Assembly (NCBI GenBank): GCA_016219285.1
Contig: JACRNJ010000078.1
Location: 1-44,681 of the forward strand
Origin: Deltaproteobacteria bacterium
GTDB taxonomy: Bacteria > Desulfobacterota > GWC2-55-46 > UBA9637
Direction: 5' to 3'
DNA: 44,681 bases
In this document: positions 1 through 44,681 of the stretch, piece by piece
Layout: every line of letters starts with the position of its first letter
Numbering within the stretch: the first letter of the stretch is position 1
Made by a program: the position numbers and the translations under genes
The notes under the pieces: generated by a model
The model's database searches: none
What the model was told of the DNA's origin: nothing
Seen by the model: only the letters and a program-made list of their open reading frames with translations

Positions 1-450
1 AACGATTACTGCCCAGAGATATTTCACGGTCTGCGGGTGGAAGAAGCGATCAATGGACTCGTAGCCCGCAACAACGGCACTAAGCAGAATCGTGAAAACG
101 ATTGCTGCACCTGCCAGGTCTTCCACGCGACCATAGCCATAGGTCAACCGGCTATTGGGTTTCCGGCGTGCAAGTCTAAAAGCAATCCACAGCGGAATAG
201 CAGTGGCGGCATCGCCAATGTTATGTATCGTGTCGGCAAGAAGGGCAACGCTTCCGGTAAGCATAACGATGACGATTTGAAAGGCGGCAGTAGCGAATAG
301 CCCAATGAAGGACCACTTAATGGCCCAGATTCCCCGTTGAGTGGTAAGAAGAGATGGGTCGACAGCACCGTGTGTATGGACATGAGTGCGCTGTCCATTG
401 TCATGTTCATGCTGGTGGTTGTTCTGATGGGTATTTGGATGATCAGTCAT
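1..450 (-). CDS. Cation diffusion facilitator (CDF) transporter, N-terminal part, runs off left edge
   Basis: Reading the minus strand from the ATG at 448-450 gives 150 codons open to the window edge, so the gene is incomplete at its 3' end. The first 30 residues are rich in His (HQNNHQHEHD, HVHTH), a common metal-binding N-terminus in CDF exporters of Zn, Co or Cd. Hydrophobic stretches at about residues 41-63, 81-92 and 111-130 fit membrane helices. Residues 71-80 (LADTIHNIGD) carry the conserved helix-2 metal site, with D73, H76 and D80. The loop GYGRVEDLAG at about 105-114 is also typical of CDF proteins. The likely role is proton-coupled export of a divalent cation across the inner membrane. 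Metal specificity cannot be told from this fragment. It is divergent from the integrase gene, with about 200 bases between the two starts. Confidence 0.85.
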   Translation of the reverse strand, partial: MTDHPNTHQNNHQHEHDNGQRTHVHTHGAVDPSLLTTQRGIWAIKWSFIGLFATAAFQIVIVMLTGSVALLADTIHNIGDAATAIPLWIAFRLARRKPNSRLTYGYGRVEDLAGAAIVFTILLSAVVAGYESIDRFFHPQTVKYLWAVIV

Positions 451-512
451 ATTTAGGCCCTTCCCTATATTCTTTCTTAAACAGATAACGATATATTTAA
501 CAAGTTTTCTCT

Positions 513-540
513 ATTTAACCAAAAAACAGGGTATAGTCAA
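513..540 (-). promoter_or_regulatory. Candidate sigma70 promoter for the CDF gene
   Basis: On the minus strand TTGACT (535-540) is followed after 16 bases by TTAAAT (513-518), about 60 bases upstream of the CDF start codon. The -10 hexamer matches consensus at four of six positions, so this is a moderate candidate only. Confidence 0.35.
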
Positions 541-570
541 GCAAAAATAACAGCAAAAATAACATTTTTC

Positions 571-599
571 TTGACATATATAATCATCATAAATATAAT
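571..599 (+). promoter_or_regulatory. Consensus sigma70 promoter upstream of the integrase
   Basis: TTGACA (571-576) and TATAAT (594-599) are both exact consensus hexamers separated by exactly 17 bases. The predicted transcript would start near 606, giving a leader of about 50 bases before the integrase ATG at 656. Such a perfect promoter is unusual for an integrase gene, which is normally kept weakly expressed or LexA-controlled. I saw no clear LexA-type operator overlapping it. Confidence 0.75.
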
Positions 600-655
600 C
601 TCTAACCTGTTAGCAACGCATATTGAGTGATATTAAGGAAATAGGATAAGTATTC

Positions 656-2059
656 ATGTTAAATATCCCTGCCGCTTTATTTACTAAATATAATCTCTTG
701 CTGAATAAAAAATCGGTTTCTATTTCCGTTCATAATAATTATAAAAAGTGGTTGCGGTATTATCTCGATTTCTGCCATAAATACTGTCACAGGTATGCGG
801 ACAGGGAATCCCTTAAACATTTCATAATCAAATTGCATGAAAAACATCAATCTCTTGCCATGCAGGAGGAAGCGGCGAGGGCAGTGGGTTTTTATTATGA
901 GATGCTGAAAGATAGCAAAGCCGGGGGCAGTCCCGAAACCACCCCTCACCCTGACCCTCTCCCCATGAGGGGCGAGGGGAATAGTGGTGACCCTCTACCT
1001 GATGGAGAGGGGATAAAGTGGAAGGCAGGTAAATCTGGGACAGTCCCCTCATTCATAATGGGCGAGAGGAATATTAAAAAGGAGGGGAGCGTAGAGTATG
1101 ACTGGCAGAAGGTTCATTCTGACCTCTCCGCAGAAATTAAGGTGCGGCATTATTCCCCGAAGACATTGAGAGCGTATTCCATCTGGGTGGGAAAGTTTCA
1201 AGCCTTTATAAAAGGTAAGAAACCTTCTGATTTGAATCCATCCGATGTGAAGGATTTCATACGCTTTCTGGCTGTGGATTGCCGCGTGTCTGCTTCTTCC
1301 CAGAATCAGGCGTTTAATGCCCTTTTGTTTTTATACAGGCATGTTTTAAAGACGGATTTCGGTGACCAAAGCGATAATGTGAGGGCAAAGAGGCGGCGGC
1401 ACATACCTGTTGTGTTGTCTAGGGAGGAGGTGAACTCCGTAATAGACAACCTCAATTATCCTTATGACCTTGTAGTCAGGTTTTTGTATGGCTGCGGGCT
1501 GCGTTTGTTTGAATGTCTGAAACTAAGGGTTCATAATTTCAATTTGGATGCAGGGATATTGACTGTGCATGATGGGAAGGGAAAGAAGGACAGGACGGTG
1601 CCTTTGCCAAGGTCTATCACTCCACAGATTAAGAACCACATTTCTTATGTGATGGAACTTCATCAAAAGGATTTGGATGCAGGTTATGCCGGGGCATTTG
1701 TTGACGGACTTCTTGAAAAGAAGTATAAGAATATCGGGAAGGAGTTGATATGGCAGTGGTTCTTTCCAGCCAAGACATTGACGCTTGTCCCGGAGGCAGG
1801 TGAATATAGGAGGTATCATCTTCATGAAACCCATGTGAATAAGGCGATACGGCGGGTTGTAAGAAAGGTAAAAATATTAAAGAGGGTTTCATCTCACACC
1901 TTTCGCCACAGTTTTGCAACTCATCTCTTGCAAGCAAATTACGATATTCGCACCATTCAGGAGATGCTGGGACACAGTGATGTCAGGACGACCATGATAT
2001 ATACTCATACGATAAAAAGCCAAACCGTCAAAGAGGTGAAAAGTCCGCTGGATTTTTGA
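656..2059 (+). CDS. Integron-type site-specific tyrosine recombinase (IntI family)
   Basis: A 467-residue tyrosine recombinase. The catalytic residues are visible: R283 (GCGLRLFECL), K309/K311 region (GKGKKDR), H414 and R417 (HTFRHSFATHLL), H440 (GHSD) and nucleophile Y449 (TTMIYTH). Between them, residues about 343-390 form the extra segment that separates integron integrases from XerC/XerD (EKKYKNIG, WQWFFPAK, HLHE), and the protein ends in SPLDF as IntI proteins often do. The IntI-like core starts near residue 149. Before it are about 90 residues resembling an additional core-binding domain, then a linker at about 96-142 that is encoded by an inserted palindromic repeat and kept in frame. 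The protein is therefore longer than the roughly 320-340 residues of classical IntI. I found no convincing attC site or cassette array nearby, so an active integron is not shown. Confidence 0.88.
   Translation: MLNIPAALFTKYNLLLNKKSVSISVHNNYKKWLRYYLDFCHKYCHRYADRESLKHFIIKLHEKHQSLAMQEEAARAVGFYYEMLKDSKAGGSPETTPHPDPLPMRGEGNSGDPLPDGEGIKWKAGKSGTVPSFIMGERNIKKEGSVEYDWQKVHSDLSAEIKVRHYSPKTLRAYSIWVGKFQAFIKGKKPSDLNPSDVKDFIRFLAVDCRVSASSQNQAFNALLFLYRHVLKTDFGDQSDNVRAKRRRHIPVVLSREEVNSVIDNLNYPYDLVVRFLYGCGLRLFECLKLRVHNFNLDAGILTVHDGKGKKDRTVPLPRSITPQIKNHISYVMELHQKDLDAGYAGAFVDGLLEKKYKNIGKELIWQWFFPAKTLTLVPEAGEYRRYHLHETHVNKAIRRVVRKVKILKRVSSHTFRHSFATHLLQANYDIRTIQEMLGHSDVRTTMIYTHTIKSQTVKEVKSPLDF
942..1018 (+). repeat. 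GC-rich palindromic repeat inside the integrase gene
   Basis: CCCCTCACCC at the left faces GAGGGGCGAGGGG and a second GGAGAGGGG at the right, forming nested hairpins. It is read through in frame as integrase residues about 96-121 (PHPDPLPMRGEG, DPLPDGEG), low-complexity sequence unlike the rest of the protein. Related CCCCTC-type palindromes lie at 2729-2832, 4754-4799 and 21352-21418. Confidence 0.75.
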
Positions 2060-2178
2060 AACCACGATAATTCATGGCATTGCACGGATATACTCTCAAA
2101 AACTGTACAGGAGCATATTTCAGCACACAGGCAGAGGGCGGGGGTGGTGTTACGGTGGTGATATTAAAGTGAAAATAT

Positions 2179-2241
2179 GATTACACAGATTATCAAAAGC
2201 TGATTACACCGATAAAGGGATTAGTTTTAATCTGTGTAATC
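2179..2241. repeat. 13-bp perfect inverted repeat between integrase and release-factor-like gene
   Basis: GATTACACAGATT at 2179-2191 is repeated as its exact reverse complement at 2229-2241 around a 37-base spacer that itself contains another TGATTACAC. It occupies most of the space before the next gene. No T-tract follows, so it looks like a dispersed repeat rather than a simple terminator. Confidence 0.7.
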
Positions 2242-2277
2242 GTATTCCTAAATCTATGAAATCAAAGAGGCTTAACA

Positions 2278-2721
2278 ATGCCTACTTTTGCAGTAAGCGA
2301 AGAGAAAAATAGATGGCTCAAAGAAAAAATGGAATCCCTCAATATCCGTGAGGAGGATATTGAGGAGAAGTTTATCCGTTCCTCAGGAAAGGGAGGCCAG
2401 AAGGTAAACAAGACTTCAAGCTGCGTATACATAAAGCACATCCCAACCGGCATTGAAGTCAAATGTATGAAGGACAGGAGCCAATCTATAAACCGCTTCC
2501 TTGCAAGGCGCGAACTCGTGGAGAGGATTGAAAGGCTATCAGGAAAGCTTACTAATGAAGATACAAAAAGGCTTAAGGCAAAGAAACAAAAATTAAAGAG
2601 GCATAAGAGGGCGAAGTTGAAGCATAAGGCAGAGGTAGTGGATAAGGCAAGTGCATCAGAGGGAAATTCATTAGAGGCAGCTAAAACTTTTGTGCCAACG
2701 ACTCAGCATAAAGGAGAATAA
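2278..2721 (+). CDS. Peptide chain release factor-like protein (ArfB/C12orf65 type ribosome rescue factor)
   Basis: A 147-residue protein with the RF-1 domain and no codon-recognition domains. The GGQ motif that triggers peptidyl-tRNA hydrolysis in the peptidyl-transferase centre is at about residues 38-40 in RSSGKGGQKVNKTSS. It is followed by the family segment around CMKDRSQSINR, and by a highly basic helix at about 95-118 (KRLKAKKQKLKRHKRAK). In ArfB and its mitochondrial relatives a basic C-terminal tail enters the empty mRNA channel of stalled ribosomes, which suggests rescue of non-stop complexes. The last 25 residues are not basic and look poorly conserved. AAGAGG at 2265-2270 lies 7 bases before the ATG. 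PrfH-like or another stand-alone RF domain protein remains possible. Confidence 0.8.
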   Translation: MPTFAVSEEKNRWLKEKMESLNIREEDIEEKFIRSSGKGGQKVNKTSSCVYIKHIPTGIEVKCMKDRSQSINRFLARRELVERIERLSGKLTNEDTKRLKAKKQKLKRHKRAKLKHKAEVVDKASASEGNSLEAAKTFVPTTQHKGE

Positions 2722-2728
2722 AAATGCT

Positions 2729-2832
2729 TCACCCTCCCCTTAATCCCCTACCGTCAAGGGATGGGAGAACTTTTTACAAGAGTGGCGCCCAGCTTTTCCT
2801 TCTCCTCTGAAGGGAGAGGGAGGGCGAGAGGG
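2729..2832. repeat. CCCCTC-type palindromic repeat upstream of truD
   Basis: CACCCTCCCCTTAATCCCC at the left is answered by GGGAGAGGGAGGGCGAGAGGG at the right, with a second small hairpin in the middle. It fills the space between the release-factor-like gene and truD. Its right end supplies GAGAGG, the only visible ribosome-binding site for truD. Confidence 0.6.
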
Positions 2833-2840
2833 ATTTTCCA

Positions 2841-4007
2841 ATGAAGCTCAAGGTAAAACCTGAAGATTTTATAGTAGAGGAAAAGGCTGATTTAAAGCTC
2901 CATAAAGGCGGAGATTATAAAGTTTACCTCCTTACAAAGAGGGGATTCAATACAGTAGACCTTCTCCTAAGGCTTTCCAAAAAATTAGACATGCCTTTCA
3001 GCAATTTTTCTTACGGTGGCAAAAAGGATAGGCACGCCCTTACAACCCAATATATAACCATCAAAGACAAAGGCATATTTGATACAGAAGAGGATTCGTT
3101 TAATCTCCGGTATGTGGGAGATATGCAGAAGCCCATGGGGCCGGAACTCATCAAGGGCAATGGATTTAAAATTGTGATAAGAGACCTTGATGAAAAAGAG
3201 GCTTTAAGAGTTAAAAGTGAAATAGGGCTTGTAAAGGAACATGGGTTCATTAATTATTTTGACGACCAGAGATTCGGAAGCTTTGACCGGGAGCAGGGTT
3301 TTATAGGCGAAAAAATTATTCAAAACCATCACAACATTGCGCTCAAGATATATCTCACCAGCATCCATCCGGAGGATAAAAAGGCTGAAAAGGAAAGAAA
3401 GAGATTCTTTGCAAACAACTGGGGCAGGTGGGATGAGTGCCTTAAAATGGCAAAGACATCATTTGAAAAGAGGGCATTCCGGATGCTCCTGAGAAGAGAA
3501 AAGAATCCTTTTCTTAACAGCATCCTAATGATTCCGAAAGAGGAACTCTCTCTCTTCTTCTCTGCGTTCCAGTCCTATCTATGGAATAAGCTGGCTGAGA
3601 GGCTTTTGAAAACTTACCATTCCGACGGTACCCTTCTAAAATACAAGGGCGCTTACTGGGAGTATCTATTTTACAGGTCTCTCCATAAAAATAACAGCGG
3701 CTATCTTACAGAACTCATTCTGCCCACAGCATCGCAAAATGCAAAGATGCCTGATGAGTTTACAGAAAATCTCTATGCAGAGATTCTTAACGAACATAAA
3801 TTACAGATGGTTTGTTTTAATTTAAGAAAGATAAAGACAGCCTTTTTCAAATCAAGCCCGAGGTCTTTGATAATTATTCCTTTAATACATGCCGGAGAGA
3901 TAGAGGATGATGAATTATATAGCGGAAGAAAAAAACTGTGCCTTGATTTTGAGCTTCCCAGGGGGAGCTACGGCACCATGCTGATAAAGAGATTGATGGT
4001 AAAATAA
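2841..4007 (+). CDS. truD: tRNA pseudouridine(13) synthase TruD
   Basis: A 388-residue protein of the TruD family, which converts U13 of certain tRNAs (tRNA-Glu in E. coli) to pseudouridine. The catalytic motif is GGKKDRHALTTQ with the nucleophilic aspartate at residue 63, and NYFDDQRFGS near residue 140 is a second family signature. The N-terminus (VKPEDFIVEE) begins as TruD proteins usually do, supporting the ATG at 2841. Length is close to the family norm. GAGAGG 9 to 10 bases upstream comes from the adjacent palindromic repeat. It may be co-transcribed with the upstream rescue-factor gene, since both act in translation and lie on the same strand, but the repeat separates them. Confidence 0.9.
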   Translation: MKLKVKPEDFIVEEKADLKLHKGGDYKVYLLTKRGFNTVDLLLRLSKKLDMPFSNFSYGGKKDRHALTTQYITIKDKGIFDTEEDSFNLRYVGDMQKPMGPELIKGNGFKIVIRDLDEKEALRVKSEIGLVKEHGFINYFDDQRFGSFDREQGFIGEKIIQNHHNIALKIYLTSIHPEDKKAEKERKRFFANNWGRWDECLKMAKTSFEKRAFRMLLRREKNPFLNSILMIPKEELSLFFSAFQSYLWNKLAERLLKTYHSDGTLLKYKGAYWEYLFYRSLHKNNSGYLTELILPTASQNAKMPDEFTENLYAEILNEHKLQMVCFNLRKIKTAFFKSSPRSLIIIPLIHAGEIEDDELYSGRKKLCLDFELPRGSYGTMLIKRLMVK

Positions 4008-4088
4008 CAACACTGGCAAGGGCAAACTCCGCGCCAAATCCTTTGATGAAGCATCGGTATCTGGTGCGGGGTAAAGGAGTAGTTAATA

Positions 4089-4520
4089 GTGCAATTCTAC
4101 ATGCAATATTTCTTATTTGCTGCGACTGTATGGGGTGTTATAGCGATGACATTGCTTCTGATAGCGTGGTGGTGCGCTCATCAAAGGTATTGTAATTGGC
4201 ACAGACGGCTGATGCTCTTTCTAACTATCGGCGCATGGCTTTTCATCCTTAGCTATATGTTTAGATACTATATGACAGACAGCGGCGCACCTGCCATACC
4301 CAAGCAGCTTATCTTATGGTTTGCCATCCACGGTACCATAGGTATATTTTCCCTCATATCAGTTACACTTCTTGTATGGTCAAGGGTTGGCCAAGGAAAG
4401 TGGTTTGGTAGTCTTCATCAACATCTTAACCGCCACCATGTCATTTATGGCCGCGTACTGGTAGTGGTATGGACATTGACCCATATTGGAGGGATAGCCA
4501 ATTACTATCTATTGAATTGA
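4089..4520 (+). CDS. DUF420-like integral membrane protein
   Basis: A 143-residue protein with four predicted membrane helices at about residues 4-27, 40-60, 75-97 and 115-138. The segment NWHRRLMLFLTIGAW and a His/Arg pair before the last helix (NRHHVIYGR) match the pattern of DUF420 proteins, some of which assist cytochrome oxidase assembly. I chose the GTG at 4089 because AAGGAG at 4074-4079 lies 9 bases upstream; an in-frame ATG at 4101 is too far from it. No oxidase gene is nearby, so the role is open. Family assignment is by pattern only. Confidence 0.55.
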   Translation: MQFYMQYFLFAATVWGVIAMTLLLIAWWCAHQRYCNWHRRLMLFLTIGAWLFILSYMFRYYMTDSGAPAIPKQLILWFAIHGTIGIFSLISVTLLVWSRVGQGKWFGSLHQHLNRHHVIYGRVLVVVWTLTHIGGIANYYLLN

Positions 4521-4523
4521 GAG

Positions 4524-4600
4524 TTTGTTGAAAAACTCAACAAGCACGGGCTGTCAAAAAATGCAACTGCATTTTTTGGGTTAATGGTTTTTTCAACAAC
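4524..4600. repeat. Nested inverted repeat, inner hairpin usable as a bidirectional terminator
   Basis: The outer arms TTGTTGAAAAA and TTTTTTCAACAA enclose a tight 11-bp hairpin at about 4555-4578, CAAAAAATGCA / TGCATTTTTTG with a 2-base loop. The A-rich and T-rich flanks of the inner hairpin could terminate transcription in either direction. A close relative of the inner hairpin follows wrbA at 11468-11491. Confidence 0.65.
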
Positions 4601-4610
4601 ATGGTAAAGG

Positions 4611-4661
4611 CCCAAAAATCAATCGCTATTTTACACCCAAAAACAGACATTGATTTTTGGG
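4611..4661. repeat. 13-bp perfect inverted repeat
   Basis: CCCAAAAATCAAT (4611-4623) and ATTGATTTTTGGG (4649-4661) are exact reverse complements. The loop contains CGCTATTTTAC, which is one arm of the repeat at 4900-4932. Confidence 0.7.
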
Positions 4662-4673
4662 GAAACCTGCAAG

Positions 4674-4736
4674 CCCTTGACAAAACTTTAGTTTAGTCAA
4701 GGGCAAGTCCTTGACAGACGTTTCACCTGTCAAGGG
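4674..4736. repeat. CCTTGACA-family double hairpin
   Basis: Two adjacent hairpins use the same arms: CCCTTGACAAAAC facing GTCAAGGG, then TCCTTGACAG facing CTGTCAAGGG. Copies of this family are at 9745-9812, 11647-11725, 16580-16610 and possibly inside ispE. Confidence 0.7.
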
Positions 4737-4753
4737 CAAGTTGGCTGTTAGAC

Positions 4754-4799
4754 ACACACCCCTAAATCCCCTCTCGAGAGGGGGACTAAAGGGGTGTGT
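4754..4799. repeat. CCCCTC-type palindrome
   Basis: A 46-base near-palindrome: ACACACCCCT faces AGGGGTGTGT at the ends, and ATCCCCTCTC faces GAGAGGGGGA at the centre. It resembles the element embedded in nuoI at 21352-21418. Confidence 0.7.
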
Positions 4800-4824
4800 T
4801 GTTTACGACGAGCCGTATGTTCAC

Positions 4825-4892
4825 CGATTTGGAGCAAGCCGACCGTGTCGGCGTAAAAACAAACGGCAACACGGTTGCCTTGCTCCAAATCG
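4825..4892. repeat. GGAGCAAG-family inverted repeat, copy 1
   Basis: CGATTTGGAGCAAG at the left is the exact reverse complement of the right end (4879-4892), with inner arms CCGACCGTGTCGGCG and CGGCAACACGGTTGCC. A second copy in the opposite orientation lies before rplY at 29784-29835. Confidence 0.75.
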
Positions 4893-4899
4893 CAGGTTT

Positions 4900-4932
4900 G
4901 TAAAATAGCGAGGTTTTTAATCGCTATTTTAC
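4900..4932. repeat. 12-bp perfect hairpin of the GCTATTTTAC family
   Basis: GTAAAATAGCGA and TCGCTATTTTAC flank a 9-base loop. The same arm sequence occurs at the end of nuoN (27343-27373). Confidence 0.7.
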
Positions 4933-4958
4933 AGTTACAGTAAAAGAAAGGAGGTTGA

Positions 4959-5252
4959 ATGGTTACCCATATAGTTCTTTTTAAACTAAAAGACCGCAAT
5001 CCTTTAAGCATTGAAAAGGCAAGGGATGTGCTGCTGGATCTGAGAGGGAAGATAGCTGTGTTGCGTCATCTGGAGGTTGGCGCGGATGTTCTTCATAGCG
5101 AGCGCTCTTATGATATTGCCCTTACAGCAAAGTTTGATTCGCTGGAAGATTTGCAAGCTTATCAGGAACACCCTGTCCATGTTGAAGTCGCAAATTATAT
5201 GAGGCAGGTAAGGGAATCTGCAATAGCAGTAGATTATGAGTCAAATACTTGA
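4959..5252 (+). CDS. Dabb (stress-responsive dimeric alpha-beta barrel) domain protein
   Basis: A 97-residue protein matching the Dabb pattern: MVTHIVLFKLKD at the start (beta strand 1 with the family His), a central acidic helix, GADVLHSERSYDIALTAKFDSLEDLQAYQEHPVH and a final helix. These proteins form ferredoxin-like dimers; some act on small molecules but most have no known reaction. AAGGAGG lies immediately upstream at a good distance from the ATG. It is monocistronic by position: repeats precede it and a hairpin separates it from the convergent response-regulator gene. Confidence 0.8.
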   Translation: MVTHIVLFKLKDRNPLSIEKARDVLLDLRGKIAVLRHLEVGADVLHSERSYDIALTAKFDSLEDLQAYQEHPVHVEVANYMRQVRESAIAVDYESNT

Positions 5253-5304
5253 AATAGAGAGGCTTGATTACTTTGTCAGGGCAAATCCAATTCCGTAATT
5301 GCAA

Positions 5305-5330
5305 GGCTGTTGATGTCATTTCCAACAGCC
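5305..5330. terminator. Hairpin between convergent genes
   Basis: GGCTGTTG and CAACAGCC form an 8-bp stem around a 10-base loop, placed between the Dabb gene and the convergent response regulator. The plus-strand side is followed by a weak T-rich run (TAATAATTCTT). Confidence 0.55.
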
Positions 5331-5342
5331 TAATAATTCTTG

Positions 5343-6323
5343 CTACTTTACCTTTCCTATCGCCTCTTTTATCTTTCTTATCTCTTCCTTTATAAGCTCC
5401 TCTGCCAAGTCAGGGATTATCTCCCATGCGATTTCCTCTATAACCTCTCTTGAGACCTTTGTTATAGTCTCTTCAAGTTTTTCTTTTGGAATGGCTCCGA
5501 TTGCAGGCATTTCTTCTACGGCACACTCCCTTGCCTTTGCTTCAACCTTGTCCTGTATTATTGGCACAATCTTTGGCGCAGCAAGGGGTGTAGGCATCGG
5601 AGGGGTCTCAGGAATTGGCGGAGGTTGAGGCGCTTCATGCTTAATTTCTGGTGTAAAAGGTATTACTGCCGGCGGTTTAGATGAAGGAGGAGGCGTGGCC
5701 TCTTCTACCGGCTGAATATCATCTTCTTTTAATTCCAGTTCTATTAATTCGTCTTCTATATTAGGTTTGTGTTCTGCCTCTTTTGCAGGTTCTTCAAAAA
5801 AATCATTTTCCCATATTCCATTTCCAATTGGAGACGGCGCTGCTGCCTCATCGGTTCCAATAAAATCACCGACTTCCCATATATCTGTGGGCATAGTGGT
5901 TTCGACCTGCGGCGCAGGCGGCGGGATTTCCGCTTCAACATGGGCTGCGGCAGGCGGTCTTGAGAGCAGATTTTTTACTTTTTCTATCAATTCCTGAGAT
6001 TCAAATGGTTTAATTACAATATCGTCGGCCTTTACCCTTGCAGCCTCTTCTTCATTGAAAGGTTCAAATGCGCCTGATAAAAGCAGCACAGGGATATGTT
6101 TAAGCCCCGGGTCTTTTTTAACCGTTTCACAAACCTCATAGCCGTTTTTACCAGGCATTGTAATATCAGCTATGATAATATCAGGCTTTATCTCTTTTAC
6201 CTTGGTGATAGCGGTATTGCCGTCCCCAACAACAACAAGGTCATAATCCTCGCTGGCAAATGTTATGGATATAACCTTCTGAATTGTGATACTGTCGTCA
6301 GCCAAGAGAATTTTTTTAGACAT
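5343..6323 (-). CDS. Response regulator with N-terminal receiver domain, Pro-rich linker and conserved C-terminal helix
   Basis: From the ATG at 6321-6323 (GGAGG 7 bases upstream) the protein has 326 residues; an upstream in-frame ATG at 6353 lacks that site. Residues 3-118 are a CheY-like receiver with acidic D9/D10, phosphoacceptor D53 (IIADITMPG) and K105 (VIKPFE). Residues about 120-265 are a low-complexity linker rich in Pro, Ala and Glu. The last 60 residues form a predicted helix (EEIAWEIIPDLAEELIKEEIRKIKE), a tail seen in receiver proteins of deltaproteobacteria. There is no DNA-binding or enzymatic output domain, so it probably works by protein contact, for example in motility or chemosensory-type signalling. 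No kinase gene is adjacent. Confidence 0.8.
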   Translation of the reverse strand: MSKKILLADDSITIQKVISITFASEDYDLVVVGDGNTAITKVKEIKPDIIIADITMPGKNGYEVCETVKKDPGLKHIPVLLLSGAFEPFNEEEAARVKADDIVIKPFESQELIEKVKNLLSRPPAAAHVEAEIPPPAPQVETTMPTDIWEVGDFIGTDEAAAPSPIGNGIWENDFFEEPAKEAEHKPNIEDELIELELKEDDIQPVEEATPPPSSKPPAVIPFTPEIKHEAPQPPPIPETPPMPTPLAAPKIVPIIQDKVEAKARECAVEEMPAIGAIPKEKLEETITKVSREVIEEIAWEIIPDLAEELIKEEIRKIKEAIGKVK

Positions 6324-6364
6324 GCAATCCTCCAGAAATAATTCAGAAATCATGTTTAATGCTC

Positions 6365-6407
6365 AAAAAAGCGACTACTTGACCAAATATTGTTTTGGCC
6401 TAGTCGC
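6365..6407 (-). terminator. Rho-independent terminator of hom
   Basis: On the minus strand a GC-containing stem (GCGACTAGGCCAAA facing TTTGG...TAGTCGC) is followed directly by six T residues (6365-6370 on the plus strand as A). The hom stop codon TAG (6400-6402) is part of the left arm of the stem, so termination begins inside the last codons of the gene. Confidence 0.8.
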
Positions 6408-7719
6408 CTACCCCCAGACCTTCCTCTATCCTTACATATACTGTTTTGTCAAGGACCACATCCATCTTGTCAATCTCTCCCAGCGCTGCCATGAGCTCTT
6501 TTTCCTTTGCAAGATGGGTCATGATAACGATGGGTACTGCGCCGCCCACCTTTCTGTCCTTCTGTATGACTGATAATATGCTGATATTATGATTGCCAAG
6601 AACGCCAGAAATCTTTGATAATACCCCTGGCTTATCCAGCACCGAAAACCTTAGATAATACGGTGTTTCAAGATTTTCTATATCCTTTATCTCTACCTTT
6701 CTGATGGATTCATCTGTCCATGATAGAGGCAAAACCCTCTGGGCCGCGCCTTTTTTAAGATTTCTGCAGATATCTACCACATCCGCCACAACTGCGCTGG
6801 CCGTAGGCATCATGCCTGCTCCCCTTCCATAAAACATGACAGAGCCGACTGCATTGCCTTTTAAATGGATGGCATTATAGACCCCATCCACCATTGCCAG
6901 AAGATGATTGGCGGGAATCATCGTTGCATGGACCCGTGCCTCAATCTTGCCACCTTCCTCATTAGCAATGGCCAACAGTTTTATCTTGTAGCCGAATTCT
7001 TTTGCAAATTTTATATCCAGCGGTGTAATTTTACTGATACCTTGGGTGTAAATATCTCCCAACTTAATATAAGTGCCATACGCAAGATTGATGAGAATCG
7101 CCAGTTTATGCGCCGTATCAATACCTTCCACATCGTATGTAGGGTCAGCCTCTGCATAGCCCTTTTCTTGCGCCTTTTTCAGGACATCCTCAAACTTTCC
7201 GCCTTCGTTTGTCATCTTACTCAGGATATAATTTGCCGTGCCGTTTATAATCCCATAGATGGAGTTTATCTTGTTTGCAACAAGCCCTTCTTTTAAAGCC
7301 TTAATAATCGGGATGCCGCCGCCCACGCTAGCCTCAAAACCTACATCTGCATTATTTGCAGATGCAGTCTTAAAAATCTCTTCGCCATGCTGGGAAAGGA
7401 GCGCCTTGTTGGCTGTTACTACATGCTTTTTGTTGTTGAGAACTTTGAGGATAAAAGTCTTTGCAGGCTCAATGCCGCCCATGAGCTCAATAACAATGCT
7501 GATGGACGGGTCATTGATAATCTCGTTGGCATCTGCAGTGAGTATTGATTTCTCTACCTCTACACCTCTGTCGCGGGCGATGTCCTTGTCTGCAATCCTT
7601 TTCAGGACAACCTCTGCGCCAAGCCTATCCTGAATAGTCTTTGCATTCTCTCTGAGAACTTTGACAACACCTGTGCCGACCGTGCCAAAACCTATGAGAC
7701 CAATGTTAATTTTTTGCAT
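6400..7719 (-). CDS. hom: Homoserine dehydrogenase with C-terminal ACT domain
   Basis: A 439-residue enzyme that reduces aspartate semialdehyde to homoserine with NAD(P)H, the branch point to threonine and methionine. The N-terminus has the Rossmann motif GLIGFGTVGTGV. The middle holds the catalytic region EKGYAEADPTYDVEGIDTAHKLAI. Residues from about 360 form an ACT domain (LRFSVLDKPGVLSKISGVLG), which usually gives feedback inhibition by threonine. I start at the ATG at 7717-7719, giving MQKINIGLIG; the in-frame extension to 7770 lies in a repeat. It is the last gene of a minus-strand group after alaC and a HicBA pair and ends in a terminator. A 106-bp repeat sits 9 bases upstream of its start, and I see no good ribosome-binding site. 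Confidence 0.93.
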   Translation of the reverse strand: MQKINIGLIGFGTVGTGVVKVLRENAKTIQDRLGAEVVLKRIADKDIARDRGVEVEKSILTADANEIINDPSISIVIELMGGIEPAKTFILKVLNNKKHVVTANKALLSQHGEEIFKTASANNADVGFEASVGGGIPIIKALKEGLVANKINSIYGIINGTANYILSKMTNEGGKFEDVLKKAQEKGYAEADPTYDVEGIDTAHKLAILINLAYGTYIKLGDIYTQGISKITPLDIKFAKEFGYKIKLLAIANEEGGKIEARVHATMIPANHLLAMVDGVYNAIHLKGNAVGSVMFYGRGAGMMPTASAVVADVVDICRNLKKGAAQRVLPLSWTDESIRKVEIKDIENLETPYYLRFSVLDKPGVLSKISGVLGNHNISILSVIQKDRKVGGAVPIVIMTHLAKEKELMAALGEIDKMDVVLDKTVYVRIEEGLGVGD

Positions 7720-7728
7720 AATTGCTAT

Positions 7729-7834
7729 TTTATAGTGGACGACAAAAATAAGTAGCTGTAGTTTGCCCATTTATGGGCGTATTTTAAAACCGCCGATAAA
7801 TCGGCAGACTACAAATTTATGTCGCTGCCTATAG
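7729..7834. repeat. 106-bp repeat, copy 1, containing a TGTAG-type palindrome
   Basis: Identical base for base to 43447-43552. The core at 7757-7813 is an imperfect inverted repeat: TGTAGTTTGCCCATTT... faces ...ATCGGCAGACTACA around TATTTTAAAAC. It separates hom from the broken hicA gene. The core family has further copies at 9634, 11544, 20754, 20846, 24325 and a half copy at 34064. Confidence 0.9.
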
Positions 7835-7849
7835 CTACAACCTAAACTT

Positions 7850-8083
7850 TTATACCCTTTCCAAGTATTTATTATAATCATCTATGGTAATTTCTATTTC
7901 CCGCAAAATTTATCTAATCAAAGGACGTGCCAATACCCTCCCTTTGTGATGCGGCACGGTAGTAGTCCGTCCGTTGGGATGTCGATAAAATACATGGCTT
8001 CCTTTTTGACGAACCTTCTCAAAACCAAGGAGAAGCAACAACTTCTCCATCCTATTAGCATCAATTATTTGAAGCTTGCTCAA
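7850..8083 (-). pseudogene. hicA: HicA-type mRNA interferase toxin interrupted by an in-frame TAA
   Basis: Minus-strand reading from a TTG at 8081-8083, overlapping the hicB stop, gives a HicA-like protein: dsRNA-binding-like fold with GFEKVRQKGSHVFYRHPNG, where the His of the KGSH motif is the catalytic residue, then TTTVPHHKGR. After 57 residues (…ARPLIR) a TAA at 7910-7912 stops it. Past this stop the same frame continues as ILREIEITIDDYNKYLERV and ends at 7850, exactly the usual HicA C-terminal helix. The expected residue at the stop is Lys (LLRKILR pattern), so a single AAA-to-TAA change explains it. The shortened product keeps the catalytic His but loses the last helix, so it is probably inactive. 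It was not listed as an ORF because of its short length. Confidence 0.8.
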
Positions 8084-8301
8084 TTCATTACCTCAATCTG
8101 CTGAATCCCAACGAACTCTGGCAACTCCTTTTTCGTTTCCGGATCCATCTCTTCTAAACATAATTCCACCACTTCTTTAAGATTTTTTTGAAGTTCGTCA
8201 AGAGTCTCTGCTTGAGTATGGGCGCCTGGGATCCCCGGAACAATTGCCACATACAATCCTGTTTCAGGGTCTCTTTCAATATATCCAGTTATTTTATACA
8301 T
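8080..8301 (-). CDS. hicB: HicB-family antitoxin
   Basis: A 73-residue protein of the HicB fold: GYIERDPETGLYVAIVPGIPGAHTQAETLDEL followed by a helix KNLKEVVELCLEE. HicB proteins neutralise HicA mRNA-cleaving toxins by direct binding. It lacks a separate C-terminal DNA-binding domain, which is common in short HicB proteins. GGAGG is well placed upstream. It is immediately followed, with overlap, by the interrupted hicA, and the pair is inserted between alaC and hom in the same orientation. The antitoxin appears intact while its toxin is broken, as expected of a decaying module. Confidence 0.85.
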   Translation of the reverse strand: MYKITGYIERDPETGLYVAIVPGIPGAHTQAETLDELQKNLKEVVELCLEEMDPETKKELPEFVGIQQIEVMN

Positions 8302-8367
8302 TTTAAATCCTCCTATCGGCTATTTTGAAACCTCTATCATTTCACCTTTAGCCATGGGCTTTACTCC

Positions 8368-9555
8368 TTATGCCTTTTCAAACGCCTTCTTAAACGCCCT
8401 TTTTATACCATGCGCAGCCTGCTTGGTCCTGTGTTCATTTTCAATCAGGGCAAGCCTTACATATTCATCTCCATATTCGCCGAACCCAACGCCTGCGGAT
8501 ACCGCCACCTTTGCCTCTTTTAAAAGAAATTTGGAAAACTCAAGAGAACCGAGCTTCCTGAACTGTTCGGGAATCCTTGCCCATACGAACATCGTTGCCT
8601 TTGGTTTTTCTATGGCCCAGCCAGCCTTATTGAAACTGTCCACCAAAACATCACGGCGTTTTCTGTATGTCTCGCATATTTCTTTTACACAGTCCTGTGG
8701 TCCATTCAGAGCAGAAATTGCTGCAATCTGGATGGGCTGGAACATTCCATAATCCATGTAGCTCTTTATTCTTGTAAGCGCAGCGATCATCTTTTTATTT
8801 CCCACTGCAAAGCCGACTCTCCAGCCGGGCATGTTATAACTCTTGGATAGCGTAAAGAATTCCACGCCGATATCCTTTGCCCCCGGAATCTGAAGAAAAC
8901 TCGGCGCCTTGTATCCGTCAAACACAATATCCGCATATGCCAGGTCATGGACAACCATTATATTATGCTCTTTTGCGAAATCCACAACCTTTTTGAAAAA
9001 TTCCAAATCTACGACCTCGGTGGTAGGATTGTGCGGAAAATTCAATATCAGAAGTTTAGGTTTTGGCCATGTCTGTTTGGTAGCATTTAAAAGCTCTTCA
9101 AAGAAGTCCCTGCCAGGCAAGAGAGGGATGCTCCGCACATCGCCGCCTGCAATAACAACACAATAGGTGTGGATGGAATAGGTCGGATTTGGCACAAAGA
9201 CCACATCCCCCGGACCAATGATTGCCAAAGCAAGATGGGAAAGCCCTTCTTTTGAACCTATAGTTGCAATGGCCTCTGAGTCAGGGTCAAGGTCAACATC
9301 ATAACGCCTTTTATACCAGTCCGTTATGGCAAGCCTTAATTTATATATGCCTTTTGATGCGGAATATCTGTGATTGCGCGGGTTATGTGTGGCCTCAATG
9401 AGCTTGTCAACAATATGCTGCGGCGTTGGCTGGTCAGGGTTGCCCATGCCAAAATCAATTATGTCTTCTCCCTGCCTTCTTGCCTCCATCTTTAACTCTG
9501 TTGTTATGTTAAAGATGTAAGGGGGGAGTCTTTTGATTCTGTGGAATTCTTCCAT
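8368..9555 (-). CDS. alaC: Alanine transaminase AlaC-type class I aminotransferase
   Basis: A 395-residue PLP enzyme of fold type I. It matches the AlaC pattern along most of its length: [22 protein letters not shown] at the N-terminus, [43 protein letters not shown] and the PLP lysine K238 in [14 protein letters not shown]. AlaC transfers the amino group between alanine and 2-oxoglutarate/pyruvate; relatives are often misnamed LL-diaminopimelate aminotransferase. GAGGAG precedes the ATG. Proximity to hom on the same strand recurs in many bacteria and suggests joint expression of amino-acid genes, here interrupted by a HicBA pair. Confidence 0.88.
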
Positions 9556-9633
9556 ATTGATTTACTCCTCAAACAAGCTCATAAAAAGTTTTTATAAGAA
9601 ACAGCAAAGTAAAAAGCTCCAGATGTAAGACGT

Positions 9634-9734
9634 TGTAGTTTGCCGATTTATCGGCGCTCCGATGTTTCAATGTGGAGCGCTTTTAAAAAACGCCCACTGG
9701 GCGCCCAACTGAAGGTTGGGTCGGGCAAGCTACA
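9634..9734. repeat. TGTAG palindromic element, enlarged copy
   Basis: Starts TGTAGTTTGCCGATTTATCG and ends GGCAAGCTACA. Compared with the 57-base form, it carries two additional small hairpins in the middle (GCTCC…GGAGC and CGCCCACTGGGCG) and one near the right arm (CCCAACTGAAGGTTGGG). The TTTTAAAA core is kept. Confidence 0.75.
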
Positions 9735-9744
9735 GGTATGTTGA

Positions 9745-9812
9745 CCCTTGACAAATCTGTGGCTTGCCAAAGGCAAGCCCTTGGCTTTGGCCAAGGACAG
9801 CTTTGTCAAGGG
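9745..9812. repeat. CCTTGACA-family hairpin
   Basis: CCCTTGACAAA (left) faces TTTGTCAAGGG (right). The interior has a second hairpin, GGCTTGCC…GGCAAGCC, and TTGGCTTTGGCCAA. Confidence 0.7.
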
Positions 9813-9849
9813 TTGAGAGTAGAAGCCGCAGCGACAATACAGAGGGTCT

Positions 9850-9870
9850 GACTTTTTATGAAGCCGTCAA
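9850..9870. repeat. Possible remnant of the 33.4-kb MITE end at the 3' end of lipA
   Basis: GACTTTTTATGAAGCCGTCAA is nearly the same as the right end of the element at 33359-33500 (GACTTTTTACGAATCCGTCAA, 19 of 21 identical). Read on the minus strand it supplies the last four LipA codons and the TAA stop. Confidence 0.5.
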
Positions 9871-10722
9871 CATTTCTGCATTATACGAACTCCTCACAAA
9901 AGGCCCTGAATAGACATATTTTAAGCCGATTTTCCTCCCGAACGACTCATATTCCTTAAAAACATCAAGGGGGATATATTCCTTGACCTTAAGATTTTTT
10001 GTTGACGGCCTCAAATACTGACCTATGGTAACGGCATCGCAGCCTGCTGCAACAAGGTCTTTCAAAACAGATTGTACCTCATCCCTTGTTTCGCCGAGTC
10101 CGACCATCAACCCTGATTTGGTAACTGCCGCATGACTCATATTTTTTGCCATCTCAAGCACCATCAAAGATTGTCTGTAATCAGCCTGAGGTCTTACCTT
10201 TTTATAAAGGGAAGGCACGGTTTCTATATTGTGGTTAAAGATGTCAGGCCTCGTATTTAAGACGATATTGAGAGAGTCCTTATCCCCTTTAAAATCAGGG
10301 GTCAAAACCTCTATAGAAATAGAGGGAATAGTATCCCTGATAGCCTGTATTGTCAAGGCGAATTGCGTTGCCCCGCCGTCATAAAGGTCGTCTCTTGTAA
10401 CTGATGTTATGACAACATGCTTAAGTCCCAATTCCTTTGCGGTGATGGCTATACTTCGCGGTTCGTTTGCATCTACAACAAGCGGCGCAGCAGTTTTTTC
10501 CACAGAGCAGAAACCGCACCCCCTTGTGCAGACATCGCCCAGAATCATAAAGGTCGCAGTAGGTTTGGAAAAACACTCTCCAATATTCGGACAGCGGGCT
10601 GATTCGCAGACTGTATGCAGGTTTCTGCTGCGGAGGATATTCTTCATCTCATGGAGTTTACTAGGCTGCCCCATCTTTCTGGAAAGCCATGAGGGAAGCC
10701 TGTTAGTTCTCTGACTGTTCAT
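9856..10722 (-). CDS. lipA: Lipoyl synthase LipA
   Basis: A radical SAM enzyme that inserts two sulfur atoms into octanoyl groups on carrier proteins. From the ATG at 10720-10722 it has 288 residues. The auxiliary cluster cysteines are C39, C44 and C50 (CESARCPNIGEC) and the radical SAM cysteines C65, C69 and C72 (CTRGCGFC). The RSSYNAE motif near the C-terminus holds the serine that ligates the auxiliary cluster. A TTG at 10752 would add ten unlike residues. No ribosome-binding site precedes the chosen ATG, but TAGTAT at 10730-10735 could be a -10 box, which would make the mRNA nearly leaderless; this is inference. The last codons lie in a repeat remnant. It is divergent from wrbA, and no lipB is in the window. 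Confidence 0.92.
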   Translation of the reverse strand: MNSQRTNRLPSWLSRKMGQPSKLHEMKNILRSRNLHTVCESARCPNIGECFSKPTATFMILGDVCTRGCGFCSVEKTAAPLVVDANEPRSIAITAKELGLKHVVITSVTRDDLYDGGATQFALTIQAIRDTIPSISIEVLTPDFKGDKDSLNIVLNTRPDIFNHNIETVPSLYKKVRPQADYRQSLMVLEMAKNMSHAAVTKSGLMVGLGETRDEVQSVLKDLVAAGCDAVTIGQYLRPSTKNLKVKEYIPLDVFKEYESFGRKIGLKYVYSGPFVRSSYNAEMLTAS

Positions 10723-10782
10723 ATTTTTGATACTAACACATTGCAGTTTCAAAAAACAAGGAAGGAGAAAAGCCTTAATGGG

Positions 10783-10810
10783 TTGACAAACTGAATTTCT
10801 CTGCTATTAA
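10783..10810 (+). promoter_or_regulatory. Sigma70-type promoter of wrbA
   Basis: TTGACA (10783-10788) is an exact -35 box and TATTAA (10805-10810) a good -10 box with a 16-base spacer, about 40 bases before the wrbA ATG. GGGAGG at 10837-10842 is the ribosome-binding site. Confidence 0.65.
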
Positions 10811-10848
10811 TTAATTCACGTTCAAAATTCTTTTGCGGGAGGCAAGTT

Positions 10849-11460
10849 ATGAAGGTTTTGATTGTTTACTATTCCATGTATGGCCACATCCACCGTATGG
10901 CAGAGGCAGTTGCAGAAGGGGTTGAGGAAGTTAAGGGCGCAAAGGTAGAGATGCGGCGCGTTCCAGAGACCCTGCCGGAAGAGGCGCTTAAAAAAATGGG
11001 GGCGTTGGAGGCTCAAAAAACCTTTGCTCATATTCCGGTATGCGCGGTAGATGAATTGAGTTCTGCCGATGCAATAATATTTGGCACACCGACGCGGTTT
11101 GGAAATATGTGCGGGCAGATGCGCCAGTTCCTCGATGCTACCGGCCAACTTTGGGCTCAAGGGTCGCTTGTCGGCAAGGTGGCAAGTGTGTTTACAAGCT
11201 CTGCTACTCAGCATGGCGGTCAGGAGTCTACCATTATTAGCTTTCATATCACCCTCCTCCATCATGGGATGATTATTGCAGGGTTGCCATACTCCTTTCA
11301 AGGCCAGATGCGTATAGATGAGATTAGCGGCGGGTCTCCTTATGGCGCATCTACGATTGCCGGGGGTCAGGGAGAACGTATGCCGAGCGGGAATGAGCTG
11401 GCGGCAGCGCGGTTTCAGGGAAAACATGTCGCAACAATAGCCTCCAAACTTGCAAAGTAG
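10849..11460 (+). CDS. wrbA: NAD(P)H:quinone oxidoreductase WrbA (flavodoxin-like)
   Basis: A 203-residue FMN protein reducing quinones by two electrons, thus avoiding semiquinone radicals. Seen are the phosphate-binding loop [15 protein letters not shown], the flavin-contact segments [18 protein letters not shown] and [12 protein letters not shown], and the WrbA-typical end [13 protein letters not shown]. Length is the family norm (about 200). It has its own promoter and a strong GGGAGG site, and is followed by an A/T-flanked hairpin, so it looks monocistronic. A 201-codon ORF on the opposite strand is only its shadow. Confidence 0.92.
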
Positions 11461-11467
11461 CTTAACC

Positions 11468-11491
11468 CAAAAAATGCAGATGCATTTTTCG
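11468..11491 (+). terminator. Hairpin after wrbA
   Basis: CAAAAAATGCA faces TGCATTTTT around a 2-base loop, 7 bases past the wrbA stop. It is almost the same as the inner hairpin at 4555-4578, so it is both a repeat and a plausible terminator. Confidence 0.55.
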
Positions 11492-11543
11492 ACAAACGCA
11501 ATCCCCTGATAAAAACCTTCAGAGGCAGGCTCTGGCCAAATAC

Positions 11544-11600
11544 TGTAGTCTGCCGATTTATCGGCGTATTTTAAAAGCGCCCATAAATGGGCAGGCTACT
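11544..11600. repeat. TGTAG palindromic element
   Basis: TGTAGTCTGCCGATTTATCG faces CGCCCATAAATGGGCAGGCTAC around TATTTTAAAAG. Compared with the 7757 copy the two arms are swapped, i.e. it lies in the opposite orientation. Confidence 0.75.
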
Positions 11601-11646
11601 ATACTTAAAACAGTATGCTCCGTTTTGTCCAGCCCGCTTTTCCTTG

Positions 11647-11725
11647 CCCTTGACAAATTATGTATTTTGTTGAAGCAAAACACAAAACTCATTTGTCAAA
11701 GGCAAAGGAGTTAATTTGTCAAGGG
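11647..11725. repeat. CCTTGACA-family inverted repeat
   Basis: CCCTTGACAAATTA (11647-11660) and TAATTTGTCAAGGG (11712-11725) are exact reverse complements, 14 bp. The interior holds TTTTGTTGAAGCAAAA and TTTGTCAAAGG sub-repeats. Confidence 0.75.
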
Positions 11726-11789
11726 CTTGTCTTTGGCTCTATATGAATTTACCTCCGTGCCACCTTCCCTTTCCCCCCCTTTTTTTCTC

Positions 11790-11816
11790 TTGACAATTGA
11801 ACATCGGATATTTTAT
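11790..11816 (+). promoter_or_regulatory. Candidate promoter of the nuo operon
   Basis: An exact TTGACA (11790-11795) is followed by TTTTAT (11811-11816) with a 15-base spacer, about 35 bases before nuoA. The -35 is strong, the -10 and spacing are weak, so this is only a candidate. Confidence 0.4.
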
Positions 11817-11857
11817 GGTGTGCAACACTATTTTGTCGTTCCCTGAGGTGATTGATA

Positions 11858-12220
11858 ATGCTCTTATCTTATCTTCCTGTCCTGGTAATTATTGGTTTTG
11901 TAACATTTCTTGCTGTTGCGGTATTCTTTATAAACAGCATAGTAAGCCCCAACAATCCTTACAAAGACAAGCTTTCCCCCTGGGAATGCGGCATGGAGCC
12001 CATTGGCAATGATGCAAGCGCGGGCCATTTCAAAGTCCACTTCTTTATTATAGCAATCCTGTTTATAGTTTTTGATGCTGAAACGTTATATTTGTTTCCA
12101 TGGGCGGTTGTCTTTAGGGAACTCGGAGTAGTTGCGTTTGTAGAGATGTTTATATTTATAGGCATATTGCTGATTGGCTTTATATACGCATGGGCAAAGG
12201 GGGCTCTGGAATGGGTATAG
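11858..12220 (+). CDS. nuoA: NADH-quinone oxidoreductase subunit A
   Basis: A 120-residue membrane subunit with three helices, at about residues 4-25, 61-82 and 90-113. The loop between helices 1 and 2 has the family signature [10 protein letters not shown], and helix 2 has [15 protein letters not shown] with its conserved acidic residues. NuoA lies at the junction between the quinone cavity and the membrane arm. GAGGTG at 11845-11850 is 7 bases before the ATG at 11858; a TTG at 11852 is too close to it. It is the first gene of the complex I operon and its end overlaps nuoB by 10 bases. Confidence 0.93.
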
Positions 12221-12774
12221 CAGAGAATTCCCTGGAAGGGGTTGTGCAATTTACTACCCTTGAGAGCATTGTAGAACTGACAGGCAGAACAGCAGCCATT
12301 TTGGCAAAGACAACAGGAATTGATACAGTTGTTGACGGTGTTGTGAACTGGGGCAGGAGATCGTCTCTCTGGCCTATGACATTTGGCCTTGCATGCTGCG
12401 CCATAGAAATGATTGCAGCAGGCTGCTCCCGTTATGATACAGACAGGTTTGGCATAGTCTTCAGACCTTCTCCCAGGCAGAGTGATGTTATTATTATTGC
12501 AGGCACTATGACAAAAAAGATTGCGCCTGCTGTTAAAAGGGTATATGACCAGATGGCAGAGCCGAGGTGGGTTATTGCTATGGGCGGCTGCGCATCAGCA
12601 GGCGGCCCTTATAATACATACTCTGTTGTTCAGGGCACAGACCTTGTTATACCTGTTGATGTTTACATTCCTGGTTGCCCGCCCAGGCCGGAGGCGCTTT
12701 TATACGGGTTTTTGCAGCTGCAGGAAAAGATAAAAAGAGAGATGCCGTCAGTATTTGCAAGGTATGAAAAATAG
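12211..12774 (+). CDS. nuoB: NADH-quinone oxidoreductase subunit B
   Basis: A 187-residue subunit holding cluster N2, the last Fe-S cluster before quinone. Its ligands are visible: tandem C62-C63 (GLACCAIEM), C127 ([10 protein letters not shown]) and C156 ([13 protein letters not shown]). I use the ATG at 12211, which has AGGGGG 7 bases upstream; an ATG at 12190 would overlap nuoA by 31 bases. The N-terminal 40 residues before the core are variable. Translational coupling with nuoA is likely from the overlap. Confidence 0.93.
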
Positions 12775-12778
12775 CATT

Positions 12779-12831
12779 CAGCTATCAGCGTTCAGCTTTA
12801 AGCTGATTGCTGACCGCTGAAAGCTGACAGC
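12779..12831. repeat. AGCTGA/TCAGCT palindromic repeat between nuoB and nuoC
   Basis: A string of CAGC/GCTG words folds on itself: GCTATCAGCGTTCAGCTTT faces AAAGCTGACAGC with inner AAGCTGATTGCTGACCGCTG. A run of six T follows, so it could attenuate transcription, although the operon clearly continues. Confidence 0.65.
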
Positions 12832-12851
12832 TTTTTTACGGAGTTTAAAAG

Positions 12852-13358
12852 ATGACAATCGGCCCCGATTCAATTCTAATAAAAAATATTAAAGAAAAGT
12901 TTGGCCAGTCTATCCTTGATACCTCTATATTCAGAGATGAGGCAACCCATCTAATCAGGAAGGAAAGCCTGCTTGAGGTATGTAAGTTCCTGAAAGATAA
13001 TAGTGAACTTCAGTTTAATTTCCTTTCAGACATTGCAGGCATTGATTATTTTCCCCAGAATCCCAGATTTGAAGTTGTATATCACCTTTATTCCATTTCC
13101 CAAAAACACAGGGTAAGATTAAAAATTAAAACAGAAGATGGAGAAACAGTTCCCTCTGTTACCCCTGTTTGGAGCGGCGCGGATTGGGCAGAACGTGAGG
13201 CGTATGATATGTTCGGCATTATATTTGAAGGCCACCCGAATCTCAAGAGGATATACATGCCCGACGAGTGGGAAGGTTTTCCTTTGCGGAAAGATTACCC
13301 GCTCAAGGGATATAAGGACAGGTATAATCCGTATGGGGAAGAAAAGGACAAGAGGTAA
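12852..13358 (+). CDS. nuoC: NADH-quinone oxidoreductase subunit C
   Basis: A 168-residue stand-alone subunit C (30-kDa subunit family), part of the hydrophilic connecting arm with NuoD and NuoB. The signature is REAYDMFGIIFEGHPNLKRIYMPDEWEGFPLRKDYP near the C-terminus, of which EREAYDMFG and PLRKDYPL are diagnostic. NuoC and NuoD are separate genes here, unlike the fused NuoCD of E. coli. The stop codon lies inside the GGTAAGA-rich repeat that follows. Confidence 0.93.
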   Translation: MTIGPDSILIKNIKEKFGQSILDTSIFRDEATHLIRKESLLEVCKFLKDNSELQFNFLSDIAGIDYFPQNPRFEVVYHLYSISQKHRVRLKIKTEDGETVPSVTPVWSGADWAEREAYDMFGIIFEGHPNLKRIYMPDEWEGFPLRKDYPLKGYKDRYNPYGEEKDKR

Positions 13359-13422
13359 GAGGTAAGAAGCAAGAGGTAAGATTTTTTCTTGCTTCTGACT
13401 TCTGGCATCTTGCTTCTTACTT
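13353..13422. repeat. AAGAGGTAAGAAGC inverted repeat between nuoC and nuoD
   Basis: GTAAGAAGCAAGA on the left is answered twice on the right by TCTTGCTTC and TCTTGCTTCTTAC. The left end also has tandem AAGAGGTAAG units, one of which contains the nuoC stop codon. Confidence 0.7.
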
Positions 13423-13427
13423 TACAC

Positions 13428-14615
13428 ATGGCAAACAACCAAGAAATAGCTACAAAAGAGATAACCTTAAACATGGGTCCCCAACACCCGTCCACTCACG
13501 GTGTGCTGCACATGTTTCTGGATATGAAGGGTGAGAAGATAATTAAGGCAACCCCTGATATAGGATACCTTCACAGAGGCACAGAGAAGATTGCGGAAAA
13601 CCTGCTTTATCATCAGTTTGTTCCATATACGGACAGGCTGGAATATTGGTCTGCCATGGGCAACAACCTTGCCTATGTGCTGGCTGTTGAAAAACTCCTG
13701 GGTATTGAAGTAACAGAACGGGCAAAATATATAAGAGTATTAGTGGCAGAACTTTCAAGGATTACAGGCCATCTTACCTGTATAGGCGCATGGGCGCTTG
13801 ACCTTGGCGCAATGACTGTTCTTCTCTATGCGTTCAGGGAAAGGGAGATGGTGCTGGATCTGTTTGAGATGATTTGCGGCGCAAGGGTAACGCACAATTA
13901 TTTAAGGATTGGAGGGGTGAGGTATGACCTGCAGCCTTTATTTAAGGAAAAATGCCTTGAATTTGTGGACCTCTTTCCCAAAAAACTAGATGAGTATGAG
14001 CAGCTCTTAACAGGAAACAGGATATGGCTTAAGAGAAATAAAGGGGTTGGTGTGATATCTGCAGAGGATGCAATAAGCCTTGGTCTGAGTGGTCCGATCC
14101 TTAGAAGCACAGGCGTCAAATGGGACATAAGAAAGGATGAACCATATCTTATCTATGACAGACTTGACTTTGATATCCCAGTTGGTGAAAACGGAGACTG
14201 TTTTGACAGATATGTTCTTCGCATGCAAGAGATGAGGCAGGCCGCAAGGATAATAAAGCAGGCATTGGAACAGCTGCCCGATGGCAAGCCTTGCATTGAT
14301 ATGCCTGAAGTTGTTCCGCCGCCAAGAAAAAATATAGAAACAAATATGGAATCTCTCATCCATCATTTTAAACTTGTTTCCCACGGATTCAAGGCCCCAA
14401 AGGGCGAGGTGTATGCCAGCATTGAGGCGCCCAAGGGCGAATTGGGATTTTATATAGTAAGTGACGGTTCAGAAAGACCGTTCAGGGTAAAGATAAAGGC
14501 ACCTTCATTTGTAAATCTGCAGGCTATAGACCCCATGTGTAAAGATGCATACCTTGCAGATGTGGTTGCTGTGGTTTCAAGTCTTGACCCTGTATTTGGC
14601 GAGGCGGATAAGTAG
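13428..14615 (+). CDS. nuoD: NADH-quinone oxidoreductase subunit D
   Basis: The 49-kDa subunit, which with NuoB forms the quinone-binding pocket. From the ATG at 13428 it has 395 residues. GPQHPSTHGVLHMFLDMKGE near the N-terminus holds the His and Thr/Ser region lining the quinone site. YLHRGTEKIAE, YWSAMGNN and the C-terminal DPVFGE are also typical of the family. ORF extension to 13389 runs into the preceding repeat and is rejected. No clear ribosome-binding site is seen before 13428. Confidence 0.93.
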   Translation: MANNQEIATKEITLNMGPQHPSTHGVLHMFLDMKGEKIIKATPDIGYLHRGTEKIAENLLYHQFVPYTDRLEYWSAMGNNLAYVLAVEKLLGIEVTERAKYIRVLVAELSRITGHLTCIGAWALDLGAMTVLLYAFREREMVLDLFEMICGARVTHNYLRIGGVRYDLQPLFKEKCLEFVDLFPKKLDEYEQLLTGNRIWLKRNKGVGVISAEDAISLGLSGPILRSTGVKWDIRKDEPYLIYDRLDFDIPVGENGDCFDRYVLRMQEMRQAARIIKQALEQLPDGKPCIDMPEVVPPPRKNIETNMESLIHHFKLVSHGFKAPKGEVYASIEAPKGELGFYIVSDGSERPFRVKIKAPSFVNLQAIDPMCKDAYLADVVAVVSSLDPVFGEADK

Positions 14616-14621
14616 AACTAC

Positions 14622-14693
14622 TTACGATTTACGAATTACGAATTACGATTTTGGATTTTAAATCATAAATCTGAAATCTAAAATCGTAAATCT
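14622..14693. repeat. GATTTACGA-family repeat before nuoE
   Basis: Left half repeats TTACGATTTACGAATTACG; right half has AAATCGTAAATCT and AAATCATAAATCTG, the reverse complements. The element ends about 9 bases before the nuoE ATG and replaces any ribosome-binding site. Confidence 0.8.
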
Positions 14694-14702
14694 AATTAAG
14701 AT

Positions 14703-15167
14703 ATGCTTTCAACTCAGGCCATAGAAAATATTAAAAAGGCAATAGCCAAATATCCAACAAAAAAATCTGCATCAATGGATGCCTTGATGATTGCGCAGAA
14801 AGAGTGCGGCCATCTTACAGAGGATATTTTGCTTGAGATTGCCCACCTCCTGGATATGCCGCCGGTTCAGCTTAATCAGGTTGCGGCATTTTATACAATG
14901 TATAATAAAAGACCTGTAGGGAAATACCATATACAGGTTTGCACAAACATCTCATGTTCATTGCTTGATTCAGAGCATATAGTTCAATTTTTCTCAAAAA
15001 GGCTTGGCATAAAAAAGGGAGAGACAACATCTGATAAAAAATTCACACTTTCAGAGGTTGAGTGTCTTGGTTCATGCGGCACAGCGCCGATGATGCAGAT
15101 AAATGACGATTATTACGAAAATCTGACAGAGGCAAAGGTTGAGGAGATATTGAAAACGTTAAAATAA
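14703..15167 (+). CDS. nuoE: NADH-quinone oxidoreductase subunit E
   Basis: A 154-residue thioredoxin-fold [2Fe-2S] subunit of the NADH-oxidising module. The four cluster ligands are C80 and C85 (QVCTNISC) and C121 and C125 (ECLGSCG). The N-terminal helical part includes AIAKYPTKKSA and LNQVAAFYTMYN, as in other NuoE proteins. The start at 14703 directly follows a GATTTACGA repeat and no Shine-Dalgarno sequence is visible. Confidence 0.93.
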   Translation: MLSTQAIENIKKAIAKYPTKKSASMDALMIAQKECGHLTEDILLEIAHLLDMPPVQLNQVAAFYTMYNKRPVGKYHIQVCTNISCSLLDSEHIVQFFSKRLGIKKGETTSDKKFTLSEVECLGSCGTAPMMQINDDYYENLTEAKVEEILKTLK

Positions 15168-15168
15168 A

Positions 15169-15232
15169 ATTTACGAATTACGATTGACGATTTAAAATCT
15201 CAAGTCGTAAATCTGAAATCATAAATCTGAAA
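15169..15232. repeat. GATTTACGA-family repeat before nuoF
   Basis: ATTTACGAATTACGATTGACG on one side, AAGTCGTAAATCTGAAATC on the other; it ends 5 bases before the nuoF ATG. Confidence 0.75.
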
Positions 15233-15237
15233 TACAT

Positions 15238-16494
15238 ATGGAACCTAATCTTCTAAAAAACATAAACACCCCTGATTCTCACCGGATAGATGTATATATT
15301 AAAAACGGCGGGTATCAGGCGCTTCCTGCGGCATTAAAAATGCAGACGGATGCGCTTATCCAGATGGTCAAGGATTCAGGGCTTCGGGGCCGCGGCGGCG
15401 CAGGATTTTCAACAGGTCTTAAATGGAGTTTTATTACAAAAGACCCAACCATAGCTAAATATCTTTGCTGCAATGCTGATGAAGGGGAGCCGGGGACATT
15501 TAAGGACAGGATAATTATTGAAAAAGACCCGCATCAACTTATAGAGGGTATGGCTGTAGCTTGTTACGCAATTGGCGCTCATGCAGCATATATCTACATC
15601 AGAGGCGAATTTGATTTTGGGGCAAGAAGACTTGAGCAGGCAATCTCTGAGGCTCATCAAAAGGGCTATCTTGGCAAGAACATCCTCGGCACAAATTTTA
15701 ATTGTGATATCTATGTTCATAAAGGCGCTGGCGCATATATATGCGGGGAAGAAACAGCGCTTATTGAATCAATAGAAGGAAAAAGAGGACAGCCTAGGAT
15801 TAAGCCGCCATTTCCAGCGCAGGTCGGCCTTTTTGCAAAACCAACTGTTATAAATAATGTTGAAACCCTTGCATGTATTACTCACATCATAAACAAGGGG
15901 CCGAAATGGTTTGCATCCATCGGGCCTGAAAAAAGCCCTGGCCCTAAAATAGTCGGGGTAAGCGGCCATGTTAAAAAACCAGGGCTTTATGAACTACCTA
16001 TGGAAACTCCGCTCCGGGAGGTTATTTTTACACACGCAGGCGGCATCCGTGACGGCAGAAAATTCAAGGCTGCTATACCTGGCGGGGTCTCTGCGCCCAT
16101 GCTTACGGAAAAGGATCTGGATACTACCATGGACTTTGACGGCATGGCTGCTAAAGGCACAATGCTCGGTTCAGCAGGTGTTATAGTGATGGATGATACA
16201 ACCTGCATTGTAAAGGTTGCCATGAGGACAATGGGATTTTTCAGGCACGAATCATGCGGCAAATGCACGCCGTGCAGGGAAGGCACGGATTGGACATACA
16301 AGGTTCTGCACAGGATTGAACATGGACAGGGTAAAGATGGCGATGTGGAACTTCTTGAAAAACTATGCGGAAATATCTTTGGCAGGACATTCTGCCCCCT
16401 CGGAGACGGCGCAGTCATGGCGCTCCGCGGGGCATTGAAGAATTTTAAGGAAGAGTTTCTTTATCATGTGAAGAATAAGAGATGTATGGTTTAG
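15238..16494 (+). CDS. nuoF: NADH-quinone oxidoreductase subunit F
   Basis: The 418-residue subunit that binds NADH and FMN and carries cluster N3. Visible motifs are the FMN/NADH loop SGLRGRGGAGFSTGLKW, the NADEGEPGTFKDR segment, GAGAYICGEETALIESIEG, and the [4Fe-4S] ligands SCGKCTPCREG with a distal cysteine in GRTFCPLGDG. Together with NuoE and NuoG it forms the complete NADH-dehydrogenase module, so this complex I uses NADH rather than only ferredoxin. The start immediately follows a repeat and lacks a visible ribosome-binding site. Confidence 0.94.
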   Translation: MEPNLLKNINTPDSHRIDVYIKNGGYQALPAALKMQTDALIQMVKDSGLRGRGGAGFSTGLKWSFITKDPTIAKYLCCNADEGEPGTFKDRIIIEKDPHQLIEGMAVACYAIGAHAAYIYIRGEFDFGARRLEQAISEAHQKGYLGKNILGTNFNCDIYVHKGAGAYICGEETALIESIEGKRGQPRIKPPFPAQVGLFAKPTVINNVETLACITHIINKGPKWFASIGPEKSPGPKIVGVSGHVKKPGLYELPMETPLREVIFTHAGGIRDGRKFKAAIPGGVSAPMLTEKDLDTTMDFDGMAAKGTMLGSAGVIVMDDTTCIVKVAMRTMGFFRHESCGKCTPCREGTDWTYKVLHRIEHGQGKDGDVELLEKLCGNIFGRTFCPLGDGAVMALRGALKNFKEEFLYHVKNKRCMV

Positions 16495-16700
16495 ATAACA
16501 ATTAAGAATTATGAATCAGGAGTTGTGTTTAGGAGATACTACAATAAATTTCTAATTTCTAAATCATAATTCCTAATAAATCCTTGACAGGAAGAATATC
16601 TGTCAAGGATAAAATGTCAAATGTCAAAAAACAACCATAAATTGCAGTCAATGGATATTTTATTAGAAATTTAGACATTAGGATTTAGGAATTGTATTTA
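16495..16700. repeat. Composite repeat region between nuoF and nuoG
   Basis: 206 bases with no gene. TAAGAATTATGAATCAGG and TAATTTCTAAATCATAATTC on the left are mirrored by AGAAATTTAGACATTAGG and TTAGGAATT on the right, a variant of the GATTTACGA class. At 16580-16610 a CCTTGACA hairpin (ATCCTTGACAG facing CTGTCAAGGAT, 11 bp exact) lies in the middle, as if one element entered another. Confidence 0.65.
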
Positions 16701-16702
16701 TT

Positions 16703-19117
16703 ATGGCTACTGTAAAAATCAACGGAAAAGAAATCACAGTAGAGGACGGAACCTTAATCCTTGATGCTGCCAGGCAGGCAGGGTTTGAGATACCCACATT
16801 CTGCTATCAGGCAAGACTTTCAAGGCTCGGCTCATGCAGGATGTGCCTTGTTGAGATAGGCGGGCAGAGAAAGCTTCAGCCCTCATGTGTAACGCCAGTG
16901 CTTCACGGTATGGAGGTCTTTACTGAAAATGAGACTGTTAAATCTGCGCGCTCATCCATGCTTGAATTCATGCTTGCAAATCACCCGCTTGACTGTCCGA
17001 CATGCGATAAGGGAGGGGAGTGTGAGTTGCAGGATTTTGTTTTTAAATCAGGACCGAGGCACAGCCCGTTTGATGAATGGAAGAGAAGGTTTCATGAAAA
17101 AGATGAGATATTAAGTCCGATTATTGTAAAGAACCACAATCGTTGTATCCACTGTGAGAGGTGCGTAAGGATATGTGATGAGGTTGTCGGCGTGTCAGCC
17201 CTCGGTGGAATCGGCAGAGGCGCTAAAACGCAGGAAACAAGTTTCTGGAATACAACCCTTGACTGCGACCACTGCGGCAACTGCATAGAGGTCTGCCCTG
17301 TTGGTTCATTTATGAGCCTTGCTTATAGGTATAAATCAAGGCCGTGGGATTTAAAAGAGGCAGATACCGTGTGTCCATACTGCGCTACAGGCTGTCAGAT
17401 TACAATCGGCGCAAGAAACGGCGAGGTTGTAAGGGTCAGGTCAAAGAGCGCAACGGGCATAAATAAGGAGACGCTTTGCAGCCGCGGCAGGTTTGGGTAT
17501 CACTTTATGCAAAGTGAGAAAAGGCTTACAAAGCCGATGATTAAAAAGGGTGGGAGGCTTGTAGAATGCTCGTGGGAAGAGGCCTTATCCGCCATTAAAC
17601 AAAGATTTGGCATGGGTAGAAAGACCGCCGGCATTGCAAGCACAAGGCTTACCAATGAGGAATTATTTGTATTCCAGAAGCTTGTTAGAGATGTATTCAA
17701 GACAAATAATATTGATTTAGACAGCAGATTTGCAAATAAATGGGTAACATCTGCAATGGTTGATGTGTGCGGTTTTAGAGAAGGCGGTGTTTCAATCTTT
17801 GATGCGCTAAAGGCAGACACAATCTTTATCATTGGTTCGGCAATATCCGATGAAAATCCTATAACAGATTATTTGATAAGGACAACTGCCTCTGATAAAA
17901 GAAAGACCTTAATCCTTGCGCACCCAAGGCGGCTCAAACTTAATAGTTCGGCAACTATTTCTCTGAAGTATAAACCAGCAAATCTTGGAGATGTTGTAAA
18001 AGGTATTGTTGATTTTATTGAAAAAGGCAAAGATAAGGCAGAAGGGGATATTGACGCTGCCGCATTAAGGTTTAAGAACGCATCAACTATAACAATATTT
18101 TTAGGCGCGGATATTTTGAGGCTTGATAATGGCACAGATGTGCTGGAGAATATTGCAGTATTAAAGACCTTATTAAAAAAGACAGGGAAGAATATAAATT
18201 GCCTTCCTCTATTTGACAGGTGCAATCAGCGCGGCGCAATAAGTATGGGTATACATCCATTGTTTTTGCCAGGATTCAAAAAGAGTGAAGAAGAAGGCAT
18301 GGACTGCGGAGAAATCCTTAATGCAGCAAAGAATGGAGAGATTGAAAGTCTTTATGTGCTTGGCGAGGATATTGTTTCAATGTATCCAGATGCAAGATTT
18401 GCAAAAGATGCCGTGTCAAAGGTAAAGTTTTTAGTTGTTCAGGACACGTTTCTTACAGAAACAGCAAAGATGGCAGATGTTGTTCTGCCAGGGGTAACAT
18501 ATGCTGAAAAGGATGGGACATTTACCAATCAGGAAGGAAGGGTTCAGAGGGTTAGAAAGATAATTTCCTGTGTTGGTGGTTCAAAGGATGATTTAAGCAT
18601 ACTTGATAATATTGGAGGCTTTGGATATAAATCTGCAAAGGATGTATTTGATGATATAAAAGAAGAAGCGCCATCTTATAAAGACATATTATTTGATGCC
18701 TTAAATAATACAGGGGTGTTGGTAAATGGGCAGGGGACAGGGGGCATGAGTCAGGAGCCAGGAGTCAGGAGTCAGAGACAAGAAGCAATAGACTATTCGG
18801 AATATCCGTTCCAGGTTATAACAGGCAACCATCTTTTCCATTCAGGAAGACTATCTCAGAAGGCGCATGTATTGGTGAAACTGCTGGCAGAACCATTTGT
18901 TGAGATAAGCGATGAAGATGCTAAAGAACTTGGTTTATCTGACAAAGAGGTTGTAATTGTAAAATCAAAAGAATATGAGGCGGCATTGAAATTGCGGGTG
19001 GTAAAAGGTTCTCAAAAAGGCGTTGCATTTATACCTGAAAATTTCGACAGTGTTTCAGTGAACAGGTTTTATACAAGGGGAGAAGGGATGGCGAGGGTGA
19101 AGATAAATAAATTATGA
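16703..19117 (+). CDS. nuoG: NADH-quinone oxidoreductase subunit G
   Basis: An 804-residue electron-conducting subunit. The N-terminal [2Fe-2S] domain has C34, C45, C48 and a fourth cysteine in QPSCVTPV. Next come the His-ligated cluster HPLDCPTCDKGGEC, and two [4Fe-4S] clusters in NRCIHCERCVRIC and DCDHCGNCIEVC. An additional CPYCATGC…LCSRGRFGY motif matches the N7 cluster, absent from many complex I enzymes. The rest is a molybdopterin-oxidoreductase-like domain that in NuoG has no molybdenum role. At about residues 677-694 a low-complexity stretch (GQGTGGMSQEPGVRSQRQ) is coded by a CAGGAGTCAGGAGT-type repeat and looks like an in-frame insertion between domains. Confidence 0.94.
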   Translation: MATVKINGKEITVEDGTLILDAARQAGFEIPTFCYQARLSRLGSCRMCLVEIGGQRKLQPSCVTPVLHGMEVFTENETVKSARSSMLEFMLANHPLDCPTCDKGGECELQDFVFKSGPRHSPFDEWKRRFHEKDEILSPIIVKNHNRCIHCERCVRICDEVVGVSALGGIGRGAKTQETSFWNTTLDCDHCGNCIEVCPVGSFMSLAYRYKSRPWDLKEADTVCPYCATGCQITIGARNGEVVRVRSKSATGINKETLCSRGRFGYHFMQSEKRLTKPMIKKGGRLVECSWEEALSAIKQRFGMGRKTAGIASTRLTNEELFVFQKLVRDVFKTNNIDLDSRFANKWVTSAMVDVCGFREGGVSIFDALKADTIFIIGSAISDENPITDYLIRTTASDKRKTLILAHPRRLKLNSSATISLKYKPANLGDVVKGIVDFIEKGKDKAEGDIDAAALRFKNASTITIFLGADILRLDNGTDVLENIAVLKTLLKKTGKNINCLPLFDRCNQRGAISMGIHPLFLPGFKKSEEEGMDCGEILNAAKNGEIESLYVLGEDIVSMYPDARFAKDAVSKVKFLVVQDTFLTETAKMADVVLPGVTYAEKDGTFTNQEGRVQRVRKIISCVGGSKDDLSILDNIGGFGYKSAKDVFDDIKEEAPSYKDILFDALNNTGVLVNGQGTGGMSQEPGVRSQRQEAIDYSEYPFQVITGNHLFHSGRLSQKAHVLVKLLAEPFVEISDEDAKELGLSDKEVVIVKSKEYEAALKLRVVKGSQKGVAFIPENFDSVSVNRFYTRGEGMARVKINKL
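18729..18783 (+). repeat. GAGTCAGGAGTCAG repeat inside nuoG
   Basis: Tandem GGAGCCA/GGAGTCA heptamers preceded by GGGCAGGGGACAGGGGG; translated in frame as Gly/Ser/Gln-rich residues in nuoG. Similar heptamers are in pth at 31021-31049. Confidence 0.6.
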
Positions 19118-19169
19118 TTTACGATTTACGAATTACGATTTAAAATCTAAAATCAGAAATCGTAAATTT
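19115..19169. repeat. GATTTACGA-family repeat after nuoG
   Basis: TGATTTACGATTTACGAATT on the left, AAATCAGAAATCGTAAAT on the right. Unlike other copies it ends 17 bases before the next ATG and leaves a good GGAGGTGG site intact. Confidence 0.75.
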
Positions 19170-19186
19170 GATAACGGAGGTGGCAG

Positions 19187-19657
19187 ATGGTTGACCAAAA
19201 AATTTTAAGAGACATGGCTTTTTTTGGAGACTTTACGGATGAAGAGCTGACTGCCATATCAAAGATTGTAAAAAAGAAAAGCTATAAGATAGGCGAGCCT
19301 ATTTTTAAAGAGAATGAAGACGGCACTTCAATGTATATTATAAGAAAGGGCGAGGTAAAGGCATGCAAGGCTGCGCCTGACGGTGAGCTTATGACCCTTA
19401 CCCTGATGAAAGACGGAGACATATTCGGCGAGATGAGTTTTCTTGACGAAAGGCCACGCTCTGCCACTATAGTTGCCATATCAAGTACAGAGGCTTACTC
19501 TATTGAGAAGTATGATTTTGAAAAGCTTATAGATTCGCACCCGAGGATGGTTTACAAGATGCTTAAAAATATAATCTTTACTGTGCATACCATTGTTCGC
19601 GGTATGAATACCCGATATATTGAGATGGTAAATTATATGTGGGGGAGAAGGAGATAA
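19187..19657 (+). CDS. Single-domain cyclic-nucleotide-binding protein encoded within the nuo operon
   Basis: A 156-residue protein with one cNMP-binding domain (residues about 10-125) and no helix-turn-helix domain. The phosphate-binding cassette reads FGEMSFLDERPRSATIVA with E82 and R91, the residues that contact the cyclic phosphate and ribose in CRP-like proteins, so ligand binding is plausible. The C-terminal 30 residues (KMLKNIIFTVHTIVRGMNTRYIEM) form a helix like the CRP dimerisation helix. It lies between nuoG and nuoH on the same strand with a strong GGAGGTGG site. It could be a regulatory or assembly factor of complex I, acting by protein contact. That link is inference from position only; the domain assignment is firm. 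Confidence 0.88.
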   Translation: MVDQKILRDMAFFGDFTDEELTAISKIVKKKSYKIGEPIFKENEDGTSMYIIRKGEVKACKAAPDGELMTLTLMKDGDIFGEMSFLDERPRSATIVAISSTEAYSIEKYDFEKLIDSHPRMVYKMLKNIIFTVHTIVRGMNTRYIEMVNYMWGRRR

Positions 19658-19666
19658 TACAATTTG

Positions 19667-19729
19667 TGATTTACGATTTGGGATTTGAGATTTAAAATCC
19701 TAAATCCAAAATCTGAAATCCAAAATCCT
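19667..19729. repeat. GATTTACGA-family repeat before nuoH
   Basis: GTGATTTACGATTTGGGATTT is mirrored by AAATCCTAAATCC and AAATCTGAAATCC. It ends 3 bases before the nuoH ATG. Confidence 0.75.
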
Positions 19730-19732
19730 GTT

Positions 19733-20758
19733 ATGCCTGACATCAACACACTCATAGAAGTTGCATTGATAATAGTCAAGGTTATCGTGGTAAGCCTTAT
19801 ACTCTTTACCCTGCCAATCCCTTTAACATGGATAGAGAGGAAGGTTGCAGGCCATATCCAGGTGAGGCTTGGACCATTCAGGGTTGGGCCGCACGGGATA
19901 TTACAGCCTGTTGCAGACATGATTAAACTTATGTTCAAGGAGGATATTGCCCCCGACAAGGCTGACAAATGGCTTTTCAAGTTTGCGCCTTTGTTTGCCA
20001 TGGTACCTGCCTTTGCTGTTTATGCAGCCATACCCTTTGGAGATAAAATAACTATTCCCATCATAAATAAAGAGGTAACACTCTATATCTCTGATATGAA
20101 TGTTGGGATATTGTATATACTGGCTGTGGGTGGAATTAGTGTTTACGGCATAATACTTGGAGGGTGGGCGTCTAACAGCAAATATGCCCTCCTCGGAGGT
20201 ATTCGCTCATCTGCCCAGATGATAAGCTACGAAATTGCCCTGACCTTCTCCTGTATTGGTGTTGTAATGACTTCAAATTCATTGAGTCTTTTGGATATAG
20301 TAAAACTCCAGAGCGGAACCATATTGGGTTTTATACCTCATTGGAACATTATATGTCAGCCCATAGGATTTGCGATATTTTTCATAGCGGCTCTGGCGGA
20401 AATAAACAGAATACCGTTTGACCTGCCTGAGGATGAAGGAAGCCTGGCGGCAGGGTATCATGTGGAATACAGCGCAATGAAGTTTTCCTTTTTCATGCTT
20501 ACAGAGTATCTGGCTATGGTGACGGCCTCTGTGTTGACTGTGATACTTTTCTTTGGCGGCTGGAATGCGCCTCTATTTATGCCGGAGATACCTATTTTCT
20601 GGTTTGTTGCCAAGGTAGGTTTCTTTATCTACTTATTCATGTGGATAAGGTTTACTCTTCCGAGATACCGTTATGACCAGCTTATGACTATTGGCTGGAA
20701 GATTCTGCTGCCTTTATCATTATTGAACATATTGCTTACAGGATTATTTTTATTGTAG
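19733..20758 (+). CDS. nuoH: NADH-quinone oxidoreductase subunit H
   Basis: A 341-residue membrane subunit with about eight helices that forms the entrance of the quinone channel. Diagnostic are WIERKVAGHIQVRLGPFRVG, GILQPVADMIKLMFKED and EINRIPFDLPEDEGSLAAGYHVEYSAMKF; in the last the usual PEAE is PEDE. An upstream ATG at 19685 lies in the preceding repeat and is rejected. Its stop codon TAG is the TAG of the TGTAG element that starts at 20754, so the element forms the end of the gene. Confidence 0.94.
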   Translation: MPDINTLIEVALIIVKVIVVSLILFTLPIPLTWIERKVAGHIQVRLGPFRVGPHGILQPVADMIKLMFKEDIAPDKADKWLFKFAPLFAMVPAFAVYAAIPFGDKITIPIINKEVTLYISDMNVGILYILAVGGISVYGIILGGWASNSKYALLGGIRSSAQMISYEIALTFSCIGVVMTSNSLSLLDIVKLQSGTILGFIPHWNIICQPIGFAIFFIAALAEINRIPFDLPEDEGSLAAGYHVEYSAMKFSFFMLTEYLAMVTASVLTVILFFGGWNAPLFMPEIPIFWFVAKVGFFIYLFMWIRFTLPRYRYDQLMTIGWKILLPLSLLNILLTGLFLL

Positions 20759-20809
20759 CTGCCGATTTATCGGCGTTTTTTAAATACGCCAATAAATGGG
20801 CAAACTACA
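20754..20809. repeat. TGTAG palindromic element at the nuoH stop codon
   Basis: TGTAGCTGCCGATTTATCGG faces AATAAATGGGCAAACTACA around TTTTTTAAAT. The TAG of its first five bases is the nuoH stop codon. Confidence 0.85.
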
Positions 20810-20845
20810 TTTAAATACATTAACAGGCAACCGCCAAACCTTTTT

Positions 20846-20900
20846 TGTAGCTGCCAATTTATCGGCGTTTTTTAAATCGCCAATGAATTGGCAAACTACA
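20846..20900. repeat. TGTAG palindromic element, second copy in tandem
   Basis: TGTAGCTGCCAATTTATCGG faces AATGAATTGGCAAACTACA. It has the same orientation as the copy 92 bases upstream and ends 6 bases before the nuoI start. Confidence 0.85.
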
Positions 20901-20906
20901 GACAGA

Positions 20907-21521
20907 ATGCAGAACATGACAAATATTCTGAAAAAAATATTCTTTATAGATTTTATAAAAGGCCTTTCCCTGACACTTGGCTATGAGGTGTCAAAGAGCG
21001 TTACCATGCGTTATCCTGATGAGGAAAAGTGGCTGCCTTATCAGAGATTCAGGGGTCTTCACACACTAAACAGAGATGCGCAGGGAAGGGAACTCTGTGT
21101 GGCGTGTGAACTTTGTGCCAAGACATGTCCCACAAAGTGCATCACGGTTGTACCAATGGAGGATGACACAGGTATAGGTATTAGTGACAGGATTGCAAAG
21201 GTATATGAAATAAACCTTGTCAGGTGTATGTTCTGCGGTCTTTGTGAAGACGCTTGCCCTACAACGGCAATAAGGATGGGAAGGGATTATGAGCTTGCAT
21301 GTTTTTCTTTGGACTGCGCTGCTGCCGATAAGAAAAGACTTCTTGCGCCTGCCCACCCCTTCCCCTTCCAAGAGGGGATTCAAAAAAGTCCCCTCCTTGG
21401 AGGGGATAAAGGGGTGGGTCAAGAATTTGAGGGTGGTTATGTAGTCGGGGCGCGGCTTGAGAGGAATAAACAAGGCATAAGTATCAAACCTGATTTAACT
21501 AGGAAGAAGAGGTGGTGGTAA
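20907..21521 (+). CDS. nuoI: NADH-quinone oxidoreductase subunit I with repeat-derived C-terminal insertion
   Basis: A ferredoxin-like subunit carrying clusters N6a and N6b. From the ATG at 20907 it has 204 residues; an ATG at 20916 is equally possible, and the longer ORF to 20796 is made of repeat. Ligands are C64, C67, C70, C74 (CVACELCAKTC) and C107, C110, C113, C117 (CMFCGLCEDAC). Residues about 149-171 (AHPFPFQEGIQ, SPLLGGDKGVG) are coded by a 67-base CCCACCCC palindrome that is read in frame; the sequence then resumes as EGGYVVGARLER. The insertion is past both clusters, near the normal end of the domain, so the core is intact. Confidence 0.92.
   Translation: MQNMTNILKKIFFIDFIKGLSLTLGYEVSKSVTMRYPDEEKWLPYQRFRGLHTLNRDAQGRELCVACELCAKTCPTKCITVVPMEDDTGIGISDRIAKVYEINLVRCMFCGLCEDACPTTAIRMGRDYELACFSLDCAAADKKRLLAPAHPFPFQEGIQKSPLLGGDKGVGQEFEGGYVVGARLERNKQGISIKPDLTRKKRWW
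21352..21418 (+). repeat. CCCACCCC palindromic repeat inside nuoI
   Basis: CCCACCCCTT and AAGGGGTGGG are the outer arms. Inside, CCCCTTCCAAGAGGGGA and TCCCCTCCTTGGAGGGGA are two further self-complementary segments. The whole lies in the nuoI reading frame. Confidence 0.8.
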
Positions 21522-21522
21522 G

Positions 21523-21590
21523 GAATTACGATTTACGAATTACGAATTACGATTTAAAATCGTAAATCTAAAATCGTAAATCTAAAATCA
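21523..21590. repeat. GATTTACGA-family repeat before nuoJ
   Basis: TTACGATTTACGAATTACG twice on the left, AAATCGTAAATCTAAAATCG on the right. It is one of the best-conserved copies and ends 3 bases before the nuoJ ATG. Confidence 0.8.
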
Positions 21591-21593
21591 TAT

Positions 21594-22097
21594 ATGGAAA
21601 AGCTATTCTTCTTAATATTTGCGGTAATAGCGATCGTATCAGCAATAGGGGTTGTTTCGCTGAGAAACCCTGTTCACAGCGCTATTTCCCTTATGGTATG
21701 TTTTTTACAGGTTGCAGCCCTCTTCATTTTGCTGAGGTCTCCGTTTCTTGCCGCTGTTCAGGTTTTTATCTATGTTGGCGCTGTAGTAGTATTATTCCTG
21801 TTTGCAGTCATGGTTCTGGACCTTGGCAAGGAAAGGTTTGGAGGGTATCTTCACCACCAGAGGCCGATTGCGCTGGTTGTTGTAATAGGGTTTGTATTTG
21901 TTATGGGGTTTACCATATTACACGGCAGCCTTGATGCGCCGCTTGGTAATTATACGGAAGAGGCATTGGTTAAGAATACAGAAATTATGGGTAAACTTCT
22001 TTTTACAAAATATGTATTTCCATTTGAGGTTGTATCGTTTTTACTTTTAATAGCTCTTATTGGGGCAATAGTTCTGGCAATGAAGGAGAAAAGGTGA
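21594..22097 (+). CDS. nuoJ: NADH-quinone oxidoreductase subunit J
   Basis: A 167-residue membrane subunit with five predicted helices. SLRNPVHSAISLMVCFLQVAALFILLRSPFLAAVQVFIYVGAVVVLFLFAVMVL is the family core, of which RNPVHSA and QVFIYVGAVVVLFLF are diagnostic. Helix 3 of NuoJ takes part in conformational coupling. The stop overlaps the nuoK GTG start (GTGA arrangement). The start has no visible ribosome-binding site because a repeat abuts it. Confidence 0.93.
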   Translation: MEKLFFLIFAVIAIVSAIGVVSLRNPVHSAISLMVCFLQVAALFILLRSPFLAAVQVFIYVGAVVVLFLFAVMVLDLGKERFGGYLHHQRPIALVVVIGFVFVMGFTILHGSLDAPLGNYTEEALVKNTEIMGKLLFTKYVFPFEVVSFLLLIALIGAIVLAMKEKR

Positions 22098-22396
22098 TTC
22101 CCTTATCTCATTATCTGTTATTAAGTTTGGCACTTTTTTCAATAGGTGTTGCGGGCGTACTGCTGCGCAGAAGCATTATAATAGTTTTGATGTCTCTTGA
22201 GTTAATATTTAACTCAATAAACTTAAGCCTTGTTGCGTTTGCACATTTTCTTCAGTCAATGACAGGAAGGGTATTTGTTGTATTTACCATAACAGTTGCA
22301 GCAGCAGAGGTTGCTGTTGGGCTTGCAATACTCGTTGCTGTTTACAGACGGCGTAAGACCGTTTATGTGGAAGAATTGAATGAAATGAAACATTAG
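22094..22396 (+). CDS. nuoK: NADH-quinone oxidoreductase subunit K
   Basis: A 100-residue three-helix subunit of the proton channel. The two essential glutamates are present: one in LMSLELIFNSINL (helix 2) and one in AAAEVAVGLAI (helix 3). GTG start, overlapping nuoJ by 4 bases; GAAGGAGAAAAG upstream serves as ribosome-binding site. Length equals the family norm. Confidence 0.94.
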   Translation: MIPLSHYLLLSLALFSIGVAGVLLRRSIIIVLMSLELIFNSINLSLVAFAHFLQSMTGRVFVVFTITVAAAEVAVGLAILVAVYRRRKTVYVEELNEMKH

Positions 22397-22400
22397 AAAG

Positions 22401-22479
22401 GCAGGTATTAGGTGTTAGGTATCAGGTGTTAGTAAAAACAAAAAATCCTGAACCCTAAACCCTAAACCCTGAACCCTGA
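22401..22479. repeat. Heptamer repeat (GGTGTTA / CCCTAAA types) between nuoK and nuoL
   Basis: Left part: TTAGGTGTTAGGTATCAGG. Right part: four heptamers of the CCCTAAA / CCCTGAA type (about 22449-22479). The two parts are rough reverse complements, so the whole can fold into a hairpin. It ends 2 bases before the nuoL ATG. Confidence 0.7.
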
Positions 22480-22481
22480 TT

Positions 22482-24329
22482 ATGACAACCTGGTTAATAT
22501 TATTCATACCGCTTATCTCTGCTGTTTTAATCACCTTTGTTACAAGGAGGCAGAAGGATTTAAGTTCCTATATCTCAATAGGCGCTGTGGTCTTTTGTTT
22601 TATCCTATCCATAGATCCGATTCTAAATCTCTTAAAACATCCGCATATGGAACCTATCCAGCAAAGCTTTTCATGGATAAATATTCCTGGACTTCATGTT
22701 GAGATGGGAACTCTCCTTGACCCATTAAGCATCTTAATGCTCTTTGTTGTTACCTTTGTAGGTTCTTTGATACATATCTATTCAAGGGGCTACATGCACG
22801 GTGACCCTGGTTTTTCAAGATTCTTTGCATGTCTTTCTTTGTTCATATTCTCAATGTTCGGCATTGTCCTTTCAAATAACTTTATACAGATATTTATATT
22901 CTGGGAGCTTGTCGGGCTTTCATCATATCTTTTGATAGGGTACTATTTTGAGAAACCATCCGCATCCGATGCTTCTAAAAAGGCATTCCTTGTCAACAGG
23001 ATCGGCGATTTTGGTTTTATACTTGGCATATTCGTTTTATTTCAGGCAACGGGCACATTCAATTTTATTGAGATAAACCATATACTGGAAAAGGGCGGCA
23101 TACCTGATTCAACCTTATATCTTGCAGCGCTTTTAATATTCTGCGGCGCTGTTGGCAAGTCTGCGCAATTCCCTTTGCATGTGTGGCTTCCTGATGCGAT
23201 GGAAGGTCCGACCCCTGTTTCAGCCCTAATCCATGCTGCAACGATGGTTGCGGCAGGTGTTTATTTACTTGCAAGGACAGCGCTCCTCTATCACCTTTCG
23301 CCGGATGCAATGGAGGTTGTTGCGTATATCGGCGGGTTTACAGCGCTTTTGGCAGCAGTTATTGCAGTTGCGCAGAATGACATAAAAAGGGTTGTTGCAT
23401 ACTCAACATTATCGTCGCTTGGCTACATGGTCATGGCAATGGGTGTTGGCGGAATGACAGCGGGCATGTTTTATCTTACAACCCATGCATTTTTCAAGGC
23501 GCTCTTATTTCTTGCGGCAGGAAGCGTTATACATGCATTTCACACGCAAAATATATGGGAGATGGGCAGCGCATTTAAGAAAGTTAAGACAACCGGCGCT
23601 ACATTCATACTCGGTTCGCTTGCCATGGCAGGAGTATTTCCGTTCAGCGGATTCTGGAGCAAGGATGAAATCTTGACTGCAACATTTACATCGCATCACT
23701 ATTTCCTTTTTGCAATAGGTATTTTGGTTGCATTTATATCAGCATTCTTTATGACAAGACTTGTATTTGTAACATTCTTTGGCAATGAAAGGTATCACGG
23801 CCATCCACATGAATCACCGCCTGTAATGACAGTGCCTTTAATCATACTTGCAGTTTTTGCTGTTCTTTCAGGTTTTGCAGGGCTGCCATGGTTTGAACCA
23901 AACTTTGGCACCTATATAGCAGGGCCGTCTCACGGCGGACACGGCGAACACGGATTTAATTTCTTTGTTGCAGGTCTTTCAACAGTAGTTGTTCTTGCAG
24001 GCATTGCGCTTGGCTACATCATCTATTGCAGAGAATTAACAAAAGACCCGCTTGAAGGAAATGTCCTTTATAAACTTGCGCATAATAAATTTTATTTTGA
24101 TGAATTCTATGACAATTTTATAGTCGCAAAGATTTACAACGGCATAGCAACGATATGTAACTTTGCTGAAGTGAATATCATTATACATTTATTTGTAAAC
24201 GGCTTTGCGTATCTTACAAGAGAGTCAGGCAAGATTTTAAGGCTTACCACTACAGGCAAGCTCCAGCACTATACGCTGATAATGGTTGCAGGCGTTGTGG
24301 CGCTTTTTTTATTGTTTGGGGCGCTGTAG
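22482..24329 (+). CDS. nuoL: NADH-quinone oxidoreductase subunit L
   Basis: A 615-residue antiporter-like subunit of the distal membrane arm, with the long lateral helix at its C-terminus. FWELVGLSSYLLIGYYFEKPSA has the conserved Glu of helix 5, and FPLHVWLPDAMEGPTPVSALIHAATMVAAGVYLL the central channel motif. A His-rich loop (HGGHGEHG) at about residue 488 is a variable feature. The stop codon TAG is the TAG of the TGTAG element that follows. No ribosome-binding site is seen before the start because a heptamer repeat abuts it. Confidence 0.94.
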   Translation: MTTWLILFIPLISAVLITFVTRRQKDLSSYISIGAVVFCFILSIDPILNLLKHPHMEPIQQSFSWINIPGLHVEMGTLLDPLSILMLFVVTFVGSLIHIYSRGYMHGDPGFSRFFACLSLFIFSMFGIVLSNNFIQIFIFWELVGLSSYLLIGYYFEKPSASDASKKAFLVNRIGDFGFILGIFVLFQATGTFNFIEINHILEKGGIPDSTLYLAALLIFCGAVGKSAQFPLHVWLPDAMEGPTPVSALIHAATMVAAGVYLLARTALLYHLSPDAMEVVAYIGGFTALLAAVIAVAQNDIKRVVAYSTLSSLGYMVMAMGVGGMTAGMFYLTTHAFFKALLFLAAGSVIHAFHTQNIWEMGSAFKKVKTTGATFILGSLAMAGVFPFSGFWSKDEILTATFTSHHYFLFAIGILVAFISAFFMTRLVFVTFFGNERYHGHPHESPPVMTVPLIILAVFAVLSGFAGLPWFEPNFGTYIAGPSHGGHGEHGFNFFVAGLSTVVVLAGIALGYIIYCRELTKDPLEGNVLYKLAHNKFYFDEFYDNFIVAKIYNGIATICNFAEVNIIIHLFVNGFAYLTRESGKILRLTTTGKLQHYTLIMVAGVVALFLLFGAL

Positions 24330-24382
24330 CTGCCCAATTTATTGGGCTGCTTTTAAAGTCGCTGACAAATCGGCAGACTACA
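24325..24382. repeat. TGTAG palindromic element at the nuoL stop codon
   Basis: TGTAGCTGCCCAATTTATTG faces GCTGACAAATCGGCAGACTACA around GCTTTTAAAG. As in nuoH, the TAG of the first five bases is the stop codon of the preceding gene. Confidence 0.85.
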
Positions 24383-24403
24383 TTTTAATATCAGGAGATT
24401 TTA

Positions 24404-25915
24404 ATGGAAGGTTTTCCAATCTTATCAGCAATAATACTTGCCCCTCTTTTCGGATGCATTGCTATTCTCTTTGTTAAGGAAGCGTCTATTTCAAAGATAA
24501 GGGCAATTGCTGTTATATCAACATCTGTTTCGCTGATACTTTCCCTTTACCTCTTGTTTGCCTATGACAAGGCAAAGGCAGGGTATCAGTTTGTTGAAAA
24601 AGTAGAGTGGGTCAGGTCGCTTGGCATATCATATCATGTTGGTGTTGACGGCATAAGCGTTGCAATGGTTGTTTTAACATCCTTTGTCATATTCACGGGT
24701 GTGTTTGTATCATGGGTAGGCATAAAACACAGGATAAAGGAGCATTACATATTTCTGCTTTTGCTGGTAAGCGGTGTGTTCGGCGTATTTACATCACTGG
24801 ATATGATATTCTTTTATCTGTTTTATGAACTCGCTGTTATTCCCATGTATCCGCTCATCGGCATATGGGGCAGCGCCAACAGGGAATACGCAACAATGAA
24901 ACTAACCCTGTATTTGAGTTTTGGCGCAGTGTTTGCCCTCATAGGTATTTTGTCAATATATTTTACCGCCGGACAGATGACAGGAAGCTACACATTTGAC
25001 ATGACTCAAATTGGGAAAATAAGTTTTGCATCAAGCTATCAGATTTGGGTATTTTTGCCGCTCCTATTCGGTTTTGGCGTTTTAGTTCCGCTTGCGCCAT
25101 TCCATTCATGGTCTCCCATAGGACATGCAGCAGCGCCGTCTGCTGTCAGCATGCTTCATGCAGGGGTTTTGATGAAACTTGGCGCATATGGAATTATAAG
25201 GATTGCAATGGGTCTTTTGCCAGAGGGCGCGCAATTCTGGATGCCTGTTGTTGCAGTCCTGTGTCTTATAAATATATTCTATGGCGGCATGGTTGCAATG
25301 CACAGGAAGGACATGAAATTTATGATAGGTTATTCATCCTCAAGCCATATGGGCTATGTCCTGCTTGGGCTTTCAACGCTTAATTATATTGGTGTAAATG
25401 GAGCAGTTCTTCTTATGTTTGCCCACGGCATAATGACAGCGCTCGCCTTCGCACTCATAGGTTTTGTATATGACCAGGCGCATACCCGTATGACATATGA
25501 TTTTTCAGGTCTTGCGCACAAGATGCCTTTTATTGCGGTTGCATTTGCAATAATGGGTTTTGCATCATCAGGGCTTCCAGGCTTGGCAAACTTTGTCTCT
25601 GAACTCATGATATTTATCGGCGCATTCAAGACATATCCTTTTCAGGCAGTTATTGCTGTGTTTGGCATCATTATAACTGCCACCTATATGTTAAGGGCTT
25701 TAAGGAATGTATTTTTCTGCGAACCAATGCCTGAATGGGAACATCTAAAAGACGCAACAACATTTGTGCAGAGGTTTCCCTACATTGTCCTGATTTTAGT
25801 TTTACTGATAGTCGGCTTCTATCCGGCAATACTTATTGATGTAATAAATGCAGGCGTTATGCCGCTTGTTGACAAGATAAATAATGTAAGCATGGCAGCA
25901 AAGGCGGGTTTATAA
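24404..25915 (+). CDS. nuoM: NADH-quinone oxidoreductase subunit M
   Basis: A 503-residue antiporter-like subunit with about 14 helices. FFYLFYELAVIPMYPLIGIWG carries the essential helix-5 Glu. The channel motif is of the FHSWSPIGHAAAPSAVSMLHAGVLMKLGAYG type, in which the usual LPDAHTEAP is replaced by SPIGHAAAP; this variant recurs in other NuoM proteins of deltaproteobacterial type as far as I recall. AGGAG lies before the ATG. It is followed after one base by nuoN. Confidence 0.93.
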   Translation: MEGFPILSAIILAPLFGCIAILFVKEASISKIRAIAVISTSVSLILSLYLLFAYDKAKAGYQFVEKVEWVRSLGISYHVGVDGISVAMVVLTSFVIFTGVFVSWVGIKHRIKEHYIFLLLLVSGVFGVFTSLDMIFFYLFYELAVIPMYPLIGIWGSANREYATMKLTLYLSFGAVFALIGILSIYFTAGQMTGSYTFDMTQIGKISFASSYQIWVFLPLLFGFGVLVPLAPFHSWSPIGHAAAPSAVSMLHAGVLMKLGAYGIIRIAMGLLPEGAQFWMPVVAVLCLINIFYGGMVAMHRKDMKFMIGYSSSSHMGYVLLGLSTLNYIGVNGAVLLMFAHGIMTALAFALIGFVYDQAHTRMTYDFSGLAHKMPFIAVAFAIMGFASSGLPGLANFVSELMIFIGAFKTYPFQAVIAVFGIIITATYMLRALRNVFFCEPMPEWEHLKDATTFVQRFPYIVLILVLLIVGFYPAILIDVINAGVMPLVDKINNVSMAAKAGL

Positions 25916-25916
25916 A

Positions 25917-27350
25917 ATGGATGTAAATATTGAATTATTTTTACCGGAGATAATTGTAACCATCTTTGCATTTGCAATAATGGCAGCGGATTTACTAATG
26001 GCTTCAGGTGAAAGAAAAAGCCTTGCGAGGATCGGCATAATAGGTTCTCTTATTGCCGTCATAATAATTGCAATAAATTCTGAGATTAGGGGGATAACAC
26101 TCTTCGGTTTTTTTGTACAGGACAGCGTCGCAGTATTTTTTAAGGTGTTATTTCTTTTGACAGGCATGTTGATACTTTACATGGCGCAGGAATACGAAGA
26201 AAAGATAAAGCAGTTTAAGGGCGAATTTTATATGCTAATACTGTTTGCAGTCCTTGCAATGATGTTTCTTGCATCGTCAAATGATTTTATAAGCCTATAT
26301 GTATCTCTTGAATTTCTTGCTGTAACGCTTTATATCCTTGCCTGTTATACAAAAGAAGAATCGGCCTCTGTTGAGGCTGGCTTAAAATACCTTGTTACAG
26401 GCGCGCTTGCGTCAGGCTTTTTGTTATACGGCATAACATATCTTTACGGCGCTACAGGCTCAACAGAATTTTCTCAAATTGCAAATGTCATAAATGGGAA
26501 GGATGTTAGCGGATTTCTTGCAATAGGGCTTATGCTCGTTGTAATAGGTCTTACATTCAAGATAGCATCAATACCGTTTCATGTATGGGCGCCTGATATT
26601 TATCAGGGAGCGCCAACGCCAATAACGGCGTTTCTTGCAGCAGGCTCAAAGGCGGCAGGTTTTGTAATACTCATGAGGGTGATGTTCACTGCATTGGGCA
26701 GTATAAGGCCACATTGGGTATTTTTTATATCAGTCATATCGGCCTTAACACTTTTATTTGGCAATCTTGCTGCAATGCCTCAGAAAAATATAAAAAGAAT
26801 GCTTGCGTATGCAAGCATAGGCTCTGCAGGTTATCTGTTGATGGGTATTGCTGCGGCATCTCAACTTGGCAGCGGCGCTATAATGTTTTACCTTTTCACA
26901 TACCTTTTTGCCATAGCAGGCGTATTTCTGGCAATAGTCATATTTTATAATAGTGAAGGAAGCGACGGCATAGATGCATATACAGGGCTTTCAAGACGTT
27001 CTCCGATTCTTGCGGCAACGCTTTTTATAGGACTCCTCTCCCTTGCAGGCGTTCCTCCGCTTGGCGGTTTCATAGCAAAACTCTATCTGATTGCTGCTGT
27101 TGTTAAAGAAGGGCTTCTATGGCTTGCGGTTGTCGGTGTTTTAATGGCAATAGCAGCAATGTATTACTTTCTTCTTGTCATAAAGCGGATATATCTATGG
27201 CAGCCAAAGATTGATACACCAATAAAAGTAAGCCTAATTAACAAAGCGCTCCTTTACGGTATAAACACCTCAACACTTGTTTTAGGCATATACCCAGGAC
27301 CTTTTACAGAGTGGGTTATGAGGATTGCAAATGTTTTGTTTTTAAAATAG
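25917..27350 (+). CDS. nuoN: NADH-quinone oxidoreductase subunit N
   Basis: A 477-residue antiporter-like subunit and last structural gene of the complex. YVSLEFLAVTLYILACY has the conserved Glu; KIASIPFHVWAPDIYQGAPTPITAFLAAGSKAAGF is the channel signature. The start is one base after the nuoM stop, so translation is probably coupled. Its last codons and TAG lie in the left arm of a short hairpin (27343-27373). Confidence 0.94.
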   Translation: MDVNIELFLPEIIVTIFAFAIMAADLLMASGERKSLARIGIIGSLIAVIIIAINSEIRGITLFGFFVQDSVAVFFKVLFLLTGMLILYMAQEYEEKIKQFKGEFYMLILFAVLAMMFLASSNDFISLYVSLEFLAVTLYILACYTKEESASVEAGLKYLVTGALASGFLLYGITYLYGATGSTEFSQIANVINGKDVSGFLAIGLMLVVIGLTFKIASIPFHVWAPDIYQGAPTPITAFLAAGSKAAGFVILMRVMFTALGSIRPHWVFFISVISALTLLFGNLAAMPQKNIKRMLAYASIGSAGYLLMGIAAASQLGSGAIMFYLFTYLFAIAGVFLAIVIFYNSEGSDGIDAYTGLSRRSPILAATLFIGLLSLAGVPPLGGFIAKLYLIAAVVKEGLLWLAVVGVLMAIAAMYYFLLVIKRIYLWQPKIDTPIKVSLINKALLYGINTSTLVLGIYPGPFTEWVMRIANVLFLK

Positions 27351-27373
27351 TGAGCGTTTTAATTGCTATTTTA
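27343..27373 (+). repeat. AAAATAG/CTATTTT hairpin at the nuoN stop codon
   Basis: TAAAATAG (with the nuoN stop TAG) faces GCTATTTTA. It shares its arm with the repeat at 4900-4932. It may act as a weak attenuator at the end of the nuo genes; no T-tract follows. Confidence 0.55.
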
Positions 27374-27397
27374 CGGTTGTTAAAATAGGTGGAGATT

Positions 27398-27652
27398 ATG
27401 ACAACGAAACATCATAATAAAATAGAAGGCATAATAAACGGCAAGATGATTGTTGGCGATGTCATTAAGGCAAATTCCTCGGCAGAAAGTATATTCAAGA
27501 AGCATCTTGGAGAATTATGCCTGTCTCTGCCCGGTTCAAGGACAGAGACAATAGAGTTCCTTGCTGCAATGAATGACTACCACGAAGAACCTCTTGTAGA
27601 AGACCTCAACAGGGTGTGCGAAAAAACACCTCCTAAGACAGGACATTTCTAA
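27398..27652 (+). CDS. Small DUF1858-like protein
   Basis: An 84-residue protein from the ATG at 27398 (AGGTGGAG just upstream; a GTG at 27389 overlaps that site). The pattern MIVGDVIKANSSAESIFKKHLGELCLSLPGSRTETIEFLAAMN…EPLVEDLNRV resembles DUF1858/ScdA-N domains, which have a helix, a CxxC-like turn and an ETIEEAA-type helix. Here only one cysteine remains (LCLSLPG instead of CxGC). DUF1858 proteins are often linked to Fe-S or redox enzymes. It lies between nuoN and ispE, ending one base before ispE, so it shares their transcript. Function unknown. Confidence 0.6.
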   Translation: MTTKHHNKIEGIINGKMIVGDVIKANSSAESIFKKHLGELCLSLPGSRTETIEFLAAMNDYHEEPLVEDLNRVCEKTPPKTGHF

Positions 27653-27653
27653 G

Positions 27654-28622
27654 TTGAATCTCAATAAATACCTTTCGCCTGCCAAGATAAATCTTTTTTT
27701 AAAGGTCTTAAGAAAAAGAGAAGATGGCTATCATGATATTTTATCTCTCATGCAGCCAGTTTCCCTCTATGATGAGATTATTTTGGGGATTGAAAATGGG
27801 AAAGGTATTTTTGTTGAGTGCGATAATAAATCAATTCCATGCGACCAGACAAACCTTGCCTACAGAGCAGCAGAGGCATTTTTCAAGACTGTTGAAATCA
27901 GCAAGAAACTGTCTGTTAAAATTAAAAAAAATATCCCTGTTGCTGCAGGGCTCGGCGGCGGAAGCAGCAACGCAGCGATAGTTTTGAAGGCATTGAATGA
28001 AATTACCTCTGCCAATATCTCTACCGATAATCTTATGAAAATCGCTGCCAGCCTTGGTTCGGATATTCCTTTTTTTATTATTGGCAAATCATGTATCGCA
28101 AGAGGCAGAGGTGAGATTCTTGAACCTATTGCGCCTCCCGAATTTTGGTATATACTGATTAATCCAGGCTTCCCTGTTTCAACTCAGTGGACATATCAAA
28201 CCCTTGACAAAACAGGAGGTTTAGTCAAGACTAAACCTCTCTTTTCTGATGTTATCAAAGATAAAATCAGCTATTTTGTCAATGGTCAAAATTTAGACTT
28301 GACAAAAAGTCAGGAGAATATTAACATTACTATTTCAAAACTTTTGGCCGCCTGCCGCACCGGCGGTTTGGGAATCCCTAATATGTTTCAAGGTTTTTTA
28401 ATGAACGACCTTGAAGATGTGACCATAAAAAAGCACCCTGAGATTAAAGAGATAAAGGATGCTTTAATTGATTTTGGCGCGATCGGGGCATTAATGTCAG
28501 GCAGCGGGCCGACGGTGTTCGGTATTTTTATGAGTGAGGACAAAGCTAGAAGGGCATTTGCACAGATAAAAAAAGACCAGCGATTTCAAAACATGGTTGT
28601 ATTTGTGGCGCAAGGACTATAG
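27654..28622 (+). CDS. ispE: 4-diphosphocytidyl-2-C-methyl-D-erythritol kinase IspE
   Basis: A GHMP-family kinase of the MEP isoprenoid pathway, phosphorylating CDP-ME at the 2-hydroxyl. LSPAKINLFLKVLRKREDGYHD begins the domain with the catalytic Lys and the substrate Asp/His region; VPVAAGLGGGSSNAA is the ATP loop and LMSGSGPTVFGIF the C-terminal glycine motif. Start is TTG at 27654, directly after the preceding stop. At 322 residues it is some 35-40 longer than most IspE proteins; the additional part lies at about residues 183-230 and contains CCCTTGACAAAAC and GGTTTAGTCAAGACTAAACC palindromes, so it may be an inserted repeat. It is upstream of tRNA-Gln and prs, a common arrangement. Confidence 0.92.
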   Translation: MNLNKYLSPAKINLFLKVLRKREDGYHDILSLMQPVSLYDEIILGIENGKGIFVECDNKSIPCDQTNLAYRAAEAFFKTVEISKKLSVKIKKNIPVAAGLGGGSSNAAIVLKALNEITSANISTDNLMKIAASLGSDIPFFIIGKSCIARGRGEILEPIAPPEFWYILINPGFPVSTQWTYQTLDKTGGLVKTKPLFSDVIKDKISYFVNGQNLDLTKSQENINITISKLLAACRTGGLGIPNMFQGFLMNDLEDVTIKKHPEIKEIKDALIDFGAIGALMSGSGPTVFGIFMSEDKARRAFAQIKKDQRFQNMVVFVAQGL

Positions 28623-28681
28623 ATTTTAGATTTAAGATTTACGATTTTGGATTTATAAATCCTAAATCATAAATCCTAAAT
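28623..28681. repeat. GATTTACGA-family repeat between ispE and tRNA-Gln
   Basis: ATTTAAGATTTACGATTTTGG faces AAATCCTAAATCATAAATCC. It starts at the ispE stop and ends 6 bases before the tRNA. Confidence 0.7.
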
Positions 28682-28686
28682 TCTTT

Positions 28687-28761
28687 TGGGGCGTCGTCAA
28701 GCGGTAAGACACAGGATTTTGATTCCTGCATTCGGAGGTTCGAATCCTCCCGCCCCAGCCA
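28687..28761 (+). tRNA. tRNA-Gln (anticodon TTG)
   Basis: A complete cloverleaf with CCA encoded. The acceptor stem TGGGGCG pairs with CGCCCCA; the D arm contains AAGCGGTAAG; the anticodon stem CAGGA/TCCTG encloses TTTTGAT, giving anticodon TTG; the T arm GGAGG/CCTCC encloses TTCGAAT. It has a TG-initial acceptor with discriminator G, usual for tRNA-Gln. It lies between ispE and prs, flanked on both sides by GATTTACGA repeats. Confidence 0.95.
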
Positions 28762-28765
28762 GAAA

Positions 28766-28833
28766 GATTTACGAATTACGATTTACGAATTACGATTTAA
28801 AATCTAAAATCGTAAATCTAAAATCTGAAATCA
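28766..28833. repeat. GATTTACGA-family repeat before prs
   Basis: GATTTACGAATTACG twice on the left, AAATCGTAAATCTAAAATC on the right. Nearly the same as the copy before nuoJ; it ends 4 bases before the prs ATG. Confidence 0.8.
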
Positions 28834-28837
28834 CATT

Positions 28838-29779
28838 ATGCTTGATAAACTTAAAATATTTGCAGGAAATTCAAATCTACCTCTTGCTGAAGATATATGT
28901 AATCACCTTGGTGTTTCTCTTGGCAAGGCAGAGGTAAAGAGTTTTAGCGATGATGAGATATGTGTTGAGATTCAGGAGAGCGTCAGGGGGACGGAGGTCT
29001 ATGTAATACAATCTACCTGTACTCCTGGAAATAAAAATCTGATGGAACTCCTGATTATGCTGGATGCGCTCAAGAGGGCCTCTGCATATGCTATAACAGC
29101 AGTTATGCCTTATTACGGCTATGCCAGGCAGGATAGAAAAGTTGCTCCAAGGACGCCTATTACAGCTAAACTGGTCGCAGATTTGATAACAGTTGCCGGA
29201 GCAACAAGGGCTCTGTGTATGGACCTGCATGCTGGCCAGATACAGGGTTTTTTTAATATTCCTGTTGATAATTTATATGCCACACCGGTGCTGCTGGAGC
29301 ATATCCAGAAAAATTACCGGGATAATACCGTAATAGTGTCGCCTGATGCAGGCGGTGTTGAAAGGGCAAGGGCATTTGCAAAAAGGCTCGGCACCAGTTT
29401 TGCCATGATAGATAAAAGACGGCCTGCGCCAAATGTGGCTGAGATTATGAATATCATAGGCGATATAAGCGGGAAGATTTGCATATTGTTGGATGATATG
29501 ATAGATACGGCAGGGACAATTACTCAAGCAGCAGAAGCGCTTATAAAACAAGGCGCCAGAGAGGTTTATGCATGCTGCACCCATCCTGTATTATCAGGGC
29601 CTGCCATAGACAGGTTAAAAAAATCTCCACTAAAAGAGATAATTGTAACGAATACTATTCAATTGAATGATAAGGCCAGAGATTTAAACAAAATAAAGTC
29701 TCTTACAGTGGCGCCGCTTCTTGGAGAGGCAATAAAAAGAATACACTATGGCGAATCAGTGAGTTCGTTGTTTGTGTAA
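28838..29779 (+). CDS. prs: Ribose-phosphate pyrophosphokinase
   Basis: A 313-residue enzyme making PRPP from ribose 5-phosphate and ATP, for purine, pyrimidine, NAD, His and Trp synthesis. Motifs: [25 protein letters not shown] (ATP site), [13 protein letters not shown] (catalytic His), and the PRPP loop [12 protein letters not shown]. Length is standard for the bacterial class I enzyme. The start follows a repeat and lacks a visible ribosome-binding site. Confidence 0.95.
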
Positions 29780-29783
29780 TTTG

Positions 29784-29835
29784 GGAGCAAGGCAACCGTG
29801 TTGCCGTTTTAACGCCGGCATGGTCGGCTTGCTCC
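29784..29835. repeat. GGAGCAAG-family inverted repeat, copy 2 (opposite orientation)
   Basis: GGAGCAAG and CTTGCTCC are the outer arms; GGCAACCGTGTTGCCG and CGCCGGCATGGTCGGC are inner hairpins. Its reverse complement aligns with 4830-4886. It lies between prs and rplY and leaves the GGGAGG site of rplY intact. Confidence 0.75.
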
Positions 29836-29851
29836 ATAATGGGAGGAACAA

Positions 29852-30544
29852 ATGGAGCAGATAGAATTAGCAGCCCAGCATAGAAACGGTGTTGGGAAAG
29901 AGGTGGTCAAAAAACTGAGAAAAGGCGGATTAATACCCTGCATTCTTTATGGACCAGCATCTAAAGAGGCGGTTCCTTTGACTATTAAGGCATCGGAATT
30001 GAGCAAGGCTCTTTCTACAGGGGCAAAAGGAAATGTCCTTGTAAATCTGAAAATAGAAAGTGATAAAAAGCAGGCAAGGGTCGTGATGTTCAGGGGCATT
30101 CAAAGGGATCCATTGAAAAGAGATATAATTCATATAGACCTGTATGAGTTGCTGATGGATCATAAATTGGTTATTGATGTGCCAATCCACCTTACCGGTA
30201 AAGCGCAGGGTGTTGCATTGGGCGGCATAATGCAGCATGAGGCCAGAACATTAAAGATAGAGTGTCTGCCGAACCAGATACCTGACAAGATAGATGTGGA
30301 TGTTACGCATCTTCTAATAGGCCAATCCGTCCATATCAAGGATATTGTCCTGCAGACCGGTTTAAAGGCGCTGGGCGACCCTAATATAACCGTTGCATTG
30401 GTTGCTGCGCCGATGGCTGAGGTTGAGGCAAAGACCGCTGAAGAGGCAAAGGCAGAAATAGCAAAGAGCTTTGAGGTGAAAGAGGAAGAAGGGAAGAAGG
30501 CGGAAGGCAAGGAAGCAGCAGGGAAGGAAGAGAAAAAGAAGTAG
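29852..30544 (+). CDS. rplY: Large ribosomal subunit protein bL25, long CTC/TL5 form
   Basis: A 230-residue protein binding 5S rRNA. Residues 1-95 form the L25 domain (RNGVGKEVVKKLRKGGLIPCILYG), residues about 96-185 the TL5/CTC beta domain (LGGIMQHEARTLKIECLPNQIPDKIDVDV). The tail from about 190 is Lys/Glu/Ala-rich and low-complexity. GGGAGG lies just upstream. The order prs-rplY-pth is conserved in many bacteria and supports the call. Confidence 0.94.
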   Translation: MEQIELAAQHRNGVGKEVVKKLRKGGLIPCILYGPASKEAVPLTIKASELSKALSTGAKGNVLVNLKIESDKKQARVVMFRGIQRDPLKRDIIHIDLYELLMDHKLVIDVPIHLTGKAQGVALGGIMQHEARTLKIECLPNQIPDKIDVDVTHLLIGQSVHIKDIVLQTGLKALGDPNITVALVAAPMAEVEAKTAEEAKAEIAKSFEVKEEEGKKAEGKEAAGKEEKKK

Positions 30545-30604
30545 ATTTACGATTTACGAATTACGATTTGAAAATCTTAAATCTAAAATCGTAAATCTAA
30601 AATC
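30544..30604. repeat. GATTTACGA-family repeat before pth
   Basis: GATTTACGATTTACGAATTA on the left, AAATCTAAAATCGTAAATC on the right. It starts at the rplY stop and ends 1 base before the pth ATG. Confidence 0.8.
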
Positions 30605-30605
30605 C

Positions 30606-31196
30606 ATGTGGCTAATTGTCGGTCTCGGCAATCCCGGGACAAAACATAAGAATACGCGTCATAACATTGGCTTTATGGCCGTTGATTATCTAGCAGAGGC
30701 CAATGGTATAAGATTTAATAAGAGCGATTTTAAAAGTCATTTGGGTAAAGGTAATATTCTTGGCAGAGAAGTAATTCTTGTCAAGCCTCAAACATTTATG
30801 AATTTAAGCGGCGAGGCAGTTAAACTGCTCGCCAATTATTTTCGCCTAGAACCAAGAAATATTGTTGTCATATATGATGATGTAGACCTTGAATTCGGGG
30901 CCATACGGATAAGGCAGAGAGGTGGAAGCGGCGGGCACAAAGGAATTGAGTCAATAATTGAACAATTGGAAACAAATAGTTTTCCAAGGATTAGATTAGG
31001 AATAGGAAGACCGGAAGATAGGGGTCAGGGGTCAGGGGTCAGGGGTCAGATGGATGTGGCTGAATATGTTTTAAGCCCATTTAATTCTGAAGAAGCAGAC
31101 ACGGTTTTAACCATGCTGAACAGAACAAAAGAAGCAGTGGATGTAATATTAAAAGACGGTGTTGAAAAGGCGATGAATAGGTTTAATACAAGATAG
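30606..31196 (+). CDS. pth: Peptidyl-tRNA hydrolase Pth with repeat-derived insertion
   Basis: A 196-residue enzyme releasing peptides from drop-off peptidyl-tRNAs. The active-site residues are N9 (GLGNPGT), H19 (NTRHNIGF) and the Asp of IYDDVDLEFG; GGHKG and RIRLGIGRP are further signatures. Between GIGRPED and DVAEYVLSPF about ten residues (RGQGSGVRGQ) are coded by four GGGGTCA heptamers. The segment is a surface loop in known Pth structures, which may explain tolerance of the insertion. No ribosome-binding site is visible because a repeat ends one base before the ATG. Confidence 0.93.
   Translation: MWLIVGLGNPGTKHKNTRHNIGFMAVDYLAEANGIRFNKSDFKSHLGKGNILGREVILVKPQTFMNLSGEAVKLLANYFRLEPRNIVVIYDDVDLEFGAIRIRQRGGSGGHKGIESIIEQLETNSFPRIRLGIGRPEDRGQGSGVRGQMDVAEYVLSPFNSEEADTVLTMLNRTKEAVDVILKDGVEKAMNRFNTR
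31021..31049 (+). repeat. Four tandem GGGGTCA heptamers inside pth
   Basis: Exact tandem array of four units plus one base. Not a multiple of three per unit, so gain or loss of a single unit would shift the frame of pth; loss of three would not. Confidence 0.9.
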
Positions 31197-31197
31197 G

Positions 31198-31252
31198 CTG
31201 AGGCTTAGGCTGAGGCTGAAAAATACTAAACCTTAACCTTATCCTCAACCTG
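31198..31252. repeat. GAGGCTTAGGCTGAGGC repeat between pth and hppA
   Basis: TGAGGCTTAGGCTGAGGCTG is roughly mirrored by CTAAACCTTAACCTTATCC and CTCAACC, giving an imperfect hairpin like that at 22401-22479. hppA keeps its own AAAGGAGG site downstream. Confidence 0.55.
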
Positions 31253-31274
31253 TCTTTAAATAAAAGGAGGACTC

Positions 31275-33296
31275 ATGCAGCAATTAGTTAATTTTGCGCC
31301 GATATTCGGATTAGCGGGTCTTGTTATAGCCTTTCTGATATACGGCTATATCAGGAAGCAGCCGGACGGAAATGAAAGGATGAGAGAGATAGCCGGAATG
31401 ATTCACGACGGGGCAATGGTCTATCTCAAGAGGCAATACACAATCATTTTTGCGTTTATAGCCCTTGTCTTTATTCTCCTGTCGGTATTTATCAATTGGC
31501 AGACAGGTATTGCGTATGTGGGAGGCGGCATATCCTCCATGCTGGCAGGATTTTTTGGCATGAAGGCGGCAACAAAGGCAAATGTAAGGACTGCGCAGGC
31601 GGCAAATCTCTACAAGCCTGATACGGCAAAATCGCTTTCAATTGCATTTCTCGGCGGCTCTGTCATGGGGCTTTCCGTGGCAAGCATTGGGTTGGTTGGT
31701 TTAGGAATATTTTTCTTACTTTACGGCACGCCAGAGCAGGCGGCAATAATAAATGGCTATGCCATGGGCGCATCATCCATAGCGCTCTTTGCGAGGGTCG
31801 GCGGCGGCATATTTACAAAGACTGCGGATGTGGGATCCGATTTGGTTGGCAAGGTTGAGGCTGGAATTCCTGAAGATGACCCAAGAAATCCCGGCGTTAT
31901 TGCCGATAATGTGGGTGATAATGTCGGCGATGTGGCAGGCCTCGGCGCAGATATATTTGAATCGTATGTGGGAGCTGTTGTCGCAAGCATTGCCATTGGC
32001 GCAACTGCCATAGCAGGAAGCAGGGTTGCCGAATTAGGCTCTGCAACGGCGCTTATGTCACTACCTATTGTTCTTGTAATGGCAGGGCTTGCGGCATCCA
32101 TAATAGGCATCTTGTCAATGAGGATATTGGAAAAATACAACCCTGCCGCTGCGCTCCGTTATGCAACCTTTATATCAGCAGGTCTTTTCCTTATTTTAGG
32201 CTATGCAGTGGTTTATTATCTTGATGTGAATAATGGCGTTTACTGGGCAGTGTTTTCAGGCTGCGTCGGCGGCATTGCCATAGGGCTTCTGACAGAGCAT
32301 TATACATCCGCAGGACCTGTTAAAAGGATTGCAGAATCCAGTCAGACCGGCGCTGCTACCAATATTATAACAGGCATGGCGGTCGGGCTTGAAAGCTGCG
32401 CCCTGCCTGTGCTTGCGATCTGCGCTGCAATATTTATTGCAAACTATACCGGCGGCTTATACGGCATAGGCATATCTGCGGTCGGCATGCTTGCAACAGT
32501 GGGCATAATCATGAGCGTTGACGCATACGGCCCTATCGCAGATAATGCAGGCGGAATTTCAGAAATGAGCCATCTGGGCAAGGATGTGAGGGCGATAACA
32601 GACTCACTTGATGCCCTCGGCAACACAACCGCCGCTATAGGCAAGGGTTTTGCCATCGGCTCTGCCGCGCTTACTGCGCTTGCGCTTTTTTCCGCATACA
32701 GCCAGGCAATAAGCGCAAAGACAGGCAAGGCGCTTGAGATAATGATAACAGACCCGAATGTTGTGATAGGGCTTCTTATGGGCGGCATACTTCCGTTTTT
32801 TATAGGCGCTTTGACCATGACATCGGTTGGCAAAGCTGCATTCAAGATGGTAAATGAGATACGAAGACAATTCAGGGAAATTCCGGGCCTTCTTCAAGGC
32901 AAGGAAGGCGTCAAGCCTGATGTCGCAAAATGCATTGATATATCCACAAAGGCGGCGCTTACAGAGATGATACTCCCCGGCGTAATTGCTGTTGCGGCGC
33001 CTGCTGTTGTAGGCTTTATACTCGGCCCTGCCGCGCTCGGCGGAATGTTAGCCGGCGCAACCGTTGCGGGCGTTCTTTTGGCAATTCTTATGGCAAATGC
33101 AGGCGGCGCATGGGATAATGCAAAAAAATATATTGAACAGGGCAACCTCGGCGGCAAGGGCTCGGATGCCCATAAGGCGGCGGTTGTCGGCGATACCGTA
33201 GGCGACCCTTTTAAAGATACATCGGGCCCTGCAATGAACATATTGATAAAACTTATGAGCATAGTTGCGCTTATTATTGCGCCGCTGTTGATATAG
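31275..33296 (+). CDS. hppA: Membrane-bound ion-translocating pyrophosphatase
   Basis: A 673-residue protein with about 16 helices that couples PPi hydrolysis to H+ and/or Na+ pumping. The substrate site motif is [23 protein letters not shown] (usual DVGADLVGKVE, with Ala to Ser here) followed by [29 protein letters not shown] closes the site near the C-terminus. In [16 protein letters not shown] the first position after GNTT is Ala rather than Lys, the marker of K+-dependent enzymes. I could not decide between Na+ and H+ as the pumped ion. AAAGGAGG precedes the ATG at 31275. It is probably at the end of the ispE-pth transcript or transcribed alone. Confidence 0.94.
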
Positions 33297-33358
33297 CAGT
33301 TGGGAGGCTATTAGTAAAATCTTTTTTCACCATCCAAAATAATTGTCCAATAACCAAT

Positions 33359-33500
33359 TTTGATGACCTCGTAAAAAGTCGTCATTCCCGTAAAAACCGG
33401 AATCCAGAGATTTTGCAGCACATTGAAAAGACTGGATTCCCACTTTCGTGGGAATGACGCAATATCGTAATATTCTGACTTTTTACGAATCCGTCAATTT
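33359..33500. repeat. MITE-like inverted-repeat element
   Basis: The ends CGTAAAAAGTC (left) and GACTTTTTACGA (right) and inner arms GTCATTCCCG…GGAATCCAG / CTGGATTCCC…GGGAATGACG give a nested inverted repeat of about 140 bases without coding capacity. The GTCATTCCCG…GGAATCCAG words recur in many bacterial repeat families. It lies between hppA and the NusG-like gene; its right end is closely matched at 9850-9870. Confidence 0.8.
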
Positions 33501-33533
33501 TGAGGACGGACGCGCCTCAATGTAACATCATCT

Positions 33534-34061
33534 ATGCAAAGGCATGACACTCAGGACAATCAGAATCTATATTGGTATGCTGTTCATGTAAAATATAGAC
33601 ATGAGTTTAAGATATCAGACAGGTTGGCTAATATTGGTATAGACTTTTTTCTGCCAGTGGTTGAAAGATTGAGAAAATGGAAGGACAGAAAAAAACTGGT
33701 AGATTTTCCGCTATTTCCTGGATATTTGTTTGTGCACATACAGAAGAATAATCCAGATATCCTGACAGTTTTAAAAATACCTGGTGTTGTAAGATTTCTA
33801 GGTGTCCTGCCCGGCAAGCCGGCGCCTGTGCCTGAAGAGCAGATAATATCTTTAAAAAAGATTCTTGAGAACAAGCGGGATATTGACCCCTACCCCTATT
33901 TAAAACAAGGACAGGCAGTGAGAATCAAAAGGGGGCTGCTTGCCGGGGTAGAGGGCATGCTTGTGAAAAGGGCAGGACAGCATATGCTTGTTCTTTCTGT
34001 AGACATAATCCAGCAGGGCGTGTCTTTAAAGATAGATGCATCGGATGTGGAAAGAATTTAG
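33534..34061 (+). CDS. NusG paralogue of the RfaH/UpxY/LoaP type (specialised transcription antiterminator)
   Basis: A 175-residue protein with a NusG N-terminal domain (WYAVHVKYRHEFKISDRL, FFLPVVERLRKWKDRKK, FPLFPGYLFVHI) that contacts RNA polymerase and a KOW domain at about 125-170 (GQAVRIKRGLLAGVEGMLVKR). It is shorter and less acidic than housekeeping NusG and has the MeWYAV-type start of UpxY/RfaH proteins. These act on one or a few long surface-polysaccharide operons, and it is indeed the first gene of a glycan region. The start at 33534 is supported by the domain beginning at residue 13, though no strong ribosome-binding site is seen. Confidence 0.88.
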   Translation: MQRHDTQDNQNLYWYAVHVKYRHEFKISDRLANIGIDFFLPVVERLRKWKDRKKLVDFPLFPGYLFVHIQKNNPDILTVLKIPGVVRFLGVLPGKPAPVPEEQIISLKKILENKRDIDPYPYLKQGQAVRIKRGLLAGVEGMLVKRAGQHMLVLSVDIIQQGVSLKIDASDVERI

Positions 34062-34063
34062 AG

Positions 34064-34099
34064 TGTAGTTGCCCAATTTATTGGGCGTTTTTTAAATAG
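34064..34099. repeat. Half copy of the TGTAG palindromic element
   Basis: TGTAGTTGCCCAATTTATTG and GGCGTTTTTTAAATA match the left half and core of the full elements, but the right arm is absent. It starts 2 bases after the stop of the NusG-like gene. Confidence 0.75.
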
Positions 34100-34169
34100 T
34101 TGAGAGTAACTTGTGGACATATTTCAAATCTGCCTACATAGGTGCACTCATCATAAAACTCCTTTTAGG

Positions 34170-34291
34170 TTGCAATCTGTAAAAATGCAGAAATGTAACC
34201 TATAGGGCGGAAGCGCATCTCATGCTGACGCAATCTTGTAGATTGAACCAGCAGAGCAATTTAGCAAGATTTAAGAGATATATACTTACAG
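34170..34291 (+). promoter_or_regulatory. Structured leader with ops-like sequence before the glycan genes
   Basis: GGCGGAAGCGC at 34206-34216 resembles the ops pause element GGCGGTAGCGT recognised with RfaH, differing at two positions. Just before it TAGGTT (34167-34172) and AACCTA (34197-34202) can pair around a CTG/CAG inner pair, and after it ATCTTGTAGAT forms a small hairpin. Its place between a NusG paralogue and the operon fits an antiterminator loading site, but the match is short. Confidence 0.35.
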
Positions 34292-34693
34292 ATGAAAATC
34301 ATTTCTGATGAGATAAAGGAAAGCCTCCGGCCGGTTTTAAAAAAATATGCTGACAGGGTTGTATTTGCGTATCTCTTTGGTTCGGCAGCCAAAGGGGAGA
34401 CAACTCCTTTAAGCGATATTGACATTGCCGTTTTTATCAACCCTAAATTCAAAGATACTTTTTTTGATATAAGGCTTTCTTTGTATAGCGAGATATGCAG
34501 GGCATTAAAGACAAATAATGTTGATATGGTGTTGTTAAACACCGCCGGAAACCTTATGTTGCTTGGGGATATAATACGAAATGGCATTGTTATTTATGAC
34601 AGCGACCAGGATGCAAGAGAAGAATACGAGGTCAACATCCTTCATACGTCTATAGATTTTAAAACACAGAGATTTGCGGTCATGGGTATATGA
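34292..34693 (+). CDS. MNT-type nucleotidyltransferase antitoxin (MntA-like)
   Basis: A 133-residue minimal nucleotidyltransferase. The motif GSx10DxD is exact: G30, S31 (YLFGSAAKGETT), D42 and D44 (SDIDIAVF), with a third acidic residue in NNVDMVLL. In characterised pairs MntA inactivates the HepT toxin by adding AMP groups to its tyrosine. The stop overlaps the ATG of the HEPN gene by 3 bases (ATGA), the normal arrangement. Confidence 0.88.
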   Translation: MKIISDEIKESLRPVLKKYADRVVFAYLFGSAAKGETTPLSDIDIAVFINPKFKDTFFDIRLSLYSEICRALKTNNVDMVLLNTAGNLMLLGDIIRNGIVIYDSDQDAREEYEVNILHTSIDFKTQRFAVMGI

Positions 34694-35112
34694 TGGAGCG
34701 GATTTTTCAAAAGATCGGAAGGATAAGAGAATATGCCGCTCTTATTGGCTCAATAAAGGATGATTGTATTAGACGGTTTGCAACCGATCCGTTATACCGT
34801 GGCGCGCTGCTGCACTATCTTTATCTGTTGGCGGATTCATGTATAACATTGGCTGAACTGGTTATTAAATACAAGAAACTCAGGCTTCCGCAGACCTATC
34901 AGGAGACCTTTGACATACTGGGAGAAAACAAGATTCTTGAGCCTGACTTTGCCTTCTCATTTGCCAAGGTAGCCGGCTTCAGAAATTTTCTTGCTCATGA
35001 TTACGAAAAGATAGCAGAGGCGTCCATATGCAAAGATGCGTTAGCGAAACTATGTGAGGTGGAAGAGTTTTTGAGGCAGATTGAGGGATCTTTAGGGATT
35101 GACAGGGCTTAA
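34690..35112 (+). CDS. HEPN-domain toxin (HepT-like RNase)
   Basis: A 140-residue all-helical HEPN protein. Its RNase motif RX4HXY is intact: R98, H103, Y105 in FRNFLAHDYEKI. The Tyr is the residue AMPylated by MntA in studied systems. It directly follows the nucleotidyltransferase with overlapping start. The pair lies between the NusG-like gene and wzz; a toxin-antitoxin or defence role is expected, unrelated to glycan chemistry. Confidence 0.87.
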   Translation: MMERIFQKIGRIREYAALIGSIKDDCIRRFATDPLYRGALLHYLYLLADSCITLAELVIKYKKLRLPQTYQETFDILGENKILEPDFAFSFAKVAGFRNFLAHDYEKIAEASICKDALAKLCEVEEFLRQIEGSLGIDRA

Positions 35113-35226
35113 TGCGTTCTAAGGTTGAAAATGGTTGTTTTATAGAATATGCTGCAATAGCCAAAGAAAGAAGATGCGGAAAATGAAGGCAAAATGAGAC
35201 CGTTGCAATAACACAGGATGATAGCA

Positions 35227-36024
35227 ATGAACCAGCAAGAGAGACCGGTAGCATGTGAAGACGAAATAAATCTTTATGATTACTGGAAGGTGATCGTAAA
35301 AAGAAAGACGCTTATCATAGGATTATTTCTTGTTTCTGTCCTCGCAGCAACGGTAATAAGTTTTTTAATGCCTAAAATATACCGTGGAGAAGTTGTGCTG
35401 AAACTGCCGACAAAAGAACTAGCAGCAAAAGAACTAATCAGTGTTATTGGCAAGATTGATGCAGAAAGAATTTTACCAACTACACACCATTTAATATCAG
35501 ATGTAAAATTCAATGCCCTAAAAGATTCCAATGACAAACTCCAGTTAATCATTGAAGCAAAAAATACAGATGCCCTGTCTCAGGCAGCCACAGAATTTGT
35601 CGCATACTTAAATGACATCTCTATTATAAAGCGATTTGTTGAAGAAGAAAGGCAAAGACTTCTTATGCAGTCAGAGGAAATTAACAAGGTGATAAAAGGT
35701 TCAGATGAGCTAACGAGGATATATAAAAAACTACTTGAGAGCGGCAGACTTATTCTATCAGGATTTAACCCAATTGAACTTGAAAAAAGGGCATCGGATT
35801 TAAAGATTGAGAGACTCATCATAGAGCAAAAAATCGAAAGCCTTAAAGACGTGGAAATGATCTCCTCGCTGTATATCCCTCAAAAACCAATAAAACCACG
35901 CATAAAGAAGAACATAGCCCTTGCAGGCATAATCAGCCTCTTTGCAGGTATGTTTTTGGCATTTTTGATGGAATATGTTGAAAGAATGAGAATTAGGAAA
36001 GGAGAAATAAAAAATGTTAAATGA
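35227..36024 (+). CDS. Wzz-type chain-length determinant protein
   Basis: A 265-residue inner-membrane protein. Residues about 13-50 (EINLYDYWKVIVKRK then a hydrophobic helix) and a second helix near the C-terminus (NIALAGIISLFAGMFLAFLMEYVE) frame a periplasmic coiled-coil region, the Wzz architecture. LPTTHHLISDVKF and IPQKPIKPR are consistent with the family, the latter Pro-rich motif preceding helix 2. No tyrosine-kinase domain is attached. AGGA at 35215-35218 suits the ATG at 35227 better than the ATG at 35218. It overlaps pseB by 11 bases, suggesting one operon and linking the following sugar genes to polymer export. Confidence 0.82.
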   Translation: MNQQERPVACEDEINLYDYWKVIVKRKTLIIGLFLVSVLAATVISFLMPKIYRGEVVLKLPTKELAAKELISVIGKIDAERILPTTHHLISDVKFNALKDSNDKLQLIIEAKNTDALSQAATEFVAYLNDISIIKRFVEEERQRLLMQSEEINKVIKGSDELTRIYKKLLESGRLILSGFNPIELEKRASDLKIERLIIEQKIESLKDVEMISSLYIPQKPIKPRIKKNIALAGIISLFAGMFLAFLMEYVERMRIRKGEIKNVK

Positions 36025-36997
36025 TAAAACAATTTTAATCACAGGCGGCACTGGTTCTTTTGGGAAAAAAGCTACTGAGACAATATTAAAGAGGTATAAG
36101 CCACAAAAGCTGATTATTTTTAGTCGTGACGAACTTAAGCAATCAGAGATGGCGCAGGTTTATTCCACGGAGAAATACCCATGTATGCGTTACTTTATTG
36201 GAGATGTGAGAGATAAAGAACGTTTATACCGGGCGCTTTATGGAGTTGATTATATCATTCATGCAGCGGCATTAAAGCAGGTACCCACCGCCGAATACAA
36301 CCCTTTTGAAGCAGTGAAAACAAATATAATCGGCGCGGAAAATGTTATAAATGCAGCAATTGACAATAATGTAAAAAAAGTGGTAGCGCTTAGCACTGAT
36401 AAAGCAGCAGCTCCCATCAACTTATATGGCGCTACGAAATTGTGTTCCGATAAATTATTTATATCTAGTAATGTGTATTCCGGTCATCATGGGACAAGGT
36501 TTGCGGTGGTTAGATATGGAAACGTTGTTGGAAGCAGGGGGAGTGTTATCCCTTTTTTTAAAAAAATGAAACCCACCGGGGTCATTCCTATTACCGACCC
36601 GAGAATGACACGTTTCTGGATTACCCTTGAACAAGGTGTAAACTTTGTCATAAATTGTTTGGAAATGATGAGTGGGGGAGAATTATTTGTGCCTAAGATA
36701 CCCAGTATGAATATTATGGATTTAGCGAAAGCCATTGCTCCGGAATGTAAGTATGATATCGTAGGAATACGTCCTGGTGAAAAATTACATGAAGTAATGA
36801 TATTAGAGGACGATAGCAGGCACACATTGGAATTTGATAAGTATTATATTGTCGAACCGGAGTTTCATTGGTGGTCTAACGAGAGCCATATAGCAAATGG
36901 TGGAAAACCTGTGAAAGAAAGTTTCAGATATGCCAGTAATACTAATGATAGATGGCTGGCTACTGAAGAATTGAAAGAGATAATCAAAGATATTTAA
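36014..36997 (+). CDS. pseB: UDP-N-acetylglucosamine 4,6-dehydratase (inverting) PseB
   Basis: A 327-residue short-chain dehydrogenase-fold enzyme, first step of pseudaminic acid synthesis, making UDP-4-keto-6-deoxy-AltNAc-type sugar. The NADP loop is TGGTGSFG (10-17). The active-site residues are T128, D129, K130 (LSTDKAAAPINLYGATK), Y138 and K142. HAAALKQVPTAEYNPFEAVKTN is typical of the soluble, inverting group rather than the large membrane FlaA1/PglF type. AAGGAG precedes the ATG inside wzz. Confidence 0.93.
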   Translation: MLNDKTILITGGTGSFGKKATETILKRYKPQKLIIFSRDELKQSEMAQVYSTEKYPCMRYFIGDVRDKERLYRALYGVDYIIHAAALKQVPTAEYNPFEAVKTNIIGAENVINAAIDNNVKKVVALSTDKAAAPINLYGATKLCSDKLFISSNVYSGHHGTRFAVVRYGNVVGSRGSVIPFFKKMKPTGVIPITDPRMTRFWITLEQGVNFVINCLEMMSGGELFVPKIPSMNIMDLAKAIAPECKYDIVGIRPGEKLHEVMILEDDSRHTLEFDKYYIVEPEFHWWSNESHIANGGKPVKESFRYASNTNDRWLATEELKEIIKDI

Positions 36998-37007
36998 GGT
37001 CATTATA

Positions 37008-38228
37008 ATGATACCGTATGGAAGACAGTGGATAGACGAAGATGATATTAAAGCAGTAGTTGGAGTATTAAAATCTGACTGGCTCACACAGGGGCCTGTT
37101 GTCAACATATTAGAGAAGGCGCTGGCTGAATACTGCGGGGCGAAATATGCTGTTGCAGTCAGTTCAGGAACTGCAGCCCTTCACTTAACCTGTCTTGCAG
37201 CTGGGATTAAGGACGGAGATGAAGTAGTAACAAGCCCGATAACCTTTGTCGCAAGTGCGAATTGCCTCCTGTACTGTGGAGGCAAATCAGTATTTGCAGA
37301 TATAGACAAGGATACTTACAATATTGACCCTGCTGAAATAAAGAAGAAAATAACTAAGAAGACAAGGGCGATTATTCCGGTGCACTTCGCCGGTCTTCCA
37401 TGTGATATGGAGGCAATCAAGAAAATTGCAGAAGAATATGACCTTATGATAATTGAAGATGCATGTCATGCATTAGGAGCAGAATACAGGATTCAGAACT
37501 CAGGATTAAGGACTAATGAAGAATGGATTAAGGTAGGCAGTTGCTCTCATTCAGATATGACCGTATTCAGCTTTCATCCTGTAAAACATATAACAACAGG
37601 CGAAGGAGGCGCAGTTTTAACTAATAATGAAAAACTCTATGAAAAACTCTTATTATTCAGGAATCACGGAATCACTAAAAACCCTGAAAAATTCACCAAT
37701 AAAGATTTAGCTTTTTCCCATAATCCTGAATCTTTAATCCATAATCCTAACCCTTGGTATTACGAAATGCAGGAACTTGGTTTCAATTACAGGCTTACTG
37801 ACATACAGTGTGCCCTTGGTTTATCGCAACTCAATAAACTTGATAAATTTGTGGCAAAGAGACGAGATATTGCGTCTCTATATTCTGAAGCTTTTAAAAA
37901 AATTGAATGTATCAAAACACCGGTAGAACTAGAAACTAAAAAATCAGCATACCATTTGTATGTATTACAAATTGACTTCGAAAAAATTGGCAAAAGTCGT
38001 GATAGGGTGATGATTGAACTGATGGAAGCGGGCATCGGAACGCAGGTTCATTATATCCCTGTATATATGCAACCTTACTATGGAAACGAAAGGAATTATA
38101 AAAAACAAAGATGTACTGTTGCAGAACAGTATTACAGCAAGGCTCTTTCCATGCCTCTTTATCCCAAAATGACCGATGTGGAAGTTACAAAAGTTATTAA
38201 TTCAGTGAAAGGCTGCTTGAATGTTTGA
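37008..38228 (+). CDS. pseC: UDP-4-amino-4,6-dideoxy-N-acetyl-beta-L-altrosamine transaminase PseC
   Basis: A 406-residue PLP aminotransferase of the DegT/DnrJ/EryC1 family, second step of the pathway. The PLP lysine is K193 in FSFHPVKHITTGEGGAV, with EDACHALGAEY and YRLTDIQCALG around the site. It is about 20-25 residues longer than usual PseC: residues 161-175 (RIQNSGLRTNEEW) and about 235-250 (SHNPESLIHNPNP) are absent from my memory of the family and are coded by ATTCAGGATTAAGG-type words that mirror each other, as in the intergenic repeats. The start is 10 bases past pseB. Confidence 0.9.
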   Translation: MIPYGRQWIDEDDIKAVVGVLKSDWLTQGPVVNILEKALAEYCGAKYAVAVSSGTAALHLTCLAAGIKDGDEVVTSPITFVASANCLLYCGGKSVFADIDKDTYNIDPAEIKKKITKKTRAIIPVHFAGLPCDMEAIKKIAEEYDLMIIEDACHALGAEYRIQNSGLRTNEEWIKVGSCSHSDMTVFSFHPVKHITTGEGGAVLTNNEKLYEKLLLFRNHGITKNPEKFTNKDLAFSHNPESLIHNPNPWYYEMQELGFNYRLTDIQCALGLSQLNKLDKFVAKRRDIASLYSEAFKKIECIKTPVELETKKSAYHLYVLQIDFEKIGKSRDRVMIELMEAGIGTQVHYIPVYMQPYYGNERNYKKQRCTVAEQYYSKALSMPLYPKMTDVEVTKVINSVKGCLNV

Positions 38229-39747
38229 TAAGGTTTTATTGATCAGGCCGCAGAATGTATACAATTATAATAACTATCCTCCATTAAATCTTATATCCAT
38301 AGGTTCTAAGCTTAAATCCGCCGGATACAAAGTTGAAATCATAAATTGTGCATTTGAGAAACATCCATTAGAAAGTATTGGCAATAAACTGAGTGACGCA
38401 TTATTTGTGGGCATTTCTTTGCTTACTTCTGAGTCTCCGGATACCTATCGAATACTTAAGCACATAAAGGAAAGTTCAAGTGTTCCAACTGTTGTAGGAG
38501 GATGGCATAGCACTTTGTTTCCTGAACAGATGGCAAATTGTGAGTATGTCGATTATGTAGTTGCAGGTGAAGGGGAGGAACATATTGTTGAAATCGCAGA
38601 AACGATAAAAAACGGTAAAAAAAACGATGGCAAGATATTTGGCAAGAAGATACTGAATCTTGAGACACTGCCTTTGCCTGACTATGGTATAGACAAAAAT
38701 ATTGAAAGATTTATTAATAATTATCTTACAGATAAGTTGTCAGAATATGTAAGGCAGCCGATGCGTTGGCTTCCATACGAGAGCAGCAGAGGTTGTCCTT
38801 CTTACTGTACTTTTTGTATTAATGTGGTTGCGGACAACACCCGTTACAGAAAAAAGAGCGCGGAGAAGGTTGTTTCTGAAATTGAGCATATCGTAAAAAA
38901 ATACAACCTCACACATGTAAAGATTATTGACGATAACTTTTTTGTTGATATCAAGAGGGTAAGAGAAATATGCGAAGGTATAATTAGAAAATCTTTAAAC
39001 ATCACATGGGATGGAGAATGCCGATGTGATTATTTTAATGACCGTATGTTAAATGATGAAACATTGAAACTTGCGCAGCAATCCGGCCTTGTCCAGTTAA
39101 CCCTTGGTATTGAATCAGGCTCCCCTAATACCTTAAAGTTGATGAAGAAGGGAATAACGCCTGAGCAGGCATCATTTGCAGTAAAAAAATGTAACGAACA
39201 CAAAATCATAGCAAGGTCATCTTTCATCCTTGAAATTCCGGGAGAAAGTAAGGATGACATCAAGCAGACAATATCTTTTATTAATAAATTGAGAAAATAT
39301 CCCTACTTTACTTGTGGTGTTGGAACTTTTAGACCCTACCCAAAATGTGAACTAACAGAGAAGCTATTAAAGGAAGGTTATTTGACCGAACCTGAGAATT
39401 TCGTTGAGTGGACTAACAAAGAAATAATTGATATGTATACATCGGCTGAGTATATACGACCATGGCAGGTGATAGGGAGGTATTCTGAGAGCGCAGCGTA
39501 TTACCTGAACATGGAGTCATCTGTCAGATTAGGAAATCATCAAATAAACACTAAGATTGATAAAATAAAAAATATTATTTTTATCTTTCTGGCAAGATTA
39601 AGGAATAGATTGATGTTTTACAAATTTCCATTTGATAAAAATATGTACAAGAAATTTTTGACTAATTTTTATAAAAGGAGACAGGATTTAGAGAAAAGCG
39701 GGTCTTACCCGTTATCCAATGTTGAGTTGGCAGGGAGAAAAGAGTGA
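38221..39747 (+). CDS. B12-binding-domain radical SAM protein
   Basis: A 508-residue protein with an N-terminal cobalamin-binding-like domain (residues 1-135: RPQNVYNYNNYPPLNLISIGSKLKSAGY, VVGGWHSTLFPE) and a radical SAM domain with C192, C196 and C199 (SSRGCPSYCTFC). The C-terminal 110 residues are basic and include a hydrophobic stretch at about 442-455. Such enzymes often methylate unreactive carbons or act on sugars and lipids. It overlaps pseC by 8 bases and is itself overlapped by the next gene, so it belongs to the operon; a change to the sugar such as C-methylation is possible but only inferred. The substrate is unknown. Confidence 0.85.
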   Translation: MFDKVLLIRPQNVYNYNNYPPLNLISIGSKLKSAGYKVEIINCAFEKHPLESIGNKLSDALFVGISLLTSESPDTYRILKHIKESSSVPTVVGGWHSTLFPEQMANCEYVDYVVAGEGEEHIVEIAETIKNGKKNDGKIFGKKILNLETLPLPDYGIDKNIERFINNYLTDKLSEYVRQPMRWLPYESSRGCPSYCTFCINVVADNTRYRKKSAEKVVSEIEHIVKKYNLTHVKIIDDNFFVDIKRVREICEGIIRKSLNITWDGECRCDYFNDRMLNDETLKLAQQSGLVQLTLGIESGSPNTLKLMKKGITPEQASFAVKKCNEHKIIARSSFILEIPGESKDDIKQTISFINKLRKYPYFTCGVGTFRPYPKCELTEKLLKEGYLTEPENFVEWTNKEIIDMYTSAEYIRPWQVIGRYSESAAYYLNMESSVRLGNHQINTKIDKIKNIIFIFLARLRNRLMFYKFPFDKNMYKKFLTNFYKRRQDLEKSGSYPLSNVELAGRKE

Positions 39748-40727
39748 GAATTTTAGTCGTTGGAGTTGGCTCTATAGGCGCCCGACACATGAACAATCTT
39801 GTCGAACACGGACATGAGGTTTATGTGGTTGATATAAATAGAGAGAAAGTAAAGATAGCCGCATCGATTGCAAAAGAAACGTTCTATTCTCTCGATGAAG
39901 CTTTAAAGATTAAACCCAATGCTGCATTTATTTGCACATATAGCAATGACCATATTGTTCCTGCTATAAAATGTGCAAACGCCGGATGTCATTTATTTGT
40001 TGAAAAACCTTTATCGCTCAGTCTCGATGGAATAGATGAATTAATAGAAATAATTGACAAGAAAAATTTGATATCAATGGTTGGTTGTAATATGAGATTC
40101 CATCCGGCCATATCGTATGTGCATGATATTTTGACTAAAAACCCCTTTTTTTCTAAGAAATTATGGGGAAACTTTGAATTTGGTTTTTATCTCCCTTTTG
40201 ATAAAAAAGATTACCAGAATACATATAAAGCAAAGAAAAATATGGGAGGCAATCTAATATTCGATGGGATTCACGAGCTTGATTGTGCTGTTTGGTTTTT
40301 TGGGAAACCTGTGGAAGTAGTTTGCGATAAAAGCATTTTATCGTCACTTAAGATTGATACTGAAGATCATGTTGAAATGGTAGTAAAATTCGAATCGGGA
40401 ACCATGTGTACTATCCATATGGACTATTTACAACATGGATATTCAAGGCGATGTAAGGTCGTTTGTGAAGAAGGCACGATAGTGTGGGATTTTGCACAAG
40501 GGAATATAGGTGTTATTACAACCGTTGGGAAAGAATGGGTTTGGAAGGAAATGGAACTTGAGATTTGTTATAATCAAATGTACATTGATGAGATAAACTA
40601 TTTTATTGATTGTGTTTCTTCTCGCACTGAAACTTTTAATTCCGTTAAACAATCTCTGTCTGCTTTAAAACTCGCATTGCTGGCAAATAAATCCTGTAAT
40701 ACAAACGTTTGGGAGAGGATTGAATGA
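39744..40727 (+). CDS. Gfo/Idh/MocA-family oxidoreductase
   Basis: A 327-residue NAD(P)-dependent oxidoreductase. The dinucleotide loop is VGVGSIGARH (residues 6-15), VEKPLSL is the EKP motif, and FDGIHELDCAVWFFG holds the putative catalytic Asp/His. Relatives oxidise or reduce sugar or inositol hydroxyls. GTG start at 39744, overlapping the previous gene by 4 bases (GTGA). It occurs beside SpsF-like and class III aminotransferase genes in several flagellin or surface glycosylation loci; together they may build a substituent or an alternative sugar. Exact reaction unknown. Confidence 0.87.
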   Translation: MRILVVGVGSIGARHMNNLVEHGHEVYVVDINREKVKIAASIAKETFYSLDEALKIKPNAAFICTYSNDHIVPAIKCANAGCHLFVEKPLSLSLDGIDELIEIIDKKNLISMVGCNMRFHPAISYVHDILTKNPFFSKKLWGNFEFGFYLPFDKKDYQNTYKAKKNMGGNLIFDGIHELDCAVWFFGKPVEVVCDKSILSSLKIDTEDHVEMVVKFESGTMCTIHMDYLQHGYSRRCKVVCEEGTIVWDFAQGNIGVITTVGKEWVWKEMELEICYNQMYIDEINYFIDCVSSRTETFNSVKQSLSALKLALLANKSCNTNVWERIE

Positions 40728-41590
40728 AAAAAGTAATAGGCGTTATTACCGCTAGGATGGCTTCAACCCGCCTTCCCGGCAAGGTTTTACAAAAAATGGC
40801 TGGAAGGTCAGTTTTCGCTCATCATGCAGAACGCATGAAAAATGTGAGAGGGCTTGACGGTGTTTTTTTAGCAACATCCATTGATACTAAAAACAAAGAG
40901 CTTATTGAAGAAGCGGAGAGATTTGGCATCGGATGGTATGCCGGCGCAGAACAGGATATTGTTGACAGACATATCAAACTCTGCGAAAGAGAAGGCGCTG
41001 ATGCAGTTATCCGTGTTACCTGCGACTCGCCAATTTTTGATATTGAGAGCGCTTCCTGCTTTGTTGAGGAGTTTAAGAAAGAATACAGAGACTACATATA
41101 CGCATCTAATATGACGATGATACAGGGCACGCTCTCCGAGCTTATTTCATACAATGCCCTCCTTGAAATTCATAAGCACTATCGTGGCGCCGGTGTCAGC
41201 ATGCACATAAAAGAGAATATGGATAAATTCAAGACACTTGGTATAGAGATCGACATAGACTTGTGCCGTCCTGAATATCGCTTGACAATTGACGAGGCAG
41301 TCGATATTGAGATGATTCGTAAAATTTATGAGGCGCTTTATAAACGCGAACCGCTTAATCTCCACGAAGTTTATGCATGGCTTGATGACAATCCACACAT
41401 TGCAAAAATGAATATGCATGTCGGGATAAAGGGATGCGAGGTGCAGAGCGCAAACCTCTTTGAGAAACCATTATTCTCAATAGTCTCTTCAGGCAGAAAA
41501 AATGTGATTCTCGATGAACAGAAGAGGAGGGTTGAGCCAAAGGAGTTCTACGAAAGCATCAGAAAACTGTTTCCGGAAATAGAGAAATAG
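40724..41590 (+). CDS. SpsF/acylneuraminate-type cytidylyltransferase
   Basis: A 288-residue protein whose first 230 residues form a nucleotidyltransferase domain: TARMASTRLPGKVLQKMAGR is the CTP loop, and RVTCDSPIFD holds a metal-binding Asp. It resembles SpsF and PseF. In pseudaminic acid synthesis PseF makes the CMP-sugar; this gene could serve that step, but SpsF-like proteins also occur in addition to PseF, so I leave the symbol empty. It overlaps the oxidoreductase by 4 bases (ATGA). The C-terminal 60 residues are outside the domain. Confidence 0.8.
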   Translation: MKKVIGVITARMASTRLPGKVLQKMAGRSVFAHHAERMKNVRGLDGVFLATSIDTKNKELIEEAERFGIGWYAGAEQDIVDRHIKLCEREGADAVIRVTCDSPIFDIESASCFVEEFKKEYRDYIYASNMTMIQGTLSELISYNALLEIHKHYRGAGVSMHIKENMDKFKTLGIEIDIDLCRPEYRLTIDEAVDIEMIRKIYEALYKREPLNLHEVYAWLDDNPHIAKMNMHVGIKGCEVQSANLFEKPLFSIVSSGRKNVILDEQKRRVEPKEFYESIRKLFPEIEK

Positions 41591-41597
41591 CAAACCA

Positions 41598-42887
41598 ATG
41601 TCAGAGCGTTATCATAATTCAGAAGAAATGCTTGAAAGGGCATTGAAAACCATTCCTCTTGGCTCCCAGACATTCAGCAAGAGCAAGATCCAATATCCCT
41701 GCGGGGTGTCACCCTATTTCATTACACGAGGACAGGGGAGCCATGTCTGGGATGTTGACGGCAATGAATATATTGATTTTGTGAATTCACTTGCCGCAAT
41801 AACACTGGGATATAACGACCCTGATGTGACAGCAGCAGTTCGTGAGCAGCTTGAAGAAGGAATCATCTTTTCTCTGCCTCACCCTATAGAGATGCGGGTG
41901 GCGGAAAAGATAGTAGAGATGGTCCCATGCGCTGAAATGGTGCGTTTTGGCAAAAACGGTTCTGATGCAACGTCGGGGGCGATCAGGGTTGCGCGGGCAT
42001 ATACGGGACGAGACCGAGTAGCGGTCTGCGGTTATCACGGCTGGCAGGACTGGTATATAGGTTCTACCACTCGTAATAAAGGCGTCCCAAAAGCAACCAT
42101 GGAACTGACACATCAATTTACCTATAACGATATAGCCTCTCTGAATAAAATATTTAAAGAATACCCAAGTCAGGTAGCGGCTGTAATCATGGAGCCGATG
42201 AATGTAAAAGAGCCGGAAAATGGTTTCCTTGAAAAGTGCAAAGACTTGACACATAAAAATGGAGCGGTGTTTATTTTTGATGAAACTATTACAGGATTTC
42301 GTTTCGCCAATGGCGGAGCACAGGAATATTTTGGAGTCATTCCCGATTTAGCTACTTTTGGAAAAGGGCTTGCAAATGGTTATCCTGTGTCAGCGGTTGC
42401 AGGAAAGGCAGAAATTATGCGCCAAATGGAAGAGGTCTTTTTTTCATTTACATTCGGCGGGGAAACCCTCTCTCTTGCTGCTGCCCTTGCAACCATGACA
42501 AAATTACAAGGTGAACCGGTAATTAAAACCATTTGGACGCAAGGCCAAAAAATTGTAGATGAGACAAAAATACTGATTGAAAAACACGCACTAGGAAATA
42601 TTTTGTCAGTCAGCGGGAAGGCATGTTGGTCTTTTCTAATATTCAAGGACACTAATATTTATTCCCAATGGGAGCTAAAAACCCTTTTTTTACAAGAGGT
42701 ATTTGCAAGAGGAATTCTTACTGTCGGGACTCATAACATGAGTTATGCCCATTCTGACTCAGACATTTCGAAGCTCCTAAAGGTATATGATGAAGTCTTT
42801 GCAATCATGAAAGAAGTCTTGGTAAAAAGAAATTTGCATGAATTATTGCAAACCAAGCCTTTGGCTCCTTTGTTTAAAATTCGATAG
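41598..42887 (+). CDS. Class III aminotransferase, glutamate-1-semialdehyde-aminomutase-like
   Basis: A 429-residue PLP enzyme. The PLP lysine is K256 in LATFGKGLANGYPVSA; FDETITGFRFANGG has the Asp that holds the pyridine nitrogen, and RFGKNGSDATSGAIRVARAYTGRD is the phosphate-binding region. It resembles HemL, but HemL acts on GSA in tetrapyrrole synthesis and sits elsewhere, whereas this copy follows an SpsF-like gene in a sugar operon and has YHGWQDWY, as in sugar-locus members of the family. It probably aminates a sugar or a small substituent. The spacing to the previous gene is 7 bases. Confidence 0.85.
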   Translation: MSERYHNSEEMLERALKTIPLGSQTFSKSKIQYPCGVSPYFITRGQGSHVWDVDGNEYIDFVNSLAAITLGYNDPDVTAAVREQLEEGIIFSLPHPIEMRVAEKIVEMVPCAEMVRFGKNGSDATSGAIRVARAYTGRDRVAVCGYHGWQDWYIGSTTRNKGVPKATMELTHQFTYNDIASLNKIFKEYPSQVAAVIMEPMNVKEPENGFLEKCKDLTHKNGAVFIFDETITGFRFANGGAQEYFGVIPDLATFGKGLANGYPVSAVAGKAEIMRQMEEVFFSFTFGGETLSLAAALATMTKLQGEPVIKTIWTQGQKIVDETKILIEKHALGNILSVSGKACWSFLIFKDTNIYSQWELKTLFLQEVFARGILTVGTHNMSYAHSDSDISKLLKVYDEVFAIMKEVLVKRNLHELLQTKPLAPLFKIR

Positions 42888-42899
42888 GAGGCGGGTAAT

Positions 42900-43247
42900 A
42901 TGAAACCGATAAAAGCTTTAACCGGAAGCATCAAAAGTATTTCCCAACTACATTTACACATCCTATTAACCGAGGAAGACGATGTCATTGTAGCACGATG
43001 TTTGGATTTTTCGGTGTCTAGTCATGGCGAAAGTGAGGAAGATGCCCTTGAGGCGCTTAGTGACAGCATAAAGGATTATCTTGATTATGCCTTAAATCGC
43101 GGTGCATTAAACGAAATTATAGATCCAGAAGAGGACATGCTTTGGGAAATTTACAGAAAGATGGAGCTGCAGAATGAATCATTAAGTATAAAAGAAAGAG
43201 CCGATATTTTGAAGGTAGATAAGACCAAAGAAGTTATCTATGCCTAA
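42900..43247 (+). CDS. hicB: HicB-like antitoxin, second module
   Basis: A 115-residue protein with a HicB-type domain at about residues 15-65 (LHILLTEEDDVIVARCLDFSVSSHGESEEDALEALSDSIKDYLDY). The C-terminal 35 residues are charged and helical. TAGGAGG lies before the ATG. It overlaps the next gene by 8 bases. It is not closely related to the 8080-8301 HicB, which has a different core and length. The pair interrupts the sugar operon between the aminotransferase and pseG. Confidence 0.8.
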   Translation: MKPIKALTGSIKSISQLHLHILLTEEDDVIVARCLDFSVSSHGESEEDALEALSDSIKDYLDYALNRGALNEIIDPEEDMLWEIYRKMELQNESLSIKERADILKVDKTKEVIYA

Positions 43248-43473
43248 AGCCCTTGAATTGAGAAAAGTAATTGGGATATTGAGAGATTATGATATTGAAT
43301 TTGATTCAAAAAGTGGTGGTAAACATTCAGGAAAATTCATAAAAGGAAACAAATCTTTTCCCGTTAAAGCACATGGTATGAAAACAACAATTTTGCCATA
43401 CGCATTAAAAGGGTTGATAAAAAAACTTGAACTTCCTTCCGATGTGTTTATAGTGGACGACAAAAATAAGTAG
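43240..43473 (+). CDS. hicA: HicA-like toxin with repeat-encoded C-terminus, second module
   Basis: A 77-residue HicA/YcfA-type protein. SGGKHSGKFIKGNKSFPVKAHGMKTTILPYALKGLIKKLEL contains the catalytic His of the G-K-H-S motif and the second His of VKAHG. The gene ends in SDVFIVDDKNK; from Ile-72 on, codons and stop lie in the 106-bp repeat starting at 43447, so the native end may have been replaced. Unlike the first module, this toxin has no internal stop. Confidence 0.8.
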   Translation: MPKALELRKVIGILRDYDIEFDSKSGGKHSGKFIKGNKSFPVKAHGMKTTILPYALKGLIKKLELPSDVFIVDDKNK

Positions 43474-43552
43474 CTGTAGTTTGCCCATTTATGGGCGTAT
43501 TTTAAAACCGCCGATAAATCGGCAGACTACAAATTTATGTCGCTGCCTATAG
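43447..43552. repeat. 106-bp repeat, copy 2, containing a TGTAG-type palindrome
   Basis: Identical to 7729-7834 over 106 bases on the same strand. The palindromic core is 43475-43531. The repeat supplies the last codons and stop of hicA at its left end. At its right end it contains an ATG (43537) that opens a 12-codon extension of pseG. Confidence 0.9.
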
Positions 43553-43572
43553 TAGACTTGAGCAATAGACAA

Positions 43573-44622
43573 ATGAACATTTTTATCCGCACAGATGCGT
43601 CTGCAAGTATAGGTACCGGTCATGTAATCCGCTGCCTGACTCTGGCGGATGAACTGAGGAGAAAAGGGGCTGAGGCAAGCTTTATCTGCCGTAAAGAGAC
43701 CGGAAATTTGATTGGATTTATTGAAGAGAAAGGTTATAGAGTTTATCCATTGCCAGCAGACATTGACTTTGTTGCCGGCATGGATATGACTCAAAGAATA
43801 CTTAAAGAGCAACAGAAGCCGGCAGATTGGTTAATAGTTGATCATTACGAAATAGATGTCTCATGGGAATACTCCTTTAGAAAGTTTGCAAATAAAATTA
43901 TGGTCATTGATGATATTGCTAACAGAAAACATGACTGCGATATACTGCTTGACCAAAACTACAGTGGAAACCGTAAGCGTTATAACGGGCTTGTTCCTGA
44001 AAATTGTATTCAACTATTGGGACCGGAATATGCACTATTAAGACCCCAGTTTCGGGAAGCAAGAGAAAATCTAAGAGAGAGAAATGGTGGAGTTGAAAAG
44101 ATTTTAGTTTTCATGGGAGGGGCAGACCCGACAAATGAAACAGGCAAAGCGCTGAAAGCCTTAAATCTGCTTAATAGAGACGATATTGCTGTTGCTGTGG
44201 TAATCGGCGCCTCAAACCCATTTAAAAATGAACTTGAAATCTTAACAAAGCGGATGCCTAATACTGCCTGTTATTTTAATGTTGACAATATGGCTGAACT
44301 CATGGCTAATGCTGATATTAGCATAGGTGCAAGTGGCTCAAGCACATGGGAAAGGTGCTGTATCGGTTTACCAAGTATAGTCATGATTCTTGCCGATAAC
44401 CAGAAAGAAATAGCGGAAGAACTTGAAAGGGAAGACGTGGTAGTAAACTTGGGTTGGCATGAAGATGTAAAGGAAAGGAATATAAGGAATGCTGTAGAAA
44501 ACTTGCTGACAGATTCGGACAAAAGAAAGAAGATGAGATCAAAAGGTAAAGCATTGGTTGACGGAAGAGGAGTGGAAAGAACAATAGAACGAATTTGTGC
44601 AACTGTGGAAGAGGACAAATAA
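43573..44622 (+). CDS. pseG: UDP-2,4-diacetamido-2,4,6-trideoxy-beta-L-altropyranose hydrolase PseG
   Basis: A 349-residue enzyme from the ATG at 43573 that removes UDP in pseudaminic acid synthesis. The catalytic His is H17 in SIGTGHVIRC, and FIRTDASASIGTGH is the family start. The C-terminal half is a GT-B-like UDP-binding domain (ILVFMGGADPTNETGKAL, ISIGASGSSTWERCCIGLPS), as in MurG relatives. A longer frame from 43537 begins inside the 106-bp repeat and is rejected. It has no visible ribosome-binding site. PseH and PseI, which act on either side of it, would be expected to the right of the window. Confidence 0.92.
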   Translation: MNIFIRTDASASIGTGHVIRCLTLADELRRKGAEASFICRKETGNLIGFIEEKGYRVYPLPADIDFVAGMDMTQRILKEQQKPADWLIVDHYEIDVSWEYSFRKFANKIMVIDDIANRKHDCDILLDQNYSGNRKRYNGLVPENCIQLLGPEYALLRPQFREARENLRERNGGVEKILVFMGGADPTNETGKALKALNLLNRDDIAVAVVIGASNPFKNELEILTKRMPNTACYFNVDNMAELMANADISIGASGSSTWERCCIGLPSIVMILADNQKEIAEELEREDVVVNLGWHEDVKERNIRNAVENLLTDSDKRKKMRSKGKALVDGRGVERTIERICATVEEDK

Positions 44623-44647
44623 TTTATGTCTGAAAAGGTGGAAGGAT

Positions 44648-44681
44648 ATGAGATTAGATACTAATGAAAAAAAAGCATTAA
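44648..44681 (+). CDS. Start of an unidentified gene cut by the right edge
   Basis: An ATG at 44648 preceded by AAGGTGGAAGG opens a frame (MRLDTNEKKAL) that runs to the window end. Eleven codons are too few to name a family. The ATG at 44626 gives only a 12-codon frame and is not used. Confidence 0.4.
   Translation, partial: MRLDTNEKKAL

Follow-up and report, generated by a model that had tools for sequence, protein, structure and literature searches.

Signalling domains and complex I

The orphan response regulator Rv3143 binds NuoD and modulates the mycobacterial Nuo complex, and actinobacterial nuo operons often contain a gene for it (PMC9274095). Separate signalling-domain proteins that directly control bacterial complex I are rarely documented. 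Both elements relevant here are already known, namely a signalling-domain companion of complex I (Rv3143) and the CRP-type fold. No description of a cyclic-nucleotide-binding domain (CNBD) protein in nuo or formate dehydrogenase operons was found in the open-licence literature. A metaproteogenome paper on Nitrospirae gives complex I and formate dehydrogenase, with no CNBD named in its main text. The claim of an earlier note on this DNA, that known complex I accessory proteins do not include such a protein, holds within the open-licence papers searched. The gene's place in the complex I operon, together with relatives that stand with NADH-oxidising complexes elsewhere, points to a previously undescribed CNBD companion of these enzymes.

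The CNBD gene in the complex I operon

The window analysed here is the whole 44,681-nucleotide stretch of contig JACRNJ010000078.1, from a draft genome (GCA_016219285.1) of 2.28 Mb that is 99% complete. The main features of the locus are as follows.

11852..27350, forward strand: complex I operon nuoA-nuoN, with the CNBD gene inside
16703..19117, forward strand: nuoG, upstream neighbour of the CNBD gene (TIGR01973, E=2e-158)
19176..19181, forward strand: Shine-Dalgarno sequence GGAGGT, 5 nt 5' of the CNBD ATG
19187..19657, forward strand: CNBD protein, 156 aa, ATG start; a lone CRP-like domain with a long C-terminal helix and no helix-turn-helix (HTH)
19733..20758, forward strand: nuoH, downstream neighbour of the CNBD gene; the ATG at 19733 is the likely start, and a TTG at 19685 is also open

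The open reading frames and family matches confirm that the CNBD gene lies between nuoG and nuoH inside the operon, and the GGAGGT in front of its ATG provides the ribosome-binding site of its own that had been noted from the letters. The Pfam scan placed PF00027 (cNMP_binding) on residues 31-118 (E=6e-25) and revealed no second domain. No core Nuo family matched the open reading frame in the Pfam and NCBIfam scans, where the matches were to CNBD- and CRP-type-domain families, and the protein is not assignable to any of the 14 core Nuo subunits. A CRP-type transcription factor was also considered and ruled out, since the HTH is missing (156 aa, one Pfam domain, a helix at the end). The single Pfam domain and the AlphaFold2 model described below are in agreement with the earlier description of a lone CRP-like sensory domain without a DNA-binding part.

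The intergenic gaps of the nuo operon and the DNA beyond it also contain a dispersed palindrome-like repeat, ATTTACGATTT, together with its complement (36 matches at no more than one mismatch, 2 expected). The repeat flanks the CNBD gene on both sides (19117-19167 and 19669-19705) and occurs in the window at 14620-14691, 15169-15226, 21524-21581, 28630-28817 and 30545-30596.

Distribution in the class and phylum

The survey of nuo operons proposed in the earlier note was carried out, and the gene was found between nuoG and nuoH throughout the window's class and in Nitrospirota metagenome-assembled genomes (MAGs). Matches at E<=1e-15 were obtained in 54 of the 59 class genomes searched, the window's own included; 52 of these have full-length copies with 59-100% identity, and the remaining matches (G007 and G016) are weaker and paralogue-type. 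All fetched class loci with a full-length copy show the order nuoG-CNBD-nuoH as far as contig ends permit. GTDB species genomes, scanned independently, yielded 54 loci beside nuo genes (47-99% identity), many of them from the same species as in the 59-genome search, and the same order was seen wherever contig ends do not cut it. Most of these loci come from MAGs titled 'Deltaproteobacteria bacterium', and a small number from Nitrospirae and 'Proteobacteria' MAGs.

Of the class genomes lacking the gene, four have no NuoH match at all, two have nuoH right at a contig start, and one (G041) has a divergent nuo operon. Inheritance of the CNBD gene thus goes with this operon type. The CNBD-free nuo operon of G041 (locus L137) mostly shows 29-56% identity, and its divergence suggests an operon replacement. 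Absence from the operons of relatives had been named as the sign of a chance insertion; the gene is instead kept at exactly the same place between nuoG and nuoH throughout the class, and a chance insertion is therefore ruled out.

In the profile search of the window's phylum, the nuo-linked copies, from the class and from family f53, scored at E<=7e-60, and other CNBD proteins at E>=4e-40. No nuo gene adjoins the next-best phylum loci that were fetched (L248-L260), which encode single-domain CNBDs and CRP-type regulators. Among 25 nuoH loci examined from phylum families outside the class, f53 excepted, none has a CNBD gene beside nuoH, and most have recognisable nuoG- or nuoD-like genes upstream. 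No CNBD match at E<=1e-35 was obtained in 398 genomes from the phylum of the Gammaproteobacteria MAG G688, a set without a positive control. The plasmids searched gave only weak matches, several of them annotated as Crp/Fnr regulators.

Over 26 operons the mean pairwise identity of the CNBD protein is 0.671. It is exceeded by NuoF (0.734), NuoB (0.72), NuoH (0.698) and NuoD (0.697), and is higher than that of NuoA (0.659), NuoE (0.63), NuoC (0.59) and NuoG (0.544). The CNBD distances correlate with both the NuoG and the NuoH distances at 0.85 in the same operons, and 54 of the 58 CNBD genes in nuoG-CNBD-nuoH operons have a Shine-Dalgarno core. Judged from identity, distance correlation and Shine-Dalgarno core, the gene is under constraint resembling that of a core subunit.

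Related copies in Nitrospirota and in formate dehydrogenase operons

Matches were found in 94 of 296 genomes in a Nitrospirota sample. Nine Nitrospirota have the order nuoG-CNBD-nuoH, with 59-70% identity; the other positions include nuoD-CNBD-nuoE, nuoD-CNBD-nuoH without nuoEFG, and CNBD-nuoE-nuoF-nuoG apart from the other nuo genes. In four loci (L094, L095, L205 and L206) the order is nuoABCD-CNBD-nuoHIJKLMN and nuoEFG is missing from the operon; L094 has nuoE- and nuoF-like genes nearby on the opposite strand. The CNBD-nuoE-nuoF-nuoG cluster of L207 lies away from the remaining nuo genes, and in L208 two nuo clusters stand back to back, with nuoEFG headed by the CNBD gene.

A further large Nitrospirota set has the CNBD gene adjoining NuoE-like, NuoF-like and NuoG-like genes. 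In L191 and L209 the NuoG-like gene is a formate dehydrogenase alpha gene (TIGR01591, E=7e-268 and 1e-265, respectively); these two loci were annotated, and the label 'formate dehydrogenase' is extended to the others from shared gene order. The two alpha genes (L191:5585-8242 and L209:10638-13334) contain an in-frame TGA, which probably encodes selenocysteine. In L191 the CNBD gene is followed by a gene for formate-tetrahydrofolate ligase. In each of three genomes (G535, G575 and G605) a complex I-linked copy coexists with one of the formate-dehydrogenase type.

Links to nuo-like genes were found for 125 of 133 classified CNBD loci, a proportion that is not an unbiased estimate because some genomes give more than one locus and the profiles were built from nuo-linked members. 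The eight unlinked loci include three ordinary CRPs with an HTH and one locus at a contig end. In L253, L256 and L257, two single-domain CNBD genes stand in tandem without a nuo link, next to a gene that by eye resembles a thioredoxin reductase gene. The CNBD genes of L160 and L164, whose tail is similar (QKMNERF), adjoin a gene that by eye resembles moaA and not nuo genes.

Predicted structure and C-terminal tail

The AlphaFold2 model of the window protein, made from a 41-sequence alignment, is a confident CRP-like domain (pLDDT 91.5), and Foldseek ranked the sensory domains of MtbCRP and GlxR as most similar to it. The C-terminal features are as follows.

19541..19651, forward strand: predicted C-terminal helix, residues 119-155 (37 residues, AlphaFold2), comparable to the CRP dimerisation helix
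19598..19609, forward strand: RxMN motif, residues 138-141
19640..19654, forward strand: aromatic-basic tail WGRRR, residues 152-156, shared by complex I-linked members and missing from formate-dehydrogenase-linked ones

By analogy with CRP, the long helix probably forms a dimer. Almost every complex I-linked copy retains the RxMN motif, as do most of the other copies, many formate-dehydrogenase-linked ones among them; roughly one in four copies of the formate-dehydrogenase type has His in place of its Arg. An equivalence of this motif with the adenine-contacting Thr/Asn pair of MtbCRP was considered and not adopted, because the alignment requires a four-residue gap within a helix that AlphaFold2 predicts as continuous.

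The last eight residues have a net charge of +2 to +3 when the copy is complex I-linked and of -2 to +1 in the others, where two loci with +3 tails and the script label 'FDH/other' (L032 and L154) are counted as complex I copies on short fragments. In the tree, the CNBD copies group largely by operon type. The difference in tail between partners tracks these clades, and the correlation is therefore suggestive, reflecting few independent events and not independent tests.

Pocket residues and ligand

The pocket features of the window protein are as follows.

19424..19465, forward strand: phosphate-binding cassette, residues 80-93 (FGEMSFLDERPRSA)
19430-19432, forward strand: E82, in the phosphate-binding cassette
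19457-19459, forward strand: R91, in the phosphate-binding cassette

E82 and R91 (FGEMSFLDERPRSAT) align with Glu80/Arg89 of MtbCRP and with the Glu and Arg in the pocket of E. coli CRP, and the ligand-contact pair described from the sequence is indeed kept in this protein. Within the nuoG-CNBD-nuoH clade Glu82 is retained in 51 of 54 members and Arg91 in 46, the other eight having His at position 91. The same change to His was found in all 16 nuoD>nuoE copies, all 7 nuoF>nuoG-like copies, and 31 of 32 copies located 3' of nuoG-like genes without a recognised following gene; in addition, Glu82 is replaced by Leu, Ile or Val in 13 of the 16 nuoD>nuoE members. The pocket Glu and Arg are thus not conserved across the whole linked family.

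A class III cyclase is encoded by 33 of the 41 class genomes searched. Neither a class III cyclase (PF00211) nor a CYTH/class IV cyclase (PF01928) was detected in seven near-complete genomes that all keep the CNBD gene (the window's genome G000, and G013, G023, G030, G033, G038 and G039), the search covering these two families. His at position 91 does not exclude cAMP, because a phosphate-binding Arg mutant of mammalian PKA RI-alpha could still be activated by cAMP, its loss being no more than 5-fold (PMC6440977). The trypanosomatid PKA regulatory subunit has nucleosides as effectors (PMC6440977, PMC10959531). The CNBD pocket probably takes a nucleotide or nucleoside as its ligand, which need not be cAMP.

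Proposed role and alternative explanations

The reading preferred here, with a probability of about 0.6, is that the CNBD protein is a dedicated companion of this lineage's complex I that acts by contact, and that its paralogues serve NAD-linked formate dehydrogenases. A CRP sensory domain minus its DNA-binding half would make direct contact with the respiratory enzyme and most likely dimerise through the long C-terminal helix. It would most likely dock through its aromatic-basic tail on the peripheral arm, close to the membrane, and adjust the activity or stability of the complex according to the occupancy of the pocket. Docking on the NADH module specifically is weakened by the nuoABCD-CNBD-nuoHIJKLMN operons, from which nuoEFG are missing.

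The operon linkage could also be read as that of an assembly factor or of a protein acting elsewhere. A factor for assembly or maturation, which would assist Fe-S or FMN insertion or the joining of the peripheral and membrane arms and would be absent from the finished enzyme, draws on the same linkage as the companion role. Complex I and the NAD-linked formate dehydrogenases also have in common NuoE/F/G-type modules that need cofactor insertion, and an interaction of RavA-ViaA with the E. coli Nuo complex has been reported (PMC3893208). However, the CNBD protein has no obvious catalytic or metal-binding motif, and a stoichiometric part would account at least equally well for its usually strong ribosome-binding site and its core-subunit-like conservation; the assembly explanation is considered unlikely. 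A stoichiometric, ligand-sensing subunit of both complex I and NAD-linked formate dehydrogenase, whose remodelled pocket reads a non-cyclic nucleotide (an adenine nucleotide or NAD(H), for example) and directly gates NADH oxidation, may be held as a tentative possibility.

Gating by cAMP or cGMP, in which the second messenger in the pocket would tune NADH oxidation, is favoured by the retention of Arg91 and Glu82 in most of the nuoG-CNBD-nuoH clade, by the class III cyclases in most class genomes searched, and by the behaviour of the PKA RI-alpha mutant; whereas the His at position 91 in some clade members and nearly all other linked members, the loss of Glu82 in most nuoD-CNBD-nuoE members, and the seven carrier genomes without a detectable class III or IV/CYTH cyclase argue against it. 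This variation and the missing cyclases weaken a simple cAMP sensor, and such gating appears quite doubtful. Of the earlier note's overall reading, the part that stands is that a lone CRP-like sensory domain lies within this operon, where it is no chance insertion; the response to cAMP or cGMP is unsupported as stated. Finally, the few related single-domain CNBDs without links to nuo-like genes count against the companion role and would suit an ordinary stand-alone CRP-fold protein, in the operon by chance and functionally unrelated to the complex. This is very improbable, given the strict co-inheritance with the nuo operon across the class and at least four arrangements with NADH-oxidoreductase genes (nuoG>nuoH, nuoD>nuoE, nuoD>nuoH and formate dehydrogenase operons).

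If the companion role is true, complex I and formate dehydrogenase would have a common type of companion in two broad, largely uncultured bacterial groups, and NADH oxidation might be set by cell state in a general way. It would also give a function to CNBD proteins that are mostly annotated as regulators only. E82, R91, the RxMN motif and the basic tail are specific residues at which this role can be tested.

Comparison with known systems

The CNBD protein shares its sensory fold and a comparable C-helix with the CRP/FNR factors (MtbCRP, GlxR and E. coli CRP); whereas it has no HTH, its C-helix is extended with a basic end, and the pocket Arg and Glu are not conserved in its wider family. The stand-alone CNBD structures 3GYD (Mfla_1926) and 3MDP (Gmet_1532) are similar in fold, and the likeness is of fold only. 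The trypanosomatid PKA regulatory subunit (6H4G), like many members of the present family, has a CNBD with another residue in place of the phosphate-binding Arg (PMC6440977, PMC10959531); it is a kinase regulator that binds nucleosides, and it offers a precedent solely for a changed pocket ligand. By analogy, the closest experimentally studied counterpart is Rv3143/Msmeg_2064 of the mycobacterial Nuo, which is likewise a signalling domain that lacks an output domain and is often encoded in nuo operons. Binding to the complex was reported for Rv3143 (PMC9274095), whereas for the CNBD protein it is proposed. The former is a CheY-like receiver of actinobacteria; whereas the latter is a CRP-like domain of other phyla that is linked to formate dehydrogenase as well.
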